This document shows, piece after piece, positions 1 to 64,000 of a stretch of DNA of 64,000 nucleotides. A model generated the notes under the pieces. That model was given only the letters and a program-made list of their open reading frames with translations, did no database searches and was not told the origin of the DNA. The position numbers and the translations under genes are program-made. Within the stretch, counting starts at the first letter, position 1, and each line of letters starts with the position of its first letter. This stretch comes from a virus, in the IMG/VR virus record IMGVR_UViG_3300044692_000034, positions 62,001-126,000 of that record; one strand, written 5' to 3'.

Positions 1-15
1 CTCCCTCGGTTCCAT
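1..15 (-). CDS. Start of a gene running off the left edge
   Basis: An ATG at base 15 is preceded by a good ribosome binding site (GGAGAGG, about 5 bases upstream), 23 bases after the Ro60 stop codon. Only five codons (MEPRE) are in the window, so nothing can be said about function. It suggests that the minus-strand operon containing Ro60 continues to the left. Confidence 0.45.
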
Positions 16-37
16 AGCCCTCTCCTGCGATGGGTTA

Positions 38-1792
38 CTACGAGTTCACGAGGACGAACTCGGCCATGACGCCGGGCGCCGAGGCGTCGAGCCCGACCAT
101 GTCGAGCGAGTGCGGGTCCCGGGGGCCGCAGATGGACGACCGACCGGCGGTCATCGAGTGAACGATGAGCTTGGCGTTGATGCCCATCTGCTTGCGGTAC
201 TGGTTCAGCGCCTCGGACGGGTGGATGACGCCGCTCCACGTCTCATTGTCCGTGTACACGACGAACGCGTCGTACTCGCGGCGCTGCTCCAGCGCCCATA
301 GCATCGGCAGTGCGCAGTCGGTGCCACCGAAGTTGAGGTCGTTGACGGAGGAGCAGACGTCGGTGATCCGCTGGCGCGGGCTCACGTTGAGCTGCGTTAG
401 GACGGCAGCCGGCGCTGTCCTGTCAGCGTTCGCGATCAGGCCACGCCCGGCCGTGCCGTCGCTGAACGCGACGACGTCGTAGGGGTTGTCGAGCATGAGT
501 GGCAGACTCATCGCGACGCTTGCCTCTCGTGCCGTGGTGTTCGGCAGGCCGGTGCACATGTTGCGGTTCATTGACTGCGAGACGTCGTACGCGATCAGCA
601 ACCGCCCCATGGAGACGACGTTGTCGAACGCGAGGTAGTACGCCTCGTCAAGCGCGTCGATGACTCGTGACACCGGGGTCCACGTGCCGGTGCCCTGCTC
701 GCTGCGCCCGTGCGCGTACGTCCGCGCCGCGACGAACAGCTTCATTGGGTGCACGAGCGAGCGACGGATGTGCTCCGGATTCGAGAGCTGCTGCACGACG
801 AGGTCGGTCGCGGAGGAGACGCCGGTGAGCAGCGTCTTGCCGTTCTTGTCCGGGCGACTCATGCGCGGCAGGTTCCGGATAAGCGCGGTCATAGGCATGC
901 CGGCCTTGAGCAGCGCGAACCACACATCGGACGTCATGTGCTCGGCTGGGATCGCCTCGTGCGGCACCGCCCGGCCGTATGCCGCGATCGTCGCGCACAC
1001 ATCCTGCGGGCTCGTCGCCTTCACCAGCTCCTCGTACGCCACGACCGGCCCGATGAACGCCGCGTACCGCTCGGGGTCGTGGTCGTTCAGGATGTCGTTG
1101 TACTCCGCCTTCTCGCGATGCGTCGCCCAGTCGATGAGCGTGCGGTGCTGCCAGCTCGCCATCGCCGTGCCCTGCTCATGCAGGGGCAGGCCCCCGAGGT
1201 AGCCTCCCTCGACGGCGTACGGGTGCGCCTGCCGCATGACGTCACGGTGCGTCCACCCGTACCGCTGCCGGTACTTGACCATCTGGTACGCGACGTCTTC
1301 GGCCGACTTGTTCAGGTACCAGCGGGTGATGGCCTTGCGGAACCCGCGTCCCCAGCCGCGCATGTCCTCGCAGAAGGACAGGAACATGAACAGGGTGCTC
1401 GCGGTGCGGCACACGACGGGGATCGCAGCGAGGCCGGCCTCGCGGACGTCCTGGCGCTCGTGCGAGCAGAGCACGGCGAGCGCGTAGATGCCCGGGTCCT
1501 GCTTCGGGGCGCGGCCCGCCACGCTCACGTTCACGACCTCGGCAACGGTGCGGACGGCGTCCTTCTCGATGCACCGCAGCAGCGCGTCGACGTTGTCGAG
1601 CGTGAGCTTGTCCTGCCCGGCGTAGTACGTGCCGCCTTCGCTGCCGATGACGAGCCACCGGCGCAGACGCGCCCAATCGCCCGCCTGCCATACGTACCCG
1701 CCCGCCGGATTCTTGACCTGGCCCGAACCCGGAAGCGGCCGCGACTGCGGCGTCTTCACCGCACGTCTGGTGCCTCTCTTCAGGTAGCTCAT
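38..1792 (-). CDS. rsr: Ro60 ortholog (TROVE and von Willebrand A domains)
   Basis: Ring-shaped RNA-binding protein of the Ro60/Rsr family, 584 aa. It has an N-terminal HEAT-repeat TROVE module (roughly residues 30-390) and a C-terminal vWA fold with an intact MIDAS: DVSQS at about 403, GGTD at about 490 and YTDN at about 512. The family binds Y RNAs and misfolded RNA; in Deinococcus a Y RNA tethers Rsr to polynucleotide phosphorylase. I chose the ATG at 1792 (MSYLKRG) because GGAGAGGAG sits just upstream; a longer reading starting at 1864 has no such site. A Y RNA gene lies about 210 bases upstream on the same strand, the arrangement usual for this pair. Ro60 genes are known in bacteria and some mycobacteriophages. 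Confidence 0.93.
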   Translation of the reverse strand: MSYLKRGTRRAVKTPQSRPLPGSGQVKNPAGGYVWQAGDWARLRRWLVIGSEGGTYYAGQDKLTLDNVDALLRCIEKDAVRTVAEVVNVSVAGRAPKQDPGIYALAVLCSHERQDVREAGLAAIPVVCRTASTLFMFLSFCEDMRGWGRGFRKAITRWYLNKSAEDVAYQMVKYRQRYGWTHRDVMRQAHPYAVEGGYLGGLPLHEQGTAMASWQHRTLIDWATHREKAEYNDILNDHDPERYAAFIGPVVAYEELVKATSPQDVCATIAAYGRAVPHEAIPAEHMTSDVWFALLKAGMPMTALIRNLPRMSRPDKNGKTLLTGVSSATDLVVQQLSNPEHIRRSLVHPMKLFVAARTYAHGRSEQGTGTWTPVSRVIDALDEAYYLAFDNVVSMGRLLIAYDVSQSMNRNMCTGLPNTTAREASVAMSLPLMLDNPYDVVAFSDGTAGRGLIANADRTAPAAVLTQLNVSPRQRITDVCSSVNDLNFGGTDCALPMLWALEQRREYDAFVVYTDNETWSGVIHPSEALNQYRKQMGINAKLIVHSMTAGRSSICGPRDPHSLDMVGLDASAPGVMAEFVLVNS

Positions 1793-1885
1793 CAGGTCAC
1801 AACTCCTCTCCGGTGAAGTTAGGGCGTCGCACGGGCATGTTGCGTGAACCTTGTCCGCCGGCAACGCTCACGCGTCCCGACCTTA

Positions 1886-1925
1886 GATACCGCTCTATGA
1901 GCGACGTATCAGGGTTTCAACCTGA
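1886..1925 (-). other. ro60 leader: T-arm-like hairpin overlapping a second hairpin
   Basis: Two structures compete. Bases 1909-1925 form a perfect 5-bp stem with a 7-base loop (minus strand TCAGG-TTGAAAC-CCTGA), shaped like a tRNA T-arm although the usual C56 is G. Bases 1886-1910 form GATAC/GTATC plus CGCTC/GAGCG. They share bases 1909-1910, so both cannot be complete at once. This could be a mutually exclusive leader switch for ro60, or part of a second, weaker Y-like RNA. I see no D-arm partner for it. Confidence 0.35.
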
Positions 1926-1999
1926 GATAACAGACTCACAGCGGCCCGTACGACGTAGAGCAGAGTACACCATGCCAGCGACCCCGCAACCAACAAACA

Positions 2000-2183
2000 G
2001 TCGCAGAAACGACCGAGGGCCGTGCGGGCATGTGACGTAGACGAGGGATCTTCGCTGGTGCTCTGCCTCTTGAGCTACCCGGTCCTTATGAGACGCGAGG
2101 CAGGATTCGAACCTGCAACCCCCAGCCTTGCCGGAGAACTCATCCACTTCGGCCCGCACGACCCTCGGCTCGTGTGGCGCAGA
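2000..2183 (-). ncRNA. yrlA: Bacterial Y RNA with a permuted tRNA-like domain
   Basis: The ends pair as a long helix: bases 2152-2159 with 2022-2029 (8 bp), a 2x2 internal loop, then 2162-2168 with 2013-2019 (7 bp). Inside is a tRNA fold in permuted order (minus strand): anticodon-stem 3' half GCTGG (2122-2126), 5-base variable region, T-arm GCAGG-TTCGAAT-CCTGC (2100-2116), a 7-bp acceptor-like stem closed by loop TCATAAG (2078-2099), T8-A9, D-arm GCTC-AAGAGGCA-GAGC (2060-2075), and anticodon-stem 5' half CCAGC (2054-2058). Acceptor ends are sealed, so it cannot be charged. This matches published YrlA RNAs, which mimic tRNA and bind Ro60 through the end helix. Its position 5' of a Ro60 gene supports the call. 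A small GTCG/CGAC hairpin at 2000-2013 followed by TGTTTGTT may end it. The 5' end is inferred from the promoter. Confidence 0.88.
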
Positions 2184-2189
2184 GAGACG

Positions 2190-2219
2190 AACGTATGCGG
2201 CGGGCATGTGATTCGCCAA
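2190..2219 (-). promoter_or_regulatory. Probable promoter of the Y RNA
   Basis: Minus strand TTGGCG (2219-2214) and TACGTT (2195-2190) are separated by 18 bases, a reasonable sigma-70-type match. The predicted start, about 7 bases downstream, falls just before the 5' strand of the Y RNA end helix. Confidence 0.5.
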
Positions 2220-2284
2220 GGGGTGTCGTAGGAAGATAACCCTCGGCTGTCGGCCCGCCGCGCTACGCAGCGTACACCACTAGC

Positions 2285-3271
2285 TCAGCCAACACCATAC
2301 GTCATGAAGAAATGGCCGGGATAGTAATCGACGGTGCCGTAATCGATCGGGGGTGAGCCGTGCCCGATCGTCTTGCCACCGCCGACGTATATCTCCACAT
2401 GGCCGCCGTCCGCCGAGAACATTAGATCTCCCGGCTGCGGGTGCGTCGCGAGCGTGCCCTTCGATATCTGATCGAGCGTGTCGGTCCCGGGGTCTGGCGC
2501 GCCCGCCGCAAGGTAGATGGCCCTCGCCCACTGTGAACAATCTGTGCGGTCCGGTGCCGGCGGCATCGGGTTGTCAGTGAGCGCGCCTTCTTCGCTGTAC
2601 CGGTTGTATCCCGTCTTCGTTGAGAGCGTCGCTTCGGCTGCGCTGATGATCTTGGCGCGGACGCCGGCGAGGTCGCCTACGGCTGCGGCTGCGCCACGGT
2701 ACAGCGCAGCTTTCTCTTCGACTTCACTGACGTACCATTCGGCGTTGTTGTACGCAAGGATCGCCCGGTGGTAGTCCTGCGGCGCGCCGTTCGCCACGAG
2801 CATCCTGGCTGTGGCAGGCACCGCGTCTTTCGGATCGTAGACGTCGCCGCCCTGCCCGTACGCGTCCCACGTACTCGGCGGCCCGTTCTTGATGTTGAAC
2901 TGGCCGGGACCGGCGCAGCATCCGTACGCGTTGACGCCCGAGTGCACACCCGGTGCCGTACTCCGCCCATGGTCTGTTTCGATGCTGTAGATGCCGGCGA
3001 TGATCGCCCAGTCGATGTGGTACTCGTCACCTGCCTGCCTGTACAGCGTCAGCATGTCCGGTGGGATGTCAGCTACTGCGACGGTGCTCGGCGCGTACCC
3101 AACCTGACCACCGCCAAGGCCACCGACGAGCATGCCAGCAACGGCCATCAGGAAGACGTAGACCGTGGCGCAGAGCACGAACCCGGCGAGCAGAGCCTTG
3201 CTAACGAGGCTCGTGTCATCCCAGCGTTGCCGTGCCGCCCGAGCAGCGACGGTGACTTCCATGGACGCCAT
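2285..3271 (-). CDS. T4SS wall hydrolase: lytic transglycosylase plus NlpC/P60
   Basis: 328 aa. An N-terminal membrane anchor (about residues 25-55) is followed by a soluble transglycosylase-like domain (IDWAIIAGIYSIETDHGRS, catalytic Glu near 97) and a C-terminal NlpC/P60 peptidase (RTDCSQWARA with the nucleophile Cys near 240, GGHVEIYVG with the His near 290). This two-domain layout is that of CwlT, Orf14 and TcpG, the enzymes that open peptidoglycan for Gram-positive conjugation channels. The start codon overlaps the previous stop (TGATG). It is the last protein of the T4SS operon before the Y RNA. A phage lysin is less likely because a CHAP endolysin is present at 44740-45552. Confidence 0.85.
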   Translation of the reverse strand: MASMEVTVAARAARQRWDDTSLVSKALLAGFVLCATVYVFLMAVAGMLVGGLGGGQVGYAPSTVAVADIPPDMLTLYRQAGDEYHIDWAIIAGIYSIETDHGRSTAPGVHSGVNAYGCCAGPGQFNIKNGPPSTWDAYGQGGDVYDPKDAVPATARMLVANGAPQDYHRAILAYNNAEWYVSEVEEKAALYRGAAAAVGDLAGVRAKIISAAEATLSTKTGYNRYSEEGALTDNPMPPAPDRTDCSQWARAIYLAAGAPDPGTDTLDQISKGTLATHPQPGDLMFSADGGHVEIYVGGGKTIGHGSPPIDYGTVDYYPGHFFMTYGVG

Positions 3272-3786
3272 CAGCTAAGCCCCGTGACCATCCAGCGGCC
3301 GTGCTTCTCCAAGGTGAGCTTCACAACGTAGTGGCGGTCGTGAGAGTCGAGTACCCATGCGCTCGTCGCCGCTTCGTTCTGCGTGATGTTCTTCACCTGC
3401 ACGAGCAACACCTTTGCCGTCGTTCTCCCCATGCTCGCGGGGGCTCGCGGCGGGTCAGCGAGCAACTGAGCCTTGAACTCAGGCGCGGCGTCGTTTAGGT
3501 CGCCTGGCGCGTTGCCGTACGAGAACGGCAGGTATTCCTTCAAGAACTGGCGCGTTGTATGGCGCGCTCCGGTGGAGTCCGGGTGCACAGGCAAGCCAGA
3601 CAACGTACCCGGAACCGGTGTCCTGACTGGGTCTGGCGGCTTCTCCGGGGCCGGCGTACGTGTCGGCTTCGGGGGCTGCGTCGGGTGCTGCCCGACAGGG
3701 TTCTGCGCGAGGTACCAAGCGAGCAGAGCAACGGCTACCGAGCAGAGCGCGACAGCCGCCGCTTTAGCTCTCGTCGACATTCTCAT
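3271..3786 (-). CDS. Membrane-anchored Pro-rich T4SS accessory protein
   Basis: 171 aa (170 or fewer if the ATG at 3780 is used). One N-terminal membrane segment, an extracellular Pro/Thr-rich stalk (residues 30-60), then a small alpha/beta domain ending in VKLTLEKHGRWMVTGLS. The C-terminal fold resembles the NTF2-like repeats of TcpC/VirB8 proteins, but this is only a pattern judgement. It overlaps the VirB6-like gene by 23 bases and the hydrolase gene by 1 base, so it is made with the channel. No clear named family. Confidence 0.6.
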   Translation of the reverse strand: MRMSTRAKAAAVALCSVAVALLAWYLAQNPVGQHPTQPPKPTRTPAPEKPPDPVRTPVPGTLSGLPVHPDSTGARHTTRQFLKEYLPFSYGNAPGDLNDAAPEFKAQLLADPPRAPASMGRTTAKVLLVQVKNITQNEAATSAWVLDSHDRHYVVKLTLEKHGRWMVTGLS

Positions 3787-5854
3787 CCTCTTCGACGTCC
3801 GTGTCGTCGTCTAGGCGGTCGTCTTGCTCCGTGTGCGTGCTCTCGACAAGCACACGCTTCTTTCTCTTGCTGCGACGCAACCTCCCTACTGCCTCGTCGT
3901 GAAGCTCGCGCGGGGTGCGACCCTCCTTCTGCGCGCCGCCCTCTCTCGTGTCGGCAGGTGTCGGGTCGTCTGGTGCCGTCCCGTCCGTAGCGGTAGCGGA
4001 CCCGCCTTGCGGCACACCCCTCTTGTTCGGATCGTGCTCCGTGCCGACGAGAGCCCACGCCACCCGGTGATTGCCCTTCTCGCCGTTCCCGCCCCCGTCG
4101 TTCAGGGCGGCTAGTTCTTCTTCGGTTGCGTACCGGTACTCGCGCTGACCGCGCTTGCCGCCGGCTCGCTTCCCGCGCCGCACACCGCCCGCTGTGTTAC
4201 GCCCCGGCTTGCTTGCGTCGCCCGGCTCCTCCGGCCAGCGCGGATCGGTGGTCCGCGTCGTCGAGCCACTGTCGAGGACGGCGTCGTCGTCCTCTGTGAT
4301 GTCGTCGTTGTTGCGCTTGCCGGCGTTAGGACCAGCGTCTGTCCCGTTGCCGCGCTGCGTACGGGAGCTGCGGAGCATGGACCGCACCGGGCGCATGGCT
4401 GCGTACATACCTGCGGCCGTGATAGCTGCGCTGCCCGTGCCGAGCCCGGCTGAGCGCCCGTGCGCGGCCTTGGCCAGCTCGTTGACGATGAGCTTGCGTT
4501 TGAGGTACACCGTCCAGAAAAACAACGTCTGGATGATGAACGCGACCTCGAAGCCGGCCCACTGTGTGGAGACGAGCAGAGCGGCGCTGACCCCCATGAG
4601 CACCGCTATGACGATCGCGTAAAAGATCTTGATGAATAGTGCGGTGGCGAGCCGCGTCGCCCACCATTTGACGAGGTCGATGCCGCGCGGGAAGATGCCG
4701 GCGACGAGCACTATGGGAGCGAGCCCGAAGAGCGCGAGCGCGACCACCTGCGCGATTATCACGGTCACAGAGAGACGGCCGAACAGGAGCATGAGAGCGA
4801 TCGCTCCCAGCCCAACAAGGAAGACGACCCTGACTCGTGAGAGCGCGCCGCCGGCTTGCTGGATGTCTACGGCTGCGCTGTCGTTCTTGTCGATCTTGCG
4901 TCCACGGAACTGCGCCGCGTACTTCGGGTCGTCTGGGACCTCTCCGCGTCTGAGTGCGTCGTACTCCTCGTCTCGTGCGTCCGTGCCGGGCGCTTGCCTC
5001 AGGAAGAACTTGGCGTAGCCGCCGTACCCGTTTGTGTCCTGCGTCGTGCTGCTGCGGCACACGTCAGCGAACGGGTTGCCTGGCGCCACCGACAGTGGGT
5101 AGCTGTCGTCTTGCGGCGAGGGTAGGTGCGTGTCGACGCAGTGCTCAAGGCCGCCGAACTCCAGGACGACCCACGGCTTGTAGATCATGATGTCGAACAC
5201 GTGGTCCGTGATGGACGTGCTCGGGTCGTCCCCCTTCTTGCCCACCGCACCGAATCCGTTCAGGAAGCTCGTGCTCACACCGTTAGCGAACTTGACCGCA
5301 CCACCGATGATGTATGTGGGGTTTGAGATGATGACGATGCACGCGACAGTGCATGCCAGCGACAGCGCGAACGCTGCGAAGACCTCGCCGGCTCTGCGTT
5401 GCACGAGCGCTCGCCACATGCCCCACACGCCCGCGCAGATGACCGCGAAGTACAGCCACCCTTGTGCGACGACCTGGCCCTCAAACTGTTGGACAGCTGC
5501 GGCGATAGCAGGCAACGCGCCATGCGGCCCCGTGATCAGCTGGAGATTGAACGCCCACGTGAAGACCTCGATGATCAGATTGAGGCCGTTGCAGATGAGG
5601 TCCCAGCCTTGCTGCGCGAACGATTGCCGCAGCTCCGGCACGATGCCGCCCGGGTTCGTGACACCGAAGTCGACGTGGTAGTCGAGGCCGTAGTTGCTGA
5701 GCGGGTACCTTGCCGCGAGCCCTTGCAGCCCTTGCGTCGGCCCGATGTTGACAAACGGGTCGCTGCCGAGGTATTCGGCGAATGCGCTCGCCGGCCCGAG
5801 TAGGTAGATCCCGAGCAGCCACGCTGCGACCTTGCCGGCTCTGCGTTTGATCAC
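3764..5854 (-). CDS. VirB6/TrbL-like polytopic channel protein
   Basis: 696 aa from a GTG at 5854 whose GTGA overlaps the stop of the VirB4 gene. It has a signal-like N-terminus, a long extracellular loop, and several hydrophobic segments between about residues 120 and 500, followed by a 200-residue charged, disordered tail rich in Asp, Arg, Gly and Lys. Size, topology and position right after VirB4 match the VirB6-type proteins of Gram-positive T4SS (ConG, TcpH, Orf15), which form the membrane pore. Sequence motifs are few in this family, so the call rests on topology and neighbours. Confidence 0.78.
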   Translation of the reverse strand: MIKRRAGKVAAWLLGIYLLGPASAFAEYLGSDPFVNIGPTQGLQGLAARYPLSNYGLDYHVDFGVTNPGGIVPELRQSFAQQGWDLICNGLNLIIEVFTWAFNLQLITGPHGALPAIAAAVQQFEGQVVAQGWLYFAVICAGVWGMWRALVQRRAGEVFAAFALSLACTVACIVIISNPTYIIGGAVKFANGVSTSFLNGFGAVGKKGDDPSTSITDHVFDIMIYKPWVVLEFGGLEHCVDTHLPSPQDDSYPLSVAPGNPFADVCRSSTTQDTNGYGGYAKFFLRQAPGTDARDEEYDALRRGEVPDDPKYAAQFRGRKIDKNDSAAVDIQQAGGALSRVRVVFLVGLGAIALMLLFGRLSVTVIIAQVVALALFGLAPIVLVAGIFPRGIDLVKWWATRLATALFIKIFYAIVIAVLMGVSAALLVSTQWAGFEVAFIIQTLFFWTVYLKRKLIVNELAKAAHGRSAGLGTGSAAITAAGMYAAMRPVRSMLRSSRTQRGNGTDAGPNAGKRNNDDITEDDDAVLDSGSTTRTTDPRWPEEPGDASKPGRNTAGGVRRGKRAGGKRGQREYRYATEEELAALNDGGGNGEKGNHRVAWALVGTEHDPNKRGVPQGGSATATDGTAPDDPTPADTREGGAQKEGRTPRELHDEAVGRLRRSKRKKRVLVESTHTEQDDRLDDDTDVEEDENVDES

Positions 5855-8298
5855 GTCGCCATCTGCCTTGCGCGTTCGGCGGGGTTGGTGTTGAGCTGCC
5901 GCAGGAGGCGCGGGCTGGAGACGTCGATCTGAGCGCGAACCACGTGCCCCCAGATGTCCTTCACGAAGCACTTGCCTTCTCGTGCTTCGACGATCATTTG
6001 CGCCAGCTCGTCGTTGTCGGGGTCGAGGTTGAGTAGCGCGAGCGCGTCGCGTGCCTCCTCCAGCGTCTCCATCCCGAAGATGTAGAACGTGCCGATGAGT
6101 TTGACGATCTCACCCGGGTCGGCGATGTGCTGCGACGCGATGAGAGACGTAGCGAACTTCGCGCGGCCTTGCCTGACAATGTCCCAGATGAGCCGGCGGC
6201 CACTCGGCGTGGCAAGCAGGAAGTGAGCCTCGTCGAGCAGCAGCGTCTTGTGGATCGTGCGGTCATTGTTGATGAGCCGCATGGCGAAGTATGCGATGAG
6301 CCTGAGGGTCGCAACGCTCAGCCGTTCGATCTCGTCGTAGTCGGCGCGACTGACCATGCTGTCCGGGAGCACGAGCGCGCTCGGCCGGATCACCGTGACC
6401 TGCGCACGGTCAATGAACTGGCGTTCGCCGTTGGAGAACGCGAGCCGGGCGAGCCCTGCCGCTGCGCGTGTGCCGAGCGCATCGCCGGCGGCGTTGGCGT
6501 CCTCTCCTGCCGACGTCCTCATGAGCAGGTCGATAACGGCTTGCGCACATGGCTTCTCCATCTCGGCGACGACCTGCGCTGCCTTACGCACCTGCGTACC
6601 CCACGTCGACGGCACGTTCGTCGGTAGCAGCTCCATGAAATACGAATAGGCGCCGTCAACGACCTGCGACCTCGGCAGGACCAGAAATGGATCGAGGAGC
6701 CCAGCGTACATCACCGGGTCGTCCAGATCTACGACTTCCACACGGCCCTTGAGTTCGTCAACCTCCTCCAAGTGGTGGTCGGGCTTCGGGTCGACGTCAA
6801 CGATCTGGCCGCCGGAGAGCGCGTCCCCCACCGCCATCAGCTCCGCCGCCGTGGTCTTACCAGACCCCTGCGTACCGGCGAGCAAGTACGCGCTCGCGCG
6901 GTTCTCCTCGGGGGCGCGGCGCAGGTCGTTGAACAGTGGCCGCTCGTGCCCGTGTTTCGGGCTACGTCGGTCGACGTACCCGATGTACGTGCCGCTCCGC
7001 GAGCCGAGATCGTGCGTGGCAATAGGCATGAGCGTCGCGAATTGCAGCGGCGTGAGCCAATCGCGGTAGTGCGTGACTCGGCCGCCGTCGACGCGTGGCA
7101 GGTGGTCGTAGAACGCCCGCTTTTGCGTCCCGACGGGCAGCCACAACTTCACGGTGCCGAACAAAGCCCGCAGCTCCGAGATCTTCGCTTTGACCTCGTT
7201 TGTGGTCTTGCACCCGCCGATAGCGAACGACACGCTCGTGCGGAGCAGCGGCGGTTGGTCACTGCGCCGGAGCCGCATGTCAAGCCGGCGAGCCTGCCGC
7301 GCGTCGTCCTCGGACGCCCATGACTTCGCGCCGGCTGCGCTCTCGTCCTCATCGCTGAGAACGTTGTCGGCATCGCGGACCTTGCGCTGCACCCTCGAGA
7401 TGGCCTGAGAGTTCGCCTCCCACTCCACATGCATGACCATGTCAACCGGGAAGCTCGCACGCTCCAACGGCGTGAACAAGAACTCCGACTCGCCGGGGAA
7501 GATCGTCTCGTCGGGGAGCGCACCGAGGTACAGGATCGCTTGCCACAGGACGCCCTCTTCGGTGCGTGCCTGGAGGAACCCCTCGGCGTTGCGGATCGGC
7601 TCGTTCCCGAGCGAGAGCATGTCCGTCCCGAGCGGCACGTAGGCGTCATGCCCGTCGTCGGTTTCGACGACCAGGGCGTTCGGCTCCCAGTAATCGTCGA
7701 GTGGTGGCTCGCCGTGCCCGCGATACGCGGCCCGCCGGAAAAGCCATTGCAGCTCTCGGGTGGTGGCACGCCGCGCCGGCAGCCGGTCCGTCACCGTGGC
7801 GTGCATTTCTTCTTCGGCCTCGATAAGACCGTTGATCTCGGCCTTGCTGATCGGGCGGAGCTTGCCGACACCAAGCGCGTCCTCGGCCGTCGCCCGGACG
7901 CGTTCCATGTCGCGGCCGAGCGCCACACCGAACCCGTCGGTTGCTTCGGTCACGATCCTCGGGATGAGGTAGAACTCAGGGAAGTACGCCTTGCGGCCGT
8001 TGATCTTGTCCTTGTGCTGCTCGACGAACTGGCGGAGCAGCTTCTCAGTCTTGTACCGGTTGTCGAGGTTCCGTAGTGCCTGCTGGACGTACGCCTCGAC
8101 CTCGTACTCGCGGTTGACGCGGTACAAGGAGTAGTCGGCCTTGACGTCGTGCGTGAACAACTGGAGCCGCGACGCCCACGAACCCTTGTCGCGAAGGTAC
8201 GGGTAGCTGATCGGGTTGACGCGGTAGATAGCGCCGCGCTCAGCGCCGCGACCGACAAGGATGTTGCCGTGCGCGTATCGCAACGGGAACTTGTTCAC
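5851..8298 (-). CDS. virB4: VirB4-type conjugation ATPase
   Basis: 815 aa, hexameric ATPase that powers T4SS assembly or transfer. The C-terminal RecA-like domain has Walker A AGTQGSGKTT (around residue 480), Walker B LLLDEAHFL (around 690) and the downstream FATSLIASQH motif. The N-terminal half is the less conserved VirB4/TcpF domain. GTGA/ATGA-type overlaps join it to genes on both sides. It could be confused with the related VirD4/FtsK coupling ATPases, but there are no N-terminal membrane segments, and its place between TcpE-like and VirB6-like genes fits VirB4. Confidence 0.9.
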   Translation of the reverse strand: MNKFPLRYAHGNILVGRGAERGAIYRVNPISYPYLRDKGSWASRLQLFTHDVKADYSLYRVNREYEVEAYVQQALRNLDNRYKTEKLLRQFVEQHKDKINGRKAYFPEFYLIPRIVTEATDGFGVALGRDMERVRATAEDALGVGKLRPISKAEINGLIEAEEEMHATVTDRLPARRATTRELQWLFRRAAYRGHGEPPLDDYWEPNALVVETDDGHDAYVPLGTDMLSLGNEPIRNAEGFLQARTEEGVLWQAILYLGALPDETIFPGESEFLFTPLERASFPVDMVMHVEWEANSQAISRVQRKVRDADNVLSDEDESAAGAKSWASEDDARQARRLDMRLRRSDQPPLLRTSVSFAIGGCKTTNEVKAKISELRALFGTVKLWLPVGTQKRAFYDHLPRVDGGRVTHYRDWLTPLQFATLMPIATHDLGSRSGTYIGYVDRRSPKHGHERPLFNDLRRAPEENRASAYLLAGTQGSGKTTAAELMAVGDALSGGQIVDVDPKPDHHLEEVDELKGRVEVVDLDDPVMYAGLLDPFLVLPRSQVVDGAYSYFMELLPTNVPSTWGTQVRKAAQVVAEMEKPCAQAVIDLLMRTSAGEDANAAGDALGTRAAAGLARLAFSNGERQFIDRAQVTVIRPSALVLPDSMVSRADYDEIERLSVATLRLIAYFAMRLINNDRTIHKTLLLDEAHFLLATPSGRRLIWDIVRQGRAKFATSLIASQHIADPGEIVKLIGTFYIFGMETLEEARDALALLNLDPDNDELAQMIVEAREGKCFVKDIWGHVVRAQIDVSSPRLLRQLNTNPAERARQMAT

Positions 8299-8855
8299 GC
8301 ATACACCTCCAGCCGCTCACCGTCTTTGACGTCAACTTCTTGTAGCTCGCCGGCTGCGTCTGCTCGCAGCGTCACACGAGTGTTCTTCATTGCGACCCTG
8401 ACGGGGGCGTTGGTCCTGACCTTGGCGGGGCCGTGTACTCGGCCACGGCGCAGCTCAGCACCCGAGATGTCCCACCGCACCGGCAAATCCTCCTGCCACT
8501 CCTCCCACGTCTCTTCCTCCTCGGGATTGTCGCGTAGGGCCTGGACGGTGCGCGCCCAGAGGTAGATGTGGATGGACCGGCCGTCGGGCGCTTCCTGGCG
8601 TGCCGCAAACGCCACGATGACAGCCAACGACCCGTATCTGAACCACCCGGGCATGAGCCCCATGACGAGCCCCGTACCCGGCGTGTGCGACAGCAGGTAC
8701 ACCACGAGAACCGTTCCGAACACCCAGGCTGCGGTCTGCGCCGGGATGCCGCCGGGGACCATCTTTGTGAGGTCGAAGTCCCATACGCGCCGGATGCGCC
8801 AATCGGTCCTGAAGACGCGTCTGTACGAGACGACGCGTATGCGCCGTTGCTTCAC
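8295..8855 (-). CDS. TcpE/PrgI-like membrane protein
   Basis: 186 aa from a GTG at 8855 (GTGA overlap with the previous stop). A short basic cytoplasmic start (FRTDWRIRRVWDFDLTKMVPGGI) is followed by two close hydrophobic segments (about residues 40-85) and a soluble tail with beta-strand content. This matches TcpE/Orf16/PrgI-type proteins, the small inner-membrane partners of VirB4 in Gram-positive systems. It lies directly before virB4, as is normal. Longer readings upstream are the wrong frame. Confidence 0.75.
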   Translation of the reverse strand: MKQRRIRVVSYRRVFRTDWRIRRVWDFDLTKMVPGGIPAQTAAWVFGTVLVVYLLSHTPGTGLVMGLMPGWFRYGSLAVIVAFAARQEAPDGRSIHIYLWARTVQALRDNPEEEETWEEWQEDLPVRWDISGAELRRGRVHGPAKVRTNAPVRVAMKNTRVTLRADAAGELQEVDVKDGERLEVYA

Positions 8856-9193
8856 GAGGTGCCGGCGATCTTGTGCCCGATCGCGGTGACCATGTTGACG
8901 ATGCTGCCGCCGTCGAACACGAACATGCCCGTGATGATCACGGCCGCGATGTAGCTGATGATGATCCCGAGCTTGCGTGCGCCGGGAAACAGGAACGCGA
9001 GTGCACCTGCGGCGACTGCCGCCTTCCACGGGGTCTTGACGTTGTCGAGGACCCAGTTGCCGGCGTTCTCACCGTAGTTCGCGTTGTCGGTTGGGTCGGC
9101 GAGCACGATGGCGGGACCGAGCGCTGCGACCATTGCCATCGCCATGAGCAGCAAGAACACGCGCCGCCCCATACGAGTCACTTGCTGCATCAC
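8852..9193 (-). CDS. Small T4SS membrane protein, pilin-like (VirB2/TcpD position)
   Basis: 113 aa with a cleavable-looking signal peptide ending near ALGPAIVLA and two further hydrophobic segments (about residues 58-75 and 76-98). Topology and size match VirB2-like pilins or TcpD-type proteins that sit between TcpC and TcpE genes. There is no diagnostic motif, so the exact role is inferred from order and shape. Translationally coupled on both sides. Confidence 0.65.
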   Translation of the reverse strand: MMQQVTRMGRRVFLLLMAMAMVAALGPAIVLADPTDNANYGENAGNWVLDNVKTPWKAAVAAGALAFLFPGARKLGIIISYIAAVIITGMFVFDGGSIVNMVTAIGHKIAGTS

Positions 9194-10050
9194 TTATCTC
9201 CTTCGTTCACTTTGGCTACGTACCAGCGGTCGCCCTTGACCAGCACGAGCCGATACCCGAGCGAGTACGACGCATCGTCCTCTTTTGCTGTCACCGTCGC
9301 GTACACCTGCCGCTCTCGTCCCTTCGCCGGCGCGAGCAGCCCGACACTGTTCACCTGGACGAGCTTCATCACGACAGGGCTCGCGCCGAGCTGCGCACCC
9401 GGGAGCGCCGGGCCGGCAGAGACGGCGTCTGCGTCGCCGGCAAGGTACGCCGTGAAGAACCTGTTGACGACGTCGAGTATGTCGCTCGACTCGTCGGGGC
9501 TGAGCTGGTCGAGGTCGTCGTTGTTGGGGGTGGCAACGAGCGGCGCGCTTGTCAGGCTCGGCAGCGCGTACACGACCAGCCCGTGGTTCTTGTCCGTCTC
9601 TACGGGCACGCCGAGGTATCTCGTCACAGCACGCCCGTTAGCCTGCATGGTCACAGCGACTGTGATGAGTGCGCGCTGCGACCCGGTCGTCGTCTCGTCA
9701 GACACGGCCGTGGCTTGCACGACCTGCGCCGGGGCCTTCTCGCCCCAGGTGGGGACCACGCGAGCACCAAGATTCGTCGAGACGAACGACTCAAGGTCCT
9801 GCTCGTAGAACCCGGGGTGCTTCGGATTGTACGAGAAGTACGTTCGCGCGAAGTCCATGGCGTACGCGCGAGCTGCATCGTCAGGCCACTGCGAACGCTG
9901 TTCTACGACCTTCGTTGGTCCTGCCGGCTTCGTCGGCGTTGTCGCAATAGCCGTGAGCCCCCGGAGCGCGATGATCACCAGGACGAAAGCGACCAGTCCT
10001 CGGCCTGCCTTCTTGGCGTACCCCTTGAGCTTCGTGCGCGTTGCCGCCAT
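9190..10050 (-). CDS. TcpC-like (VirB8-type) conjugation protein
   Basis: 286 aa. One membrane segment (about residues 18-35) and an outer part with two repeats of NTF2-like alpha/beta folds, the second starting near DILDVVNRFFTAYLAGD and ending in GDRWYVAKVNEGDK. These are the features of TcpC/Orf13/ConH, the bitopic core protein of Gram-positive T4SS. It is the first gene of the seven-gene transfer operon and has a strong ribosome binding site (GGAGAGGA). Confidence 0.8.
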   Translation of the reverse strand: MAATRTKLKGYAKKAGRGLVAFVLVIIALRGLTAIATTPTKPAGPTKVVEQRSQWPDDAARAYAMDFARTYFSYNPKHPGFYEQDLESFVSTNLGARVVPTWGEKAPAQVVQATAVSDETTTGSQRALITVAVTMQANGRAVTRYLGVPVETDKNHGLVVYALPSLTSAPLVATPNNDDLDQLSPDESSDILDVVNRFFTAYLAGDADAVSAGPALPGAQLGASPVVMKLVQVNSVGLLAPAKGRERQVYATVTAKEDDASYSLGYRLVLVKGDRWYVAKVNEGDK

Positions 10051-10104
10051 CCAATCCTCTCCGTGTTGGTGGCCGCTACATGATGCGGCGTTCGTTCGGT
10101 GAGG

Positions 10105-10139
10105 TGATGGTAGCCGGTCTGTCTAAGCCGCGACCATCA
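10105..10139 (-). promoter_or_regulatory. Hairpin in the leader of the T4SS operon
   Basis: A 7-bp perfect inverted repeat (TGATGGT/ACCATCA) with a 21-base loop sits 55 bases before the TcpC-like start. No poly-U tract follows, and I found no convincing promoter in this 106-base gap. It may be a weak terminator of the upstream gene or a leader structure. Confidence 0.35.
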
Positions 10140-10156
10140 TGAAACGGTGCGCATGC

Positions 10157-10420
10157 TTACATCGGCGGGATGGGTGGGCTGCTAGGCGGCCCAAGCGACT
10201 GTGACGCTTGCCACTGCCGCGCACGTTCCTCTGAGACGACACCGTGCCCCTTGCAGAAGTGACACATGATCGTATAGCGGCGGCCGGTGCCCGGCTCCTC
10301 CCTGCGCTCCACACCACCCTCACAGCATGGGCGCGGGCACTTGACGGACCCGCTCCCCAGCAATGCCGCCAAGTACCCGCCGGGCACGATACCGACGTTC
10401 TCGCTCATGCCCATCGCCAT
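10157..10420 (-). CDS. Small zinc-ribbon protein
   Basis: 87 aa. Two cysteine knuckles (KCPRPCCEGG and MCHFCKGHG, residues about 27-60) resemble a DnaJ-type central zinc ribbon; the C-terminus ends in a Pro/Ser tract. Start ATG at 10420 has AGAGGTAGG upstream; in-frame ATGs at codons 3 and 5 are possible. Function unknown. It lies between the secreted transglycosylase and the T4SS operon. Confidence 0.6.
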   Translation of the reverse strand: MAMGMSENVGIVPGGYLAALLGSGSVKCPRPCCEGGVERREEPGTGRRYTIMCHFCKGHGVVSEERARQWQASQSLGPPSSPPIPPM

Positions 10421-10439
10421 GCTGTGACCTACCTCTCGG

Positions 10440-11036
10440 CTAGCAGCCGACCCAGGCGCCGGCCCCTTGTTCCTTGTAGATGCGTGCCGCGCACGCGTCC
10501 TGGTCTCCTGGCACGTTCACGTCCAAGCCTTGGCAGACGCCGCCGGGCGAGTAGTGCGACCTGAGCGTCTGCCACCGGCCCGTTGCCCCCGACGAAGGAT
10601 TGGTGTTCGCCGGCCCCGTCGAGTAGTTGCCGTGAGACTCGTCCGCGCACGCCGGCAAGTTGGCGGCCACCCCGGACGAGACAACGCCGCTCGGTGCCTG
10701 CGGCGCGCCCATGGTGCGTGTGAGCAGCGGCGGCCCCGGCCACGGCACGCGCGCGCGCAACGCGCGGAGCTGCCGCAACGACTGCGCGATCTCGCCGCAG
10801 TGCGATGGCCTGATCTTGTGCGCACCGCTGTGGTAGCGATACCTGACCCCGAGGCGCCGGATGTTCCTGCCCGGTGCCCTGCGCCCGAACTTGTGACGTA
10901 CGGCGTAGTACTGCGCCGAGTAGTCCACGAGGAGTTTCCTCTCTCCGCAGACGGTGTGGCTCTGTTGCGTCGCCGCTTGCGCTGACCCTGTATGGAGCGC
11001 AGCGGTCGCAACGAGGACCGCTGTTAGCAGCCTCAT
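10440..11036 (-). CDS. Secreted Rpf-like transglycosylase
   Basis: 198 aa. Sec signal peptide (residues 1-22, ending ...GSAQA) and a C-terminal lysozyme-like domain of the actinobacterial resuscitation-promoting-factor type: a Cys-Ala-Asp-Glu-Ser start with the likely catalytic Glu in ADESHGNY, then SGATGRWQTL and a closing CAARIYKEQGAGAWVGC. It would cut glycan strands outside the membrane. The ribosome binding site is strong (GAAGGAGG). Its position next to the transfer operon suggests a second wall-opening activity for the channel, though a role in phage entry or host revival is possible. Confidence 0.75.
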   Translation of the reverse strand: MRLLTAVLVATAALHTGSAQAATQQSHTVCGERKLLVDYSAQYYAVRHKFGRRAPGRNIRRLGVRYRYHSGAHKIRPSHCGEIAQSLRQLRALRARVPWPGPPLLTRTMGAPQAPSGVVSSGVAANLPACADESHGNYSTGPANTNPSSGATGRWQTLRSHYSPGGVCQGLDVNVPGDQDACAARIYKEQGAGAWVGC

Positions 11037-11110
11037 TCACCGACCTCCTTCGTTGGAAGCGGCGGACGCTAGCAGCCCTTATCTGTGCATGTCCATCAGC
11101 CATATGGCCA

Positions 11111-12127
11111 CTAGAAGAGCTGGTCCACAGAGGGGTACACGGTCAGCGGGGTTTGAGGCCAGCCGCGCATTGCTGTCGGTTGCTCCCTGACTTGTAGCCG
11201 CTCAGGGAAGTCGGGCAGCATGTCGGCCTTGCCAGGAAGGCCGTGCGCTCGCGCCCACCGCGTCCCCATCTGCTTCACGTGGACGGCGGTCGGCTTCTGT
11301 TCTTCGATGTCGAAGATGGGTTGGATCGGGTTGTGGGCTCGCCACACGAGGTCCCACATCCAATTTTCGTCGACGGGGCGTGCTTTTGGGCCGCTCTCTC
11401 CACCGATGATGATCTCGTCGATGTCGCGCAACGACAAGCCGCCATCGGTCTCGTCATGACCATCGTGCCAGTAGTGCCGCTCGCGCATGTCACCGGGGTC
11501 GCCGGTCTGCATGTCGCGCGGGTACGGATCATAGCTCGTGGTGTACATGGGGAGTAGCGGCCCGAGCAGCGGCTCAGCGCTGATAAACCGCACTGCCGTG
11601 TTCGTGTCGCGAAGCAGGTCGGCGCGCGACACGAACGCACGGTTCTCGATCGTAACGCCATGCCAGATGTGCGCTGGTGTCGGAAGGCCACCGCCGGAGA
11701 TGCTGTCGGCTGCTGCGTGGTGTCCTTGCGACGTGAGCAGAATGCGCAGGTTGGCCCAGAACGCCGTGTTGTTGAGCAGATTCCTCATTCGCTCAGGGCG
11801 TTTGGTCAGGACGCGGTAGATGTGCTGTGGTGCGGCCATCATCGTCGCGTACACCTGCAAGATGAACCCGACCTGGATGTCGTCGTGGAACAGGTCGCTG
11901 AGCGAATTGACGAAGATCATGCGCGGCGACGTCCATCGGATGGGGACTTCAAGTCTGTTCGGATGAAGCGTGATCGGTATCTCGCCGCGCTCGAACCGCA
12001 TGCCGCGCTCACGGAACGGCATCGTGTCGGCGATGTAGCAGTGAGCGCATCCGGGGCTGATCTTCCGACAGCCCCACGTCGGGTTCCAAGTGTCTGTCGC
12101 CCATGAAATAGCCGTGCGACCAGGCAC
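11111..12127 (-). CDS. DUF5131 (phage Gp37/Gp68 family) protein
   Basis: 338 aa. The N-terminus carries the family signature: TWNPTWGCRKISPGCAHCY, with cysteines spaced as in radical-SAM-like proteins, followed by RMIFVNSLSDLFHDD and YRVLTKRPERM. The family is common in phages and mobile elements; its biochemical role is not established. GTG start at 12127 overlaps the previous stop (TAGTG). Confidence 0.85.
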   Translation of the reverse strand: MPGRTAISWATDTWNPTWGCRKISPGCAHCYIADTMPFRERGMRFERGEIPITLHPNRLEVPIRWTSPRMIFVNSLSDLFHDDIQVGFILQVYATMMAAPQHIYRVLTKRPERMRNLLNNTAFWANLRILLTSQGHHAAADSISGGGLPTPAHIWHGVTIENRAFVSRADLLRDTNTAVRFISAEPLLGPLLPMYTTSYDPYPRDMQTGDPGDMRERHYWHDGHDETDGGLSLRDIDEIIIGGESGPKARPVDENWMWDLVWRAHNPIQPIFDIEEQKPTAVHVKQMGTRWARAHGLPGKADMLPDFPERLQVREQPTAMRGWPQTPLTVYPSVDQLF

Positions 12128-12336
12128 TACTTCACCATCTCCCTCATCGTTCTGACGTACACCTCGGCGTGCCCGAGCATGTCATCAAACGATGCGACGA
12201 GCCGGGCGCGTATCGCCGCGAGCATCCGCGCCCCGTGACATGCGCTGACCATGCCAGCGCAATCCTCCCCTGCACGCGCGTTGCAGTCAGGGCAAGAGAC
12301 TTCGGCGATCGCCTCGTACACGGTTGGTGCTTTCAT
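12127..12336 (-). CDS. Small zinc-finger protein
   Basis: 69 aa from the ATG at 12336, which overlaps the upstream stop (ATGA). The motif CPDCNARAGEDC...CHGAR (residues 13-36) is the four-ligand finger often annotated as a zinc-finger protein in actinobacteriophages. Function unknown. Confidence 0.7.
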   Translation of the reverse strand: MKAPTVYEAIAEVSCPDCNARAGEDCAGMVSACHGARMLAAIRARLVASFDDMLGHAEVYVRTMREMVK

Positions 12337-12833
12337 TCTGGCCACCCCAGGTAGTTCGGGCACTTGTCAGGCCCGTGCTCTGAGAGTTTGCCACCGTGAC
12401 CGCATCGCAGGCACGTGCGCACCACATGCCCTTCGTAAACGGCGTTGCCTTCGACCCACTCTACGTCCCACCACAGCGGTGTGTCAGCCGTGAGCCCGAT
12501 CTTCAGGAGCCTGCGCGCCTCAACCCGGCCTGCTTCCTTCAAGCGGTACTGAGCCCTGCCCCTGTGCCCGTACGTAGACCACGCGTAGCCGCGCCGCACG
12601 AGTGCCGTACACGCGCCCCCGAGCACAAACCCCGGCTGCTGCCACCCCGAGTACGAGTGCCCTCCCTTCGCGCCGCTGCCGTTCCTGCGTACCCCGTGCC
12701 CGAGCTTCGCGCGGTACGCGAGGTCGCTCGCGAGAGCGGGGCCGTGCCCTGACACCATTTCAAGGTCGTACAGCGCGAGTAGCAGGCGCTGCCCCGTCGG
12801 TGTTAGTGGCGTATCCCGACCCGTGCCCGCCAT
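12333..12833 (-). CDS. Hypothetical protein, winged-helix-like with C-terminal zinc ribbon
   Basis: 166 aa. N-terminal helices (PTGQRLLLALYDLEMVSGHG) and a region typical of winged-helix folds (ACTALVRRGYAWSTYGHRGRAQYRLKEAGR) precede two cysteine pairs (CLRCGHG and KCPNY). This would fit a DNA-binding phage protein, but no family is recognised. Coupled to the downstream zinc-finger gene. Confidence 0.6.
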   Translation of the reverse strand: MAGTGRDTPLTPTGQRLLLALYDLEMVSGHGPALASDLAYRAKLGHGVRRNGSGAKGGHSYSGWQQPGFVLGGACTALVRRGYAWSTYGHRGRAQYRLKEAGRVEARRLLKIGLTADTPLWWDVEWVEGNAVYEGHVVRTCLRCGHGGKLSEHGPDKCPNYLGWPE

Positions 12834-12994
12834 GACGTGTCGTCAGCTCCTTGGTCGATGTCGTCGTAGCGGATCGCTGCGAGCCCGTTCCTGAGGCCGG
12901 CCGCGACACCTTGAGCCGGCCGCCCGGCATCGAGGTCACGTAGCGCCAGCTCCAGCAACAACCTCAGCGATGCCTGCTGCTCACTGTCTGCCAT
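12803..12994 (-). CDS. Small hypothetical protein
   Basis: 63 aa, acidic helical N-terminus (QQASLRLLLELALRDLDAG). It has a strong ribosome binding site (GGAGAGGAG) and overlaps the next gene by 31 bases. No homology recognised. Confidence 0.55.
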   Translation of the reverse strand: MADSEQQASLRLLLELALRDLDAGRPAQGVAAGLRNGLAAIRYDDIDQGADDTSWRARVGIRH

Positions 12995-13017
12995 GCCCTG
13001 CTCCTCTCCAGAGACAG

Positions 13018-13045
13018 CAGAGCCCCGGCGGCGGCCGGGGCTCTG
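13018..13045 (-). terminator. Strong hairpin terminator
   Basis: Perfect 12-bp stem (CAGAGCCCCGGC and its complement) with a 4-base loop, 26 bases after the stop of the gene at 13071. The minus-strand tail reads CTGTCTCTGG rather than poly-U, like other terminators in this window. Confidence 0.7.
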
Positions 13046-13070
13046 TCAGCGTGCGTGTCCTGGCGTACGG

Positions 13071-13685
13071 CTAGGCGGCCTGCGCCGGCTCGGACTCGGG
13101 GGTGTCGGCGCCACCCTGGCCGTCGCCCGCGTCCTCCTTCTTCGCGGGCGCGGCGGCGGCGAGCCGATCCTCGGCCGTCCCGTCGAGCTGCCAGCCGTAC
13201 GCGATCAGCGCGGCGGCCACGTGACGCGGCCGGATCGCGGCGGCCTCGTCGACCTGGCCGACGAGCGCCTTGAGGGGCTTCGTCGAGCCGCCCTCGGACC
13301 GGGCGAACGCGGCGAGGCGCTCGCTCGCGGACTCGAACGTCGGCGCGCTCTCGCCCTCGGGCACCTCGACGCCGTCGCCGTACAGGCCGGCGATGACGAG
13401 CAGGTTCTCCGTGGTCTCCCCGCCGGCCTTCTTGAGCGCCTTCGTGAACGCCCTGTCCATGAAGTCCTGCTGCTTCGGCGACGCCGGATTCTTGTAGCCC
13501 GGGACGAGCCGGACGAGCTTCGAACGCTGGACGACGTGGTCCTTGTACTTCGCGCGGCCAGTGCCGGCCTTCTTCGCGGCGGTCTTCTTCGCGACGGGCT
13601 TGGCCGCCGGAGTACCCGACGCCTTCTGCGCCCGCGCGGCGGCCTTCTCGGCTGCGCTGATCGTGGGGGTCTTTTCGTTGGCCAC
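13071..13685 (-). CDS. Hypothetical basic-tailed protein
   Basis: 204 aa. A histone-like N-terminal tail rich in Ala and Lys (PAAKPVAKKTAAKKAG, residues 25-42) precedes a compact helical core (residues about 50-170) and an acidic Ala/Glu tail. The tail suggests nucleic-acid binding, but I do not recognise the core. It is a single-gene unit with its own promoter (13741-13768) and terminator, so it is probably regulated separately and well expressed. Confidence 0.65.
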   Translation of the reverse strand: MANEKTPTISAAEKAAARAQKASGTPAAKPVAKKTAAKKAGTGRAKYKDHVVQRSKLVRLVPGYKNPASPKQQDFMDRAFTKALKKAGGETTENLLVIAGLYGDGVEVPEGESAPTFESASERLAAFARSEGGSTKPLKALVGQVDEAAAIRPRHVAAALIAYGWQLDGTAEDRLAAAAPAKKEDAGDGQGGADTPESEPAQAA

Positions 13686-13740
13686 TTCGGGGGTCCTCCT
13701 CTGGGGTCTTGCACGCCTTGCGGTCGTTGTCTAGAACTCG

Positions 13741-13768
13741 ACTATACAGACGGCTGACCGGTTTACAA
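13741..13768 (-). promoter_or_regulatory. Sigma-70-type promoter
   Basis: Minus strand TTGTAA (13768-13763), 16-base spacer, TATAGT (13746-13741). It lies 56 bases before the start of the basic-tailed protein and directly after the terminator of the upstream gene. Confidence 0.7.
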
Positions 13769-13773
13769 GGGGT

Positions 13774-13798
13774 TGCGGCGAAAAATTTCTGCGCCGCA
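13774..13798 (-). terminator. Terminator of the 74-aa gene
   Basis: Stem TGCGGCG/CGCCGCA (7 bp) with an A/T-rich 11-base loop, 7 bases after the stop codon of the gene at 13805. Confidence 0.5.
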
Positions 13799-13804
13799 GC
13801 TCGG

Positions 13805-14029
13805 CTAGTCAGCGTCGTCGAAGTACTCGTACCCGACCCTGACGATCTTCTCACCGGTGTCGGCGCGGCACGCGACGATCTCGTTCCCGCCGTGATGCAG
13901 GCACATCTGCCATGCCGCATCCCTCGCGGCGGCGGCGTCGACCATCCCGTTCTCGTCGACATTGACATTGGCCGTATACCCGAGCGGGCTCTCTTCGTTG
14001 TCGCGGTAGAAGTTGATGCGTGCGATCAT
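13805..14029 (-). CDS. Small hypothetical protein
   Basis: 74 aa (MIARINFYRDNEESPLGY...). Mixed alpha/beta composition with no recognised domain. CGGAGACC lies before the ATG. It follows the DUF932 gene and may be co-transcribed with it. Confidence 0.6.
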   Translation of the reverse strand: MIARINFYRDNEESPLGYTANVNVDENGMVDAAAARDAAWQMCLHHGGNEIVACRADTGEKIVRVGYEYFDDAD

Positions 14030-14094
14030 CGTGGTCTCCGTTTAGACACGAAAGGGCGGCGTGCCGAAGCGACGCCGCCGAGTGTACGTGGTTG

Positions 14095-15171
14095 CTACGC
14101 CACCGCGACTTCGTGGATCAGCGCGCGCAGCTCTCGCTTCTCCCGCGAGTTCCGCAGCATGGAATCGGTGAAGCGCGTCTCGCGACTGCGGTTGCCCTTC
14201 AGGTGGTCGAGGAACTCCGTGCCGGCGAGATGCAGCCCGTAGCCTGTACCACGGTGCGCGTCCGGGATCGTCGGGGAGTTCTCCAGCAGGTTGCGAACGG
14301 CCGCGCGAGCCGTCTCGATGTTCTGCACCTTGGTGTCGCTGACGACGCTCGTGATCGCCTCGGGCGGCATCGGGATGAAGCGCTTCACGAACTCCTCGCG
14401 GCGCATCTTGTTGATCTTCAGCTTGGCCAGTTCGTTGGCCATCGTGACGTACACCGGCGTCTGCGTGCGCAGGCCCTTCAGCGCGTCGCGGGCCTCCTCG
14501 ATGCGCTCGGCGTAGTTCGCCGTGTGCCGGAACGTGAAGTTCGTGCCGAGGCGGTTGGCCTCGGCCTCGCTCGCGGCCTCGGTGTTGGCGCAGACGACGC
14601 GGACGGTGGTGGAGCGTGCCTTGAGGCTCGCTGTCCCGTCATGCGCCCACGTGACACAGATGAACGGAAGGATGGGGGAGTCGTCGCCCTTGATCTGGAT
14701 GGGCTCGTCGAGCCACGCGAGGACCCAGCAGAGCGCGCCCATCTTGAGGACGCCGGCGGACTCGTACTTGGCGTTGCCGGACGTGTCCGCGCCGAGGATC
14801 ATGTCCATGACGTCCCAGCCGACCGAGTTCTGGATCAGGGTGTACGACTCCTTGCCCTGGAACATGATCTGGTCGTGCGTCGGGTCGCCGGGCATGTCCT
14901 TGACCATCGTCTTCCAGCCGGGCGTCTCGCCCTTGCAGTAGAAGATGTCGCCGTCAGGCATGACGATGTACGGCTTGTCGAACCCGGGCCTGGCGAAGTC
15001 GTCGAGGTCGACGGGGTCGCCAATGCGAGCGGAGCGCTCCTCGACGATCGTGAAGTCATGGCCCGCCAACTTGATCGCTTCCTCTCGGCCGGGGAAGTCT
15101 TCCAGGACCGTTCCGAGTCCGTGCCACGCGGGCTCGTTCACAAAAAAACCGTCTTCGAAGTAGGCGGGCAT
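14095..15171 (-). CDS. DUF932 phage/plasmid-like protein
   Basis: 358 aa. The start MPAYFEDGFFVNEPAWHGLG and later blocks (IQNSVGWDVMDMI, VRVVCANTEAASEAEA, RHTANYAERIEEARDALKG) are those of the DUF932 / TIGR03299 family, found in phages, plasmids and integrative elements. Its role is unclear; it is often highly expressed. The ATG at 15171 follows GAGGAG; a longer reading from 15246 runs into the promoter region. A promoter with an operator-like palindrome is found just upstream. Confidence 0.88.
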   Translation of the reverse strand: MPAYFEDGFFVNEPAWHGLGTVLEDFPGREEAIKLAGHDFTIVEERSARIGDPVDLDDFARPGFDKPYIVMPDGDIFYCKGETPGWKTMVKDMPGDPTHDQIMFQGKESYTLIQNSVGWDVMDMILGADTSGNAKYESAGVLKMGALCWVLAWLDEPIQIKGDDSPILPFICVTWAHDGTASLKARSTTVRVVCANTEAASEAEANRLGTNFTFRHTANYAERIEEARDALKGLRTQTPVYVTMANELAKLKINKMRREEFVKRFIPMPPEAITSVVSDTKVQNIETARAAVRNLLENSPTIPDAHRGTGYGLHLAGTEFLDHLKGNRSRETRFTDSMLRNSREKRELRALIHEVAVA

Positions 15172-15217
15172 GCTAGGCGCTCCTCGGGGTGTTGGCGGTG
15201 GGCTGCATTGAGGAGCA

Positions 15218-15250
15218 AAGCTACAGGTACGCACTGTTCCTCTCAACAGT
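15218..15250 (-). promoter_or_regulatory. Promoter with overlapping inverted repeat (operator candidate)
   Basis: Minus strand TTGAGA (15246-15241), 17-base spacer, TAGCTT (15223-15218). The -35 hexamer lies inside an inverted repeat ACTGTT-N6-AACAGT (15233-15250), a typical layout for a repressor site. It would drive the DUF932 gene. Confidence 0.55.
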
Positions 15251-15267
15251 TGCCGTCAACTTTGCAT

Positions 15268-15681
15268 CTACACCGCCAGTCCAAACTGCACATGTCCGCC
15301 GCGTAGCTTCTTTTCGGTATGCGGATACTCGAACTCGAACGTAAGCTGGTCGCCGTAGTCGACGTAGATCGGCTCACGCACGCGAGGCGTCACGGGGCTG
15401 CCGTCAAGCGGCTCATTGAAATGCGGACGGCGTACGCTCGCGACGCGTACCAACGGGACATGCACATCCCCGGAACCGTCCCACAACTTCGCGAACGCGC
15501 TCGACGCCGCCACGTGCTCGACATAGCCGCGCACACGCGCCCGGTCTGCCGGCGCATCCCGCACATCCACCGTGCCGGCGTGCGCGCCCTGCATGAGCAC
15601 AACGACCTCACGCTGAGACGCCCACGCGCCGCGCAGCTCCCACGCGATTACATCGGGTTGCCGTTCAGGGTGCAGACTCAC
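15268..15681 (-). CDS. Hypothetical protein
   Basis: 137 aa from a GTG at 15681 that overlaps the upstream gene by 17 bases. Contains beta-rich segments (REVVVLMQGAHAGTVDVRDA) and ends LRGGHVQFGLAV. No family recognised. Confidence 0.55.
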   Translation of the reverse strand: MSLHPERQPDVIAWELRGAWASQREVVVLMQGAHAGTVDVRDAPADRARVRGYVEHVAASSAFAKLWDGSGDVHVPLVRVASVRRPHFNEPLDGSPVTPRVREPIYVDYGDQLTFEFEYPHTEKKLRGGHVQFGLAV

Positions 15682-15868
15682 TCGGCGTCTCCTGATGAGC
15701 CACGCCGAGGTAGAAGCCGCTCGTGCTCAGCTCGCCCAGCAAATCGCCGGCGGCGTGAGAGTCAGAGCGTAGGCCGTTGACGCGTCGCATCGCAGCCATG
15801 AGAGCCGACACCGCATCGAGAGCGTTGACGCGGTGCAGAGTGTTCGGCGGGCGGTCCACGTCACCCAT
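15665..15868 (-). CDS. Small hypothetical protein
   Basis: 67 aa from the ATG at 15868, which overlaps the end of the DUF1643 gene by 8 bases. Largely helical, no recognised domain. Confidence 0.5.
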   Translation of the reverse strand: MGDVDRPPNTLHRVNALDAVSALMAAMRRVNGLRSDSHAAGDLLGELSTSGFYLGVAHQETPSESAP

Positions 15869-16409
15869 CGTAAACCACCGGCACAACCGCCTTCGGTATG
15901 TACAGCGGGTGCTCAGGCTCGCCGCCCTTGCACAGCCTGAGCGCGTACAGCTCGCTACGCGCCGCGTCCCGTAGCAGGCGCGTTACGTGCTGAGCCCTGC
16001 CGTCGACAGGGCCTTTGTTGGCGCCCCACGCGCACACGATGCGGCCGGCGCGCGCAGCCTCTTGCGTGAGGTAGTTGTCGTTGAGTGGCCCTACCGGGTC
16101 CTCGGCCGCCGCCATGTCACGCGGCTTCGTCGCTCGGTACGCGTACAGGTTGCAGACGACCAAGCCGCCATACCCCCAGCGCTGCGCGTACCCGACGCAC
16201 TTACGCACCGTCGGGTCGAGCTTGTGTTCCGTCGCTGTGCTCGGGTTGAGCATGACGAACAAACAGATCTGGACGGTGTGGTCCCACACGCGCCAGAGCC
16301 GGTATCTGTGAACCGGCTCGGCAGTCCCGTTCTTGTGGTACGTGGCTCCCTCTCGACCAAGGATGTCGCCCCACGCTTCGATGACGGGAGACTCAGTTGC
16401 CTCGTTCAC
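15861..16409 (-). CDS. DUF1643 protein
   Basis: 182 aa. Family blocks are visible: RYRLWRVWD, CLFVMLNPSTATEHKLDPTVRKC, GGLVVCNLYAYRATKPRDM, GRIVCAWGANKG. DUF1643 proteins are widespread in phages and bacteria; their function is not established. GTG start overlapping the upstream gene. Confidence 0.88.
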   Translation of the reverse strand: MNEATESPVIEAWGDILGREGATYHKNGTAEPVHRYRLWRVWDHTVQICLFVMLNPSTATEHKLDPTVRKCVGYAQRWGYGGLVVCNLYAYRATKPRDMAAAEDPVGPLNDNYLTQEAARAGRIVCAWGANKGPVDGRAQHVTRLLRDAARSELYALRLCKGGEPEHPLYIPKAVVPVVYDG

Positions 16410-16623
16410 CTTGCGACTCCTTTATGACGTCGTCGATGGCCTTGTCGACGGTGCGCCGCATCAGCTCCTTCATCTGTGGATCGTCCATGTACAGCCACGG
16501 GCTCAGGTCGTAGATGCTGCATCCCAGGGCCTCGGCGACCTCGCCGAGGTTCTTGCCCTCGGTGCTGTACATGTGCCGAGCACGCGCCATAGCTTCTTCA
16601 GAGAGCCGAAACGGGCGAGCCAT
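16393..16623 (-). CDS. Small HTH-like protein
   Basis: 76 aa from the ATG at 16623. ARHMYSTEGKNLGEVAEALGCSIYDLSPWLYM looks like a short helix-turn-helix of the sigma-region-4 or transposase type (residues about 12-45). Coupled to its neighbours by overlaps. Possibly a DNA-binding regulator. Confidence 0.55.
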   Translation of the reverse strand: MARPFRLSEEAMARARHMYSTEGKNLGEVAEALGCSIYDLSPWLYMDDPQMKELMRRTVDKAIDDVIKESQGERGN

Positions 16624-17605
16624 CGCCGTATACCTCCGCCGCTCGCAGATGCTCTTCGACTTGCGCGATGTACCGCTGGACGTCAGCGGCCGGACCCCGC
16701 TCGGCCGGTGCGGTCGGCAGCGACCACACTTCCCACCAGTACATGTCGATTCCCTCGAACCATGCTTGCGCGACACCGACTCTGGCTTCGCTGCCCTTGC
16801 GCCAGCGGTACAGCGCCCTCTCTGAGAGCCCCAGCCGCTTGGCCAAGCTCTCTTCGCTGAGCACCGTCACGTGCGTGCCGTCTTCAGCGATGTCGACGTA
16901 AGCCGCGAGGTACGCCTCAATGGCAGCAAGCAACGCCCGTGAGTCGATTGTCTTGTAGTTGCGCTGTGTGCGCACCTGCGTCGACTTCGGAACTACCTGG
17001 TCGGGGTGGACCCCCTCGCGCTTCTCCTTCCGGAGTCGGTAGCCGATACGACCGACCTCCAGAGCTTGAGCGTGTCGGACGGGGTCCTGCTTACGGCGCT
17101 CGCGGTACGCCTTCTGCGACGCCCTGACCTTCTCTCTGTTCCGCGCGCGCCACCGCCTTGACGCGGCCGTGTCAAGCTCGCGCTTGCGTTGCCGTGCCTC
17201 CTCGGTCATGACACCTTTCCGGTACGTGACCCAGTTCTTGTCGCACGTCTTGCAGTAGTACCGCTCTTCGCCGTAGAACCCTTCGGCGAGAGGCTTGACG
17301 TCCTTGCAGCGTGCGCAGCGCCGCACAACGACGCCGTCTTCCTCCCAGGTGGCGCGGCGAGCTTGCGCCCGCTCCTCCCGCTCAGCTTCTTCTTTGTCGT
17401 GGCACGCCTGGCAGACAGCCGACCGCCGCCGCGACACACCACGGCCCTTCTTCCCGTCCCCCCACGGGAACGCGCGGCCCGGCTTCTTCTCAAGGCAGTG
17501 GAAGCAATGCCGCCACGTACACAGCGGCCCATCGAGCTTGCACTCCTCGCACTTCTGCTGCCGGCCGACGAGAGTGCCCCTACCGCACGGGCACGGCTTC
17601 ACCAC
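16598..17605 (-). CDS. Multi-zinc-finger protein with C-terminal HTH
   Basis: 335 aa if it starts at the GTG GTG pair at 17605 (VVKPCPCGRGTL). A longer in-frame reading to 17893 is rejected because that stretch codes another protein in a different frame. At least four Cys-X2-Cys knuckles lie in residues 1-140 (CPCGRG, CEECK, CFHCLEKK, CARCKDVK with CKTCDK), followed by a basic segment (RRWRARNREKVRASQKAYRERR) and a helix-turn-helix (SEESLAKRLGLSERALYRWR, about 240-265). A nucleic-acid-binding regulator is likely. No close family recognised. Confidence 0.6.
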   Translation of the reverse strand: MVKPCPCGRGTLVGRQQKCEECKLDGPLCTWRHCFHCLEKKPGRAFPWGDGKKGRGVSRRRSAVCQACHDKEEAEREERAQARRATWEEDGVVVRRCARCKDVKPLAEGFYGEERYYCKTCDKNWVTYRKGVMTEEARQRKRELDTAASRRWRARNREKVRASQKAYRERRKQDPVRHAQALEVGRIGYRLRKEKREGVHPDQVVPKSTQVRTQRNYKTIDSRALLAAIEAYLAAYVDIAEDGTHVTVLSEESLAKRLGLSERALYRWRKGSEARVGVAQAWFEGIDMYWWEVWSLPTAPAERGPAADVQRYIAQVEEHLRAAEVYGDGSPVSAL

Positions 17606-17885
17606 CGTCTGCTTGCCCGTCCGGGTCTGTCCCGCAGAGCGGGCAAGCTCCGACGAAGGCACCGTCTGGTTCGACCCAGGATCCGCAGCCGGTGCAACGG
17701 CGAGCGCCGTGACCGACGAACCGCCAGCGTTCGTCGTCTCCGCGTCCGACTCGTCGGTAGAGATACCGCCCACGAGCAGCTTCAGCGTGGCACCACCCTC
17801 GCGAGTCGATCCACCTGAACGTCTCCGACCGCGCGGTCGCGGTTGAGCCGTCGAAAGGTCCTCCTTCGACGGCTCTGCGGGCCAT
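17580..17885 (-). CDS. Zinc-ribbon phage protein
   Basis: 101 aa from ATG at 17885, four bases after the Ku gene. The N-terminus MARRAVEGGPFDGS, then YLYRRVGRGDDERWRFVGH, and the ribbon CTGCGSWVEPDGAFVGACPLCG match small proteins common in actinobacteriophages. Function unknown. It ends inside the start of the next gene (overlap of 26 bases). Confidence 0.65.
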   Translation of the reverse strand: MARRAVEGGPFDGSTATARSETFRWIDSRGWCHAEAARGRYLYRRVGRGDDERWRFVGHGARRCTGCGSWVEPDGAFVGACPLCGTDPDGQADGGEAVPVR

Positions 17886-17889
17886 GCGC

Positions 17890-18819
17890 TCACTTGACCG
17901 ACGCGAACAACGCCGCGACGCGCTCGATCTCGTCGTCGGTCGTCCGCGCCTCGACGGCCTGGATGGGCTTGCCGGCGCGGGCGCGCTCGAGGAGCTTTGC
18001 GCGCTGCTCATTGCGCGTGTCATGCAGGCCCTCGATGTAGCTCGCCGGGCGCACGAGACGTTCCATGGCGCGCCCCGCAGCCGCCATCTGCCCCTCGCTG
18101 AGCACGTCCAGGTCGAGCAGGCCCGCAGGCGGGAGCGCGCGTAGCGTCTCCTGCCACGCCAGCTCCAGCACGACGAGGTGAGCGTTATTCTCGTTGCCGC
18201 GAGCGACGACCACCCCAAGCGCCTGATTCGTACGCTTCGTCCATCTGACGACGGCAGCCTTGCCAGTGCGCTTGAGCCCGACGTACACCATGCAGACGAA
18301 CTTGTGCGACGACTGGTCGCGCGGGAGGACGTAGTGCGCGTCGCGAACCAGCTCGCGCGGCACGTGCGCGAGCGAGACGGTCGCCTCGATGTTCATGCCG
18401 TCGATCTTGGTGTTGATGTCGATGGCCTTGAGCTGTTCCGTAAGGTCGACCCACGACTCGGCGTGCCACACGCCCCACTCGATGCGCTCCTCGACGACAG
18501 TGGTCGCCGGCGCCGTAGCCAGCTCCACCGGCGGCGGCTGCTCCTCTTGCGCGAACGGGTCCACGTCCGCCTGAGCGGGAGCCGGTGCGGCTGCCGGCGC
18601 CGGTGCGCGCACGGGCTCGATGATCGGCCCTTCGTCGAACGGCGCGAAGAGGTCGAGGTTCAGCTCGGGCTGCTGCTCGACGGCAGGTGCCTCGGCGGGT
18701 TCGTTGACGACGACGCGCCTGACCTCGTGCTGCGCCTCCACGAGCTTGCCGGACGCCTTCATGAGCGAGACGTCCGCGCTCGCCCTGCCGACCTTCAGCG
18801 TTGTCCTTTGGTTTGCCAT
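17890..18819 (-). CDS. ku: Ku-like DNA end-binding protein
   Basis: 309 aa. The C-terminal half follows bacterial Ku: VRDAHYVLPRDQ, YVGLKRTGKAAVVRWTKRTNQ, then LVVLELAWQETLRALP and the helical end EGQMAAAGRAMERLVRPASY...NEQRAKLLERARAGK. An insert rich in Pro and Ala (residues about 55-95) separates a short N-terminal strand region. Ku dimers encircle broken DNA ends and recruit a ligase. Mycobacteriophages Omega and Corndog also encode Ku, proposed to help circularise their genomes. No ATP-dependent ligase lies in this window, so a host LigD may be used. The N-terminal part is divergent. Confidence 0.82.
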   Translation of the reverse strand: MANQRTTLKVGRASADVSLMKASGKLVEAQHEVRRVVVNEPAEAPAVEQQPELNLDLFAPFDEGPIIEPVRAPAPAAAPAPAQADVDPFAQEEQPPPVELATAPATTVVEERIEWGVWHAESWVDLTEQLKAIDINTKIDGMNIEATVSLAHVPRELVRDAHYVLPRDQSSHKFVCMVYVGLKRTGKAAVVRWTKRTNQALGVVVARGNENNAHLVVLELAWQETLRALPPAGLLDLDVLSEGQMAAAGRAMERLVRPASYIEGLHDTRNEQRAKLLERARAGKPIQAVEARTTDDEIERVAALFASVK

Positions 18820-18849
18820 GTTTGTCCTAGCCCCCTGCGTGGACGCGGC

Positions 18850-19614
18850 CTACGCGCCGCGCGTGGTGGTGTGCTTGCCGAGACTGCGGCTCCGTCCCGG
18901 CTCCGCCTGCTCGTCTCCGTCGTCGATCCGGCCGCCGCGCGTCTCGTACATGGCAGCGCTCGCCGACGCGTATACGTCGCTGCCCTGCGATGCGAACGTT
19001 GCCGCGAGCCCGGAGCTGCGACGCATCGACGCCCGCACGCCGGTGTCCGTGGCGGCGTAGTTGAACGCCTCGCCTGCGTCGGCGAGACCCATCTCCCGTG
19101 CCGTCGCCTCGGCCGACTGGTTGGCGCCGATGTACAGGAACCGCCAGCCCTCCTTCTTGCGCTCCGCGATGGCCTCGGCGCACGTCTCCGCCGACGCCTC
19201 GCTCTTGTTGTTCTTGCCGTCGGTGACGATCACCATGAGCACGGAGTCGTCTTCGTCGACGACCTTGTCGATCTCCGCGCCGTACTCGATGATCGCGTCG
19301 AATAGCGGCGTCTTGCCGCGCGGTTTGAAGTCGTCTGACGTGATCTCGTTGACCTTGTCGGGCTTCTCGCCTTTGACCTTGATGCGCAGCACCTCGTGCG
19401 GCGGCTGCCAGTCGAACCACGCCATCCAGATGCGCGTGCCTTTGACACCCTTGAGCCCTGCCGTGAACTCATTGACGCCGACGATGGTTGCCTCCTTGAT
19501 CCTGCCCATCGAGCCGGACTCGTCGAGCAGCATCGCGACGATGCGCTTGCCCTTCGCCTTGGTGTCCTTCACGGCCTTTGCCGCATCGGCGGCCGACTTG
19601 TGGTCGTCTGACAT
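18850..19614 (-). CDS. von Willebrand A domain protein
   Basis: 254 aa. vWA domain (residues about 25-215) with MIDAS DESGSM near 32-37, a Thr in GKTPLFDA and VTDGKNN near 130. Probably cytoplasmic: there is no signal peptide. Strong ribosome binding site TAGGAGGAG. Similar short vWA proteins are common in large actinobacteriophages; the partner is unknown. It sits between the HD hydrolase and Ku genes. Confidence 0.85.
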   Translation of the reverse strand: MSDDHKSAADAAKAVKDTKAKGKRIVAMLLDESGSMGRIKEATIVGVNEFTAGLKGVKGTRIWMAWFDWQPPHEVLRIKVKGEKPDKVNEITSDDFKPRGKTPLFDAIIEYGAEIDKVVDEDDSVLMVIVTDGKNNKSEASAETCAEAIAERKKEGWRFLYIGANQSAEATAREMGLADAGEAFNYAATDTGVRASMRRSSGLAATFASQGSDVYASASAAMYETRGGRIDDGDEQAEPGRSRSLGKHTTTRGA

Positions 19615-19626
19615 ACGCGTCTCCTC

Positions 19627-20490
19627 CTAGTAGATGTTCAGCCTGCGACACGCCCGCAGGAACTCCATGCGCGCCACGGAGTACGGCATGCCGAACATGC
19701 ACCTGACTCCATCGGGCAGCACACAGTCTGGTGTGTCCCAGCCGGCTTCGGCGGGGCACAGGACCTTCCCTTCGCAGAACCGTGCACGTAGGTCAGCTCG
19801 CTTGACCTTCTCCCTCGTCTCGTTGCTCGGAAGCGGCACGCCAAGCGCCTCCAACACCACGGGCTGCATCAGCTCGTCGAGTTCGACGACGATGCCGGCG
19901 TCGATACAGCCCTGCGCCGCATCGGGGAAGTACGGCGCGTCGCGCTCCTCGCAGTAGGCCCGGATGGCGTCCATGGCTGCACGTTGCGCAAGCGTTTCGA
20001 GAGCGCGCTTGAGCGGCGAGCCGAGGTCGGTGATGTACGCCTCGTGGGCGTCATGGCAGAGCGCGTACTGACGCTCGGAGAGCGGCGCGTCGAGGTACAT
20101 GGAGTCGAAGATGTCGAGCACGAGCATGGAGTGCTCTGCGACGGAAAGCGGCCACAGCGTCTGGCCGAAGAACCGGTTGCAGTTGGCGAGGCCGGTCGCG
20201 ACATCGTCGAGGCAGATGCCCTCGGCGAGCGGGGCGAGGAAATCGATCGGCCCCTTCGTGAGCCCGTTGATCGATGTGCGGCTCGCGGGGTGGTTGCCGC
20301 CCGGATTGATCGTATGGTTCGGTTCGCTGTCGGCCGACAGGATGGCGCGGCGCTGCATCTCCTCGTCGACGCTCATGCTCTCCGGCTTCTCCTGCGCCTC
20401 TCGCACCCTCAGCTCGTCAGGGGTCGGGTCGCGGTGGCAGTGCGGACACCTGATGCCCAACGTCTCGTACATGCTCGGCGCAACGCTCAC
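19627..20490 (-). CDS. HD-domain phosphohydrolase (YfbR-like)
   Basis: 287 aa from a GTG at 20490 (ATG at 20472 is an alternative). An N-terminal zinc knuckle (CPHCHRDPT) is followed by an HD domain: FFGQTLWPLSVAEHSMLV, ALCHDAHEAYITDLGSPLK, and a late Asp in ELDELMQ. This pattern is that of YfbR-type 5'-deoxynucleotidases. A role in reshaping the host dNTP pool fits the nearby ribonucleotide reductase gene. Confidence 0.75.
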   Translation of the reverse strand: MSVAPSMYETLGIRCPHCHRDPTPDELRVREAQEKPESMSVDEEMQRRAILSADSEPNHTINPGGNHPASRTSINGLTKGPIDFLAPLAEGICLDDVATGLANCNRFFGQTLWPLSVAEHSMLVLDIFDSMYLDAPLSERQYALCHDAHEAYITDLGSPLKRALETLAQRAAMDAIRAYCEERDAPYFPDAAQGCIDAGIVVELDELMQPVVLEALGVPLPSNETREKVKRADLRARFCEGKVLCPAEAGWDTPDCVLPDGVRCMFGMPYSVARMEFLRACRRLNIY

Positions 20491-20538
20491 CCTAACCCCA
20501 TTTCTTTCATGACTACGTAGTTGGCCAACTATAGCCGC

Positions 20539-21297
20539 CTAGCCGGCGGCAGGCGGCCAATCTCCAGGAGGCGCGAGGTCAGGCATAAACATGATCTCGC
20601 ATGCCATGACTCCTGGCTTGTACACGGCACTGAATGTCACCACTTCGAACCGGTCCCATCGGTCGTCGGGGATCCAGCCGCCGAGCGGGTCGACGAGCTG
20701 CACCGGCTTCTTTGGGTCGAACTTGGAGGCGTCCTTCTTGCGGCCCTGGTGGACCTCGACAACGTCTGTTTCGAGTAGTTCCGCGATGAACGTGTTTGCG
20801 ATCTTCCAGGTGTACCGCGAGGCGCCGACGTCACCGAGCGGACCTTGGTCCCAATCGATGTCAGCGTAGTTGACCTCGAAGTACCTGCCGCGCACGAGCG
20901 TGTCTCCGAGGAACTTGCAGAACGGGTACACGAGGTTGTCGCGGTCACGCCGCTGCCTGTTCTCGAACGTGAACTCGACGTGAACCATCATCCGCTCGCA
21001 GCCGCGCGGCAACGACGTCGCATGCAACGCCTCCGCAAACGCCGTCTGCCACATCTTCTTGCGCGGCTGCCACACCATCGGATCCTCGCCGTTGTCGTTC
21101 TCGAACGGCTCCGGAAACCCGTGGTGCTCGATCCAGTAGTACGCCCGCTTGCACACCCGGCACAACCCGTGCCCCCGCTTCGGCTTCTTCGCCGGCGGCA
21201 CGAACTCGTGGTGCCGCTCCAGCCTGATCGTGACCGGCTCGACCGTCGGATACTCCGGTGCGGGTTCTTCTGGTATGGGCAGCCCCATCTGTGTCAT
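20539..21297 (-). CDS. RusA-like Holliday junction resolvase
   Basis: About 252 aa from the ATG at 21297 (a GTG at 21318 is also possible). The RusA signature is visible: RRDRDNLVYPFCKFLGDTL with the acidic metal ligands, and later LGGWIPDDRWDRFEVVTF. An extra CRVCKRAYYW zinc knuckle lies near residue 45. It would cut four-way junctions before packaging or during recombination. There is no clear ribosome binding site, and the preceding reading frame runs through its start (see the overlapping gene at 20945-21958). Confidence 0.72.
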   Translation of the reverse strand: MTQMGLPIPEEPAPEYPTVEPVTIRLERHHEFVPPAKKPKRGHGLCRVCKRAYYWIEHHGFPEPFENDNGEDPMVWQPRKKMWQTAFAEALHATSLPRGCERMMVHVEFTFENRQRRDRDNLVYPFCKFLGDTLVRGRYFEVNYADIDWDQGPLGDVGASRYTWKIANTFIAELLETDVVEVHQGRKKDASKFDPKKPVQLVDPLGGWIPDDRWDRFEVVTFSAVYKPGVMACEIMFMPDLAPPGDWPPAAG

Positions 21298-21958
21298 GAA
21301 ACGGAACGATACCGCCACGCGTACGGCTCAAGCTTGTCCACCGCAACATGTGCTCCTTGCAGCAGAACGCCGACACTCGAGGGATACCTACCAGCGACTT
21401 GCCGCACAGCCGGCACACCTTGTGACTTCTCGCGGCCTGACGTCTGTACACCATGCTATGTGCACGAGAACAGAACCGTGAGTCGCGTCGCTTAGCAGCG
21501 AATCGTTCGTTGCAGTACAGGCAGCGTCGCCGGCGACAACAGATGCGGTCCCTGTGCGTCTTCGGCTGGAACTCTCGCTTGCACCAATCGCACAGCCGAG
21601 GCGGCGGCGGCGTCTTTGACCGGCGGCGACCCTTGTAAGCGCATGTCGGTGTGCAGAATCGACCATTCTTACGTCCCACGAACGGTGTGTCGCACGCTGC
21701 GCACACGTGCTGGTAACGCGGCTGACGGCGCAACGGCCTGCACTCGGGACACAGGACCTGGTCACGCCGGTTAGCGAGAAACGCGTCAGCACACTCCTCG
21801 CAGTACTTGAGCATCGCCGGCTCGGGCTCGATGCCCTTAGTCCACGTACCCACAGCAGACGGCGACACCCCCAACATCTCCGCGATCACGCGCACGCTCT
21901 CGCCGTTGGTCTTGAGCACACGAGCACGAGTCTTGACAACCTCGGAGTACAGCGTCAT
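20945..21958 (-). CDS. HTH protein with tandem zinc knuckles, reading into the resolvase gene
   Basis: 337 aa as read. Residues 1-45 form a helix-turn-helix (NGESVRVIAEMLGVSPSAVGTWTKG); residues 50-215 hold repeated Cys-X2-Cys units (YCEECAD, LCPECRP, VCAACDTPF, LCDWCKREF, CRRRRCLYCNERF, VCRLCGKSL). After about residue 218 the sequence becomes Arg/Gly/Ala-rich and is the shadow of the resolvase frame, with no stop for 370 bases. Either the stop was lost, or frameshifting joins it to the resolvase. The ATG at 21958 overlaps the previous stop (ATGA). Likely a DNA-binding regulator. Confidence 0.6.
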   Translation of the reverse strand: MTLYSEVVKTRARVLKTNGESVRVIAEMLGVSPSAVGTWTKGIEPEPAMLKYCEECADAFLANRRDQVLCPECRPLRRQPRYQHVCAACDTPFVGRKNGRFCTPTCAYKGRRRSKTPPPPRLCDWCKREFQPKTHRDRICCRRRRCLYCNERFAAKRRDSRFCSRAHSMVYRRQAARSHKVCRLCGKSLVGIPRVSAFCCKEHMLRWTSLSRTRGGIVPFHDTDGAAHTRRTRTGVSDGRAGHDQAGAAPRVRAAGEEAEAGARVVPGVQAGVLLDRAPRVSGAVRERQRRGSDGVAAAQEDVADGVCGGVACDVVAARLRADDGSRRVHVREQAAA

Positions 21959-22125
21959 ACAGCTACTCCGCGCCTCTTGACCTCTGCAACAACGAGAGCA
22001 AGAGTCCAGTACCCACCAAAGTGTTCGTAAGCGTCACCCGCTCGCGCCCACTCCTCTCTCAGCTCCTCGTCGCTCATCTCGACGAGGAGCTGTCGGTACT
22101 CGGACTCTCGGCTCTCAGCGCTCAC
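21955..22125 (-). CDS. Small hypothetical protein
   Basis: 56 aa from a GTG at 22125, 4 bases after the nrdJ stop codon; its stop overlaps the next ATG. Acidic helical start (SESEYRQLLVEMSDEELREEW). Function unknown. Confidence 0.55.
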   Translation of the reverse strand: MSAESRESEYRQLLVEMSDEELREEWARAGDAYEHFGGYWTLALVVAEVKRRGVAV

Positions 22126-22129
22126 GTGC

Positions 22130-24952
22130 CTAACCGCAGCCGGTGTTGTGCGTGGGGTCCCTCTGGCACGTCCAGCACGTACCGGTACGCACCATGACTC
22201 CGCCGCAGTGGCACGGCTTGGTGCCGGTGGGTCGCAGCTCCACGACCTTGCCGCTGAGCGGTACGGCCGGAAACTTGCCGTTCTTGTGGACGATGTCGAC
22301 GAGCGGTTCGCCACCCACGAAGAACGCCGGCCCCGTCTTCTCTACCTCCTGCGCGTCAAGGCGCGCGGTCATCGTGGCCTTGACGTCGTCGGTGAGCACG
22401 CCGGCTTCCTCTGCGTCCGTGACGCTGCCGTAGCGCGCCATGAACCAGCGCCAGATGTAGTCCGGCACGCTCGATGCGTTCCAGATCTCCGGGTTGCTCG
22501 TCTCACCCCGGGGCTCGAACTCCTCGCCGATGAACTGGTGTGCGAACTGCTCGGCCGGGACGCCGTACTGGAGCCCGACGCTCACGGCCTTCGCCCAGCA
22601 GCCCAGCATGCCGCTGAGGAACGACCCCTCGTTCCCGAACCCGTTGACGAAGATCTCGCCGGGCGTGCCGTCCTCGTGGTGACCGACGGTCAGGTACCCC
22701 TTGTGGCCGCCGACCGTGAACTTGTGCGTCACGGACGTGCGGGTGTCGGGAAGCCGGCGCCGTTGCGGCAAGTACATCGCCACATCGGCCTCGGCAGCCG
22801 TCTCGGCAGGACTGTTCTTCTTGATGTGCGTGAGCGCTGCCGTGACCTTGCTGTTGTCACGGAAGACGCTGATGCACTTGGCGCCACCCTTCCATGCCCT
22901 CACGTAGCAGTCGAGCACGTCCTCGCGGGTCGCCACCTCGGCGAGATTGACTGTCTTGCTCGGCGCGCCGGAGAGGAACGGTTGGATCGCGCAGACCATG
23001 TCGATATGCCCGTGCGCGTGGATGTCGTTTGCGCAGTCGAAGACCCGCCGGTCGCTGTCGACGATGAGCGAGTGGAATCGGTCGAGGTCGTTGCTGATCA
23101 GCGCCTCGACTGCCTCTTCGATGACGTCCGGGAGGTACCCGAGCCGATCCATGGCACGCCCCACCGCACGATTGACGATGATGACGCTGCCGCCGCCCGC
23201 GAGGCCCTTGTGCTTGATGAGCGAGAAGTCAGGCTCGCAGCCGGTGGTGTCGCAATCCATCAGGTGCGACACCGTGCCGGTCGGGGCGATGACGGTCACC
23301 TGCGAGTTGCGGTAGCCGCCCACGTCACCGAACTCCACCGCGTCGGACCAGTCGTCGACGGCAGCGGCCCACAGCGGCGTCGGCATCTCGGCGCGTGACA
23401 GCGCACTGTTGTGCTTCGAGATGACGGCGCGGTGCGTCGCCTTGTTCTCCTCGTAACGGTCGTACGCGCCGAGGGATTGAGCGAGCACAGCGCTGCGCCG
23501 GTACGAGCGGCCGGTGAGCAGAGCCGTGACGCTCGCGGCCATGTCCCGACCCTCAGGCGAGTCGTACGCGAGGCCCTGGCACATGAGCAGCGCGCCGAGA
23601 TTGCTGTAGCCGAGGCCGAGCTGCCGCAGCTCACGCGTGTTCTTGTCGATCTGTGGGGTGGGGCCTTCGGAGTATTCGCAGCAGATGTCCATCGCCGTGA
23701 TCAGGATGTCGATCGTGTGCCGGTATCCGTCGACGTCGAAAGACCCGTCGCTGTTCAGGAACTTGAGCAGATTGATCGATGCGAGATTGCAGGCAGAGTC
23801 CTCGTTGAGCCACGTCTCGGCGCACGGGTTGCACGTCGTGATGGGGCTGTACTTGCCGTGTAGGTACGGTGTCGTGTGCCACTCGTTCGCACGGTCAAGG
23901 AACACGAGCCCGGGGTCGCCGCAGACCCACGCGGCGTCCACAGCCGTCCTGAGCAGGTCACCGGCGTTGACGGTCTGCACCGTGTCGCCCGTGACGCGCG
24001 CCGTGAGCGACCACTGGTCCGTCGTGCTCATCCCCGTGGCACGCCGCATGAACTCATCCGATGCTCCGACTGAGAGGTTCGCGTTCTGAAAGCTCGTAAC
24101 CTCCGCGATCGTCTTTTCGCCCTCGGGGGTGAACGGATCGATGTTGTGGCCGGCGTCCCTGAGCGTGCGCATGCGGCCGTCTTCGCGGCGCTTGCACTCG
24201 ATGAAGTCGAAGATATTCGGATGGTCGGCGTCTTCGATGACCATCTTCGCTGCTCGGCGGTGCGCGCCGCCGGACTTGAGCGTGCCGGCATTGGCGTCCC
24301 CGAGGCGCATGTACGACGTCGGGCCGCTCGCGTAGCCGCCCGTGCTCAGCGTCTCCATGTCACCACGCAGTGCACTGATGTTGACGCCCGAACCGGCGCC
24401 GGACTTGAAGATCGCAGCCTCGGTGTTGACCCAATCCATGATAGAATGCTGGCCCTTGCCGCCCATCTTCTCGCCGAGCATCGTGTCCTCGATGCGAAGG
24501 AGGTAGCACGCGCTCGCGCACTGCCGGCGCCCCGGCACGCCCAGGTTGAGCCACACCGGCGTGTTGAACGCAGCCATCTGGTGGAGCAGGATGTAGCTCA
24601 GCTCGTCGAAGAACGTCAGGGCCGCCGACGCGTTACGCCACGCACCGTCGCCCGTCGGGTCGCCGAAGTACCCGGCGTTGTAGCCCCAGATGGTGATCTG
24701 CTCCACTACGCGCCGGACCATCGACCGGACGCTGTTCTCCTTCGCGCCGTTGACAGTTGCGAAGTACAGCTTGGCGGAGACGCCGACCGCTTTGGGGCTC
24801 CAATCGGCGGGGTACTCGACGTCCTTCTGCGAGAAGTCGCCTAGCTCGGCGTCGCCACGAGCCCAGGAGATGTCGTTGTAGGGGTTGCTGCCCTTCTTGG
24901 TGAAGCGCCGCCCAATCGGCACTTTCTTCTTCGGTGTGTCTAGAGCTGTCAT
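22130..24952 (-). CDS. nrdJ: Class II (B12-dependent) ribonucleotide reductase
   Basis: 940 aa. Reduces ribonucleotides to deoxyribonucleotides with adenosylcobalamin as radical source. The active-site block NPCAETWLNEDSACNLASINL (Asn, Cys, Glu) is intact, the substrate-site cysteine lies in RRQCASACYLL, and the redox-active C-terminal pair is in CHCGGVMVRTGTCWTC. Length and the late TSVTHKFTVGGHKGYLTVG block fit the NrdJ group. Start ATG at 24952 (MTALDTPKKK); a reading from 25042 overlaps the upstream gene. Phages use this to supply dNTPs; class II enzymes need no separate R2 subunit and no iron centre. Confidence 0.95.
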   Translation of the reverse strand: MTALDTPKKKVPIGRRFTKKGSNPYNDISWARGDAELGDFSQKDVEYPADWSPKAVGVSAKLYFATVNGAKENSVRSMVRRVVEQITIWGYNAGYFGDPTGDGAWRNASAALTFFDELSYILLHQMAAFNTPVWLNLGVPGRRQCASACYLLRIEDTMLGEKMGGKGQHSIMDWVNTEAAIFKSGAGSGVNISALRGDMETLSTGGYASGPTSYMRLGDANAGTLKSGGAHRRAAKMVIEDADHPNIFDFIECKRREDGRMRTLRDAGHNIDPFTPEGEKTIAEVTSFQNANLSVGASDEFMRRATGMSTTDQWSLTARVTGDTVQTVNAGDLLRTAVDAAWVCGDPGLVFLDRANEWHTTPYLHGKYSPITTCNPCAETWLNEDSACNLASINLLKFLNSDGSFDVDGYRHTIDILITAMDICCEYSEGPTPQIDKNTRELRQLGLGYSNLGALLMCQGLAYDSPEGRDMAASVTALLTGRSYRRSAVLAQSLGAYDRYEENKATHRAVISKHNSALSRAEMPTPLWAAAVDDWSDAVEFGDVGGYRNSQVTVIAPTGTVSHLMDCDTTGCEPDFSLIKHKGLAGGGSVIIVNRAVGRAMDRLGYLPDVIEEAVEALISNDLDRFHSLIVDSDRRVFDCANDIHAHGHIDMVCAIQPFLSGAPSKTVNLAEVATREDVLDCYVRAWKGGAKCISVFRDNSKVTAALTHIKKNSPAETAAEADVAMYLPQRRRLPDTRTSVTHKFTVGGHKGYLTVGHHEDGTPGEIFVNGFGNEGSFLSGMLGCWAKAVSVGLQYGVPAEQFAHQFIGEEFEPRGETSNPEIWNASSVPDYIWRWFMARYGSVTDAEEAGVLTDDVKATMTARLDAQEVEKTGPAFFVGGEPLVDIVHKNGKFPAVPLSGKVVELRPTGTKPCHCGGVMVRTGTCWTCQRDPTHNTGCG

Positions 24953-24953
24953 C

Positions 24954-25589
24954 CTAGTCGAATAGTTTCGTGGTTTCCAGGTCGCCGCGCTTCTTGAGGA
25001 GCCTGTACCCCTCGTTAGCCCATTGCTCGAACCTGTCGGCAATGTCGCAGATCATTGTGATGCCGTCCTTGCGCTCTGCGTTCGTGCCTTCCGCCTTGCG
25101 CGTCCCGAACTCGCCTCTGTAGGGATACGCACCGATGTACGCGATCGCCCACTTGATTTCTTCGGGCTTGTACTTCTTGAGCCACTTCTCAACCGCGTCG
25201 AAGCGGTCGTCGGTTAGCTTGCTGTTCGGATGCCCGGTCTGCTCTTTCCAGTAGTTGAAGATGTCCTGAACGATTGGCCGCTTCGGGCTCTTTGCTCTCG
25301 CGTTGTCACGCTCATTCTCCAGCCGCGTGACCTTTGACCTATAGCTGCGTAGCTCCCTCTCCGCTTCGGCGAGTTGCTGCAACGCTCGTTCTGCTTCCGT
25401 CTTGTAGTGCTGGCAGTCTTCGCACAGTAGCTCACCGGTGGTGCCATCGACGAGCCGTAGCTGAGGTCGCGGGGCCTGCGGATCTGCGACCTGGCTCGGG
25501 TGGTACGAGTGGTGGTAGTCAGGCGCAATCGAGTCCGGCAGCAGGTCGTCCGGGTGCACTCCTCCTAGCTCATCGATGGCTCGTGCCAT
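24954..25589 (-). CDS. Probable replication protein (helicase-loader-like)
   Basis: 211 aa from the ATG at 25589, overlapping the previous stop (TAATG). A CEDCQHYKTEAE knuckle and a coiled coil (ERALQQLAEAERELRSYRSKVTRLENERDNARAK, about residues 65-105) precede a C-terminal helical domain (IFNYWKEQTGHPNSKLTDDRFDAVEKWLKKY...) that resembles the conserved C-terminus of phage replication or helicase-loader proteins. Placed next to the primase zinc-finger protein, which supports this. Moderate certainty. Confidence 0.55.
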   Translation of the reverse strand: MARAIDELGGVHPDDLLPDSIAPDYHHSYHPSQVADPQAPRPQLRLVDGTTGELLCEDCQHYKTEAERALQQLAEAERELRSYRSKVTRLENERDNARAKSPKRPIVQDIFNYWKEQTGHPNSKLTDDRFDAVEKWLKKYKPEEIKWAIAYIGAYPYRGEFGTRKAEGTNAERKDGITMICDIADRFEQWANEGYRLLKKRGDLETTKLFD

Positions 25590-26212
25590 TACGACTCCTC
25601 GATCGCCGGCCGAGTACGAAGAGGCCTCTCGCGGTGCCGCATGACCTTGCCCTTGAGACCCTGCATGAACGCCTGGTTCCTGCACCCGTTGGGGCAATCG
25701 ATGTACAAGCCGCCGCCGGGCTCGGCGGGCTGCGCAGCAATCCTAATTTCACCGTACACAGGATCGTTTCTCGTGTACGCCGGGACTGCCTGTCTTGGTG
25801 CTCTTGTCCTCAGCCATGCCCCCTGCGCCCCGCAGAACATGCAGTCGCAGCTCACCATGACCATCCACGGCTCGTGAATCTCGTCGAGCAGCGCCAAGAC
25901 GTCCATGAGCTTCTTTGCGCGGCGTGCCGGCGGGGGCGGTGGTGCGACATCGATGCTGCGCGCGTGGCTCTCGCCCGGCCGCAGCAGGTCACGGTACGTC
26001 AATCCGAGAGGACGAAGGATGTCGTTGATCTTGCAGTCGTACACGAAACAGTGCACGCTCGCGTTCCCTTCGAGCCCTTCTTTGACGAGCAGGTTGTGAT
26101 CGTCTCCGTCGTGCGCCGGGCACTTCGCACGGAACTTGTGGATAGGGCCGCGCGGATCGAACCCATGCGCGTCAAGCGCCTCGTACACAGTGCGGCAAGG
26201 GTCCGCGCTCAC
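25589..26212 (-). CDS. Primase-type CHC2 zinc-finger protein
   Basis: 207 aa from a GTG at 26212 (GTGA overlap). Residues about 25-80 read as a DnaG-like CHC2 finger: KFRAKCPAHDGDDHNLLV...VHCFVYDCKINDILRPLGL. A second zinc knuckle CDCMFC and a C-X3-C (CPNGC) follow. There is no visible TOPRIM domain, so it may be the DNA-recognition part of a split primase. Lies in the replication block. Confidence 0.68.
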   Translation of the reverse strand: MSADPCRTVYEALDAHGFDPRGPIHKFRAKCPAHDGDDHNLLVKEGLEGNASVHCFVYDCKINDILRPLGLTYRDLLRPGESHARSIDVAPPPPPARRAKKLMDVLALLDEIHEPWMVMVSCDCMFCGAQGAWLRTRAPRQAVPAYTRNDPVYGEIRIAAQPAEPGGGLYIDCPNGCRNQAFMQGLKGKVMRHRERPLRTRPAIEES

Positions 26213-26694
26213 CCTATCCACGCCCCAACGCGACGCTGACTCGGCCTCCAGTAGTACTCGTACTGGCACTGCTGGCACAGCGGCTCCCCGGTCTCAGGCA
26301 GCTTGACAACCGCCGGCCTGTCAGTGTGGACGTGGCACCACTCCCACCCCGGGTACGTCCCACGGAACGGAAGCCCGTCTGCTTCGGGGTCGACCATACC
26401 GCCGTCTTGCGTGACGTGCACCGCGATGGTCGGCACGGGCATATGGGTGCGGTCTGTCTGGAATGGGCCGCAATGCGGCCCCTCGCAGATCGTGTACTCG
26501 TGCTCGTAGTGGACGACCTTGGCGTACCCGCACACGGGGCACAGCCTCAGGATCCACATGAGTGGGCGGTCGCCTGGTGTCTCACGCAGGTTCGTTGAGT
26601 CGCAGCCGCCGCACTTCTCTGGCAGCGTGTCCATCGTGCCGGCTGTGTACGACCCGCAGTCGAGACACTGAACCTGTTTTTGCGGACGTATCAC
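26209..26694 (-). CDS. Multi-zinc-ribbon protein
   Basis: 161 aa from a GTG at 26694. Four Cys-pair knuckles (CLDCGSY, CGGCDS, CPVCGYA with ICEGPHCGPF, CQQCQYEY) suggest two or three structural zinc sites along the chain. No enzyme motif is seen. Between the methyltransferase and primase genes. Confidence 0.65.
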   Translation of the reverse strand: MIRPQKQVQCLDCGSYTAGTMDTLPEKCGGCDSTNLRETPGDRPLMWILRLCPVCGYAKVVHYEHEYTICEGPHCGPFQTDRTHMPVPTIAVHVTQDGGMVDPEADGLPFRGTYPGWEWCHVHTDRPAVVKLPETGEPLCQQCQYEYYWRPSQRRVGAWIG

Positions 26695-26696
26695 AG

Positions 26697-27827
26697 CTAC
26701 GCCTCAACTTCGGGGTTGCCGCACGCCTCGGACGCCTTCTTCGGGTCGCCCTTGGCGAACACGAGCACGTGCTGATGGCAGCGCTCAAGCTTGCGGCTCG
26801 CGTTCACGTGCTTCGCGGCGCGGAGCATGGCCGTGCCCACGGAGCCCAGCAAGATGGCCTCGTTGTACAGGTGCATGCCGCAATCCTGCGCCGCCTGAAT
26901 CGCGTCCTTCATCACGCCGTACGCGAAGCCTGTCTTCTTGTTGCGGACCTCGCCGAGCACCCACACACTGAACGCGTCCTTGACGAGCAGGTCAGTTGAC
27001 TGAGCCATCGCGGAGCGCAGCATTGCCCTGAACGTCGAGTACGGTGCCGTCGACAGGTCGCGCGGGTCGTCGCTGTACACCTCCAGGTCGGCGTATGGCG
27101 GGCACGTCATGACCAGGTTGGCTTTGTCGAGTCCCATCGACCGCAGGCTGGTAGCGTCGCCCTCGTGCCACGTAGGCGCCGCAGGCGTACGCCCGAAATC
27201 AAATGCTCCGCTGAGGATTTCCTCAGCCTGCTTGCGATTATCCTCGACCTGTTCTGGCCGTAGCTCGACGCCGGTGTACTCGCGGCCGAGCGCGCCGGAG
27301 ACGACACCGCGCACAGCACCACCCGCGAACGGGTCTAGGACCTTGAGCCCTGGCGCACTGAACCAGCGGACGATGATCTCGCACAGCAGCGGATCGAAGA
27401 CGCTCGTGCCGGTCTTGAGTGACCCACTTGCGCCTTCCATCTCCTTCTCGCGGTCGTAGTACTTGGTGCGGAACTCCTTGGTCGAGATCTCCCGGCCAAG
27501 CTCCGCCTCGACCTCCGCCTTACGCGTGTAGAACTTCGGGTCGCCGTTGACGCCGGAGTTCATCATGAGACCCTTGTCGCGGCCCAGCTCTGAGCGGAGC
27601 CCGATGCTCAACCACTGGTCGCGACGTTCCTTCCAGTACCCGGCGCGCGTGTCGAGCACAGTGAACGGCGGCACCACGAACTTGTCGGTCAGTTTAGGCG
27701 CGGCGCCCTTGATGGCAATGACCTCGCCGGCGAGGTTGCGTTGCTCACCGTGGTCAACCTCCATGTCGAATCCGAGCTGCGGTGTGAGCGCATCCTTCAA
27801 CGCAGCGTCTGCCTTCTTACCGGCCAA
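26697..27827 (-). CDS. DNA methyltransferase (amino-methyltransferase type), copy 2
   Basis: 376 aa. The SAM-binding motif I is VLDPFAGGAVRG (about residue 165) and the catalytic motif is TCPPYADLEVYSDDPRDLS (about 250), typical of N6-adenine/N4-cytosine methylases. It is a paralog of the protein at 28038-29516: both share DKFVVPP, TSVFDPLLCE, FSAPG, the catalytic block and a C-terminal CHQHVLVF. The target site cannot be read from sequence. No restriction partner is adjacent, so it may protect phage DNA. Overlaps the preceding small gene. Confidence 0.85.
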   Translation of the reverse strand: MAGKKADAALKDALTPQLGFDMEVDHGEQRNLAGEVIAIKGAAPKLTDKFVVPPFTVLDTRAGYWKERRDQWLSIGLRSELGRDKGLMMNSGVNGDPKFYTRKAEVEAELGREISTKEFRTKYYDREKEMEGASGSLKTGTSVFDPLLCEIIVRWFSAPGLKVLDPFAGGAVRGVVSGALGREYTGVELRPEQVEDNRKQAEEILSGAFDFGRTPAAPTWHEGDATSLRSMGLDKANLVMTCPPYADLEVYSDDPRDLSTAPYSTFRAMLRSAMAQSTDLLVKDAFSVWVLGEVRNKKTGFAYGVMKDAIQAAQDCGMHLYNEAILLGSVGTAMLRAAKHVNASRKLERCHQHVLVFAKGDPKKASEACGNPEVEA

Positions 27828-28041
27828 GGCTCACCTCTCCCTTCCCTACCGTGAGGTGCCACCCGCCGCACGCATCGCAGCGATACGCACCCCCCGGTTC
27901 GACCTCTGCTGGCACAGCCGCCTGCGCGTTCTCCATGTGGATGCTCACGGCCCGGCGTAGAGCCCTGCCCTGCGTACTGAAGTAAGCTTTGCCGGTCGGG
28001 CACACCGGCGTCGTCTTGTGTGGCTGCCGCTTCAGGCTCAT
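27817..28041 (-). CDS. Small zinc-ribbon protein between the two methylases
   Basis: 74 aa. Starts MSLKRQPHKTT and contains YRCDACGGWHLT, half of a zinc ribbon often found in actinophage proteins. Overlaps both flanking methylase genes, so it is co-translated with them. Possibly a partner or an RNA/DNA-binding helper; not known. Confidence 0.6.
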   Translation of the reverse strand: MSLKRQPHKTTPVCPTGKAYFSTQGRALRRAVSIHMENAQAAVPAEVEPGGAYRCDACGGWHLTVGKGEVSLGR

Positions 28042-29516
28042 ACGTCAAGCTCCGCCATGCCGCACGCCTCAGCCGCCTTCTTCCAGTCGCCCTTCACGAA
28101 CACGAGAACGTGCTGGTGGCAGCGAGTGATCTTGCGGGTACGCATGCTGCCCGCAGACCGCAATGCCGCAGTGCCGATGGAGTTCACGAGGACCAGCTCG
28201 TTGTAGAGCGGCATGTCGCATTCGCGCGCCATGAGCTTCGTGTCAGTCACGAGGTCGTATGGCATGCCCGATTTGGCGTTGCGTGCCTCACCGATCACGA
28301 CCACGGCGAAGCGGTCCTTCTTCAGGCGCTCGGCTGCTGCTGCTAGAGCTTGCGAGAGGAGCGCACGGAACGTCGCATACGTCGCCGTCGAGAGATCGCG
28401 TGGATCGTCGGAGTAGACCTCCAGGTCCGCGTAGGGCGGGCACGTGAAGATGAGGTCAGCGCTTGTCGGAGCGTCGGCGATGTTGCGAAGCTGTGTGGCA
28501 TCTCCCTCGATCCACGTCGGCTTGATGAACTCGCGACCGATGTCAATGCGGTCGGCGGTGTTGACGGTCGTGCAACGCGCGTTGAGCCATTCGGCTTGGT
28601 CGCGGTTGTCGGTGACCTGCTCGGCGCGTAGCTCGATGCCGGTGTAGCGGCGGCCGAGCACGCCGGCCATGATCCCTCTCACGGCCCCGCCAGCGAAGGG
28701 GTCGAGCACGACGGCGCCGGGTGCACTGAACCAGCGGTACGCCACTTCGCAGAGCAAGGGGTCGAAGATGCTCGTGCCGGTCTGCTCGCCCGGTTCGTTG
28801 TAGATCGTCTCGGGCCGCATGCCGATCGTCTTCCACGCGCTGCGGCGTTCCTGCCAGTACGCCTGCCGCGTGTCCAGGATCGTGAGCGGCGGCACGACGA
28901 ACTTGTCGGACAGGCTCGGTGGCTTGGTGAGCACTGTCTCGACCTGTATGTTGAAGCCGAGCTGCGGGGCGAGAGACGCCGCGAGCGTCGCATCGGCGCC
29001 GGTGCCTTCTTGCTTCGGCTCGGCGCCCTCGCGGTTCTGCTCGAACTTCTCGCGTCCGGGCCATGCCAGCGCGTCGGTACGCAGAGAGCGGCGCCGTAGC
29101 GGCTCATGCCCGCCGTCCACAGCCCCGAACAGGTCGGCTGCCGGTTCCGGTTCCGGCTCGGGCTCGGGCTCCGGCTCCGGCGTGGACTCGGGAGCCGACT
29201 CCTCGACGACGACCAGTTCTTCCGGTGCCGGTGGCGCATCGGGCACAGCTACGCCGCACGTCCCGTCACAGTCTGTGAACCCGCATGCGCCGCACGCGGC
29301 GTCGACGAGCGTCTGGCCCCTCACGGGCACGGGCGCAAGCACAGGCTCATCCCACTCAGGTTCGTAATCGGTCTCCGGCTCCGGCTCGTCGAACAACGAC
29401 GGCCCCGCCGAGCTGACCTTGCCTAGAGCACGCGCGCGTTCGATAGCTGCACTAGCAGATGCCAGTGCCTCTGGAGACATGTTCTCCAGACCCCTCTTCG
29501 GTTCAGCGCGGGCCAT
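28038..29516 (-). CDS. DNA methyltransferase (amino-methyltransferase type), copy 1
   Basis: 492 aa from the ATG at 29516 (TGATG overlap). A 210-residue N-terminal extension carries a Cys cluster (CGACGFTDCDGTCG) and a Pro/Glu repeat (PEPEPEPEPEPEP) absent from copy 2. The methylase part has VLDPFAGGAVRG and FTCPPYADLEVYSDDPRDLS. Copy 1 and copy 2 are a tandem duplication with clear divergence outside the motifs. A longer reading to 29720 is rejected because that stretch is coded by the upstream gene. Confidence 0.85.
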   Translation of the reverse strand: MARAEPKRGLENMSPEALASASAAIERARALGKVSSAGPSLFDEPEPETDYEPEWDEPVLAPVPVRGQTLVDAACGACGFTDCDGTCGVAVPDAPPAPEELVVVEESAPESTPEPEPEPEPEPEPAADLFGAVDGGHEPLRRRSLRTDALAWPGREKFEQNREGAEPKQEGTGADATLAASLAPQLGFNIQVETVLTKPPSLSDKFVVPPLTILDTRQAYWQERRSAWKTIGMRPETIYNEPGEQTGTSIFDPLLCEVAYRWFSAPGAVVLDPFAGGAVRGIMAGVLGRRYTGIELRAEQVTDNRDQAEWLNARCTTVNTADRIDIGREFIKPTWIEGDATQLRNIADAPTSADLIFTCPPYADLEVYSDDPRDLSTATYATFRALLSQALAAAAERLKKDRFAVVVIGEARNAKSGMPYDLVTDTKLMARECDMPLYNELVLVNSIGTAALRSAGSMRTRKITRCHQHVLVFVKGDWKKAAEACGMAELDV

Positions 29517-29989
29517 CAGACAGCTAGTGAGTCCTGGCCTGCCACATCGCCCTTCTCGCGATGGTTGCTCGGGCGGCCCATCCACTGCCGGATGGTTCCG
29601 ATCTTCGGCCACCGGTGGTTGGCCAGAAGGAAGTCGTCGAGCTTCGCGAAGAACGCTTCGCGCTTCTCCGGGTCGGACGTGAGTTCCTTGTCCTGCGCCG
29701 GCTCGGTAAGCGCGTGCCACGGCGCGTCGAACTCCAGCGCCGCCTCAGTGAGCCCCGTCGACGACCAGAACGCGGCGACGGCCTCGGCCTCGGCCAGCCG
29801 TTGCAGGCGCGTCACCGACCCCTGCACCGGGATGTCGAACATCTCGGCCATCTGCTCACGCGTGTACGAGCTGCCAAGCCGGTAGACGGCGTCGACGATC
29901 AGCAGGAGCATGCGCGTTGGCACGGCGTCCGACTGCTTGATCAGTCCGAGCTGCTGAAAACTCGTGTACTTGCTTCTGTAGCGGCTCAT
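29516..29989 (-). CDS. Hypothetical protein, possible winged helix
   Basis: 157 aa. Residues 25-80 (RMLLLIVDAVYRLGSSYTREQMAEMFDIPVQGSVTRLQRLAEAEAV) look like a winged-helix or MarR-like DNA-binding unit. Coupled to the methylase gene by a 1-base overlap. No family assigned. Confidence 0.55.
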   Translation of the reverse strand: MSRYRSKYTSFQQLGLIKQSDAVPTRMLLLIVDAVYRLGSSYTREQMAEMFDIPVQGSVTRLQRLAEAEAVAAFWSSTGLTEAALEFDAPWHALTEPAQDKELTSDPEKREAFFAKLDDFLLANHRWPKIGTIRQWMGRPSNHREKGDVAGQDSLAV

Positions 29990-30204
29990 TACTCCTCCTT
30001 CGGAGCGGTCGGCAACGCGCTCCGGATTCTGTCCAATTCCCTCATCTCGTTCCGGTAGCTCTCGTGGGCCGCCTCCCTGGCCCGCTTGATCTCCCGTATC
30101 GCCCTACGCCACGTCTTCTTGTCTTCTTTGCTCGCGCTGCTGTCAATGAGCCCAACGATCCAGTCCAACTCGTTAGGTGTCAGCTCTGCGCGCGCTACAG
30201 CCAT
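29989..30204 (-). CDS. Small helical protein
   Basis: 71 aa, mostly a charged helix (KKTWRRAIREIKRAREAAHESYRNEMRELDRI), likely coiled coil. TAATG and TGATG overlaps on both sides. Function unknown. Confidence 0.55.
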   Translation of the reverse strand: MAVARAELTPNELDWIVGLIDSSASKEDKKTWRRAIREIKRAREAAHESYRNEMRELDRIRSALPTAPKEE

Positions 30205-30488
30205 CAGCAGTCCAACCGTTCGACGCCGACGGCAAAGATGGCTCGCTCGGCTTCGAGCGCCGCTGCGTCAGCGACAAACTCGGCCGAGCAGCCCGGGTTC
30301 TGAATGGCGTTGAGGGTCGCCATACGAACCCTCGAACGGATCTGGCCGACCGCATTGCTGCCCAGCGCGTAGCGCCGGGCCGGCTTCGCACCGGGTCCCA
30401 GGAGCGAAGCGCGAACGAGATCGGCCTGTGTCGTAGACGACACGGATCCGGACGTATGAGATTGAGAACCACCAGTAAGATCCGGCAC
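30204..30488 (-). CDS. Small hypothetical protein, first gene of the methylase operon
   Basis: 94 aa from a GTG at 30488 with GGGAGG upstream. N-terminal Ser/Thr-rich, C-terminal helix (CSAEFVADAAALEAERAIFAVGVERL). It begins a tightly coupled run of minus-strand genes after a 262-base gap. Confidence 0.5.
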   Translation of the reverse strand: MPDLTGGSQSHTSGSVSSTTQADLVRASLLGPGAKPARRYALGSNAVGQIRSRVRMATLNAIQNPGCSAEFVADAAALEAERAIFAVGVERLDC

Positions 30489-30750
30489 AACGCCTCCCTC
30501 ATAGGCGTTCGTTAGGACGGTCGCTCAGTCGTATGGACCCCGGCTGAGCAGAGAGCACAGCGTATACCCGCCCGGCGCGAGCATGTTGGGGCGTCTCGCC
30601 GAAGTGTCTGGCGCGGCGCCCTAACTTGCCGCTCTACATGAGAGACCCGGCCGCATACCCGCCAAATGCAGGCGGTCTGCGGGTTTTGAGAGTGTCGTCA
30701 ACTACCCGTTTGGTAGCCGTGCTGACACTCTTCCGGACCTCTCGGCCCGC
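30489..30750 (-). promoter_or_regulatory. Intergenic control region
   Basis: No gene is seen. It holds a two-part hairpin (AGAGTGTC 30689-30696 with GACACTCT 30724-30731; inner CTACC/GGTAG) just after the gene at 30751, probably its terminator. The 9-base repeat ATACCCGCC occurs at 30564-30572 and 30655-30663 (minus strand GGCGGGTAT), a possible binding site or -10 context. No convincing -35/-10 pair was found. Confidence 0.4.
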
Positions 30751-31335
30751 TTAGTCCAACGGACCTTTACCGTTGCCCTCGGCGAGCACCTTTTCCATCT
30801 TGGCCCTCATGTTGTCGAGGAGCCGGCCGGCGCCGCTCGTGTTGCCCGCCGCAAGCATGCGGTCGAACTCGCGCATCACCGCGTCTTCGCCGGTGCCGAG
30901 GTACTCGACGAAGATCGGGGTCAGCTCGGCGCTGACCTTCCACTCCTCGATGTTGCGGGTGTCGTCGTCGCGCCACTCGCCGATCGGCGTCTTGATGTAG
31001 CGTGAGACCTGGCAGAGCGCCGACACCCGGACGCGGCTACGCGGGTCGATGAGGCCGCCACGCAACGGGACCTGAGCACCACGCATCGCAACACGCGTCG
31101 TGACCGTCTCGTTCGGGCCGACGAGGTTGTTGACGGTGATCTCCGGGTCGCCGTCGAGAACGCCGTTCTCGAAGAGCTGCTGCTGCGTCAGGTCCTGCTC
31201 GTGCGCGCCGTTGGCCGCAGCCGCCGCGCGCTCCGCAATCGTCAGCGGCTTGCCCTTCGGCTTCTCGTCCTCGCCGACCAGCTCACTGCGCGGCGTCTCC
31301 TTCTGCCCACTCTTGTTCGTTGTTTGGTCGCTCAT
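30751..31335 (-). CDS. Hypothetical protein
   Basis: 194 aa. Polar N-terminal 60 residues (KSGQKETPRSELVGEDEKPKGK), then a folded core with RVAMRGAQVPLRGGLIDPRSRVRVSALCQVSRYI and a helical C-terminus. GGGAGGATC lies before the ATG. Could be a DNA-metabolism accessory, but no family is recognised. Confidence 0.6.
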   Translation of the reverse strand: MSDQTTNKSGQKETPRSELVGEDEKPKGKPLTIAERAAAAANGAHEQDLTQQQLFENGVLDGDPEITVNNLVGPNETVTTRVAMRGAQVPLRGGLIDPRSRVRVSALCQVSRYIKTPIGEWRDDDTRNIEEWKVSAELTPIFVEYLGTGEDAVMREFDRMLAAGNTSGAGRLLDNMRAKMEKVLAEGNGKGPLD

Positions 31336-31627
31336 CCGATCCTCCCGTCAACGCCGACACCACGATGTCGACCAGTTTCATGTAGTGCTTGCCTGACCGC
31401 TCAAACCGCACATCGAGAAACCCGGGGTTGTCGACTGCGATCCCGCTGCGCTTGATGTCATACTCGCACAGCGCCCTCGCGGCAGCCTCAAGGCGGTCCT
31501 TGGTGAGCGGCAGGGTACTGCCGCCTTCCTCTTGCTGCTGCCGGACCTGCTCTTCTTGCCGCTTCTCGTCCTCCCGCACGAAGTCTTCGAACAGGTTGCC
31601 CCAGCCTGTGTCAAGTGGCCCCGCCAT
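31283..31627 (-). CDS. Hypothetical protein
   Basis: 114 aa from the ATG at 31627 (GGAAGGA upstream). A Gln/Glu-rich helix (REDEKRQEEQVRQQQEEGG) precedes a small domain (RLEAAARALCEYDIKRSGIAVDN). Overlaps the HNH gene by 17 bases and the next by 53. Confidence 0.55.
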   Translation of the reverse strand: MAGPLDTGWGNLFEDFVREDEKRQEEQVRQQQEEGGSTLPLTKDRLEAAARALCEYDIKRSGIAVDNPGFLDVRFERSGKHYMKLVDIVVSALTGGSDERPNNEQEWAEGDAAQ

Positions 31628-32090
31628 CTGTTCCTTCCGTGTCGTAGTACCGCTCAAGGTACAGGACCCTGTCATCGTGGCCGTCGAGAAGTTCGAAGAA
31701 CGTGCGTGGTAGCTCCGTCACGCGCACCTTCCTGTTGTGCCGCTCATGATTGTCGTGGCAGCCACGGCACAGCGGTATGACGTTGCGCCACTCCAACTCA
31801 AGGCTGAGGAAGTGCTGTACCGGCAAGATGTGATGCGGGTCAATCCATGACGGGCTGCCGCACACGACACAGCAGCCCTCGGTTGCCGCGTACGCCAGTT
31901 CTTTCACCGCATCTGGTAGCGGGTCGCGGCGGTTGCTGTTCGCCACAGCGCGTTGTTTAAACTCACGCACCTTGCCGGCGTCAGCCTTGAGCGGCTTGTC
32001 ACCCGGCTTAAGCCCTGACGTCCGCTTGAGCCCCTTCTCAGGGTCGCGTTTGAGCGGCTTGTCCCCCCGCCGTAGCTGCGACCGTTTCAA
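31611..32090 (-). CDS. HNH endonuclease
   Basis: 159 aa from a TTG start at 32090 that overlaps the previous stop (TTGA). Basic N-terminus with KPLK repeats, then a classic HNH: CCVVCGSPSWIDPHHILPVQHF and NVIPLCRGCHDNHERHN with the zinc-binding cysteines. May be a homing-type or packaging/replication nuclease. It is not next to terminase genes in this window. Confidence 0.85.
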   Translation of the reverse strand: MKRSQLRRGDKPLKRDPEKGLKRTSGLKPGDKPLKADAGKVREFKQRAVANSNRRDPLPDAVKELAYAATEGCCVVCGSPSWIDPHHILPVQHFLSLELEWRNVIPLCRGCHDNHERHNRKVRVTELPRTFFELLDGHDDRVLYLERYYDTEGTDGGAT

Positions 32091-32614
32091 AAGAGCCGCG
32101 TGGGGTCTAGCTCGATGTCGAACTTCTGTTCCAGCTTGCGGACGTCGTCGGCGATCGCGAGGTTGTAGACGGGCACGCCGTAGTGCCGGCACAGCCGCAT
32201 CGACTGCGCGGTGCCGCCGGTCTCGCGGCCGTTGGGCGTCCAGCACACTTGCATGTCAACAGGCTCGTTGCAGTTGCGGCCGAGCACCTGATGCGTATTC
32301 CTCGCCATGAGCAGCTGACCCGTACTCCCGAGCCGGTCCCACGCAGGATGGAACTTGCGCGCCAGCATCATCGCTAGCGGCGTCGGATAGTTGTAAACCT
32401 TCGCGGCCAGCAACGGCACGTTCTTGTTGAACGACATGAACGGTAGATAGACCGTCGCGTGCGTACCAGCGCCCTTCTCGAACGCCTGGTCCATGCCGGC
32501 GGCGTGCCCGCTGTAGCACTCCCACGACAGGCTCGCGAGATGCTGCGCGAGCCTGTACGCCATCTGCATGACCTCGACCGGCGAACGTCGCGACCCTACG
32601 CCTGCATAAACCAT
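32087..32614 (-). CDS. DprA/SLOG-like nucleotide-binding protein
   Basis: 175 aa. A Rossmann-like pattern starts with MVYAGVGSRRSP, then SGHAAGMDQAFEKGA and TGQLLMARNTHQVLGR...WTPNGRETGGTAQSMRLCRHYGVPVYNL. This matches DprA/SMF and LOG-like (SLOG) proteins found in phages, which bind nucleotides or DNA. The DprA RecA-interaction part is missing, so the role is open. Confidence 0.7.
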   Translation of the reverse strand: MVYAGVGSRRSPVEVMQMAYRLAQHLASLSWECYSGHAAGMDQAFEKGAGTHATVYLPFMSFNKNVPLLAAKVYNYPTPLAMMLARKFHPAWDRLGSTGQLLMARNTHQVLGRNCNEPVDMQVCWTPNGRETGGTAQSMRLCRHYGVPVYNLAIADDVRKLEQKFDIELDPTRLF

Positions 32615-32656
32615 TTGATCCTATGCCTTCATGTTTGCTGCTACCGCCGGCTGCAT

Positions 32657-33268
32657 CTACTCTCCGTCGTCGCACACCATGCCCGAACCGTACACGCTCG
32701 TATACGTTCGCCAGTCAACCCACGCGTCGCCGACCCAGAAGCCCCACACGCGAGCCGCCCGACCAGTCACGACCAGCGTCCATGCGCCCTCGGCGCGTGT
32801 CCTTGTGATGTGGGCGTGCTCGGCCTTGCGGTACCTGATGCATGGCGCTCGCATGATCTCGACCGTGTAGCCGGAGCCGTTGCACTTCGGGCAGTTGAGC
32901 CACGGGCCGCCTCCGTTCACGGCTCCGGGGCGCATGCACTCGCACGTGGTGAGGTCTTCGTACATGCCGCGCAGCACAACCGTGACGAACGGCCATGGGT
33001 GGTCGTGCGTGTCGCGGTCGTGCGAGTTCGGCAAGAAGCGGTGGAGCATGACCTTGTGCGAATGCGTCGACGTTGACCCGTCCGGCAGCGTCACGGCCTC
33101 GCGGCTTGTCGTGAACAGCATCCACCGCAGCAGCACCGGGCACGCTGCGTCGCCGATGACCTCGGGGTTGTGCCACCACCGCGCGACCCTCGGCGCCACG
33201 TAGCTGACCAGCGAAGCCAACGCCGTTGCCAGCCACGCCACACCCCACACCTTCAAGTGCTTCCGCAC
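32657..33268 (-). CDS. Membrane-anchored cupin-like protein
   Basis: 203 aa from a GTG at 33268. One N-terminal membrane segment (residues 8-27), then a cupin-type fold: MLHRFLPNSHDRDTHDHPWPFVTVVLRGMYED and late HAHITRTRAEGAWTLVVTG, with His ligands. A zinc-ribbon insert (CECMRP...CPKCNGSGY) lies between the halves. A metal-dependent sugar or small-molecule enzyme is possible; the substrate is unknown. Confidence 0.6.
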   Translation of the reverse strand: MRKHLKVWGVAWLATALASLVSYVAPRVARWWHNPEVIGDAACPVLLRWMLFTTSREAVTLPDGSTSTHSHKVMLHRFLPNSHDRDTHDHPWPFVTVVLRGMYEDLTTCECMRPGAVNGGGPWLNCPKCNGSGYTVEIMRAPCIRYRKAEHAHITRTRAEGAWTLVVTGRAARVWGFWVGDAWVDWRTYTSVYGSGMVCDDGE

Positions 33269-33272
33269 AGTG

Positions 33273-34352
33273 CTACTCCTCGTCGCTTACAGGCTCATCT
33301 TGCCGGCGCTCAGATGCGCCCATCCACACCCTGGACCCGAGGGACTTGTCCCAGTCGGAGAACTCCTGCGTGGCCGGCGTCTTCGACTCCACGCGGTCGA
33401 AGGAGCCGAGCCTACCACCAAGGTTGTCGACGAAGTGGACGAGGGTGGCAGCGCGTGTCGCCGGCGCCACACTCGCGCCGTGCTCAACCCTGCCGTGGTG
33501 CGAGCAGATGATGTGCAGCAGCTCATCAAACAGTGCGTTGTCGTCAAAGTCTTCTGAGATCTGCTCGATACATGACGAGACCAGGTGGAACGTGAGCGGC
33601 AGCTCCCCGAAGAGCATGCCGTGTGTCGTCATGCTCACCGTGTAGCCGTCGAGCGCGTACACGTTGATCTTGCCGATGTCGTGCAGGAGCGCGCCCGCGA
33701 GAGCCAAGTCGTAGTTGATCTCACCCGGGAAGTTGCCGGCCATGAGACGTACCCCCTCGGCCACCGTCACAGTGTGTTCGAGCAGACCATGCTTGTACGC
33801 CTGGTGGACCTTGAGCGCAGCCGGCGCATCGACGAACCGCTCGTACGTCTCGTCGTCGTTGAAGATCATCGTGAGCAACGAGACGATCGGCGGGCTCGTG
33901 ACCGTCTTGAGCAACGCATCGAGCCGGGCGCATAGGCTCGCCACGGAGTCCTGCGGCCCCTGCACGAGATCGACGATATTGTACTCGTCGTCCTTCGCAG
34001 CCCTAACGTGGAGCTGCCCGTTCGTCATGTTCGGGATGAGCCGTGGCCCGAACTGCTCGTGCACCTCGACGCGGCCTTGCGCACGGAGTATGTCGCCGTT
34101 CTTGACACCGCTCATGCGCTCGACGTCGTCCCATGCGACCATCTCGATCTCACTCGTGCGGTCGGAGAGCATGAACACGATGTACGGGACGCCGTCCTTC
34201 TTCTGCTTGTTCTCGACCTTCGAGACGACGAATGCTTGGTCGATGGCGTCGCCGGCGGTCATCTCGCGTACCGGCTTGCGGCGTTCGATGTACGACAGCT
34301 CGGTAACGGCTGGCGTTTCGGGTTCTGCCACTTCTGTGGTCACGTCCGTCAT
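33273..34352 (-). CDS. YhaM-like 3'-5' exonuclease (OB fold plus HD)
   Basis: 359 aa. N-terminal OB fold (residues about 35-120: AFVVSKVENKQKKDGVPYIVFMLSDRTSEIE...AQGRVEVHEQFG) and a C-terminal HD domain with HQAYKHGLLEHTVTVAEGV, ALLHDIGKI, HGMLFGE and ICSHHG. This is the layout of YhaM/CBF1, manganese-dependent exonucleases active on RNA and ssDNA. In this genome it may work in recombination next to RecT, or in RNA turnover with Ro60. ATGA overlap with the upstream nuclease gene. Confidence 0.85.
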   Translation of the reverse strand: MTDVTTEVAEPETPAVTELSYIERRKPVREMTAGDAIDQAFVVSKVENKQKKDGVPYIVFMLSDRTSEIEMVAWDDVERMSGVKNGDILRAQGRVEVHEQFGPRLIPNMTNGQLHVRAAKDDEYNIVDLVQGPQDSVASLCARLDALLKTVTSPPIVSLLTMIFNDDETYERFVDAPAALKVHQAYKHGLLEHTVTVAEGVRLMAGNFPGEINYDLALAGALLHDIGKINVYALDGYTVSMTTHGMLFGELPLTFHLVSSCIEQISEDFDDNALFDELLHIICSHHGRVEHGASVAPATRAATLVHFVDNLGGRLGSFDRVESKTPATQEFSDWDKSLGSRVWMGASERRQDEPVSDEE

Positions 34353-35599
34353 ATGCTGTCGACCCTTTCTGCGACCTCTTCGAACGCGGCCGTCAGCTCC
34401 GCGTCGGCAGCGTCGTTCTCTTCCTTTGACAGAGGGCCACGGTCGGAGTCGTCAGGCACCCAAATGCCGAACGTCTTGCCGTTGCCGGTCGCGTTGTTCC
34501 GGAACCGCAGCTCCATGCGACCCTTCGCGTTCTTGACCGGGATGGGGCCGTGAGCGGTCACCCACGCCTTGAGCGCACCATGCAACTGGTTCTTCACGTA
34601 TGTTGACTGGACGTACTCGGCGGCTGCTGCCTTGGCCTCCGGTAGCGTCCCTATGCCGCCCTCGAAGACTCTGTCGACGGCGTTGAGCGGGCAGCGCGTC
34701 GGCGCCGAGCAGTAGCCGCAATGGTGCCCAGGAGACGGCGAGAAGATCTCGCTCTTGCTGCCGCCCATGAGCGCACGATCCAGAAGCTCCACCAGCATGG
34801 TCATCTCCTCTCGGAGCGACTCCATGTCAGAGCGGCGAACCATTCCATACCGTGCGACGCCTTCGAACGGGTAGAACTCTCGCAGCTCCACGAACTGCGC
34901 GCTCGGGTACGTCTCCAACGCGAGGAGTCCGTAGAACCGCTGCTGGAAGTACCCGTGGTACGACAGGTGGTCCGGGTCGTCCCAGTGGTCACCCTTGTTC
35001 TGATCCGGGTGGTCACGCGGCGGTCCCTCCGGGGGAGCCTTTCGCGTCGTCTTCCAGTCGAGGATGGTTAGGCCGGGAACGCTGCGTTGCGCGTTGACGG
35101 GCGCGCCGAGGATGGCGTCGGGCTGGCCCGTGATCTGCCTGTTGATGACCTCACCGGTCGTCGGATGCGGATATGACACCGCCGTCGCGAGTCGTCGCTC
35201 CACGGCGATGAGCCGGCGCATACCGAACGTGTTCTCGTGACAGAACTTGATCATGACGATGCGGAGCACGCGGCGCTCACGCGCGCTCGGCAGCACGACC
35301 TCGTCGTCAGGGACGTCGCGTTGCCGACAGACCTCATACAAGATCCGCAGCCCCTCGCCGACCGGCATCTTGACGATCTTGTGGGCGCGCATGTACCGCA
35401 ACACCTGCGCAGCGGCACGATGGAACAAGATGCCTCGGGCCTGCGCGTCGTTGGTGTACTTGCCGCCGCCCTCGAGCCCGAACAACGCGCTGAGCGTGCA
35501 GTCGTCAAAGTTGGCCATGAGCGACTGCCGGTAGTCGGGGTACGCCTCGATGACCTCCGGCAGGGTGCGTGCCGGCAGCGTCCTCTTACGCCTGCCCAT
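34349..35599 (-). CDS. RecB/Cas4-like PD-(D/E)XK nuclease
   Basis: 416 aa. The nuclease core shows GQPDAIL and LTILDWKTTRK (motifs with catalytic Asp and Lys, around residues 155-185), an upstream His in GILFHRAAAQVL, and a C-terminal cysteine cluster CGYCSAPTRCPL, typical of RecB-family nucleases with an iron-sulfur or zinc site. Overlaps recT by 14 bases. It would act as the exonuclease partner that makes single-stranded ends for RecT. Confidence 0.82.
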   Translation of the reverse strand: MGRRKRTLPARTLPEVIEAYPDYRQSLMANFDDCTLSALFGLEGGGKYTNDAQARGILFHRAAAQVLRYMRAHKIVKMPVGEGLRILYEVCRQRDVPDDEVVLPSARERRVLRIVMIKFCHENTFGMRRLIAVERRLATAVSYPHPTTGEVINRQITGQPDAILGAPVNAQRSVPGLTILDWKTTRKAPPEGPPRDHPDQNKGDHWDDPDHLSYHGYFQQRFYGLLALETYPSAQFVELREFYPFEGVARYGMVRRSDMESLREEMTMLVELLDRALMGGSKSEIFSPSPGHHCGYCSAPTRCPLNAVDRVFEGGIGTLPEAKAAAAEYVQSTYVKNQLHGALKAWVTAHGPIPVKNAKGRMELRFRNNATGNGKTFGIWVPDDSDRGPLSKEENDAADAELTAAFEEVAERVDSI

Positions 35600-36722
35600 C
35601 GCCCACCAGCTTCGCGCGCTCCTCCAGGTATTCCGCCTTTGCTGCGTCGAAGCGCTCGCGCAGCTCCTTGCCGGACTTCCGGGCCGCCTCGATGGCCTCC
35701 TTGTCGTCCTCGCCGGTGGCGGTGTCGAGCGCCGCCGTGATCGACGCCGCCTCGGTCATGAAGTCGGTGTGCTTGGTGTGCCACTCGGCGTCGAGCGCCG
35801 CAACCTTCTTGTCATTCTCGAAGTCGTCGAGGTCGGCCGTGGCGGACTCGACCCACGTATCGATGGCGTCCTGCGACGCGCCGCTGACGATCAACTCCAC
35901 CGTGAAGTAGTCGAAGCCGCCGAAGTCCAGCTCCCTGGCGCGGTCGACGATGGCGAGCACCTCGGGCGGGAGCGTCGAGTTCTTGCGGGCCTCGTCGGCG
36001 CCGATCTCCTCGTACTCCGCATCCGTCGAGTTGATCGTCTCGTCCTCTCCCTCGACGATGATGCCGCCGAGCGGAGTCGCCTGCCTGGCCGCCTGCCGCT
36101 CCGCAGCCGCGAGCAGCATGACCGACTTCTGCTTGGACCACGGGGAGTACGACGACGCGTCGGTCGGTTCGTACTGGTCGAGGTACGCGAGGAAGAACCC
36201 CTTCTGCCGGCCCGTCTTCGGGTCCCACACCTCGGCCCACGAGGCGACCATTGGGCCGCGCTTGCTCGGGTGCGCGTAGACGTGCCTGACCTTGCTCGTG
36301 CGGTCGGGCTCGTGCGTGACGGCGAACTGGTCGTTCTCGTGGATGACGTCGCCGCGCATGTCCATGCGGTTGCGCTGGACGATCTTCCGGAGGCCGTCAC
36401 GGCCGACCATGATGAGCAGCTTGCCGGGATTGCCGTTGCGCCCGTTCGACTTGGTGAACCAGATCTCGGACGTGTACGGGTCGAGCCCGTAAGCGAACGC
36501 CAGCTCCAGTGCGCTGGCCAGCTCGTTGTCATCGAGCTTGTCGGCCTTCGAGCGGAGCAGGGCCTTCTGCGTCTCCGGCAGGCTCGACCAGATCGTCTGC
36601 CTGGTCGCGAACTGCCGCTCCTGGCGGCGCTCGGAGACGACCAACTCCCCGCGCTCCACCGGCGGAGGGACAATGAACCCCTCGTCCCTCTCCGTCTTGT
36701 CCTTCGCCTTTGTCTCCGGCAT
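35586..36722 (-). CDS. recT: RecT/Bet single-strand annealing protein
   Basis: 378 aa from ATG at 36722 (MPETKAK; GGGAGAG upstream). The RecT core is clear: ELASALELAFAYGLDPYTSEIWFTK, KLLIMVGRDGLRKIVQRN, WAEVWDPKTGRQKGFF and PWSKQKSVMLLAAAERQAARQATPLGGI. The 130-residue C-terminal tail is charged and helical. It anneals complementary strands during phage recombination and concatemer formation. First large gene of the early block. Confidence 0.9.
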   Translation of the reverse strand: MPETKAKDKTERDEGFIVPPPVERGELVVSERRQERQFATRQTIWSSLPETQKALLRSKADKLDDNELASALELAFAYGLDPYTSEIWFTKSNGRNGNPGKLLIMVGRDGLRKIVQRNRMDMRGDVIHENDQFAVTHEPDRTSKVRHVYAHPSKRGPMVASWAEVWDPKTGRQKGFFLAYLDQYEPTDASSYSPWSKQKSVMLLAAAERQAARQATPLGGIIVEGEDETINSTDAEYEEIGADEARKNSTLPPEVLAIVDRARELDFGGFDYFTVELIVSGASQDAIDTWVESATADLDDFENDKKVAALDAEWHTKHTDFMTEAASITAALDTATGEDDKEAIEAARKSGKELRERFDAAKAEYLEERAKLVGDGQA

Positions 36723-36801
36723 GCCTGCTCTCCCAACTAGACGACAATCGGTTGTTGGGAACACGCTACAAGCCGCACCGGCGGCAAAACTGCCGAACAG
36801 G

Positions 36802-36963
36802 CTACCTCCCTACGACAAGCAGCTCAGTGCCGCACGCGTCGCAGGTGACCTGCTCCCCGTTGCTCACATCGCCCTCTACTTCGAACACCTCTCCGCACGC
36901 CTGGCAATTCAAGCGCGACCAGTGGCCTTCGTACTGCGCGTCTGCCATGAGCGACTCATCCAT
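36802..36963 (-). CDS. Small zinc-ribbon protein
   Basis: 53 aa, read from the ATG at 36963: an acidic start, then NCQACGEVFEVEGDVSNG and VTCDACGTELLVVGR, a complete four-cysteine ribbon. The base sequence keeps the frame open to TAG at 36802. The ribosome binding site is weak; a start at codon 6 is possible. A hairpin CGGCA/TGCCG follows the stop. It lies just upstream of recT. Confidence 0.62.
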   Translation of the reverse strand: MDESLMADAQYEGHWSRLNCQACGEVFEVEGDVSNGEQVTCDACGTELLVVGR

Positions 36964-37130
36964 GACACGACATTAGCTGAGCTGCGCCTTCGAGAAGGCG
37001 TCGCTCTCATCGCGGTGCCTCGGCAGTCGGACGAACCTGAGTGCCATTGAGACGGTGCTTCGAGCTAAAGGCGTCCTCTGTGAACCCAGTGAGTCGGCGC
37101 AGCTCAGCCCGGCGGCACGGTACCAAGACA

Positions 37131-37174
37131 GCGACGCGGCCCGTAGAGGAGGAGAGGATCCCGGGCCGCGTCGC
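37131..37174 (-). terminator. 13-bp hairpin, probable minus-strand terminator
   Basis: Arms 37131-37143 and 37162-37174 are perfectly complementary (GCGACGCGGCCCG); the 18-base loop is purine-rich on the plus strand (GAGGAGGAGAGG). The minus-strand tail TGTCTTGG matches those of other terminators here. What transcript it would end is unclear, as no minus-strand gene lies just upstream. Confidence 0.5.
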
Positions 37175-37493
37175 GTACTCCCCCGCGCACGATTCGGAAG
37201 AGCACGCCGCAGGCTAACCACGCACGAACACGCATCAGCCGACACCTAGCCGAACGGCCGGCAACAAGAAGACGCGGCAGAACTGGAGCCCAGACGAGTT
37301 ATGCGCGTCCTCGTTGATATGGGGGCTACAGCTCTACCGCGCCGCGTGAGCCTACAGCAGCCGTTGCCTCAACTGCTCTGCGGTGGAATCTTGTTTGAAC
37401 CATTTGCAGCTAGCTTCCGAACTGCTTTAGGTGGTGTTCAGATGCTGGGGGGTGAGGGGACGAGCGGACTTCGGGAGATAGCGGACATTCAAT

Positions 37494-37519
37494 CCCCCAC
37501 CCCCCTTCCCCCCGCCCCC
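37494..37519 (-). other. G-quadruplex motif
   Basis: On the minus strand four runs of 5, 6, 6 and 5 guanines are separated by loops of 1, 2 and 1 bases. Short loops and long runs predict a very stable quadruplex. A second G-run (plus strand GGGGGGTGAGGGG near 37447-37459) lies 35 bases away and could pair with the C-rich strand. Confidence 0.75.
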
Positions 37520-37638
37520 ATGAGTCAAAAATGGTGTGCGGAGAACGAGTTAGCGTGGCCCCTTTGACGGGCGAAGCGGCGACGGTGAGTTTCGTGCGAG
37601 GTTGCCGGCCTGTGATGCACGAACTGAGTCGTCCGCAC

Positions 37639-37667
37639 GGTAAGCCGATGCATCTGTTAGGCTTACC
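37639..37667 (+). other. Hairpin upstream of the plus-strand terminator
   Basis: GGTAAGCC and GGCTTACC pair as 8 bp around a 13-base loop that itself contains the palindrome GATGCATC. A weaker GTCTG/CAGAC stem follows. With the terminator at 37698 this could be the body of a small plus-strand RNA, but I found no clear promoter. Confidence 0.35.
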
Positions 37668-37697
37668 GCGTCTGGTGTTGAGCGCGGCAGACCTTAC

Positions 37698-37734
37698 ACG
37701 ACCCCCGGAACGCCAACCGGGGGTCGTGCTCTTT
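37698..37734 (+). terminator. Intrinsic terminator, plus strand
   Basis: Perfect 11-bp stem (ACGACCCCCGG and complement) with an 8-base loop, followed by GCTCTTT. No plus-strand gene precedes it, so it may end a small RNA or insulate the downstream genes from read-through. Confidence 0.7.
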
Positions 37735-37794
37735 CTGGCCGTCATCCTATTCATGTACGCTGCCGCCGTAAGGCCCCATCAACGGAGGTTCAGC

Positions 37795-38133
37795 ATGTCT
37801 CAGCGCCGCCACTTCTGGAACGGCGACACCACGGACCCGGCGCCCGCCCCCGCGCCGAGCCCCGCTCCCACGCCCACCCCGGCGCCGCCGGCCACCATCT
37901 TCGGTCTCACGCTGCCGGCAGGGTGGGTACAGACGGACCACAACTCGTTCACCAAGCCCAACTCGGGTGTGAGCGCCATGACCACCATCGACGGATGGAT
38001 CTTCACGAACATCGCGTACGTCGAAGCAGCAACGTTCTGGGGGCAGATGTCGTCGCAGCCCGGCTACAGCAGCCTGCCGCCCGTGACCAGCGTCTCGACC
38101 ACCGTCACCGTCACCGGCAACGTGGGCGGATAG
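37795..38133 (+). CDS. Pro-rich linker protein with small C-terminal domain
   Basis: 112 aa from the ATG at 37795 with AACGGAGG upstream. After MSQRRHFWNGDTT comes a Pro/Ala/Thr linker (residues 17-40), then a domain with ATIFGLTLPAGWVQTDHNSFTKPNSGVSAM and a Ser/Thr/Val end. No signal peptide. It could be a surface or decoration protein; unknown. One of two plus-strand genes in this window. Confidence 0.6.
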   Translation: MSQRRHFWNGDTTDPAPAPAPSPAPTPTPAPPATIFGLTLPAGWVQTDHNSFTKPNSGVSAMTTIDGWIFTNIAYVEAATFWGQMSSQPGYSSLPPVTSVSTTVTVTGNVGG

Positions 38134-38143
38134 GCTCCCGCCC

Positions 38144-38617
38144 ATGTACAAAACCATTCGCCGCGCGCTCGCGGCGCTACTCCCCCTGGCGGCCGTGCTC
38201 GCCCTGCACAGCTCGTCCGCGCTCGCGTGCACATCGAGCACGCCCACACCGCCGACGCCGTGGCCGGACAACCCCGCCACGACGTACACCGACGCGAACA
38301 CGCACGCGATCGTCTGCTCGACGACGAGCCTGCACATGGGCGACGCCGAGTGGACCCTCGCGAACCTCACGTACGGCGACTGGTGCAGCCGCCGCGAGCA
38401 GTGCCCCATCGACGGCACCGACGCGTGGGTCGGGTCGTGGGACACGCGCCCGCTCAAGCCCGTCCCCGGCCAGCCACGCGAGGTCTTCGCCGAGGTCTTC
38501 TGGTACAACACGACCTGGCGGCAAGCCTGCGAGTACGAAGGCGTCCTCCAAGGCGTCGACGTGAGCATGACCCTGGAGGCCGGCACCGGCCTCTGGGACG
38601 GTTGCTTCAGCTACTAG
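38144..38617 (+). CDS. Secreted cysteine-containing protein
   Basis: 157 aa. Sec signal peptide (residues 1-28, ending ...SSSALA) and a mature domain with six cysteines (CTSST, VCSTT, DWCSRREQCPID, QACEYEG, DGCFSY), probably disulfide-linked. No family recognised. Likely expressed in lysogeny or infection to alter the host surface, but this is inference. Follows the preceding plus-strand gene by 10 bases and ends at a shared terminator. Confidence 0.65.
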   Translation: MYKTIRRALAALLPLAAVLALHSSSALACTSSTPTPPTPWPDNPATTYTDANTHAIVCSTTSLHMGDAEWTLANLTYGDWCSRREQCPIDGTDAWVGSWDTRPLKPVPGQPREVFAEVFWYNTTWRQACEYEGVLQGVDVSMTLEAGTGLWDGCFSY

Positions 38618-38622
38618 CGCTT

Positions 38623-38656
38623 GCGTGGTCCCCGGCTCGTGCGCTGGGGACCACGC
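38623..38656. terminator. Bidirectional terminator between convergent genes
   Basis: Perfect 11-bp stem (GCGTGGTCCCC/GGGGACCACGC) with a 12-base loop between the plus-strand secreted protein and the minus-strand gene ending at 38664. No U-tract on either side. Confidence 0.6.
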
Positions 38657-38663
38657 GCTCAGC

Positions 38664-38864
38664 CTAGAAGACCTCGTGCTCGTCCCAGTTGGGGTCTGTG
38701 AAGTCGCTAGGCGGCTCGATGTGCACGATCGTCCCGTTGATCGACAGCACATCTCCAGGCTTGAGGCGGACGCCTCCTACCCACGCCGCCGTCCCACGGT
38801 CCGTCACCTTCTTATACGTGATTGACTGCCCCGTCACGTCCTTGTCGTTGACTGTGACGGTCAT
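38664..38864 (-). CDS. Small hypothetical protein
   Basis: 66 aa from ATG at 38864 (MTVTVNDKDVTG). Beta-rich with GVRLKPGDVLSINGTIVHIEPP, resembling a small SH3-like or HTH-free fold. A longer reading from 38918 is basic and overlaps the upstream gene. Function unknown. Confidence 0.55.
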   Translation of the reverse strand: MTVTVNDKDVTGQSITYKKVTDRGTAAWVGGVRLKPGDVLSINGTIVHIEPPSDFTDPNWDEHEVF

Positions 38865-38868
38865 GGGC

Positions 38869-39195
38869 TTACGTCCACGCCGCTGTCGGCCGCGACCCTG
38901 CGATCTTTTTCGCCTCATACCAGTCCCCCCTCACGATGAACTTGATCTGTGCGCCGTTGACGATAAAACGATTACTCGCTCGGTCGTACTTGATCTCGTC
39001 GTCGCGGAACTCTTTGCGTAGCTCCACCTCAACCATGCGGCGCTGCTGCTCCGCGTGCGCAAGCGTGTGCGAGAGCACCACCACGTACGCATGCGGCGTG
39101 TCTCGCACGTGCTCCGCCACTGCTCGCACTGCGGCTAGACGCTTTCCGTTACGCCTACCTAGCTGATAGTCGAGTTCTGCTTCCAGCATGCCCAT
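38869..39195 (-). CDS. Small protein with P-loop-like start
   Basis: 108 aa. LGRRNGKRLAAVRAVAEHV resembles a Walker A loop without the final Gly-Lys-Ser/Thr order, followed by YVVVLSHTLAHAEQQRRMV and KYDRASNRFIVNGAQIKFIV, a pattern seen at the start of some phage ATPases. It is too short for a full ATPase. It may be a remnant or an accessory protein; uncertain. Confidence 0.5.
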   Translation of the reverse strand: MGMLEAELDYQLGRRNGKRLAAVRAVAEHVRDTPHAYVVVLSHTLAHAEQQRRMVEVELRKEFRDDEIKYDRASNRFIVNGAQIKFIVRGDWYEAKKIAGSRPTAAWT

Positions 39196-39219
39196 GCCGG
39201 AATGCTCGCACAGAAGACC

Positions 39220-39243
39220 GCCGGCCGCCCTAAGGCGGCCGGC
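39220..39243. terminator. Hairpin terminator
   Basis: Perfect 10-bp stem GCCGGCCGCC/GGCGGCCGGC with loop CTAA. Located before the start of the 108-aa gene, it would stop minus-strand read-through from upstream (tail GGTCTTCTG). Confidence 0.6.
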
Positions 39244-39369
39244 TGAGTCAAGCCCTCACTCACTCCGACGAAGTCCCGTCAACACCCGTAGCCGATGCGG
39301 CAGAGTCCGATCAGAGAGCGACGTTCGAAGGTATTGGTATCGGTGCTGCCGAGCAGCGTACCAAAGACA

Positions 39370-39399
39370 CCACGACCCGAGCCTAAGCCCGGGTCGTGG
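39370..39399 (-). terminator. Terminator of the secreted protein gene
   Basis: 10-bp stem CCACGACCCG/CGGGTCGTGG, 26 bases after the stop at 39425, with minus-strand tail TGTCTTTGG. Confidence 0.7.
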
Positions 39400-39424
39400 C
39401 ACTACACCTGCCGCCGGCGAACAG

Positions 39425-39961
39425 CTAGTACGTCGTCGTCACCGGGCCGGAGACGACGTTGATGTCGATCGCGGGGAACCCGTCCAGGAAGTCCGGCGTC
39501 AGATCGACGACCCACTCCTTCGCGACGCCGTGCTTCGGGTGGTCCACGTCGCGGCAGTACGCCACGATGTGGTCCTCCCAGATGTTGCCGTACGCGTTCG
39601 TGCCCGTGATGTGCGTACCACTCGGGTCGACTGGCGTGCCGATGGAATGCACCTTGCCCTTCGCGCACGTCGCGAGGTCGAACTGGCCGACGAGCCCACC
39701 GGACGACGTCAGGCTCGCGTCGACGCCGTCGATCGCGGCGCAGTCGGCATCGCCAGCCGTGGTGAGCGCGTTGATGTCCGCCTGGTTGACGCTCACCGGA
39801 TTCGCCACCGTGCCGGGCGGACGCCCGTTCAGCGACGCCTTGAACTGGAGGCCGTGGCACTGGTTGTACGGCTTCGTCGGGTTCGCGTGAGCGACCCCGG
39901 GTGCGACGAGCGCGAGCGCCGCAGCGCCCACGGTCACAAAGGCGCGCATGCCCTTGAACAT
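39425..39961 (-). CDS. Secreted hypothetical protein
   Basis: 178 aa. Sec signal peptide (residues 1-26, ending GVAHA) and a mature domain with four cysteines (NQCHGL, DADCAAI, LATCAKG, AYCRDV). AGGAGG lies before the ATG. It is a single-gene unit with its own terminator, typical of a late-acquired cargo gene. Unknown function; the block EDHIVAYCRDVDHPKHGVAKEW looks conserved but is not assigned. Confidence 0.65.
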   Translation of the reverse strand: MFKGMRAFVTVGAAALALVAPGVAHANPTKPYNQCHGLQFKASLNGRPPGTVANPVSVNQADINALTTAGDADCAAIDGVDASLTSSGGLVGQFDLATCAKGKVHSIGTPVDPSGTHITGTNAYGNIWEDHIVAYCRDVDHPKHGVAKEWVVDLTPDFLDGFPAIDINVVSGPVTTTY

Positions 39962-40093
39962 GTGATCCTCCTGGATCGTGCCGGGCTGCTCCCCATTAGA
40001 ACAGCCCTACCAGTTGGGTTCGTGCACTCGACCCCGAGAGCACGTCCGGATACCCGGCGGGCACTCTCCCACAGCACCACCATGAACGCAAAC

Positions 40094-40113
40094 GGGCCGC
40101 ATCTCTGCGGCCC
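40094..40113 (-). terminator. Hairpin terminator
   Basis: Stem GGGCCGC/GCGGCCC (7 bp) with a 6-base loop and minus-strand tail GTTTGCGTT. Lies 78 bases after the tRNA and could end the late transcript. Confidence 0.6.
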
Positions 40114-40163
40114 GATCGCTCACTGCCCGATGTAGTAGTGACTTGGCGGACGGGCTGATCACC

Positions 40164-40179
40164 GACGCCCGTAGGCGTC
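40164..40179 (-). terminator. Short hairpin after the tRNA
   Basis: Six-bp stem GACGCC/GGCGTC with a 4-base loop, 12 bases past the tRNA 3' end. May help define the tRNA 3' end or weakly terminate. Confidence 0.35.
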
Positions 40180-40190
40180 CCCGTCCGATG

Positions 40191-40264
<74 letters not shown>

Positions 40265-40286
40265 ACGGGGAGGAGAAGGTACACGG

Positions 40287-43016
40287 TTACATGAGAACCC
40301 ACAACCACGTCGGCGCAACCGAGTACGTCAACTTGATGAAGTGGCCGTTTGGGACTGGCACCCACCCCGACGTCACGCCCATGTCGACGCCATCGACCTC
40401 TATCTTCGTCACCGTGCCGCCCGTGACCTGCACCATCGCGCTGCGGCCGAAGTCGTTCACCTGCTCCACGGTGGTCGCTGGGACCGCTAGCACATCGCCT
40501 CCGGTGACCGGCCCGAGGTACCGGTTCATGTCCTCGATGACGATGTTCTGGCCACCCAGCTTGGACGGCTTCAGTAGCTCGTTGTGGCTGAAGTTGATCC
40601 GCCCGACCAGTGCGTTGTTCTGGTCGACGATGTGCGTGCCGTGGCTGGTCTCGATGTTCATCTGCTCGATGACGAGTGGGAAGCGGCAGCCGGCCGGCGC
40701 GTCTGTCTCAAACGCGTGCGTTGCCTCTTCGACGCTCATGTTCACGATGGTCGCGCCGTGGTACGCCACCGACCCGAGCCCGAACACGCCACCCGCCGAG
40801 ACGCAGTACACGCTCGCCCACCGCAGGCACGCAAGGTGGTCGGTGACCGTACCGGCGTAGTAGAAGTCCTGGCAGCCGTAACTGATCGACACACAGTTGT
40901 CGTTCTCGTTGACGTCGGGGAGCTTGCGGCCCATACCCTGCTGGTTGGTGGGGCGCCGCGCGTTCATCTGGCTGGCGGTGCGGCCGGTAAGCGCCGTGAA
41001 GTTACCTTCGCTGAACTGTGCGACGTGCTGGAGGTTGAGCGCGCAGAAGCACGGGTTCGCCGGCGCAATGATCTTGAAGCCGCTGTACGAGAACAAGACG
41101 TTCGTGTAGTGGCCGGTCATGCCGTTGTCATCGAGGACGCTGACGTCCTGCACGGTCGGGCCTCCGATGAAGCTCGGCACACCCCAGTCGTCGTCGAAGT
41201 CCTGTCCGACGATGCACGCGTACAGGCAGACGCCGTCGTGCTGCCCTGTCTGCTGGTTCCAATGGTTCCAAGCCGAGCCCTCGTCGACGCCGACTATCCT
41301 CCCAGAGAACTTTTGGTCGGTGTCGGCTTGGATCCAGATCGGCAGCGCCATGTTCCCGAGCGTCGGGCCGCCAACGATCAGGTCAGGCTTGAACATGTAG
41401 CCGCCGACGGAGAGCTTCATCTCGGCGTTGTTCGTGCCGTCTCCGGTTGCGTCGCAGTGTTTCGCATAGGCGTCCGCCATGCAGTCGAGGAACGCTTGCG
41501 TGTCGTCGGTGCCGTACACCGCGCGCTCTCCGGCAACTGCGGATGTTGCGGCGTCCGTGAGCACCACCGTGTTCTCATCGATGACGCTCGCGATGGTCGT
41601 CAGGTGCTCAAGACCGTCGGTGTCCCAATCGGAGCCGGCTCCGTCGACCATGATTGCCTTGCCGACGTCGGCTGTCGTGAAGCTCGCGCTTGCGCTCGAC
41701 AGATGCGTCTTCGTGCCGGACGAGATCACCACGTCCTGGAGGACGAAGGCGTCACGCTTGGCGCCGTAGTCCTCGGGGAAGTACCTGTTGCGGCCGACGT
41801 CGTCTCGTGTGTCGGGGTAGAGCGGAACCCACTCGTCGCCGATCTGCTCGGACGAGCGGTACCGCCGCCCCAGGCTGTTCGACGCGCTCGACGGGTTGGC
41901 GGGTGTTACCGCATTCGAGTTCGCCGACCCTGAGCCGTCGTCGTTCGTGGCCGTAACGACACACCTGATCGACTTGCCGATGTCGTCGGACGTGATCGTG
42001 TACGTGGAGTCAGTGGCGTCGGTAATGTTGACGCCGTTGCGCTGCCACTGGTACGTGAAGCCCGTCGGACTGTGCGTCCACGTGCCGTTCGTCGTCGTGA
42101 GCGTGGAGCCCGTTGTCAGGCTGCCGGAGACGGCCGGCGCCACGGTGTTCGCCGGCGCCAAGCTCGGCGCTGTCGGCGTCACCGTGTTCGAGTCGGCGCT
42201 CGCCGACCCTTGCGTGTTGGTCGCTGTCACGGTGCACTTGATGGAGTGCCCCTCGTCTCCGCCGACGAGCGTGTAGGTGTTGCCCGTCTCGCCTGAGATG
42301 TTGGCGCCGTCCCTCTTCCACTGTTTCGTGAACGTTGGGCTCGGGGAGCCGGACCATGACCCGTTGTTGCACGTCAGCACGTTGCCGGTCGTGGCCGTGC
42401 CCGTGATAGCCGGCTCGACGGTGTTTGCCGGTGCGCTGTCTCCGCCGCTTGGCATGGTGACGAGCGCGTCCACACCGTAGTGCGTGTGGTTGAACGTGTC
42501 GAACTGGATTGTGGACGGTGGCTCCGATGGGTCTGCGGGCGTAAATCCCTTGAATAGGCCGTTGTTGAGGCCGTCGCCGCCGGTAGTGGCTGTCAGGTTC
42601 CCATCGTCGGGGGAGTCGACCTCGTTGTCGAACACGTGCGCCTTGAACGCGTAGCCGCCGTTCGGGAGGTACACGGCGACGACGTAGTACGTCCCCGACG
42701 GAAACGGGTCTATGTCGATTGGGTCGTCGAGGAGCACCTCGTTCCACTCGCCGTGCGCGAGCCCCGTCGGGAACGCCTTCACGGCGACCAGCTCGGCGTC
42801 CGAGTGCAGGATCGCTGTGTGATCGAACGAATACACGTAGGCGTAGCAGCCGGCCATGTTCTCGGCACCCGTGCCGGGGAAGATGCGCACGCCGTCGAGT
42901 GTCGCTCCGCTGTCGCCGTTGATCACGGCTATCTGCGTACCGACGACGATCGCCGAGTGGTCGGTGTCGTTGCTGTAGCCGACGAGGTCGTCGCTACCGA
43001 AGACGCTAATGCTCAT
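40287..43016 (-). CDS. Tail fibre/tail spike: N-terminal domain, two Ig-like domains, beta-helix
   Basis: 909 aa. Residues 1-190 match a DUF4082-like beta-sandwich (GVRIFPGTG...GEWNEVLLDDPI...SGTYYVVAVYLPNGGYAF). Residues about 200-285 and 290-375 are two Ig-like repeats (PANTVEPAITGTATTGN / PANTVAPAVSGSLTTGS). From about 400 on (RYFPEDYGAKRD) a pectate-lyase-type right-handed beta-helix is likely, as in receptor-binding spikes. It would bind or degrade host surface polysaccharide. Last gene of the tail-lysis run. Ig-like domains of the same type occur in the protein at 62246. Confidence 0.8.
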   Translation of the reverse strand: MSISVFGSDDLVGYSNDTDHSAIVVGTQIAVINGDSGATLDGVRIFPGTGAENMAGCYAYVYSFDHTAILHSDAELVAVKAFPTGLAHGEWNEVLLDDPIDIDPFPSGTYYVVAVYLPNGGYAFKAHVFDNEVDSPDDGNLTATTGGDGLNNGLFKGFTPADPSEPPSTIQFDTFNHTHYGVDALVTMPSGGDSAPANTVEPAITGTATTGNVLTCNNGSWSGSPSPTFTKQWKRDGANISGETGNTYTLVGGDEGHSIKCTVTATNTQGSASADSNTVTPTAPSLAPANTVAPAVSGSLTTGSTLTTTNGTWTHSPTGFTYQWQRNGVNITDATDSTYTITSDDIGKSIRCVVTATNDDGSGSANSNAVTPANPSSASNSLGRRYRSSEQIGDEWVPLYPDTRDDVGRNRYFPEDYGAKRDAFVLQDVVISSGTKTHLSSASASFTTADVGKAIMVDGAGSDWDTDGLEHLTTIASVIDENTVVLTDAATSAVAGERAVYGTDDTQAFLDCMADAYAKHCDATGDGTNNAEMKLSVGGYMFKPDLIVGGPTLGNMALPIWIQADTDQKFSGRIVGVDEGSAWNHWNQQTGQHDGVCLYACIVGQDFDDDWGVPSFIGGPTVQDVSVLDDNGMTGHYTNVLFSYSGFKIIAPANPCFCALNLQHVAQFSEGNFTALTGRTASQMNARRPTNQQGMGRKLPDVNENDNCVSISYGCQDFYYAGTVTDHLACLRWASVYCVSAGGVFGLGSVAYHGATIVNMSVEEATHAFETDAPAGCRFPLVIEQMNIETSHGTHIVDQNNALVGRINFSHNELLKPSKLGGQNIVIEDMNRYLGPVTGGDVLAVPATTVEQVNDFGRSAMVQVTGGTVTKIEVDGVDMGVTSGWVPVPNGHFIKLTYSVAPTWLWVLM

Positions 43017-43426
43017 GTGAGTCTCTGAATCCAGATCGTCTTGGGGTCGTAATCGGTTGGGTCTGGTTCTGCGTCATCGGGGTCGGTGACAACCATTCCC
43101 GCGCTTGTCCCCTGGCCGTTGGTCCAGTTCCCCTCGCCGTCCAGGACGAGCGCCTGCCCTGCCTGCGGGTCGCTCATCTGGACAACGACGACCTCGTTCC
43201 AGGTCGTGTCGTGCCCTGAGTTCGCTGTGCCGATCCTGTGGAGCTGCCACAAGTGGTCGAGCGCTTCAATGAACGCGTTGTCGCGCTCATTGATGGCGAA
43301 GAAAGACTGCCCCGCGAACAAGCTCGCCAGCGACACCGCAGCACGCCCATCCTGCGGGTTTACATAGTCGAGACCGTCGCCTGGTCCGCGCCCGGGCTTG
43401 TACGCGTACTTGATGTAGGTGGCCAC
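43013..43426 (-). CDS. Minor tail or baseplate-associated protein
   Basis: 137 aa. NERDNAFIEALDHLWQLH and an end with DYDPKTIWIQRLT. Beta-rich. ATGA-type overlap with the tail fibre gene suggests a partner or chaperone of the fibre. No family recognised. Confidence 0.6.
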   Translation of the reverse strand: MATYIKYAYKPGRGPGDGLDYVNPQDGRAAVSLASLFAGQSFFAINERDNAFIEALDHLWQLHRIGTANSGHDTTWNEVVVVQMSDPQAGQALVLDGEGNWTNGQGTSAGMVVTDPDDAEPDPTDYDPKTIWIQRLT

Positions 43427-43435
43427 GGCCTTGTC

Positions 43436-43867
43436 CTATTTCTGCAATGTCGGCGGATACGGGTACAGGCTGCGACAGAAGCTCTCGATGTCGGCTTGGC
43501 TGCGAGACAACGGCAACCGCTCGGAGATCCTGACTCGCCGTCCGCGCGCATTCTCTGCCGTGGCCTTACTACGCGCATACGCCGCCTTGTCCTTCTGCCG
43601 TAGGAGGTTGCCGACGTCGTTCGCTAGCGAGATTAGGTCGGTGTTTGCGTCGTAGGACTCAAAGTCGCGTGAGACTCCACGTGCGCATCCGTCGCGAAGT
43701 TGGTCGGTTTGCGCAACTTGGCTCGCACGAGCCGCGTCACGCACATCAGCACGCGTCTTGACACCAAGAGCCCACACGGCGATGACGAGTGCACCGACAG
43801 CCGCGAGCATTGCAATGAACAACTTGGCGACCATGCGTGTGCTCTTATTTCTGTCGTCTTCGCTCAT
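43436..43867 (-). CDS. Membrane-anchored lysis-region protein
   Basis: 143 aa from ATG at 43867 (ATGA overlap). One N-terminal membrane segment (residues 12-35) and a long helical, charged outer part. Pairs with the similar protein upstream. Could be a spanin-like or anti-holin protein, though actinophages differ here. Inference from position and topology. Confidence 0.5.
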   Translation of the reverse strand: MSEDDRNKSTRMVAKLFIAMLAAVGALVIAVWALGVKTRADVRDAARASQVAQTDQLRDGCARGVSRDFESYDANTDLISLANDVGNLLRQKDKAAYARSKATAENARGRRVRISERLPLSRSQADIESFCRSLYPYPPTLQK

Positions 43868-44283
43868 AGCTTCGGCCCTGTGACCTTCTCGCTCGCGTAC
43901 TGATGACATGTCAACGGCCCGGTGTAGTCCGGCGTCTTGATGAGCGGCGGGACGTGCGGGTACCGGCGCTGCGCGGCTGTAATCACGCGCGGCGGTACGT
44001 TGAGATCGCGGAGCAGGTTGATGGTCGCGTCCGTTTGCGCGTTCGTCCGCTCACATGCGTCGACGGTTTGGCTCCAGCGTTGGCCCTGGTACAGCATCGC
44101 TGAGATCACGAATGTCACGGCTGCAATGACGATCGCAGCGCATACTGCTTTGACGACCTTGCCGTACCTGGCGTCTAGGTCACGCCGATACGCGCCCATC
44201 GACGACACCAACTCGTCGATGCGGTCACGTTTCGCACCATCTTGCCTGTCGTCTCCTGGTCCGGTCTTGATGTCGCGGCTCAC
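43864..44283 (-). CDS. Membrane-anchored lysis-region protein
   Basis: 139 aa from a GTG at 44283 (GTGA overlap). A charged cytoplasmic start (about 45 residues), one membrane segment (VCAAIVIAAVTFVISAML) and an outer domain with cysteines (ACERT, LTCHQ). Similar layout to the gene at 43436-43867. Function unknown. Confidence 0.5.
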   Translation of the reverse strand: MSRDIKTGPGDDRQDGAKRDRIDELVSSMGAYRRDLDARYGKVVKAVCAAIVIAAVTFVISAMLYQGQRWSQTVDACERTNAQTDATINLLRDLNVPPRVITAAQRRYPHVPPLIKTPDYTGPLTCHQYASEKVTGPKL

Positions 44284-44426
44284 TGTCGCCACCTCCGTAG
44301 CTCCATGACCACGCCCGGGACCAACAACAGGACTACGAACACGATGGCCCAGGATTCCATCGAGTCCGGAAAGGCTCTCCACAACAGGCCACACAGGGCG
44401 GTCACTCCCGTGAACCAGAAGGTCAT
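44280..44426 (-). CDS. Very small membrane protein
   Basis: 48 aa from ATG at 44426, whose ATGA overlaps the upstream stop. MTFWFTGVTALCGLLWRAF and SWAIVFVVLLLVPGVVMELRRW make two membrane segments with a basic end, a holin or antiholin shape. Between the holin-like gene and two other membrane proteins. Confidence 0.5.
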   Translation of the reverse strand: MTFWFTGVTALCGLLWRAFPDSMESWAIVFVVLLLVPGVVMELRRWRQ

Positions 44427-44701
44427 ACCTTTAGTTCCTCTTCTAGGGCTGGCGGATCGGCCGGTGGGATAGGGGGCGCGGGCGGACGCCTTAGCTCGCC
44501 AAGCGCGTCCGCTCCCTGTCCCACGGCCAACAGCCCGCCAAACACGGTCACGAATAGTGGTTCGACGATATGGTCGGGGGTAACGACCCACACCACGAAG
44601 CAGGCGACCAAACCGATCATTCCGAACAGGCGCAGACCGGCTGTGCTCCATTCGGACAGCGACTTGGGTGTCATTACCCGTCGTGATGGCGACTCCTTCA
44701 C
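44423..44701 (-). CDS. Holin-like membrane protein
   Basis: 92 aa from a GTG at 44701 with AGGGGG upstream (an ATG at 44674 is possible). Two hydrophobic segments (GMIGLVACFVVWVV, LFVTVFGGLLAVG) and a Pro/Glu-rich tail (RRPPAPPIPPADPPALEEE). Directly follows the endolysin gene, the usual place for a holin in actinobacteriophages. Sequence alone cannot prove it. Confidence 0.6.
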   Translation of the reverse strand: MKESPSRRVMTPKSLSEWSTAGLRLFGMIGLVACFVVWVVTPDHIVEPLFVTVFGGLLAVGQGADALGELRRPPAPPIPPADPPALEEELKV

Positions 44702-44739
44702 CGTTTCCCCCTGACACCGGACTTATCCCCCTCGACTGC

Positions 44740-45552
44740 CTACCGGCAGTATTCGTGGCGGCGGTCGGCCGCGCGCTCCTTCTCGACGGCGTTGCGCTTC
44801 TCCGGGTTGCGGATGAGGTTCTGGATGTTGCTGCTCATCCCGCCGGAGACGTTGTCAGCCTGACTGCTGCCGATGCCGAGGATGTACGCCGCCCAGGCGC
44901 CGTTCTGCTTCGTCTCGGTGCCGTACGTGCCGTCGACGGTGACGCGACGGTCCTTGCGGCCGCAGCCATCTGCGCGGTCGTTGATGGACTCTTGGAGCGC
45001 CGAGACGTCCCGGCCTGTCATGCCAAGAGTCAGGTTCCGGTACGCCGCCTCCTGCGGGTACGGGACTCGCACGGCGCCCACCACCAGCGTGCGCGAGCGG
45101 GTGCGCTTGTACACGCCGCCGCCGTTGTTCTGGGAGCCGGCGGCCCCTGCGCTCGTGTTGCCCTCGATGCACGTGACGGTGGTGCTCGTCTTGCTCACGA
45201 GCACACCGACGTGGTCGGAGGGGTCATGGCTCACGCCCGGCCACTTGAAGTAGATGAAGTCGCCGGGTTGCGCGTCGTCGACATGGATGGGTCGGTAGTC
45301 GCCGAACCCGTTCATGACGTCCGGCGTGAAGCCCGTCGTGATCTGCTTGCAGCCGCCGTGCACCGCGACAGCGTTCGCGAAGCACTGGCACCACGGCACG
45401 CCCACGGCCGCGTTCTTCACCCACGGGTAGCCGGAGTCGATCTCCCACTGCGTGATGCCGTCCTGCCCGGGTCCCTTGTTCGAGCCGGGCGGGCTCTCCA
45501 CGACCTTGTTGACGCGGTTGCTTGCCCACTCGAGGGCGTGACTGGCGCTCAC
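44740..45552 (-). CDS. Endolysin: CHAP domain plus peptidoglycan-binding domain
   Basis: 270 aa from a GTG at 45552 (GTGA overlap). CHAP amidase/endopeptidase with PWCQCFANAVAVHGG (nucleophile Cys near 55-57) and SDHVGVLVSKT (His near 113), followed by GDFIYFKWPG. The C-terminal LTLGMTGRDVSALQESIND matches a peptidoglycan-binding type 1 repeat. It degrades the wall at lysis. No signal peptide, so it needs a holin. Confidence 0.85.
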   Translation of the reverse strand: MSASHALEWASNRVNKVVESPPGSNKGPGQDGITQWEIDSGYPWVKNAAVGVPWCQCFANAVAVHGGCKQITTGFTPDVMNGFGDYRPIHVDDAQPGDFIYFKWPGVSHDPSDHVGVLVSKTSTTVTCIEGNTSAGAAGSQNNGGGVYKRTRSRTLVVGAVRVPYPQEAAYRNLTLGMTGRDVSALQESINDRADGCGRKDRRVTVDGTYGTETKQNGAWAAYILGIGSSQADNVSGGMSSNIQNLIRNPEKRNAVEKERAADRRHEYCR

Positions 45553-46100
45553 GGTGCCACCCCCGCCCACTCCGGCGGCTTCTCGCTCGGCGGGACGCTA
45601 CCGGCCGGTACCTCGAGCGACAGGTCCGTGGGCGCACCGATGACGGGTTCCGTGGGCGCGCTGGACGGAACGGGAGCCGACGAATGCGGAGCCATGTCGT
45701 CGGCTGCTCGCGTTGTCTGCGCGCGCTTCCGTTCGCCGTCGAGGTAGTCAGCCAAGACCATGCGCATGACGCCCTCGACGTCGCCGAGGTTGGGGTACGC
45801 CGTCTGCTGCACATGACCGACGAGCGGTTCGAGCGCGTGCGTCGTCAGCTCTGTCGTGGGTGGCGCTGACTGCGCGGCGATGGCGAGGTTGGCCTGCTTG
45901 TAGCGGCCGATCATCGTCACGACGGCGAGGACGATGGAGATCGTCCCGCCGCCTACGGTGCCGAGCGTCTGCTGCGAATGGTCACCGAAGATGAACGCGA
46001 GCACGGCTGCGGCGAATCCGCCGGCCGTGAACGTGATGCCGAGCTTGGTTGCGACTCCGATGACTCGCTGCTCGGGGGTTTGCGTGTCCTGAACAGACAC
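45549..46100 (-). CDS. Holin-like protein with long tail
   Basis: 183 aa from a GTG at 46100 with GAGGAGGA upstream. Two membrane segments (FTAGGFAAAVLAFIFG and TLGTVGGGTISIVLAVVTMIG, residues about 22-65) and a 110-residue Pro/Ser-rich cytoplasmic tail. The gene lies directly upstream of the endolysin and overlaps it. It may be the main holin. Confidence 0.6.
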   Translation of the reverse strand: MSVQDTQTPEQRVIGVATKLGITFTAGGFAAAVLAFIFGDHSQQTLGTVGGGTISIVLAVVTMIGRYKQANLAIAAQSAPPTTELTTHALEPLVGHVQQTAYPNLGDVEGVMRMVLADYLDGERKRAQTTRAADDMAPHSSAPVPSSAPTEPVIGAPTDLSLEVPAGSVPPSEKPPEWAGVAP

Positions 46101-46127
46101 GAGACTGGTCCTCCTCTGTAGTTTTGG

Positions 46128-48203
46128 TCATATCGACTTCTGGCCTGTTACGACCGCTAGGCGCTGGAGTAGCGCTTCGAAGCCCTCGCGGTTTTCGTCG
46201 AGGGACACGCTCGCTGTGAGCGTGTCGTGCGTGTAGGAGACGGCCGCGATCGTCCCATCGCGGCCCCACCCGCCGGTGTCGGGGTCGATCCTGTGGGAAC
46301 AGCGAACGAGTTCTCCAACGACGAGGTGTGCCGGGTCAATCGAGACGCCCGTGAAGATGTCGCGGACACCGCCGAGCCCCACAGCCTGGAACGACCCCTT
46401 GAATGGAATGGTCCGGTTTGACTGCAGGAACAGGTCTCCGATCCGGGCTCCCACAGCGGTGGTAATAGCCGAAGACGCCTCCAGGATTTTTGTGCGCCTA
46501 AACCCTCGGCGGTCCATGAGAGTGCCAGTCGCAACTGCCAAGTACAGGTCATCGACGTACATGGCGATGCCGCTTGTCGGCCCCTCCACGAAGACGTCGA
46601 ATTCGTACGGGCCGTCGTTAGCAACAAAAACAAAGTCGACTTTTGTCCAGGTGTTGAGAGGAAGGTCGGCGTTGCCGAGCAGAAGGGTCCTGTCTGGATC
46701 TTCGTCGAACGGGAACATTGTCAACCCGACTGACGTGACTGACACGGTGCGGTAGAGCCAGATGGACAGCTGGTATGACAGCCCAGGTGTCAACGTCGGG
46801 AACGTTGTCCCGGCGTCGACTCCGCTTGCTCCTGCTGTCATACGTAGGCTGTTCGAGCCCGTGTGCTTCTGCGTGGTGCTCTGCGCGATAGTGCCTGTGT
46901 CCTGAGACCAGCCCGTGGGCACGCCGCCGGTAGCGGACTCCATGCTCGGGTTAGATATGGCCGGCCCGTCCGCCCATGGCGGCCCGGCCTGCGTGCGCTT
47001 GACAGACACGGGGTTACCGTCCGGTCCTGTGCCTTCGACGATGACGCGGTTGTAGAGGTCTTCGCCGGAGTTAGCGGAGGCATCTTGGAAGTCCGTCCCG
47101 CGCCACTCGCCGATCTCGTAGACCGGCACGCTCTGCCTCGGCTTGAACCGCAGTTTACGACCAGGCACGACACGAATGTCGAAGTTTTCGTACGCGTTTA
47201 CGGCCGTAATGACCTCTCGTGGTGTGTGCGCTCCGTCCATCGACAACTCAGGGATGTTGAACGTCCCTGAGTCGATATCGGACAAATCAGCGGAGAGCAA
47301 CGGGGCGGCCTGCGTCAACGCATCTTTGATGACAGTGCCAGCGCGCAAGACGCTCTGCCCGCCACTTTCGTATGCCTTCTTCGCAAAGATACGAATCCCG
47401 GAGATTTGGACCGTCAGATCGACTGTGGGTGTTATGACGCTTGCGTTACCTGCTCTTAGATCGATAGCGATAGCGCGTACTGGCGCACTGCTGTAGTCGA
47501 GGTCAGATGTGTCGCTTGAAACACCAGACGTGAAGTGCGCGAACCGCACCGTGTTGGTCGTGAAATCGTAATCGGCTGGATCATCCTGGCCTGTAATGTT
47601 CACATCGACGTCAACGGTTCCGAATCCGCTTGTAAGCGCCCAATCGATCGAAACGTATTCGATCAGCAAGTCTTCGCCCATGTCGAACACAGCTCCGCAT
47701 GGGTCGCGCAGTAGGCCGGTGCCGTCGATGGCTGTGTTAGCCGGGCGCGTGATACTCAGACCCGCGTCACCGGCCTGAACCTGGCCAGCCGCATGGAACT
47801 CGTACAGCGGTGCCGTGACGCTTGCGCGTACGTCCTGGAAGGAGCTGAGCCTCGTGTGGACGTATCGCATGTAGTAAACGTCGTCGTCAAGGTGGTACTG
47901 CCAGCCTTCGCACTGCACGCTGATCTGCGGGTTCTCGCCATCGTCGATCGGCGTTTCTTTGATGCGGCCGTCCCACACGACCCTGCCGCCCACTTCGATC
48001 TCGACGGGCGTGAACGTGCCTAGGTCGGGGTAGATGCCGCGCGGGTCGCGCTTCAGGATGAACGAGGCCGTATCCGGCCCCATCGCGTTGAACGTGAACT
48101 GAACCTGTTCGGGGAGGACGCCGCGATAGCGATCGATCCCCATTGTCTCCCAGGTCCCGTTGAACGCCTCAACACGAACGGCAATGGAGTGCGGATCGTT
48201 CAT
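46128..48203 (-). CDS. Minor tail protein with carbohydrate-binding module
   Basis: 691 aa from ATG at 48203 (TAATG overlap). N-terminal half resembles phage tail hub proteins (YRGVLPEQVQFTFNAMGPDTASFILKR...WDGRIKETPIDDGE). Around residues 440-580 a CBM4/9-like module is inserted (NPSMESATGGVPTGW...WTKVDFVFVANDGPYEFDVFVEG). The end returns to hub-like beta structure. Likely part of the tail tip that contacts the cell surface. Confidence 0.75.
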   Translation of the reverse strand: MNDPHSIAVRVEAFNGTWETMGIDRYRGVLPEQVQFTFNAMGPDTASFILKRDPRGIYPDLGTFTPVEIEVGGRVVWDGRIKETPIDDGENPQISVQCEGWQYHLDDDVYYMRYVHTRLSSFQDVRASVTAPLYEFHAAGQVQAGDAGLSITRPANTAIDGTGLLRDPCGAVFDMGEDLLIEYVSIDWALTSGFGTVDVDVNITGQDDPADYDFTTNTVRFAHFTSGVSSDTSDLDYSSAPVRAIAIDLRAGNASVITPTVDLTVQISGIRIFAKKAYESGGQSVLRAGTVIKDALTQAAPLLSADLSDIDSGTFNIPELSMDGAHTPREVITAVNAYENFDIRVVPGRKLRFKPRQSVPVYEIGEWRGTDFQDASANSGEDLYNRVIVEGTGPDGNPVSVKRTQAGPPWADGPAISNPSMESATGGVPTGWSQDTGTIAQSTTQKHTGSNSLRMTAGASGVDAGTTFPTLTPGLSYQLSIWLYRTVSVTSVGLTMFPFDEDPDRTLLLGNADLPLNTWTKVDFVFVANDGPYEFDVFVEGPTSGIAMYVDDLYLAVATGTLMDRRGFRRTKILEASSAITTAVGARIGDLFLQSNRTIPFKGSFQAVGLGGVRDIFTGVSIDPAHLVVGELVRCSHRIDPDTGGWGRDGTIAAVSYTHDTLTASVSLDENREGFEALLQRLAVVTGQKSI

Positions 48204-50308
48204 TACGGCGTTCGGAGGAGGAACGACCGGGGAACGACGTCGACCTGAAGGCACCCTGAGTACGATGCCTGGTCTGAACCGGTCGTGGAGTCAGGGTTGT
48301 CAGGGACGAGGTTCGATGGCTTGATGAACCACTGCACGAGCCCGGGGGGTGGCTCGATGAGCGTGCCGCCGAGCCCCGTGTCTCGCTGCCCGGCGGGCCA
48401 CGGCCTACTCAGTGCGGAGTTGTACGTGATGCCGGCAAGGTCCCAAGTCAACTTCTTGGTGATCTCGTTATTCGTCCGGACCCACGACGGGTACACGCCT
48501 CCTTGCGTCGATTTGGCTGTCGGGCCAAGAGCCCGTTGCCTGATCGGCACGCAGATGATGTAGTTGATGCCGAAGTTGCCGGTGGATCCCGCACCGACAG
48601 ACCCTTGGAGGTCAAGTATGACGCCGGATGGCTCGACAGGATCACAGAACAGCGTGATCGTGCCTATACGCGTCAGCCTGTACACGTCCCCAGACGAAGG
48701 CGTGACGACCGGCGATCCTTCTGTGCCGTATTCGTCTGTGTAGACCGTTGCGCCGTACGAGGCAACGGTCGGTTTCGCCGACAACATCATCGTCGGGTTG
48801 ACTAGTCCGGGGTTGAGCTTGAGTCCAGCCCAGACCTCAAGAATCAGGTCATGCTGCGTGAAGTCGTCTGGAGACAGCAGCGACGGCGTAACGTTCCACG
48901 TAGCGTGAACCGTGGTAGCGCCCGACACATTGACCTCGGCGACACTGCCCCTGAATGCATTTGCGTCACTAGTTGACGTCAGGCCGCTCAGAGTCCTCCC
49001 GTTGATTGCAGAGTCCTCGGCTATCAGTAGCCCGAACGGGACCCTGTTGATACCGAAGTCCGTCTGAGCCCAGCTCACGAGCATGAATGCAGGCGGGTCG
49101 TCAGCAGTCTGCGACGTGATAAGTAGGTCTGCCTTCGCCGGGGCGGTACCGGGGATCTCGTTACCGAACCACGAGTACGTCGGAACGAACCCGGCGGGGT
49201 CGAACGGCAAGAACTGATTTGCCGAAACGAACGGGCAGAATTCGAAGTAGTTGATCTTTCCGCCCGTTGACCCCGGCTCCCAGGAGAATCCGATCCCCCC
49301 TTCGGGCATGGCAACCTTTTCGGTTGGCGACAGCGTGTACCCAGTTCCGCCGGTGGCAGCGTACGTCGTGACCGGAGTAGGAAGCCCTGTCTTCCAGAAC
49401 GACAAGATGAAACCGTCCTGGGATGCCTGTGCCAGAAGCCAACAGGTCGTGTTCGCCGGAATCCCCGAAAGAATGTTCACCGTCGCCCTATTGACGCGAA
49501 CGTTGTTAGTTACTACGTCGATTTTGATCGCACCAGGGCCGGCGCCCGTGTAGTCGGCGTAAAGCTCTATGAATGTCACAGCCGACACGATGCGCATGGC
49601 AATCCCTGCCTTCCATGACGCGTTCATCACGGGCGGCGTTGTAAAGCTGAGTAGGGCTTGACCCTCTCTCCACGTGTAGCCTCGCGCGGTGTGCCTGAGG
49701 CGCCGGTATTCAGTTGATGTCGATCCGGCATCGACGAGGGTTCCGTTCGAGACCAGCGTGTGCTCTGGGGTGCCGGCATCGAACACGTAGTCATCGAGGA
49801 TGTCGTCGTATGCGAAGCGGTCGCGGATCGTGCATGGCGCCCACAGGCCAAGCGGTTCCGTAGGGAACGTGATCGCGACGCGCATCGAGTTCGTCTGCAC
49901 GAATTCGACGGGGTTGTACGCGGGTGACCACGTACCGGGACCCATGATGACGAAGAACGTCGAAAGGCCGCCCTCTGGAGCCCATTCGACCATCCTCCCT
50001 ACGGCTGCGCTGTTCATGACGCGCAGGAGCGTCTCAACGTTGGCTGTGGCCTGCGCCAACGTATTCCCCTTGACGTACGCGGTCCAGGCGATAGCGCCGT
50101 TGTCGTGTGTCTCGCCTACGCTCAGAGACCCTCCGTACCGACGCGAGCGGGAGCTGTTCTGCTGCGTGCTCACACCGGGCGTGAAGGTGAAACCAGCGTC
50201 CCTGTCTCTGAAGTATCCGGTTGCGGAACCGGAGGCAGAGTTTAGGTCTAGGAGCGGAACGACTCGGCCGCCGCCATCAACGGTGACCACGCGAAGTGTG
50301 TCGGCCAC
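48203..50308 (-). CDS. Minor (distal) tail protein
   Basis: 701 aa. The N-terminal 180 residues (GYFRDRDAGFTFTPGVSTQQ...RMVEWAPEG) match the distal-tail-type fold, followed by beta-rich lectin-like segments with many Gly, Ser and Thr. Located right after the tape measure gene, as is typical of siphophages. Start codon at 50308 overlaps the tape measure stop. Confidence 0.72.
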   Translation of the reverse strand: MADTLRVVTVDGGGRVVPLLDLNSASGSATGYFRDRDAGFTFTPGVSTQQNSSRSRRYGGSLSVGETHDNGAIAWTAYVKGNTLAQATANVETLLRVMNSAAVGRMVEWAPEGGLSTFFVIMGPGTWSPAYNPVEFVQTNSMRVAITFPTEPLGLWAPCTIRDRFAYDDILDDYVFDAGTPEHTLVSNGTLVDAGSTSTEYRRLRHTARGYTWREGQALLSFTTPPVMNASWKAGIAMRIVSAVTFIELYADYTGAGPGAIKIDVVTNNVRVNRATVNILSGIPANTTCWLLAQASQDGFILSFWKTGLPTPVTTYAATGGTGYTLSPTEKVAMPEGGIGFSWEPGSTGGKINYFEFCPFVSANQFLPFDPAGFVPTYSWFGNEIPGTAPAKADLLITSQTADDPPAFMLVSWAQTDFGINRVPFGLLIAEDSAINGRTLSGLTSTSDANAFRGSVAEVNVSGATTVHATWNVTPSLLSPDDFTQHDLILEVWAGLKLNPGLVNPTMMLSAKPTVASYGATVYTDEYGTEGSPVVTPSSGDVYRLTRIGTITLFCDPVEPSGVILDLQGSVGAGSTGNFGINYIICVPIRQRALGPTAKSTQGGVYPSWVRTNNEITKKLTWDLAGITYNSALSRPWPAGQRDTGLGGTLIEPPPGLVQWFIKPSNLVPDNPDSTTGSDQASYSGCLQVDVVPRSFLLRTP

Positions 50309-53300
50309 TACACCACCCCGAGGCTGATACGAGACGCCGAACGAGAACCCTGATAGCCGAGCCCGCTTGTCACGGTCTTTCCGATTTGCGTCAGCATGGC
50401 GGGGTCGCCTGGTGTCAGCGTGTTGATGTTGTTCACAATGGTTGTGCCGCTGCCAGTGCCGCCGAAGAGGTCGACGCCCATGGCTGCGGCCTTGCCGGCG
50501 AGCGCCGGAGAGACAGACGGAACGTTCGGGCCGCCGTAAGCGCCCACCGAATTCGGGTTGTTGACACCGCCGAGCACACCGACGCCCGACTGGTTGATAT
50601 ATCCGCCGTAGCCGACGATCTGCTGGAGCCGGTTAGCTTGGTCGAGTTGCGCTTGCTGGTCGGCTGTGAGCCCTGTCGTTTCGGTTGTGTCGGGGGGCTG
50701 CTGCTTCGAGTCTTCGTAGTTCTGGTCTTGGATCGACCGGTCCGGTGCTGTCATGGCGACGCTCTGGCGCTCTTGCGCAATGTCAAGAACGTCGAGGCGT
50801 GCATCTTCGATGTCGAACGGCAAATCGCCGGCAATGTCCTGCCAGTTCTTCATGTTCGCCTTGTAGTGGCTGATGCTGGCGCGGATCCCGGAGCGGTCCT
50901 TTTGCTTGGCGTGCGTGAGAGAGTTCGTCAGATTCGTGATGATCGTGTCGTACGTTGCGATGATGCGCTTGACGACGTTGTATGCCTCTTCGAGCTTGTG
51001 CCAGATCGCGATGCGCAGGTTGTAGAGGTCGGTCAGCTCATTGACGCGCTGGTTGACCTCGTCGACGTTCACGTCTCCGGTCGTCTCGTTGACGAACGTC
51101 TCCTGACTCTGGCCGTACGCGCGGTCCTTCTGCGTGTACTGCTTCTGCATCGTGTCAAGCTGCGCCTGAACCTTGTTGTACGCCGTGATGTTGTCGCCTG
51201 TGACCTTCCTCAGGGAACCCACGCTGTACGGGTTTCTCGCGCCACTCGTTCCGAGCACGCCACCGGCTGCGAACTTACGAACCTTTCCGCCCATTGCACG
51301 TCGCATAGCCCCACCACGCGCCATGAACTGACGAGCTTGAGATGCAACCTGGTCGTAGCGTGCGGGGAAGGCGCTGCGCTGCACGGCTTGCGCGAGCGAG
51401 CCCGCCGAGCCACGCCACGGCCGGTGCGACTCCGCAGCCCTGAAGTAGTCCTCCGCCGCGAGGAGCGGGATGCCGGCATGCTTCCAGCCTTGCGACGGCC
51501 GCTGCTGGAACACGCCGATGGAGTCGCGGTCGCCGTAACCGAGGTTCTGGACGCCGGACTCAACGATTGCTGCTTCCCATCCCGACAGCTGCTCAACCGG
51601 TGACGCCTTAGTGACCTGGATGGCCTTGCGAATCGCTGCGACGACAGCCGGGTCCGGGTGGATCTTGCCGCCATCTCCAGAGAACGAACCCGTCACGCCA
51701 CCCGAGGCGGACGCTGACGCCAGAACGCGGTTCGCTACGCCAGTAGCCACCTTCAAGACCTGGTTGGCGAGCGCGCCAACCGCACCACCATTCTTGACCT
51801 TCGGCTGCGGTACACGTGGGAGTGCCGCTGCGGCGCCTGCGCTCGTGGCCGAGCTGGCATCCACGCCCATCACGGTGCCCTTGTCCTCGCCCTCGTGGAT
51901 GTGGTCAGGCGTTCCGCCCGGATAGTCGCCGACAGTGCCGAGGTTCTGGCCACGACTCACACGCTGGCCGACCTTCACGGCCCTGGACCCGAAGTGCGTC
52001 AGGAAGTACGTGGCTTTGTTGTCGCCGCTCAGGTACATGGACCAGCCGAACGGACCTCCGGCGCCCTCGTACGCGCCTGCGCTCGGGCTACGGCCACTGA
52101 ACCGCGCGATGGTGCCGCCAACCGGCGCGCCCACCCGCTCACCCGGCTTGCCGAAGACGTCAATGGCCGGATAGCCGGGCAGACCGGCCGTCTGGTGCGT
52201 CGGCGTGAAGCTGGCTGGAAGCTGGAGCATGCCGCCACCGGCGTAGTGCCGCATGCCAGAGCCCCACAGTTGCGAGAGGCTGCCCCAGGGGAGTCCGCCT
52301 GCCGCCTGAGTAAACCCGAGCGCGTAGTCCAGGATTTGCATCTGCGGCTCGTTGACGACGCCTTCGGTGCCGCTCATGGCTGCGACCGGACGCCCTGTGG
52401 GGTCGAGCAGGATGTGGTCGTCTGCGCTGGAGCCGCCGTAGGGGCTTGCCATGCCGCCGTGCGCGTTGGCTTTGACGCGCGGCTGCGTGCCGGTTCCGGT
52501 GGGGCCGGCGCTGCCTTCCTCGGGGCCACCAATGTACGACTGCCCCTTGACAATGTTCTTGGCTTCGCTGATGGAGAATCCGTAGACCTCCATCTCCTGC
52601 TCAAGGTACTGTCGGACCTGCGTGAGCCCCGCCTTGGTCGTCTTACCGGCCCGGTCCATCTGCTTCTTGATGGCGTCGGCTGCGGCGGAGAAGTTGGAGG
52701 CGAGTTTGTCTTTGCCTTGCGCGCTGAACGAGTCGAGGTCGTCGCGCACGAGCGTCATGTTCTGTTGAACGAACTTGTGGATCTGCTCCGTGCCGTCCTT
52801 GGCGCTGATCGAACCGTCGTGCATGCCGTCTTTGACGGCCTTGATCCCAATGCCGATGTTCTTTGACATCGCCTCGGACCACGACTGCGAGCCCTGCTGG
52901 AACGCCTTGTTGATCTCGTCCGTGTTGAACTTGATGTTGTCGCGGAGGTCCTTGATGTTGAGGACGCCCTGCTCACGGATCTTGTTGAAGTTCCCGAACA
53001 GCTCCGCTGCGGCACGCGGGTCGAGGATGTCCTGCGCGCGGATCTGCTTGAACGCTCGCGGGAACCTGCCGAACTGGTCCTGAATCCCCTGGATCGTCGG
53101 CTTCAGGTTCTCGAATTGCTTCTGGAGGTCCTTGAGGGTCGACTTGTTGAGCTTCTGGATCTCGTCAACGCTGAGCCCGAGGACCCTGCTCAACGCCGAG
53201 AGGTCCTCGTTACCTGCCTTGCCGGCGATTGCGCGGGCGAACGCCCCGCTGATCTGGTTGACGTTCGTGAACGGCGCCGTCTGGATGACCTGGTTCGGGT

Positions 53301-56300
53301 TACGCGGCGCTGGACCGGGCGTCACGCCCGGGAAGTACTGGCTACCACGCGTCGTGAACGATGGAAGCACGGCAGCGGCGCTGCGATTCAGCAGGTTCGC
53401 TGACGCTTGCTGCGCGTTCGTCGCGTTCGTTCGCGCCTGCTGCGCTCTCTGGCCCGACAACGGGTCCGGAACCAGCCCGAACGTAAAGTTCGACAGCACC
53501 TTTTGTGCCTTCTGAACCGGGTTACCCGGCGCGGTCATGTACGTCAGCAGCGCCACCACCGCAGCGGCCGGCCCAGACACCTTCGACAGGAACGAAGTGG
53601 CGCCCTCTCCGAGCGTCGCAACGCTCAACGCACGCGCCCCGGCGCCCACGGTACCCGCAGCAGCTCGCGCGCCCGCTGCAACGCGCCCCGCGCGGCTCAA
53701 CGCGACGTCCTCCACGGGGGTTGCGGCGGCCTTGGCAGCAGCGAGACGCGCCCTGCGTGCGTCCTCATACGTGGGACCGGCGATGAACACGCCCTCGGCG
53801 GTCCTGACGACACCTTCTGCTGCGCTGCCGCCGCCCCGTGCGACTGCTCCGGTGGCGATACCGCCAGCGATGGCGCCGGCTGCGCCCCCACCACCGCCGA
53901 TAATCGTGCCACCCGCCTGCGCAGCGTCATTCTCGGCCATGATGGTGCGTGCCTGCCGCAGGAGCTTGATGAGAGCGTTCATGCCGGAGATGGCTGCGGC
54001 GAGCCTGAGTGCCTTGACGAGCCCACCGGCCACGACGAGCGCGCCGATGGCGGTGCCGATAGCCGGGACCTTGTCGATGATCTCGTTGATCAGGCTCAGT
54101 GTCGTGTTCAGCATGCCGACGAACACGACGAGCGGCCCGTGGTCGCCGGTCAGCTTCTCGAAGATCTCGATGATCTGCGAGACGGCCTGAATGAACGCCG
54201 GTCCGAAGCTCGTGCTCGCGTTTTCGATGAGGTCGTGGAGCGCGGGCAGGAGGTCTTGCCGGATCGCGTCGATCAGTGGCGTGATCTTGCGACCATCGCC
54301 GAGGTCGAAGAATTCCTTCGCGGCGTCCTTGAGTAGGCCACCGGCGTCCAAGATCGCCGGGCGCGCGTTCGTGAAGTAGTCCTTGATCGCGTTCTCGCCC
54401 TTGGCGCTCTCCGTCCAGTCTTTGAAGACAGCGGCCTGCTCCTGGAGGATTCGGAGCATGTCGGAGCCGAGCGGGTACGCGTCCTTGAAGATGTTGTAGA
54501 GCGCGATACCGAGGTTCTCGGTGATGTCGAGGAGTTCGTGGACGACCCGCTCCGTCTCCTGGAAGAACTGCTTCATCTTGCCGTTGTCGCGGGTCGCTTG
54601 CGCCTGGTTACGGATGAAGACGGTCCACTGGTAGATCGTCTTGCTAATGGAGTCCGTTAGGTCGCCGCCGGCGACGGTGACATCCACGACAGCCTTGAGC
54701 AGATTGATCAGGCCCTTGCCGACAAGCTCGATGGTCTTGTCGTTGCGTTCCATGATCGTGCCAAGGTCGCGACCGAAGCCGTCGGAGCCCAGGAACTTGC
54801 CTAGGACCTCGATGAAGTCGCCGAGTGTGCCGCTCGTGCGCACAATGCCCGTACGGAAGACGTCGAAGTTCGCCATGGCGTCCTTGACGCCGGCCTCAAC
54901 ACCCGTGAATAGCTTCTGTCCTGCGGCCTGCTGTAGTGCTGTGTAGGTCGTATTCTCCTTGACGAGGTACTTGACGAAGTCGGCCTGCGCTGGTGAGAGT
55001 TGCTTCAGCTTCGCCGCGTACGTGTTCGCGGCCGACGTGCCCTTCTCTTGAGCTGTCGTGACGCCCGCTTGCGCGACACCGACGTCGTGGAGCGCTTCAG
55101 CCTGGTTGTTTGCTGCGTCAGTCACCTGCTTCTGCGCTTGGACAACCTGGTCAGACCCCTCGACGCCCTTCTTTTGTGCGTCGGCGTAGTCCTCGCGGGC
55201 ACGCTGCGCCTGAATCTGTACGTCCTTCAGGTTGTCGCGCGCTTGCTGAAGGTTATTTTGGGCTTCTTCGACGCCGAGGCGGCTCGCGTTCGGGCCATGC
55301 TGCGCTGCCTGTAGCGCCTTCTGCGCCTCCTGCACCTGCAACGCCGCTGCGCGCTCGCTCGTGCCGGCCTCCTCGGAAGCGCGCTTCATGTCCTCGAGGT
55401 CGCGGGTGGCCTGCTCGCGCGCCTGATTCAGCGCGACCAGCGAGTCCTTCTCAGCCTGTTGGTCCTGCTGGAGCGTGCGGCTCGCGTTGTGCAGCGACTC
55501 AGCCGCGCTCCGCTGCCGTGAGCCGGCGGTCACAGCGTTCTGCGAGGCTCGTGCCTGCGCGTTGAGACCAGCGGTGACGGCCGGGCCGATGCCCTGCGCG
55601 GCGAGCCCGATGGTGCCAAGCGCCTGCGCCGCAGCCGACCCGTAGTTCGGGAGCGTTGCAAGCAGGCCCGTCAACGGGCCGAGAGACGACGCAGCACCCA
55701 CCGCACCGGCCGTGAACGTGCTCAACGCCTGGATCGCGGCGCCGATAGCCTCAACAAACCCGGTCGACCTGATGACGCGCATCGCGATACCGAGCTGCCG
55801 GAGCCCGTTGACGGACTGGTTGCTTTCAGGACCGAGGCTCGACAGCAGCGAACCGAGCCCGCTACGTCCACCACCCCCGCCCCTGCCAACCGACGTAAAC
55901 GCGCGAGCTGTGTCGTCGGCGGCCTGGATGCTGCGCTTGGCGGCTGCCTCGTCAGCTTCGGCGCGGCGGCGTGCGCTGCGCTCGGCCTCGGCGTCGCTCT
56001 TGATCCGCTCGCGCTGGATGAGTGCGTCGTTTGCGATCTGCGCCTTGACACGCGTCGCATCGATCTTGAGCTGTTCTTCGACTGCCTGCGCCTCGATGCG
56101 GGACTGCTGACGCGCCTTCTGGCTGTCGATCCTGATCAGCTCGGACGCGGTCTGGCTGTGCTGCCGGACCTGCTGCGCCTCCGCTGCCTTCTGCTCCTGC
56201 TGGAGCTGTCGGTACGCCGCGTTGAACGACCGCGAGTCGAAGTCAGCGCCGAGCGTGGCCCTGAACTTCTCTTTGGCCTTGGCCTTGGCCTCTGCTTCCT

Positions 56301-56481
56301 TGAGCTTCGCGTCGTAGATCGCGAATGCGCGCTCGTCGACCTCCGCGCCAAGGTTCGCCTTGATCGGCTTGGCGGTCTCGGCCTCCAGCTTCTTGAGCTT
56401 GGCCTCGTACCGGTTGGCGCCGGAGTCGTCGACGTCGAAGCCGAGGCGCGCTGAAACGCCAGCTACGTCAAGATCGGCCAC
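50308..56481 (-). CDS. Tape measure protein with M23-like and transglycosylase-like domains
   Basis: 2057 aa from a GTG at 56481. N-terminal coiled coils (residues 20-190 and 330-480, Lys/Glu/Ala/Gln-rich) and hydrophobic Gly/Ala regions are typical. Around residues 1430-1540 lies an M23-peptidase-like fold (GYPAIDVFGKPGERVGAPVGG, YFLTHFGSRAVKVGQRVSRGQ, GGTPDHIHEG); the first zinc-ligand His of HxxxD is Tyr here. Around 1605-1720 lies a lysozyme-like transglycosylase domain (QLSGWEAAIVESGVQ, YGDRDSIGVFQQRPSQGW). It sets tail length (about 300 nm by the usual 1.5 angstrom per residue rule) and helps DNA cross the wall. Confidence 0.93.
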   Translation of the reverse strand: MADLDVAGVSARLGFDVDDSGANRYEAKLKKLEAETAKPIKANLGAEVDERAFAIYDAKLKEAEAKAKAKEKFRATLGADFDSRSFNAAYRQLQQEQKAAEAQQVRQHSQTASELIRIDSQKARQQSRIEAQAVEEQLKIDATRVKAQIANDALIQRERIKSDAEAERSARRRAEADEAAAKRSIQAADDTARAFTSVGRGGGGGRSGLGSLLSSLGPESNQSVNGLRQLGIAMRVIRSTGFVEAIGAAIQALSTFTAGAVGAASSLGPLTGLLATLPNYGSAAAQALGTIGLAAQGIGPAVTAGLNAQARASQNAVTAGSRQRSAAESLHNASRTLQQDQQAEKDSLVALNQAREQATRDLEDMKRASEEAGTSERAAALQVQEAQKALQAAQHGPNASRLGVEEAQNNLQQARDNLKDVQIQAQRAREDYADAQKKGVEGSDQVVQAQKQVTDAANNQAEALHDVGVAQAGVTTAQEKGTSAANTYAAKLKQLSPAQADFVKYLVKENTTYTALQQAAGQKLFTGVEAGVKDAMANFDVFRTGIVRTSGTLGDFIEVLGKFLGSDGFGRDLGTIMERNDKTIELVGKGLINLLKAVVDVTVAGGDLTDSISKTIYQWTVFIRNQAQATRDNGKMKQFFQETERVVHELLDITENLGIALYNIFKDAYPLGSDMLRILQEQAAVFKDWTESAKGENAIKDYFTNARPAILDAGGLLKDAAKEFFDLGDGRKITPLIDAIRQDLLPALHDLIENASTSFGPAFIQAVSQIIEIFEKLTGDHGPLVVFVGMLNTTLSLINEIIDKVPAIGTAIGALVVAGGLVKALRLAAAISGMNALIKLLRQARTIMAENDAAQAGGTIIGGGGGAAGAIAGGIATGAVARGGGSAAEGVVRTAEGVFIAGPTYEDARRARLAAAKAAATPVEDVALSRAGRVAAGARAAAGTVGAGARALSVATLGEGATSFLSKVSGPAAAVVALLTYMTAPGNPVQKAQKVLSNFTFGLVPDPLSGQRAQQARTNATNAQQASANLLNRSAAAVLPSFTTRGSQYFPGVTPGPAPRNPNQVIQTAPFTNVNQISGAFARAIAGKAGNEDLSALSRVLGLSVDEIQKLNKSTLKDLQKQFENLKPTIQGIQDQFGRFPRAFKQIRAQDILDPRAAAELFGNFNKIREQGVLNIKDLRDNIKFNTDEINKAFQQGSQSWSEAMSKNIGIGIKAVKDGMHDGSISAKDGTEQIHKFVQQNMTLVRDDLDSFSAQGKDKLASNFSAAADAIKKQMDRAGKTTKAGLTQVRQYLEQEMEVYGFSISEAKNIVKGQSYIGGPEEGSAGPTGTGTQPRVKANAHGGMASPYGGSSADDHILLDPTGRPVAAMSGTEGVVNEPQMQILDYALGFTQAAGGLPWGSLSQLWGSGMRHYAGGGMLQLPASFTPTHQTAGLPGYPAIDVFGKPGERVGAPVGGTIARFSGRSPSAGAYEGAGGPFGWSMYLSGDNKATYFLTHFGSRAVKVGQRVSRGQNLGTVGDYPGGTPDHIHEGEDKGTVMGVDASSATSAGAAAALPRVPQPKVKNGGAVGALANQVLKVATGVANRVLASASASGGVTGSFSGDGGKIHPDPAVVAAIRKAIQVTKASPVEQLSGWEAAIVESGVQNLGYGDRDSIGVFQQRPSQGWKHAGIPLLAAEDYFRAAESHRPWRGSAGSLAQAVQRSAFPARYDQVASQARQFMARGGAMRRAMGGKVRKFAAGGVLGTSGARNPYSVGSLRKVTGDNITAYNKVQAQLDTMQKQYTQKDRAYGQSQETFVNETTGDVNVDEVNQRVNELTDLYNLRIAIWHKLEEAYNVVKRIIATYDTIITNLTNSLTHAKQKDRSGIRASISHYKANMKNWQDIAGDLPFDIEDARLDVLDIAQERQSVAMTAPDRSIQDQNYEDSKQQPPDTTETTGLTADQQAQLDQANRLQQIVGYGGYINQSGVGVLGGVNNPNSVGAYGGPNVPSVSPALAGKAAAMGVDLFGGTGSGTTIVNNINTLTPGDPAMLTQIGKTVTSGLGYQGSRSASRISLGVV

Positions 56482-56540
56482 ATCCGGCTCCGACGGTCAA
56501 GAAGTGGCCGAAAGTGGCCTGCACACGGGCGCAGAGCCGG

Positions 56541-56587
56541 GAGTCCCACTGCCCACGCGGGCGAGAGAGCGAACAGCAGTGGGACTC
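56541..56587 (-). terminator. 12-bp hairpin between chaperone and tape measure genes
   Basis: Arms GAGTCCCACTGC (56541-56552) and its complement (56576-56587) with a 23-base loop. Position just before the tape measure start suggests partial termination or an RNA-stability element that sets the tape measure level below that of the chaperones. Confidence 0.5.
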
Positions 56588-56600
56588 GGGTAGGCATGGC

Positions 56601-57688
56601 TCAACGGCCCCGCTTTGGCCACATGCGCGCATCAAGGCGCTGCTTCGCCGCCAGCACGCGCGCCATCGCATCGTTGTACCGATCGACCGGGCGTGGAGCC
56701 TCATGCGGCGCGGGCGGCAACGGACCTTCCTGCCACTGACTGTTGCGTAGCGGGTCGAGGTCGTGAGGTTCCATGCCAGCCTTGATGCGTTCGTCGTTCT
56801 CGATGCGTGCGCTTAGGTCGCGGAGCCGGCGCCAACTGGTTCGGTCGAGGATCCGCTCTTCGTCCCATCCGTAGGCGGAGGCGAATCGGTTGAGGACGTC
56901 AGACTCGTCTCCGAAGACGGCGGCGTCGAACTCGGCGTCTGTGAGTGGTCGTCGGACGGCTCGGGCACCTTGAGGGTCATCTGGACGCCGAACAACCCCA
57001 GCATCGAGTTGATCCTCGGCCCGAGTTTTCCCAGGACGTTGTCCTTGTACTGCGCGGAGATGACCTCGGAGCAGACGACGCCCAGCTCGATGAGCATGTG
57101 GAAGGGCTCGTCCATGAGCGCGTCGCCGGCCTCCTTGATCTTCTCGCGGATGGTCTCCTCGCCGTCGGCGGCGTAACGCCTGACGTCATCGTTCGGCATG
57201 CAGATCAAGCCGATGAGCGACGTCATCTGGTCCTCGGCCATCTCGATCATCATCGGGAAGACCTTGACGAAGCACTCCTGCGCGCTTGGCGTACGCGGAC
57301 GCTTCAACTTGTTCCCGCTCGCCTGCCAATCCTGCTCCGACAGGTGACCGAGAGGATCGGGACCCATCATCGGGCCGCCGGTGCGCTCATCCAGGATCGG
57401 CATGCGCCGCACGAGCGGACGCCCCTGCCTGTCGTACTGCACCTCACCGTCGACGACGACGGGCTCCTCGCGCATGAGGGGCTCCGGGGAGTACTGCGCC
57501 CGTGCGAACGCGCGGTCCAGGTCGACGGTGTTCTCCGCCTCGTACTCCTTGATGTACTGCTGCCATGCGCTCTGGATCTCCGGGGCCGCTTTGGCGACCT
57601 CGTCCAGGGTGCGCAGAACGCGGACGGCCTTACGACCCGAGAAGTCGTAGATCGTCACGGTCCGGTTGGTGAGCCTTACTTCGACCAT
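56601..57688 (-). CDS. Tail assembly chaperone GT (made by -1 frameshift)
   Basis: About 362 aa: residues 1-221 in the G frame, then -1 slippage at GGGAAAA (57026-57032) and 141 residues in the new frame, which stays open to TGA at 56601. The extension reads as a normal protein (LTDAEFDAAVFGDESDVLNRF, GWDEERILDRTSWRRLRDLSARIEND, DRYNDAMARVLAAKQRLDARM). G and GT bind the tape measure during tail assembly. The coordinates span both frames. Confidence 0.85.
56813..57688 (-). CDS. Tail assembly chaperone G
   Basis: 291 aa from ATG at 57688 with CAGGAGAGG upstream. Starts MVEVRLTNRTVTIYDFSGRKAV, then a helical core (DEVAKAAPEIQSAWQQYIKEYE, ECFVKVFPMMIEMAEDQMTSLI). After the slip site the zero-frame continues to 56813 with a Ser/Thr/Pro-rich low-complexity tail. 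Partner of GT. Position between tail tube and tape measure is the standard one. Confidence 0.85.
   Translation of the reverse strand: MVEVRLTNRTVTIYDFSGRKAVRVLRTLDEVAKAAPEIQSAWQQYIKEYEAENTVDLDRAFARAQYSPEPLMREEPVVVDGEVQYDRQGRPLVRRMPILDERTGGPMMGPDPLGHLSEQDWQASGNKLKRPRTPSAQECFVKVFPMMIEMAEDQMTSLIGLICMPNDDVRRYAADGEETIREKIKEAGDALMDEPFHMLIELGVVCSEVISAQYKDNVLGKLGPRINSMLGLFGVQMTLKVPEPSDDHSQTPSSTPPSSETSLTSSTDSPPPTDGTKSGSSTEPVGAGSAT
57026..57032 (-). other. Programmed -1 frameshift slippery site GGGAAAA
   Basis: On the minus strand the zero-frame codons are GGA AAA preceded by G, so the heptamer G-GGA-AAA fits the X-XXY-YYZ rule exactly, and both tRNAs can re-pair after a -1 slip. The -1 frame is open for 141 codons from here. 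Confidence 0.88.
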
Positions 57689-57747
57689 GATCCTCTCCTG
57701 GCTCAGGCTCGCGCCGACGTACGCCAACGCGAGCAGAGCCGCTTTGG

Positions 57748-59100
57748 TTACGTGAACGCCGGCTGCTGACAGCCGACGGTGCAGGTGTAGAGATCGACGC
57801 CCGGGAGCTTCTGGAAGCGGCCGGTGAGCCCGACCTCGGCCGAGCCCTGGTCCGGGTTCGGGCCGGGACTGTCCGGGATCTCCCACTGGACGCCCTCGAC
57901 GTCGATCGCGAACGACGCGTACGTCTGCCCGCCGGAGTCCTTCTTCTGAAGGTTGGCGGAGTAGCCGCCGATCGGCGGGACCCGCTTGACGGGCTTGGTG
58001 CCGGCCACCGGCGTGGGATCGTTGTAGACCCACCGGTTCCACTTCTCCAGCATCGTGTTGTCGAACAGCATGGTCGCGCCGATGGTGGCGCCGACGTTGC
58101 CGCGCGCGAAGTCGAACGGGACGGTGTCGTCTCCGTACACGAACGAGAGGTCCAGGTTGAGGGTGAACTGGAACTGCGTCTGTCCCTCAAAGACCTGGCC
58201 GTCGAGGGTGTACGAGCCGTGGCCCTCGGTATAGATGAGGACCGGACTGGACGGCATGTCGACGGTCGGCTCCGTGGCTTCGTCGTACACCTCACCCGGG
58301 TCGACGAACATGATCGTCGGGGTGACGCGGAGGACCTTGGCGCCGGTGCTCGCCTCGATGACGAGCTGCCCGATCCTGCCGTCGTTCATCTTGAGGCGCT
58401 GGATGCTGCCGATGGTGGCGCCGACGGTCTGCCACCACGTCATCCAGAACCCGACGCCGCCGCCCGGCTTCGTCGCGTGCGAAGCGTTGACACCCGGCGT
58501 GGACTGCACGAACGTGACGTGCGGGCTGCTGCCGCCCGTCAGGTTGTTCGTGTACGCCTTGATCGCGGGCATCGGGCGCTTGGCTCTCAGCCCACCGTAC
58601 GTGAGCGTGATCGCCGCCGGCCACGGGCCGCCCGTGCAGGTGACGTTGCCGGCACCGATGTACGGGTGAGCTTGGAGCGCGGCCTGCACCGCACCGGCCG
58701 TCGCGTTGAAGTTCAGCGGCGTGGTCGGGCGCCCCTCGATGTCGAGCAGGATGCTGCCGCCCGTGGGCGTGCCTCCGAGCGCGATGGTGTCGATCTCGTT
58801 GGTGCCGGAGAGCAGGACGTCTTCGTCGCCGTGGAACATCCACAGCAGCCACGCCAGCTCATCGACGGACCCTTCGACGCCCGGCGTGCCGGTGCCGGTC
58901 ATCGAGTTCAGCCACGTGGTGACGTCGCCGAACGCGGTGCCATCCGAGAAGTTCTCCGTACCAGACTCGACGGCGACCTGTGCGCCACCGGTCACGAGCT
59001 TGAACGAGACGTCTGCGTCGGTGGCCGGCGTTCCCTTGGCCGACTGCTTCGCAGCCCAGACGCGATAGATGTTGGTCTCTGAGAGGGCAGCGTTGGACAT
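57748..59100 (-). CDS. Major tail (tube) protein
   Basis: 450 aa. Starts MSNAALSETNIYRVWAAKQSAKGTP with beta-rich blocks (SFKLVTGGAQVAVESGTEN, MNDGRIGQLVIEASTGAKVLRV, QFQFTLNLDLSFVYGDDTVPF) typical of tail tube proteins. It is longer than most (usually 200-350 aa), with a central insertion (about residues 105-200) that may be a surface domain. TAATG overlap with the upstream gene. Confidence 0.82.
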   Translation of the reverse strand: MSNAALSETNIYRVWAAKQSAKGTPATDADVSFKLVTGGAQVAVESGTENFSDGTAFGDVTTWLNSMTGTGTPGVEGSVDELAWLLWMFHGDEDVLLSGTNEIDTIALGGTPTGGSILLDIEGRPTTPLNFNATAGAVQAALQAHPYIGAGNVTCTGGPWPAAITLTYGGLRAKRPMPAIKAYTNNLTGGSSPHVTFVQSTPGVNASHATKPGGGVGFWMTWWQTVGATIGSIQRLKMNDGRIGQLVIEASTGAKVLRVTPTIMFVDPGEVYDEATEPTVDMPSSPVLIYTEGHGSYTLDGQVFEGQTQFQFTLNLDLSFVYGDDTVPFDFARGNVGATIGATMLFDNTMLEKWNRWVYNDPTPVAGTKPVKRVPPIGGYSANLQKKDSGGQTYASFAIDVEGVQWEIPDSPGPNPDQGSAEVGLTGRFQKLPGVDLYTCTVGCQQPAFT

Positions 59101-59393
59101 TACTTCTCACCGTCCTTCTCTGCCTTGCTCTTGTCGCGGCCGGCGGATGGCTTCGGAGGCTTCTCCGGCTCCTGCTCCGGCTCCTCGTAAGCCTTCGCGA
59201 GCGCTGTCCTCTTGAGAGGCGCGTACTTGTCGAGCCTGGCGATGGTGGCTTGGTCGTCGACCACGAAGACGCCGTTCGGGCTGCCCTCGACCAACTCCCT
59301 GACGTTGACCGTCGTGCTGTCGTTCACGAAAACCGTGCCCAACGCATCCAGGTCCGTGTACCCCGCCTTTGGCGTGTATGCCACCGCTGTCAC
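59100..59393 (-). CDS. Small protein before the tail tube gene
   Basis: 97 aa from a GTG at 59393 with AAGGGGGG upstream. The core (AYTPKAGYTDLDALGTVFVNDSTTVNVRELVEGSPNGVFVVDDQATI) looks like the small alpha/beta proteins found near actinophage connector genes; the tail is Pro/Glu/Lys-rich. Function not known. Confidence 0.6.
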   Translation of the reverse strand: MTAVAYTPKAGYTDLDALGTVFVNDSTTVNVRELVEGSPNGVFVVDDQATIARLDKYAPLKRTALAKAYEEPEQEPEKPPKPSAGRDKSKAEKDGEK

Positions 59394-59515
59394 CGGCCCG
59401 ACCCCCCTTGGAATCTGACTCGCGGCTTGCTGCCCATGCAGCGCCGCTGACTTTATTCGACTCCTAAGTGGGGGCTGACCCCGGCTTCGGTGGGCTCTAG
59501 GATGCCGAGCGGTGC

Positions 59516-59533
59516 GGAGTGCGTGTGCACTCC
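59516..59533 (-). terminator. Hairpin terminator between connector and tail genes
   Basis: Stem GGAGTGC/GCACTCC (7 bp) with a 4-base loop, 15 bases after the stop of the gene at 59548. The gap 59394-59547 holds no gene; an A/T-rich AATAAA on the minus strand could belong to a tail promoter, but no -35 was found. Confidence 0.5.
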
Positions 59534-59547
59534 CTAGCCGTTCGGCG

Positions 59548-60000
59548 CTACGTCATGTTTTCGTCGTAGCACTGGAACAGGACGCTGCTCATGCCGGTGT
59601 AGCCCTGTCCGCTGTCGCTCTCAAGCATCTGGTGGCCGCGCCACTCCTGCGACTCGATGACCCGCAGGCCCGCCATCTGCCAGTTGAATTTGTCGATGAG
59701 CAGGCGCCGGCATGCGCTGTACAGCTCTTCGTTCCGTGGCCACGTCAGCGTGCGGTACCAGATGTCGATGATGGTGCGACGGAACTCGCTCTCGAACCTG
59801 GCGGCCGTGATGGCGTTGGTATGGATCAGCCCGATTACGGCGTCCTGGCCAACTGCGGTGCCTTCTCCTTCGCGCGGCGCGGGGGTGCCGTCTGCCGGCT
59901 GCCTCCAGATCGGCGGCAGCGACATGTTCGTGCCGTCGCGTGGGTCGCGGCCGATGCTGTTCTCGATGAGGTACGCCTGGATGCGGTCGGCGATGATCAC
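59548..60000 (-). CDS. Tail terminator-like protein
   Basis: 150 aa from a GTG at 60000 (GTGA overlap). Helical start (MIIADRIQAYLIENSIG), then strands with RFESEFRRTIIDIWYRTL and the C-terminal MSSVLFQCYDENMT. Place after the gp10-like gene and before the tail tube gene suggests the tail terminator. Inference from order and fold pattern. Confidence 0.6.
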   Translation of the reverse strand: MIIADRIQAYLIENSIGRDPRDGTNMSLPPIWRQPADGTPAPREGEGTAVGQDAVIGLIHTNAITAARFESEFRRTIIDIWYRTLTWPRNEELYSACRRLLIDKFNWQMAGLRVIESQEWRGHQMLESDSGQGYTGMSSVLFQCYDENMT

Positions 60001-60401
60001 AGGACTGTGCTCTTGAATCGGGTCCGCGACCGCTTGCTCGCGAACGTTTTCTGAACCGAGATGCGTAGCTCCTTCTCGAACACCTTCGCCATCAGGATGG
60101 CGTTGGCTTCGAGGAACTTGGCACGGCCGCCACGCGGATGCTTGAAGTGCAGCGCCTCATGTTGCTTGACGGCGTACGCTCCTTCAACACGGACGAGGAC
60201 GTACCGTGGCAGGACGGTGACACTCACATGGTCGGCGAGCGAGTACCCGGGGTCTGGGTCACGTGCCGGGTCGCCGACTGGGATGTCGGCGATGGTGGCG
60301 AGCGCCAGCTCATCGCCAACAGTCTTGAGGACGTCGTGGCCAGCTTCTTCCATGGCCGCCACGAGCCGCTTTGCAAGACCGTCGAACTTGCTGCTAGGCA
60401 C
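59997..60401 (-). CDS. HK97 gp10-like / neck protein
   Basis: 134 aa. The pattern DPARDPDPGYSLADHVSV...YAVKQHEALHFKHPRGGRAKFLEANAI is shared by HK97 gp10-like and minor capsid proteins at the head-tail joint. Coupled on both sides. Confidence 0.72.
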   Translation of the reverse strand: MPSSKFDGLAKRLVAAMEEAGHDVLKTVGDELALATIADIPVGDPARDPDPGYSLADHVSVTVLPRYVLVRVEGAYAVKQHEALHFKHPRGGRAKFLEANAILMAKVFEKELRISVQKTFASKRSRTRFKSTVL

Positions 60402-60759
60402 GCCTGAGGATGATACGGGTTACGCCTGGTAGGCCGGGCGTGGTCGTACGCCGCCGCCACCGCACGATGCCAGTCTCCGCGTCCTGTCCGTCAATTTGGA
60501 ACTCGATGCCGTAGCCGACTTCGAATTCCAGCACAGCTGCGTCTATAACCATGGTCCGGTCGAGGAGCTGGTCGATGACGGGGAGCCCGAGGTCTCCTCG
60601 GCTTGCCCGTGTCCTGTCCTCGTCGACCTCTACGCAGAGTACGCGTTCCTTCCCTGACCACACTTCTGTGCCGGGTACCGCTGGCCTGTCCCACTCGGCT
60701 TCCTGCCCCGGACCAGTCACGCGCGTAAGAACGCAGTTCGTGATCGTCGGGAGCTTCAC
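60394..60759 (-). CDS. Head-tail stopper-like protein
   Basis: 121 aa from a GTG at 60759 (GTGA overlap). Beta-rich (NCVLTRVTGPG, VLEFEVGYGIEFQIDGQDAETGIVRWRRR). Third in the connector group, where head closure proteins usually lie. No diagnostic motif. Confidence 0.6.
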   Translation of the reverse strand: MKLPTITNCVLTRVTGPGQEAEWDRPAVPGTEVWSGKERVLCVEVDEDRTRASRGDLGLPVIDQLLDRTMVIDAAVLEFEVGYGIEFQIDGQDAETGIVRWRRRTTTPGLPGVTRIILRRA

Positions 60760-61601
60760 CGCACGAGCACCCCCCGAGACCCCCTGACGATCGTGTTCAG
60801 CTCCGGTGTGGAGAACAGGTCGTTGTCGAGATTCGGCTTGGCGTACGTGATTGCCTGGCCGTCGGCTTCTCGACGGACGACTCTCGCGTCGATCGTGCCG
60901 TTCGTCGTCCCGTACATCTCCTGCGCGAGAAGGAACATGGCGCGCTGGACGTCGGCGCCGGCATAGTCCAAGCCGTGCTCGTAGCCAATGGTGGTGCGCT
61001 GCCCCGGCATCCCGTACGACGGGATCCAGTACAGCTTCGACGTTGACGGGTTGTATCTGATGCCTGCGATGGTGTCGGGGGCCCATGCCACGCCGCTGAT
61101 GTCGTCGTGGACCTCGCGGATCGTGCGCAGGTACTTCCAGGTCAAGAATGCGACGAGCCTGTGCGGGATGACCGTCTCGCGGACGTATCGGGGTACGGCC
61201 GCGTACCCGAGCGCGTCCTCTAGCCGTACCTCGATCTGCGTGCGCTTGTCAGCAAGCTGCTCATCGGTGTCGTCGGGGTACAGGCTCGCGAGTACAGACA
61301 GCGGGCACAGGAAACCGCCGACGATCTCGTGGTACGTGTAGAGAGCCTGCACAAGCCCCCCGTACGTGAACTTCCAGCGTGCCACGAGCGTGTCCAGTAG
61401 CGCGGTCTGCGTACCGTTGAGCTGGTAGGTGAACACACCTGTGCCGGCCTCTGTGGCTGCCGTGTCGGGCAGCAGGATCGTGCCGTCGGCGCGGGTGAGC
61501 TGGACCACAGCCGTGTCGGGCGACGGGTCGACGGGCGTGGTACCGGCTGTGACGGTGACCTTGATGGTGGGGTTGCTGCCTTGCAGGATTCTGTCGATCA
61601 T
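60756..61601 (-). CDS. Head-tail adaptor protein
   Basis: 281 aa. N-terminal beta domain (LQGSNPTIKVTVTAGTTPVDP...RADGTILLPDTAATEAGTGVFTYQL), then a helical part (LASLYPDDTDEQLADKRTQIEVRLEDALGYA...RYVRETVIPHRLVAFLTWKYL) typical of gp6/gp15-type adaptors, and a C-terminal strand region. Longer than usual because of the N-terminal Ig-like domain. Confidence 0.65.
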   Translation of the reverse strand: MIDRILQGSNPTIKVTVTAGTTPVDPSPDTAVVQLTRADGTILLPDTAATEAGTGVFTYQLNGTQTALLDTLVARWKFTYGGLVQALYTYHEIVGGFLCPLSVLASLYPDDTDEQLADKRTQIEVRLEDALGYAAVPRYVRETVIPHRLVAFLTWKYLRTIREVHDDISGVAWAPDTIAGIRYNPSTSKLYWIPSYGMPGQRTTIGYEHGLDYAGADVQRAMFLLAQEMYGTTNGTIDARVVRREADGQAITYAKPNLDNDLFSTPELNTIVRGSRGVLVR

Positions 61602-61903
61602 TAGCCTACCTCGAGGCGGCCGAGGTCTCGTGTTGGCGGCGCCAACGATACCTCATCGGCGGCTGGTCCTTCTGCGGGCTCGTCGGGTTCAGGCAACGCA
61701 GGCGTCACGTTGATGACACCTTCTTCGCCGGTGGTTGACCACGTGTAGCGCCACTGCCCGAGCTGCGGGAGCCACAACCGGGCCTTGCCCAGAGGCGCCG
61801 GCATGCTCCCATGGAACCCGTCGGGCGCATCGAATTCGAGGGTGCCGTCACGCGGCCCGCGCAGCATGATCGTTGAACCTTGTGGACGTTCGTGCGTGCG
61901 CAT
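61601..61903 (-). CDS. Small hypothetical structural-region protein
   Basis: 100 aa. Beta-rich start (MLRGPRDGTLEFDAPDGFHGSMPAPLGKARLWL) and an acidic Pro-rich end. The last base of its stop overlaps the adaptor start region (61601). An alternative start is the ATG 12 codons in. Unknown role. Confidence 0.55.
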   Translation of the reverse strand: MRTHERPQGSTIMLRGPRDGTLEFDAPDGFHGSMPAPLGKARLWLPQLGQWRYTWSTTGEEGVINVTPALPEPDEPAEGPAADEVSLAPPTRDLGRLEVG

Positions 61904-61907
61904 GCGC

Positions 61908-62237
61908 TTACCCCAGGTCCTCGGTCACGACGAACGACGGGTTGCGTTCCTTGTTGTTCGGGAACGTTTGGATCTTGCCGACGGTCCACGTCACCTCGAT
62001 CTCGCAGAAGTACGTGCCTGCGGTGTCAAGGTCGCTCGCGCCCCATGTGTACGACCAGAGGCCGCTCGCGCCGGCCGGCACGTCGCAGGTGCCTTCGATG
62101 GGGTCGACGCGCGCGTCGCACACCGCGATGAACTTGACGGACGTCGCGCCGCTGATGTCGACGGGGCCGTCGTTGTCGGTGAGCTGCCCGCCGATGTCGG
62201 GGGTGGTGTCGCCTGTTTTCCACTCGGGGATTGCCAT
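61908..62237 (-). CDS. Ig-like structural protein
   Basis: 109 aa from ATG at 62237 with GTAGGAGG upstream. MAIPEWKTGDTTPDIGGQLTDNDGPVDISGATSVKFIAV...GLWSYTWGASDLDTAGTYFCEIEVTW reads as one beta-sandwich of the BppU or Ig type, seen in phage baseplate and head decoration proteins. No longer reading is needed. Confidence 0.62.
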   Translation of the reverse strand: MAIPEWKTGDTTPDIGGQLTDNDGPVDISGATSVKFIAVCDARVDPIEGTCDVPAGASGLWSYTWGASDLDTAGTYFCEIEVTWTVGKIQTFPNNKERNPSFVVTEDLG

Positions 62238-62245
62238 GTCGCCTC

Positions 62246-64000
62246 CTACGGGAACCTGTCCGAAAGGACGTTGTTGACTGTGTTGCTGTCCAGGACTGCG
62301 TTCTCGGAGTTCTCGTCGAGGAGCACATCGATGGTTGACGTACTGTCGTCGAGCTGAACGTTCACCGAGTTGGCCGCGAATACGGCGTTCACCGTGTTCT
62401 CGTCGAGGACTACTGCCTTCGTAGAACCGAAAAGTTCTGTGTTGGTCGGCTCCGCGCTCAAGACGAGCTTGTCGAGCGGCGTCGCATCCAAGATCACGTT
62501 GACCGGCATGGTGAGCGGCGGGCGGCCAAGCGCACGCAATCCGCCCGTTGCACTGCCGTGCCCCGCTGCCGTACCGATGAGCGCAGCGGGCGCATGGGGC
62601 ACGCCAGACATCGCACCCGAGCCGGCGGCCGTGCCACGCAGAAGGCTTACGATGCCGGTGGTATGCGAAAGTTCGTCGCCGGTTTGCCCCTGGTCGGTGT
62701 GAGCGGTGACGTCGCAAGCGAGCTGGAAGCCGACGTCAGCAAAGACAGCGGTGTACGACGCCGACGTCGCGCCACTGATGTTCGTTTGGTCGAACGTGTC
62801 GGGATCGACCCGGACCCACTGGTACGTGAACGTGAGCGGCGGCATCCCGAACCAGTTGCCGTCGTCCGGGTTGCTGACGGTGACCGTGACACCAACGTCG
62901 ACTGTGGTCTTGTTGAGCGGGAACGCTGGTCCGACATGGCTCGGCTCCGGGACCCTGAAGACGTACGCGCCCGTAGCGAGAGTCGCCGACGCCTCTCCTG
63001 AGTCGTTCGTCGCGTAGACGCGACAGTTGACATCATGAAATGAGATGTCGGCGCTCTTCGTAAGCACCAAGCTGTCGTCGGACGACCGGGCTTGGAACGT
63101 ATGCCCACCGATCGAGAAGAACTCGTACTCGAACGTAGGGGTCGGCGAACCAGACCACGCACCCGGGTCAACCGTGATCGTTACCTCTGAGTTGTCGGCC
63201 GGGAGGTAGACGCCTGCCGTGAGGTCACGCACGTAATCGCCGTGGAGTGTCGGAGCGACAACGTTGACTGGCGGCTCGGCCGGGAAATCGGGGCCGCCCG
63301 TCAGGGTGCCGGAGCCATCGGCGCTGCCTGAGAGCAGCGGTGGCGCATGCGCGGCGCCAGTGAGAGAACTGACGCCTGCCATGGTGCCCACTAGTGCCGG
63401 CACAAAGTTGATGGCGCCGGTTAGCGTGCTCGTGCCCGCCGAAGTGCCGGAGAGGATCGCGACTACCTTGACGGAGCCGGTTGTGGCGCCTGTCCCTGCC
63501 ATGGTGCCGGTGAGCTGCCCCGGCCGTGAGACGGTGCCGCTCATGGCGCCCAAGCCGGCCATGGTCCCCGACAGGTGGTCAGAGACCCGCACGGTGCCGC
63601 TCATCGAGCCCGTGCCATGCATGCTGCCCGAGATCGCAGCGCCCGTCGGCGGTGCGCTCGCAGCACCGAGGTAGCAGTCGTCCAGGAAGACTTCGAAGTT
63701 CTGGTTGCCGATGCCAGTAAGGCCGCTCGTGTACACCGAGTCGGTGAACGTAAGGAGCACATTCGAGAAATCGTTGACGTACGCTGTGAGCACGTCGTCA
63801 ACTATCTGGAAGAGGATGACGTCACCGGGGCTCATAGACCACGTGCCCCCGGACTCGTCACTTGTCAGCAGTGTCAGGTCGCTGTCAGCGAAGATGCCGT
63901 CGGCGCGTTCGATCTTGTATGAGTCGGTTCCGAGTGCGTTGATGTACCACGAGAACCGGTAGCCCGTCGTACCAAACCCGACGTTTGCGATGCGAAGCCA
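62246..64000 (-). CDS. Repeat-rich surface (head fibre or decoration) protein, 5' end cut
   Basis: At least 584 aa; the frame is open to the right edge, so the start lies outside the window. Order: a LamG-like sandwich (YKIERADGIFADSDLTLL, LFQIVDDVLTAYVND, FEVFLDDCYLGAAS), about six degenerate repeats of 20-25 residues with the theme SGTMAG-GxMSGTV, two Ig-like domains (PVNVVAPTLHGDYV...; PLTFTYQWVRVD...), two more repeats, and a C-terminal run (VLDENTVNAVF, VLLDENSENAVLDSNTVNNVL) that looks like a small beta-solenoid. Likely displayed on the virion surface. Confidence 0.7.
   Translation of the reverse strand, partial: WLRIANVGFGTTGYRFSWYINALGTDSYKIERADGIFADSDLTLLTSDESGGTWSMSPGDVILFQIVDDVLTAYVNDFSNVLLTFTDSVYTSGLTGIGNQNFEVFLDDCYLGAASAPPTGAAISGSMHGTGSMSGTVRVSDHLSGTMAGLGAMSGTVSRPGQLTGTMAGTGATTGSVKVVAILSGTSAGTSTLTGAINFVPALVGTMAGVSSLTGAAHAPPLLSGSADGSGTLTGGPDFPAEPPVNVVAPTLHGDYVRDLTAGVYLPADNSEVTITVDPGAWSGSPTPTFEYEFFSIGGHTFQARSSDDSLVLTKSADISFHDVNCRVYATNDSGEASATLATGAYVFRVPEPSHVGPAFPLNKTTVDVGVTVTVSNPDDGNWFGMPPLTFTYQWVRVDPDTFDQTNISGATSASYTAVFADVGFQLACDVTAHTDQGQTGDELSHTTGIVSLLRGTAAGSGAMSGVPHAPAALIGTAAGHGSATGGLRALGRPPLTMPVNVILDATPLDKLVLSAEPTNTELFGSTKAVVLDENTVNAVFAANSVNVQLDDSTSTIDVLLDENSENAVLDSNTVNNVLSDRFP

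Follow-up and report, generated by a model that had tools for sequence, protein, structure and literature searches.

A plasmid-type Gram-positive type IV secretion operon in the genome of a large uncultured siphophage-like virus

Background

Transmission by particles and transmission by conjugation are usually treated as separate strategies. In a study of phage-plasmids, switching between those modes accompanies the loss of phage genes (PMC10879196). The genome of pZL12, a Streptomyces conjugative plasmid-phage, is reported to transfer conjugatively via tra genes (Zhong et al. 2010, cited in PMC3583192 and PMC7157519). The Streptomyces protein TraB transports double-stranded DNA and has been termed a T4CP (review PMC12857230; PMC3583192). 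The early protein gp32 of phage SPP1 is VirB4/FtsK-like, and a translocon made of it and membrane proteins has been suggested (PMC6316719). Here we describe a set of plasmid-type channel genes in a phage genome. The window analysed is a stretch of 64,000 nucleotides, positions 62,001-126,000 of the IMG/VR record IMGVR_UViG_3300044692_000034, whose whole length is 141.7 kb.

The virus and its type IV secretion operon

The linear record lacks repeats at its ends and carries the gene set of a tailed phage. Pfam profiles identified a portal (9.3e-36), an HK97 major capsid protein (1.4e-30), an S78 protease (1.8e-21) and TerL (2.7e-6), and the virion module is anchored by a tape-measure protein (Table 1). 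The presence of TerL, portal, protease, HK97 capsid and tape measure on one record satisfies the Caudoviricetes criterion. The virus is large and uncultured, and its host is likely to be an actinobacterium.

Seven translationally coupled genes, whose frames are all open and intact, occupy positions 2285-10050 on the minus strand in the order found in plasmids: TcpC, a pilin-like protein, TcpE, VirB4/TcpF, a VirB6-like protein, a small membrane protein and a peptidoglycan hydrolase. Along the operon the genes overlap by 4, 4 (GTGA, with the corrected TcpE start at 8855), 4, 4, 23 and 1 nt. Homology and gene order identify this locus as a Gram-positive MPF_FA / Tcp-type type IV secretion system (T4SS) operon. 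The order TcpC, small protein, TcpE, VirB4, VirB6, (small protein), hydrolase is shared with a Streptomyces plasmid, Thermobacillus pTHECO01 and a B. subtilis plasmid. As a control for chance similarity, profiles made from conjugative plasmids and Tn916 only were used to search the full set of 486 proteins predicted on four phage contigs; in the record they matched solely the expected genes, namely VirB4 (1.1e-102), VirB6 (1.6e-19), TcpC (7.7e-8), the hydrolase (4e-7) and TcpE (5.9e-4). The operon is flanked by a Ro60/TROVE gene on one side and, on the other, by a gene for a transglycosylase-like protein followed by one for DUF5131.

Table 1. Coordinates of the operon genes and of other features of the phage genome (window positions, except where record positions are stated)
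Feature	Position	Strand	Support and remarks
TcpC / VirB8-like channel protein, 286 aa, operon gene 1	9190..10050	-	Pfam TpcC 5.5e-19
Pilin-like small membrane protein, VirB2/TrbC-like (weak), 113 aa	8852..9193	-	Pfam TrbC/VirB2 0.0023, under curated cut-off
TcpE-like membrane protein, 186 aa, corrected GTG start 8855	8295..8855	-	Pfam TcpE 8.4e-4, under cut-off
VirB4/TcpF ATPase, 815 aa	5851..8298	-	Pfam AAA_10 1.7e-46
VirB6-like polytopic membrane protein, 696 aa	3764..5854	-	NCBIfam CD3337/EF1877 5.8e-29; open frame reaches 5971
Small protein, 171 aa: N-terminal membrane helix, proline-rich linker, C-terminal domain	3271..3786	-	
VirB1-like wall hydrolase, 328 aa: membrane anchor, SLT-like region, NlpC/P60 peptidase	2285..3271	-	NLPC_P60 1.1e-5
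Secreted transglycosylase-like protein, 198 aa, upstream of operon, membership uncertain	10440..11036	-	Pfam Transglycosylas 5.3e-4; 389 nt from operon
Class II ribonucleotide reductase (phage nucleotide metabolism)	22130..24952	- (operon's strand)	Pfam Ribonuc_red_lgC 1.4e-110
Tape-measure protein, 2057 aa	50308..56481	-	PHROG tape measure 2.8e-54
TraB-like FtsK ATPase, 456 aa	record 140224-141594, outside window		starts 143 nt from record end

The support differs between components. The Pfam match of TcpC spans almost the whole profile, and a solved structure of the TcpC family (3ub1) was also matched (3.2e-4). Both the Walker A (GTQGSGKT) and Walker B (LLLDEAH) motifs of VirB4 are intact in an alignment with plasmid VirB4s; its match to NCBIfam TcpF (9.3e-50) is under the strict cut-off of that model. 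Its PHROG match is the unnamed phrog_24614, which may derive from Tn916 copies inside phages. The VirB6-like protein reaches 101 bits with the NCBIfam CD3337/EF1877 model (cut-off 120) and was aligned to its plasmid counterparts by hhalign with 98.7% probability over 358 columns. The hydrolase, with a membrane segment at residues 28-46, exceeds the cut-off of NLPC_P60, has a weaker SLT_2 match (0.046) and is linked to its plasmid counterparts by hhalign (96.4%). For TcpE, the Pfam value came from a shorter frame; the plasmid profile, for which it was the sole match, was run with the full frame, and the position of the gene agrees. The pilin-like protein contains hydrophobic segments and lies in the slot of the small membrane proteins of plasmids. 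The 171-residue protein also occupies the same slot as small proteins of plasmids; an alignment-free model of low confidence (mean pLDDT 48) places a membrane helix at residues 5-28 and is unusable as a structure.

The original prediction of seven overlapping genes forming a Gram-positive T4SS operon thus held with Pfam, NCBIfam and plasmid profiles, as did its siphophage-like context, to which the rest of the record adds portal, HK97 capsid, S78 protease, TerL and tape measure. The TcpE call, with its start corrected, rests on a Pfam match under cut-off, the plasmid profile and position, and the pilin-like call is weak. The naming of the 171-residue product as a stalk protein lacks sequence support.

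A T4SS cassette in a second phage lineage

Searches for close relatives of the virus yielded none. IMG/VR scans with VirB4, portal, capsid, TerL and ribonucleotide reductase as queries returned nothing, or short or distant contigs only, and VirB4 was undetected in the available parts of contigs related by portal or capsid. A close relative of the record's VirB4 is absent from IMG/VR and GTDB genomes, and conservation of the operon within its own lineage is thus unsupported by data. A peptide-pattern scan of GTDB genomes likewise recovered relatives of neither this VirB4 type nor that of the lineage described below.

A divergent cassette is present in a second, unrelated phage lineage, represented by three IMG/VR contigs (60.9, 80.7 and 25.9 kb) that come from three metagenomes and were assembled independently. 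All three have the genes for pilin-like, TcpE-like, VirB4, VirB6, small and SLT proteins, and this cassette keeps the same place in each, between the lysis genes, of which holin and endolysin adjoin it, and the replication genes. On the two larger contigs there is, in addition, a gene for an HNH-FtsK ATPase; the relatives of this ATPase (E 1e-26 to 1e-34) are FtsK proteins of linear Streptomyces plasmids with a matching cassette, and channel and motor are therefore of common origin. The cassette has been retained across 33-69% protein identity with dN mostly lower than dS, and dN is lower than dS for the larger cassette genes. Its existence in a second lineage argues that the capture of T4SSs by actinophages is recurrent, and it seems to be under purifying selection. 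The lineage-2 protein in the slot equivalent to that of the 171-residue protein was modelled with an NTF2-like fold. From this model and from position, the 171-residue protein could be VirB8-like; its own homology is not shown. With hhalign, no link was obtained between the small components of one lineage and those of the other; they are treated as equivalent on the basis of position and topology.

Integrity of the locus

The operon has a slightly low GC3 (about 0.77-0.87; mean 0.85) and a slightly different codon usage. In tetranucleotide profile it ranks with the parts of the record nearest to the average, and there is no compositional junction or step. No ICE integrase, excisionase or relaxase was found around it; the operon is no integrated ICE inside a phage. 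Three alternatives had been proposed for the locus along with the observation that it shares the strand of the phage genes without a visible junction; the observation held, and one of the alternatives, a chimeric integrative element, is disfavoured by the missing ICE genes and junction and by the T4SS cassettes of the three independent lineage-2 contigs.

An assembly chimera of a phage with a plasmid or ICE can be all but excluded, albeit without read-level evidence. In its favour, the IMG/VR scans returned no other contig that shares these junctions. Against it, the flanking genes are of the same strand and style without a step in composition, integration and relaxase genes are missing around the operon, unlike Tn916 in prophage IPP61, and T4SS cassettes occur in the three independently assembled lineage-2 contigs. 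It also appears very unlikely that the operon is a passenger, that is, a recent or decaying plasmid fragment without function in the phage. The single known copy in this lineage and the slight deviations in GC3 and codon usage would fit such a fragment, but the seven frames are intact and coupled, the catalytic motifs are present, the tetranucleotide profile is close to the record average, and the lineage-2 cassette persists over a wide range of divergence with dN mostly below dS. Very likely, the T4SS operon is a normal component of this siphophage-like genome.

Coupling-type ATPase, relaxase and transfer sites

The absence of a relaxase (four families searched) and of a coupling protein, first noted for the window, held there; a TraB-like FtsK ATPase with hydrophobic segments at its N-terminus is encoded elsewhere on the record. 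It is 36% identical over about 310-320 aa to the transfer proteins of pSVH1, pFP11 and pSTS2 (E about 1e-42 to 1e-47), whereas actinophage FtsK proteins match at only 1e-12 to 1e-15. It was the sole match of a TraB profile (2.9e-50). The NCBIfam plasmid_TraB match (4.7e-13) is under the equivalog cut-off and indicates family-level homology only. At that level, the protein is a homologue of the Streptomyces dsDNA-transfer protein TraB; this affinity rests on scores because the FtsK tree is unresolved at depth. The protein also matches TcpA-type coupling-protein structures (6o1w-6o1z) at 1e-3; coupling to the T4SS channel is not shown. Its gene sits at the edge of the contig, some 68 kb away from the operon, and the link between ATPase and channel is therefore only inferred.

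No relaxase of four families (PF13814, PF08751, PF03432, PF02486) was detected in the record or in the lineage-2 contigs, all of which may be incomplete. For an oriT the evidence is limited to an 8-mer search, which showed no tight repeat cluster in the record. The same holds for clt/TRS repeats bound by TraB: no 8-mer clusters were seen, and GACCCGGA, the TRS motif, is scattered. The phage protein may recognise some other sequence than TRS.

A relaxase-driven, single-stranded DNA conjugation by a phage-plasmid, with relaxase and oriT lying beyond the contig ends or belonging to an unrecognised family, seems unlikely. It would be compatible with a linear record that lacks end repeats and ends so close to the TraB-like gene that sequence is possibly missing, and with the Replic_Relax gene near the T4SS of the Streptomyces plasmid that has the nearest VirB4. 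Against it stand the lack of the four relaxase families, the TraB type of the ATPase, which acts on dsDNA without a relaxase, and the lack of an annotated relaxase in the examined stretches around the plasmid cassettes related to lineage 2. Another of the alternatives that had been put forward, a conjugative phage-plasmid, has not been established either: Pfam scans covering most genes named no integrase, ParA/ParB or plasmid initiator/Rep, a weak absence in an incomplete and mostly unannotated genome.

Possible role of the channel

In our preferred reading, the phage would make a functional MPF_FA-type channel in its actinobacterial host. VirB4, TcpC, TcpE, the VirB6-like protein and the small membrane proteins would form the membrane channel, the SLT/NlpC hydrolase would open the wall, and the membrane-anchored FtsK/TraB-family ATPase would act as coupling motor, pumping double-stranded phage DNA, with no relaxase involved, into an adjacent cell or compartment of a hypha. 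Besides its virions, the phage would then have a second, conjugative route that depends on cell contact. Expression and transfer are inferred from sequence alone, as are channel assembly, the DNA substrate, the coupling of the distant ATPase, the dsDNA mechanism and the biological role, and the case for such a relaxase-independent transfer is evenly balanced. On one side are the plasmid gene order, the gene-specific profile matches, the intact ATPase motifs, the virion genes, the TraB scores, the lineage-2 channel and motor, and dN below dS. On the other, neither the four relaxase families nor an oriT/clt cluster were found, TraB-type proteins need no T4SS to transfer plasmids, and actinophages commonly encode FtsK-like proteins of a different origin. 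A carrier state to conjugate from is not shown, because no integrase or partition gene was named.

The main rival, which remains possible, is that the channel is real and does not serve DNA. It could export proteins or act as a surface or membrane channel during infection (superinfection control, competitor killing, envelope remodelling), with a separate intracellular role for the FtsK/TraB-like ATPase. This would agree with the failure to find relaxases (four families) or an oriT, with the many phages that have FtsK-like proteins without a T4SS, with the lysis genes adjoining the lineage-2 cassette, and with the translocon proposed for SPP1 gp32. However, plasmid conjugation cassettes are the nearest relatives of the phage cassettes, lineage 2 retained the FtsK type of those same plasmids, and the genes beside the operon included no recognised candidate for an effector. 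Between conjugation and the remaining one of the three proposed alternatives, a surface channel for export or superinfection control, the sequence does not allow a decision.

Two unrelated phage lineages combine virion genes with an operon for a T4SS channel, and each has an FtsK-family DNA pump (in lineage 2, in the two larger contigs). It is possible that some phages spread from cell to cell by conjugation besides virus particles. Should phage DNA pass through the channel, receptors would no longer limit the host range on that route, and a single element would combine T4SS conjugation with dsDNA transfer of the Streptomyces type. A bolder reading, which we would not quite favour, is that actinophages repeatedly captured plasmid conjugation channels and FtsK-family motors as a virion-independent second infection route, their dsDNA genomes entering adjacent cells or hyphae through a T4SS that the phage itself makes, and so by-passing receptors.

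Comparison with known systems

With the MPF_FA / Tcp-type T4SSs of pCW3 (tcp), Tn916, plasmid CP025942 and pTHECO01, the operon shares components and order, and profiles match five components. Unlike these, it lies in a phage genome without a coupling protein beside it or relaxases of the four families, and its VirB4 is only about 24-26% identical to plasmid VirB4s. The nearest VirB4 is that of the Streptomyces plasmid L009 (82/85 support), whose neighbouring Replic_Relax gene is absent from the phage record. The linear Streptomyces plasmids NZ_CP109057 and NZ_CP050694, with an FtsK gene near a VirB4-VirB6-small-C40 cassette, are not nearest to the record's VirB4 but are the nearest known relatives of the lineage-2 cassettes; neither relaxase nor phage structural genes are annotated in the stretches examined.

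The TraB homologue of the phage (456 aa) is shorter than those of pSVH1, pFP11 and pSTS2 (760-772 aa), and the spd/DUF2637 genes that adjoin traB in such plasmids were not identified in the record. Transfer of the pSVH1 type proceeds without a T4SS operon, whereas the phage record has one but shows no clt repeats. Conjugation of pZL12 requires a major tra gene and two adjacent genes rather than a T4SS operon, and no VirB4 was found in NC_013420 by tblastn or profile.

Among known phages, VirB4 matches were limited to Streptococcus prophage IPP61 and unverified Enterococcus contigs, and there were none to TcpC or to the lineage-2 VirB4. In SPP1 gp31.1-gp32, a VirB4/FtsK-like ATPase gene adjoins membrane protein genes as in the record, but no set of TcpC, TcpE, VirB6 and hydrolase has been described (PMC6316719). 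IPP61 has VirB4, VirB6-like, NlpC and TcpC genes within a phage record, as here; it contains a complete Tn916, including the integrase, excisionase and regulators of that element, whereas the present phage record holds the channel operon alone.

The T4SS operon and its genomic setting

The original prediction of a Gram-positive T4SS operon is confirmed by Pfam, by NCBIfam and by profiles built from conjugative plasmids and Tn916 only. Seven called genes fill the operon interval, and most of them give T4SS component matches, some of these weak. TcpC (5.5e-19), VirB4 (AAA_10, 1.7e-46) and the hydrolase (NlpC/P60, 1.1e-5) match Pfam above cut-off; TcpE and the VirB2/TrbC pilin match below it, and the NCBIfam matches of VirB4 to TcpF (9.3e-50) and of a 696-aa protein to the CD3337/EF1877 mobilome membrane family (5.8e-29) remain below the strict cut-offs of these models. 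In a search of 486 proteins predicted on four phage contigs, each plasmid/Tn916 profile matched, within the record, solely its proposed operon gene. Re-setting the TcpE start to 8855 results in a GTGA overlap, so the seven genes overlap throughout, the pattern of a translationally coupled operon. The gene order is the same in a Streptomyces plasmid, in pTHECO01 and in a B. subtilis plasmid.

The proposed siphophage-like context is also supported. Gene calling over the whole record (141,737 bases, no terminal repeats), of which the window is bases 62001-126000, with a self-trained hexamer model gave about 200 genes, of which almost every one is on the minus strand. A portal, an HK97 capsid, an S78 protease and TerL are encoded in the same record as the operon, together with a 2057-aa tape-measure protein. 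The capsid is ~36-42% identical to those of Rhodococcus, Gordonia and Mycobacterium phages, and from this similarity an actinobacterial host is likely. RecT, a PD-(D/E)XK nuclease, Ku, methylases and a class II RNR are present as well, and in Pfam scans of most record genes none was assigned to a family of integrases, partition proteins or plasmid initiators.

TerL lies ~86 kb from the portal gene, which is unusual for a tailed phage; these genes are commonly adjacent. A 199-aa protein adjoining TerL looks by eye like a proteasome-like Ntn hydrolase, on visual resemblance only. The member set of alignment A2 includes a second, weak Phage_portal match (6.5e-6), a small unidentified record protein that blastp with the portal failed to locate.

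Beside the operon, a Ro60/TROVE gene has a YrlA match in the 492-nt gap upstream of it. This is likely a phage-encoded Ro60-Y RNA module adjoining the operon, with the reservation that the RNA match is below the gathering score.

Features in the record and in the two larger contigs of the second phage lineage (G005, G007)
Feature	Location	Strand	Remarks
T4SS operon	window 2285-10050	-	seven genes
Ro60/TROVE protein gene	window 38-1792	-	vWA_Ro60 3e-49, TROVE 1.7e-34
Y RNA-like YrlA match	window 2056-2124	-	31 bits, E 9.8e-5; gathering score 69
FtsK-family ATPase	record 140224-141594		456 aa, outside window; N-terminal hydrophobic segments, Walker A GEPGSGKS
TerL	record 43000-44652
Portal gene	record 131121-132854
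199-aa protein	record 44830-45429 (L004:4830-5429)	-	adjoins TerL gene
HNH-FtsK fusion	G005:37107-38774 (L020)
HNH-FtsK fusion	G007:21469-23136 (L029)
T4SS cassette	G005 7274-14532
T4SS cassette	G007 48844-56228

Chimera or integrative element?

The tetranucleotide distance of the T4SS block to the record average is among the smallest, its GC3 and codon usage are only mildly different, and no ICE surrounds it. IPP61, the only annotated phage record whose gene set is similar, is a different case, with a complete Tn916 inserted in a prophage. Three unannotated Enterococcus phage Efs 1-1-1 contigs (OR846592, OR846645, OR846672) carry VirB4 and chromosomal-type FtsK genes and appear to be host DNA within a phage collection.

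Independent evidence on this question comes from a second phage lineage with T4SS cassettes. A profile scan of IMG/VR found a 25.9-kb contig, and through its VirB4 two more were reached, of 60.9 kb (66%) and 80.7 kb (69%); each of the three comes from a different metagenome dataset. All have a cassette with genes for a pilin-like protein, a TcpE-like protein, VirB4, VirB6, a small membrane protein and an SLT hydrolase, with the lysis genes on one side of it and a Prim-Pol/D5 replication gene on the other; the 80.7-kb contig encodes an SPP1-type portal (1.5e-20) and an HK97 capsid (2.5e-19). At this same locus its cassette is inverted with respect to that of the 60.9-kb contig: measured against the holin and endolysin genes, the two (G007 and G005) point in opposite directions. 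No TcpC was detected in this lineage, whose small components correspond to those of the present record in position and topology only. Its small protein is modelled with a predicted NTF2-like domain; this fold is known for VirB8 proteins. For the cassette genes dN is lower than dS, with the two about equal for the pilin-like gene in one pair; the same holds for the tail and replication genes that were compared, these ratios being rough because synonymous divergence is high.

Putative motor proteins and inferred plasmid origins

No coupling protein had been seen within the window; a TraB-like candidate is present outside it. This FtsK-family ATPase has 36% identity with the pSVH1, pFP11 and pSTS2 transfer proteins (1e-42 to 1e-47), and actinophage FtsK proteins are far more distant from it (1e-12 to 1e-15). 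It matches NCBIfam plasmid_TraB below the equivalog cut-off (4.7e-13), and is the only match to a TraB profile (2.9e-50). In Streptomyces, TraB translocates dsDNA and is regarded as a T4CP working without other T4SS parts (PMC12857230). The TraB-like gene of the record begins 143 nt from the record end, so the record may be incomplete, which qualifies the absence from it of the Replic_Relax, TrwC, Relaxase and Rep_trans families. The last three are also absent from the lineage-2 contigs, Replic_Relax having been tested in the record only. A clt-like repeat cluster was looked for and not found.

In the two larger lineage-2 contigs, an HNH endonuclease-FtsK fusion could possibly be a nuclease-motor substitute for relaxase and coupling protein. 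The fusion is most closely related to FtsK proteins from two linear Streptomyces plasmids. These plasmids carry the cassette that also comes nearest to lineage 2 in VirB4 and VirB6, and channel and motor in lineage 2 therefore have a common plasmid source. The VirB4 tree places lineage 2 with these plasmids (support 100/100) and the present record with another Streptomyces plasmid (82/85), indicating at least two acquisitions. Both linear plasmids (NZ_CP109057, NZ_CP050694) have the FtsK gene near a VirB4-VirB6-small-C40 cassette, with no annotated relaxase in that stretch; MOB-suite types them as non-mobilizable, perhaps wrongly.

Possible function and known relatives

The best fit is a DNA-transfer route driven by FtsK/TraB that would not need a relaxase, since one phage brings together virion genes, a TraB-family pump and a channel operon that is complete and arranged as in plasmids, and since lineage 2 has an analogous combination. 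We consider it as likely to be wrong as right, given that the substrate, the coupling and the expression are all inferences. The main rival, judged less likely but possible, is a channel for protein export or another surface function.

Relatives in concept are already known: the conjugative plasmid-phage pZL12, which is without VirB4, the conjugally transferable prophage phi1207.3 (PMC4260502) and the putative SPP1 gp32 translocon. In the open-access literature searched, whose coverage is partial, no description was found of such a T4SS operon forming part of a phage genome. The system is a T4SS of plasmid type set in a viral context.
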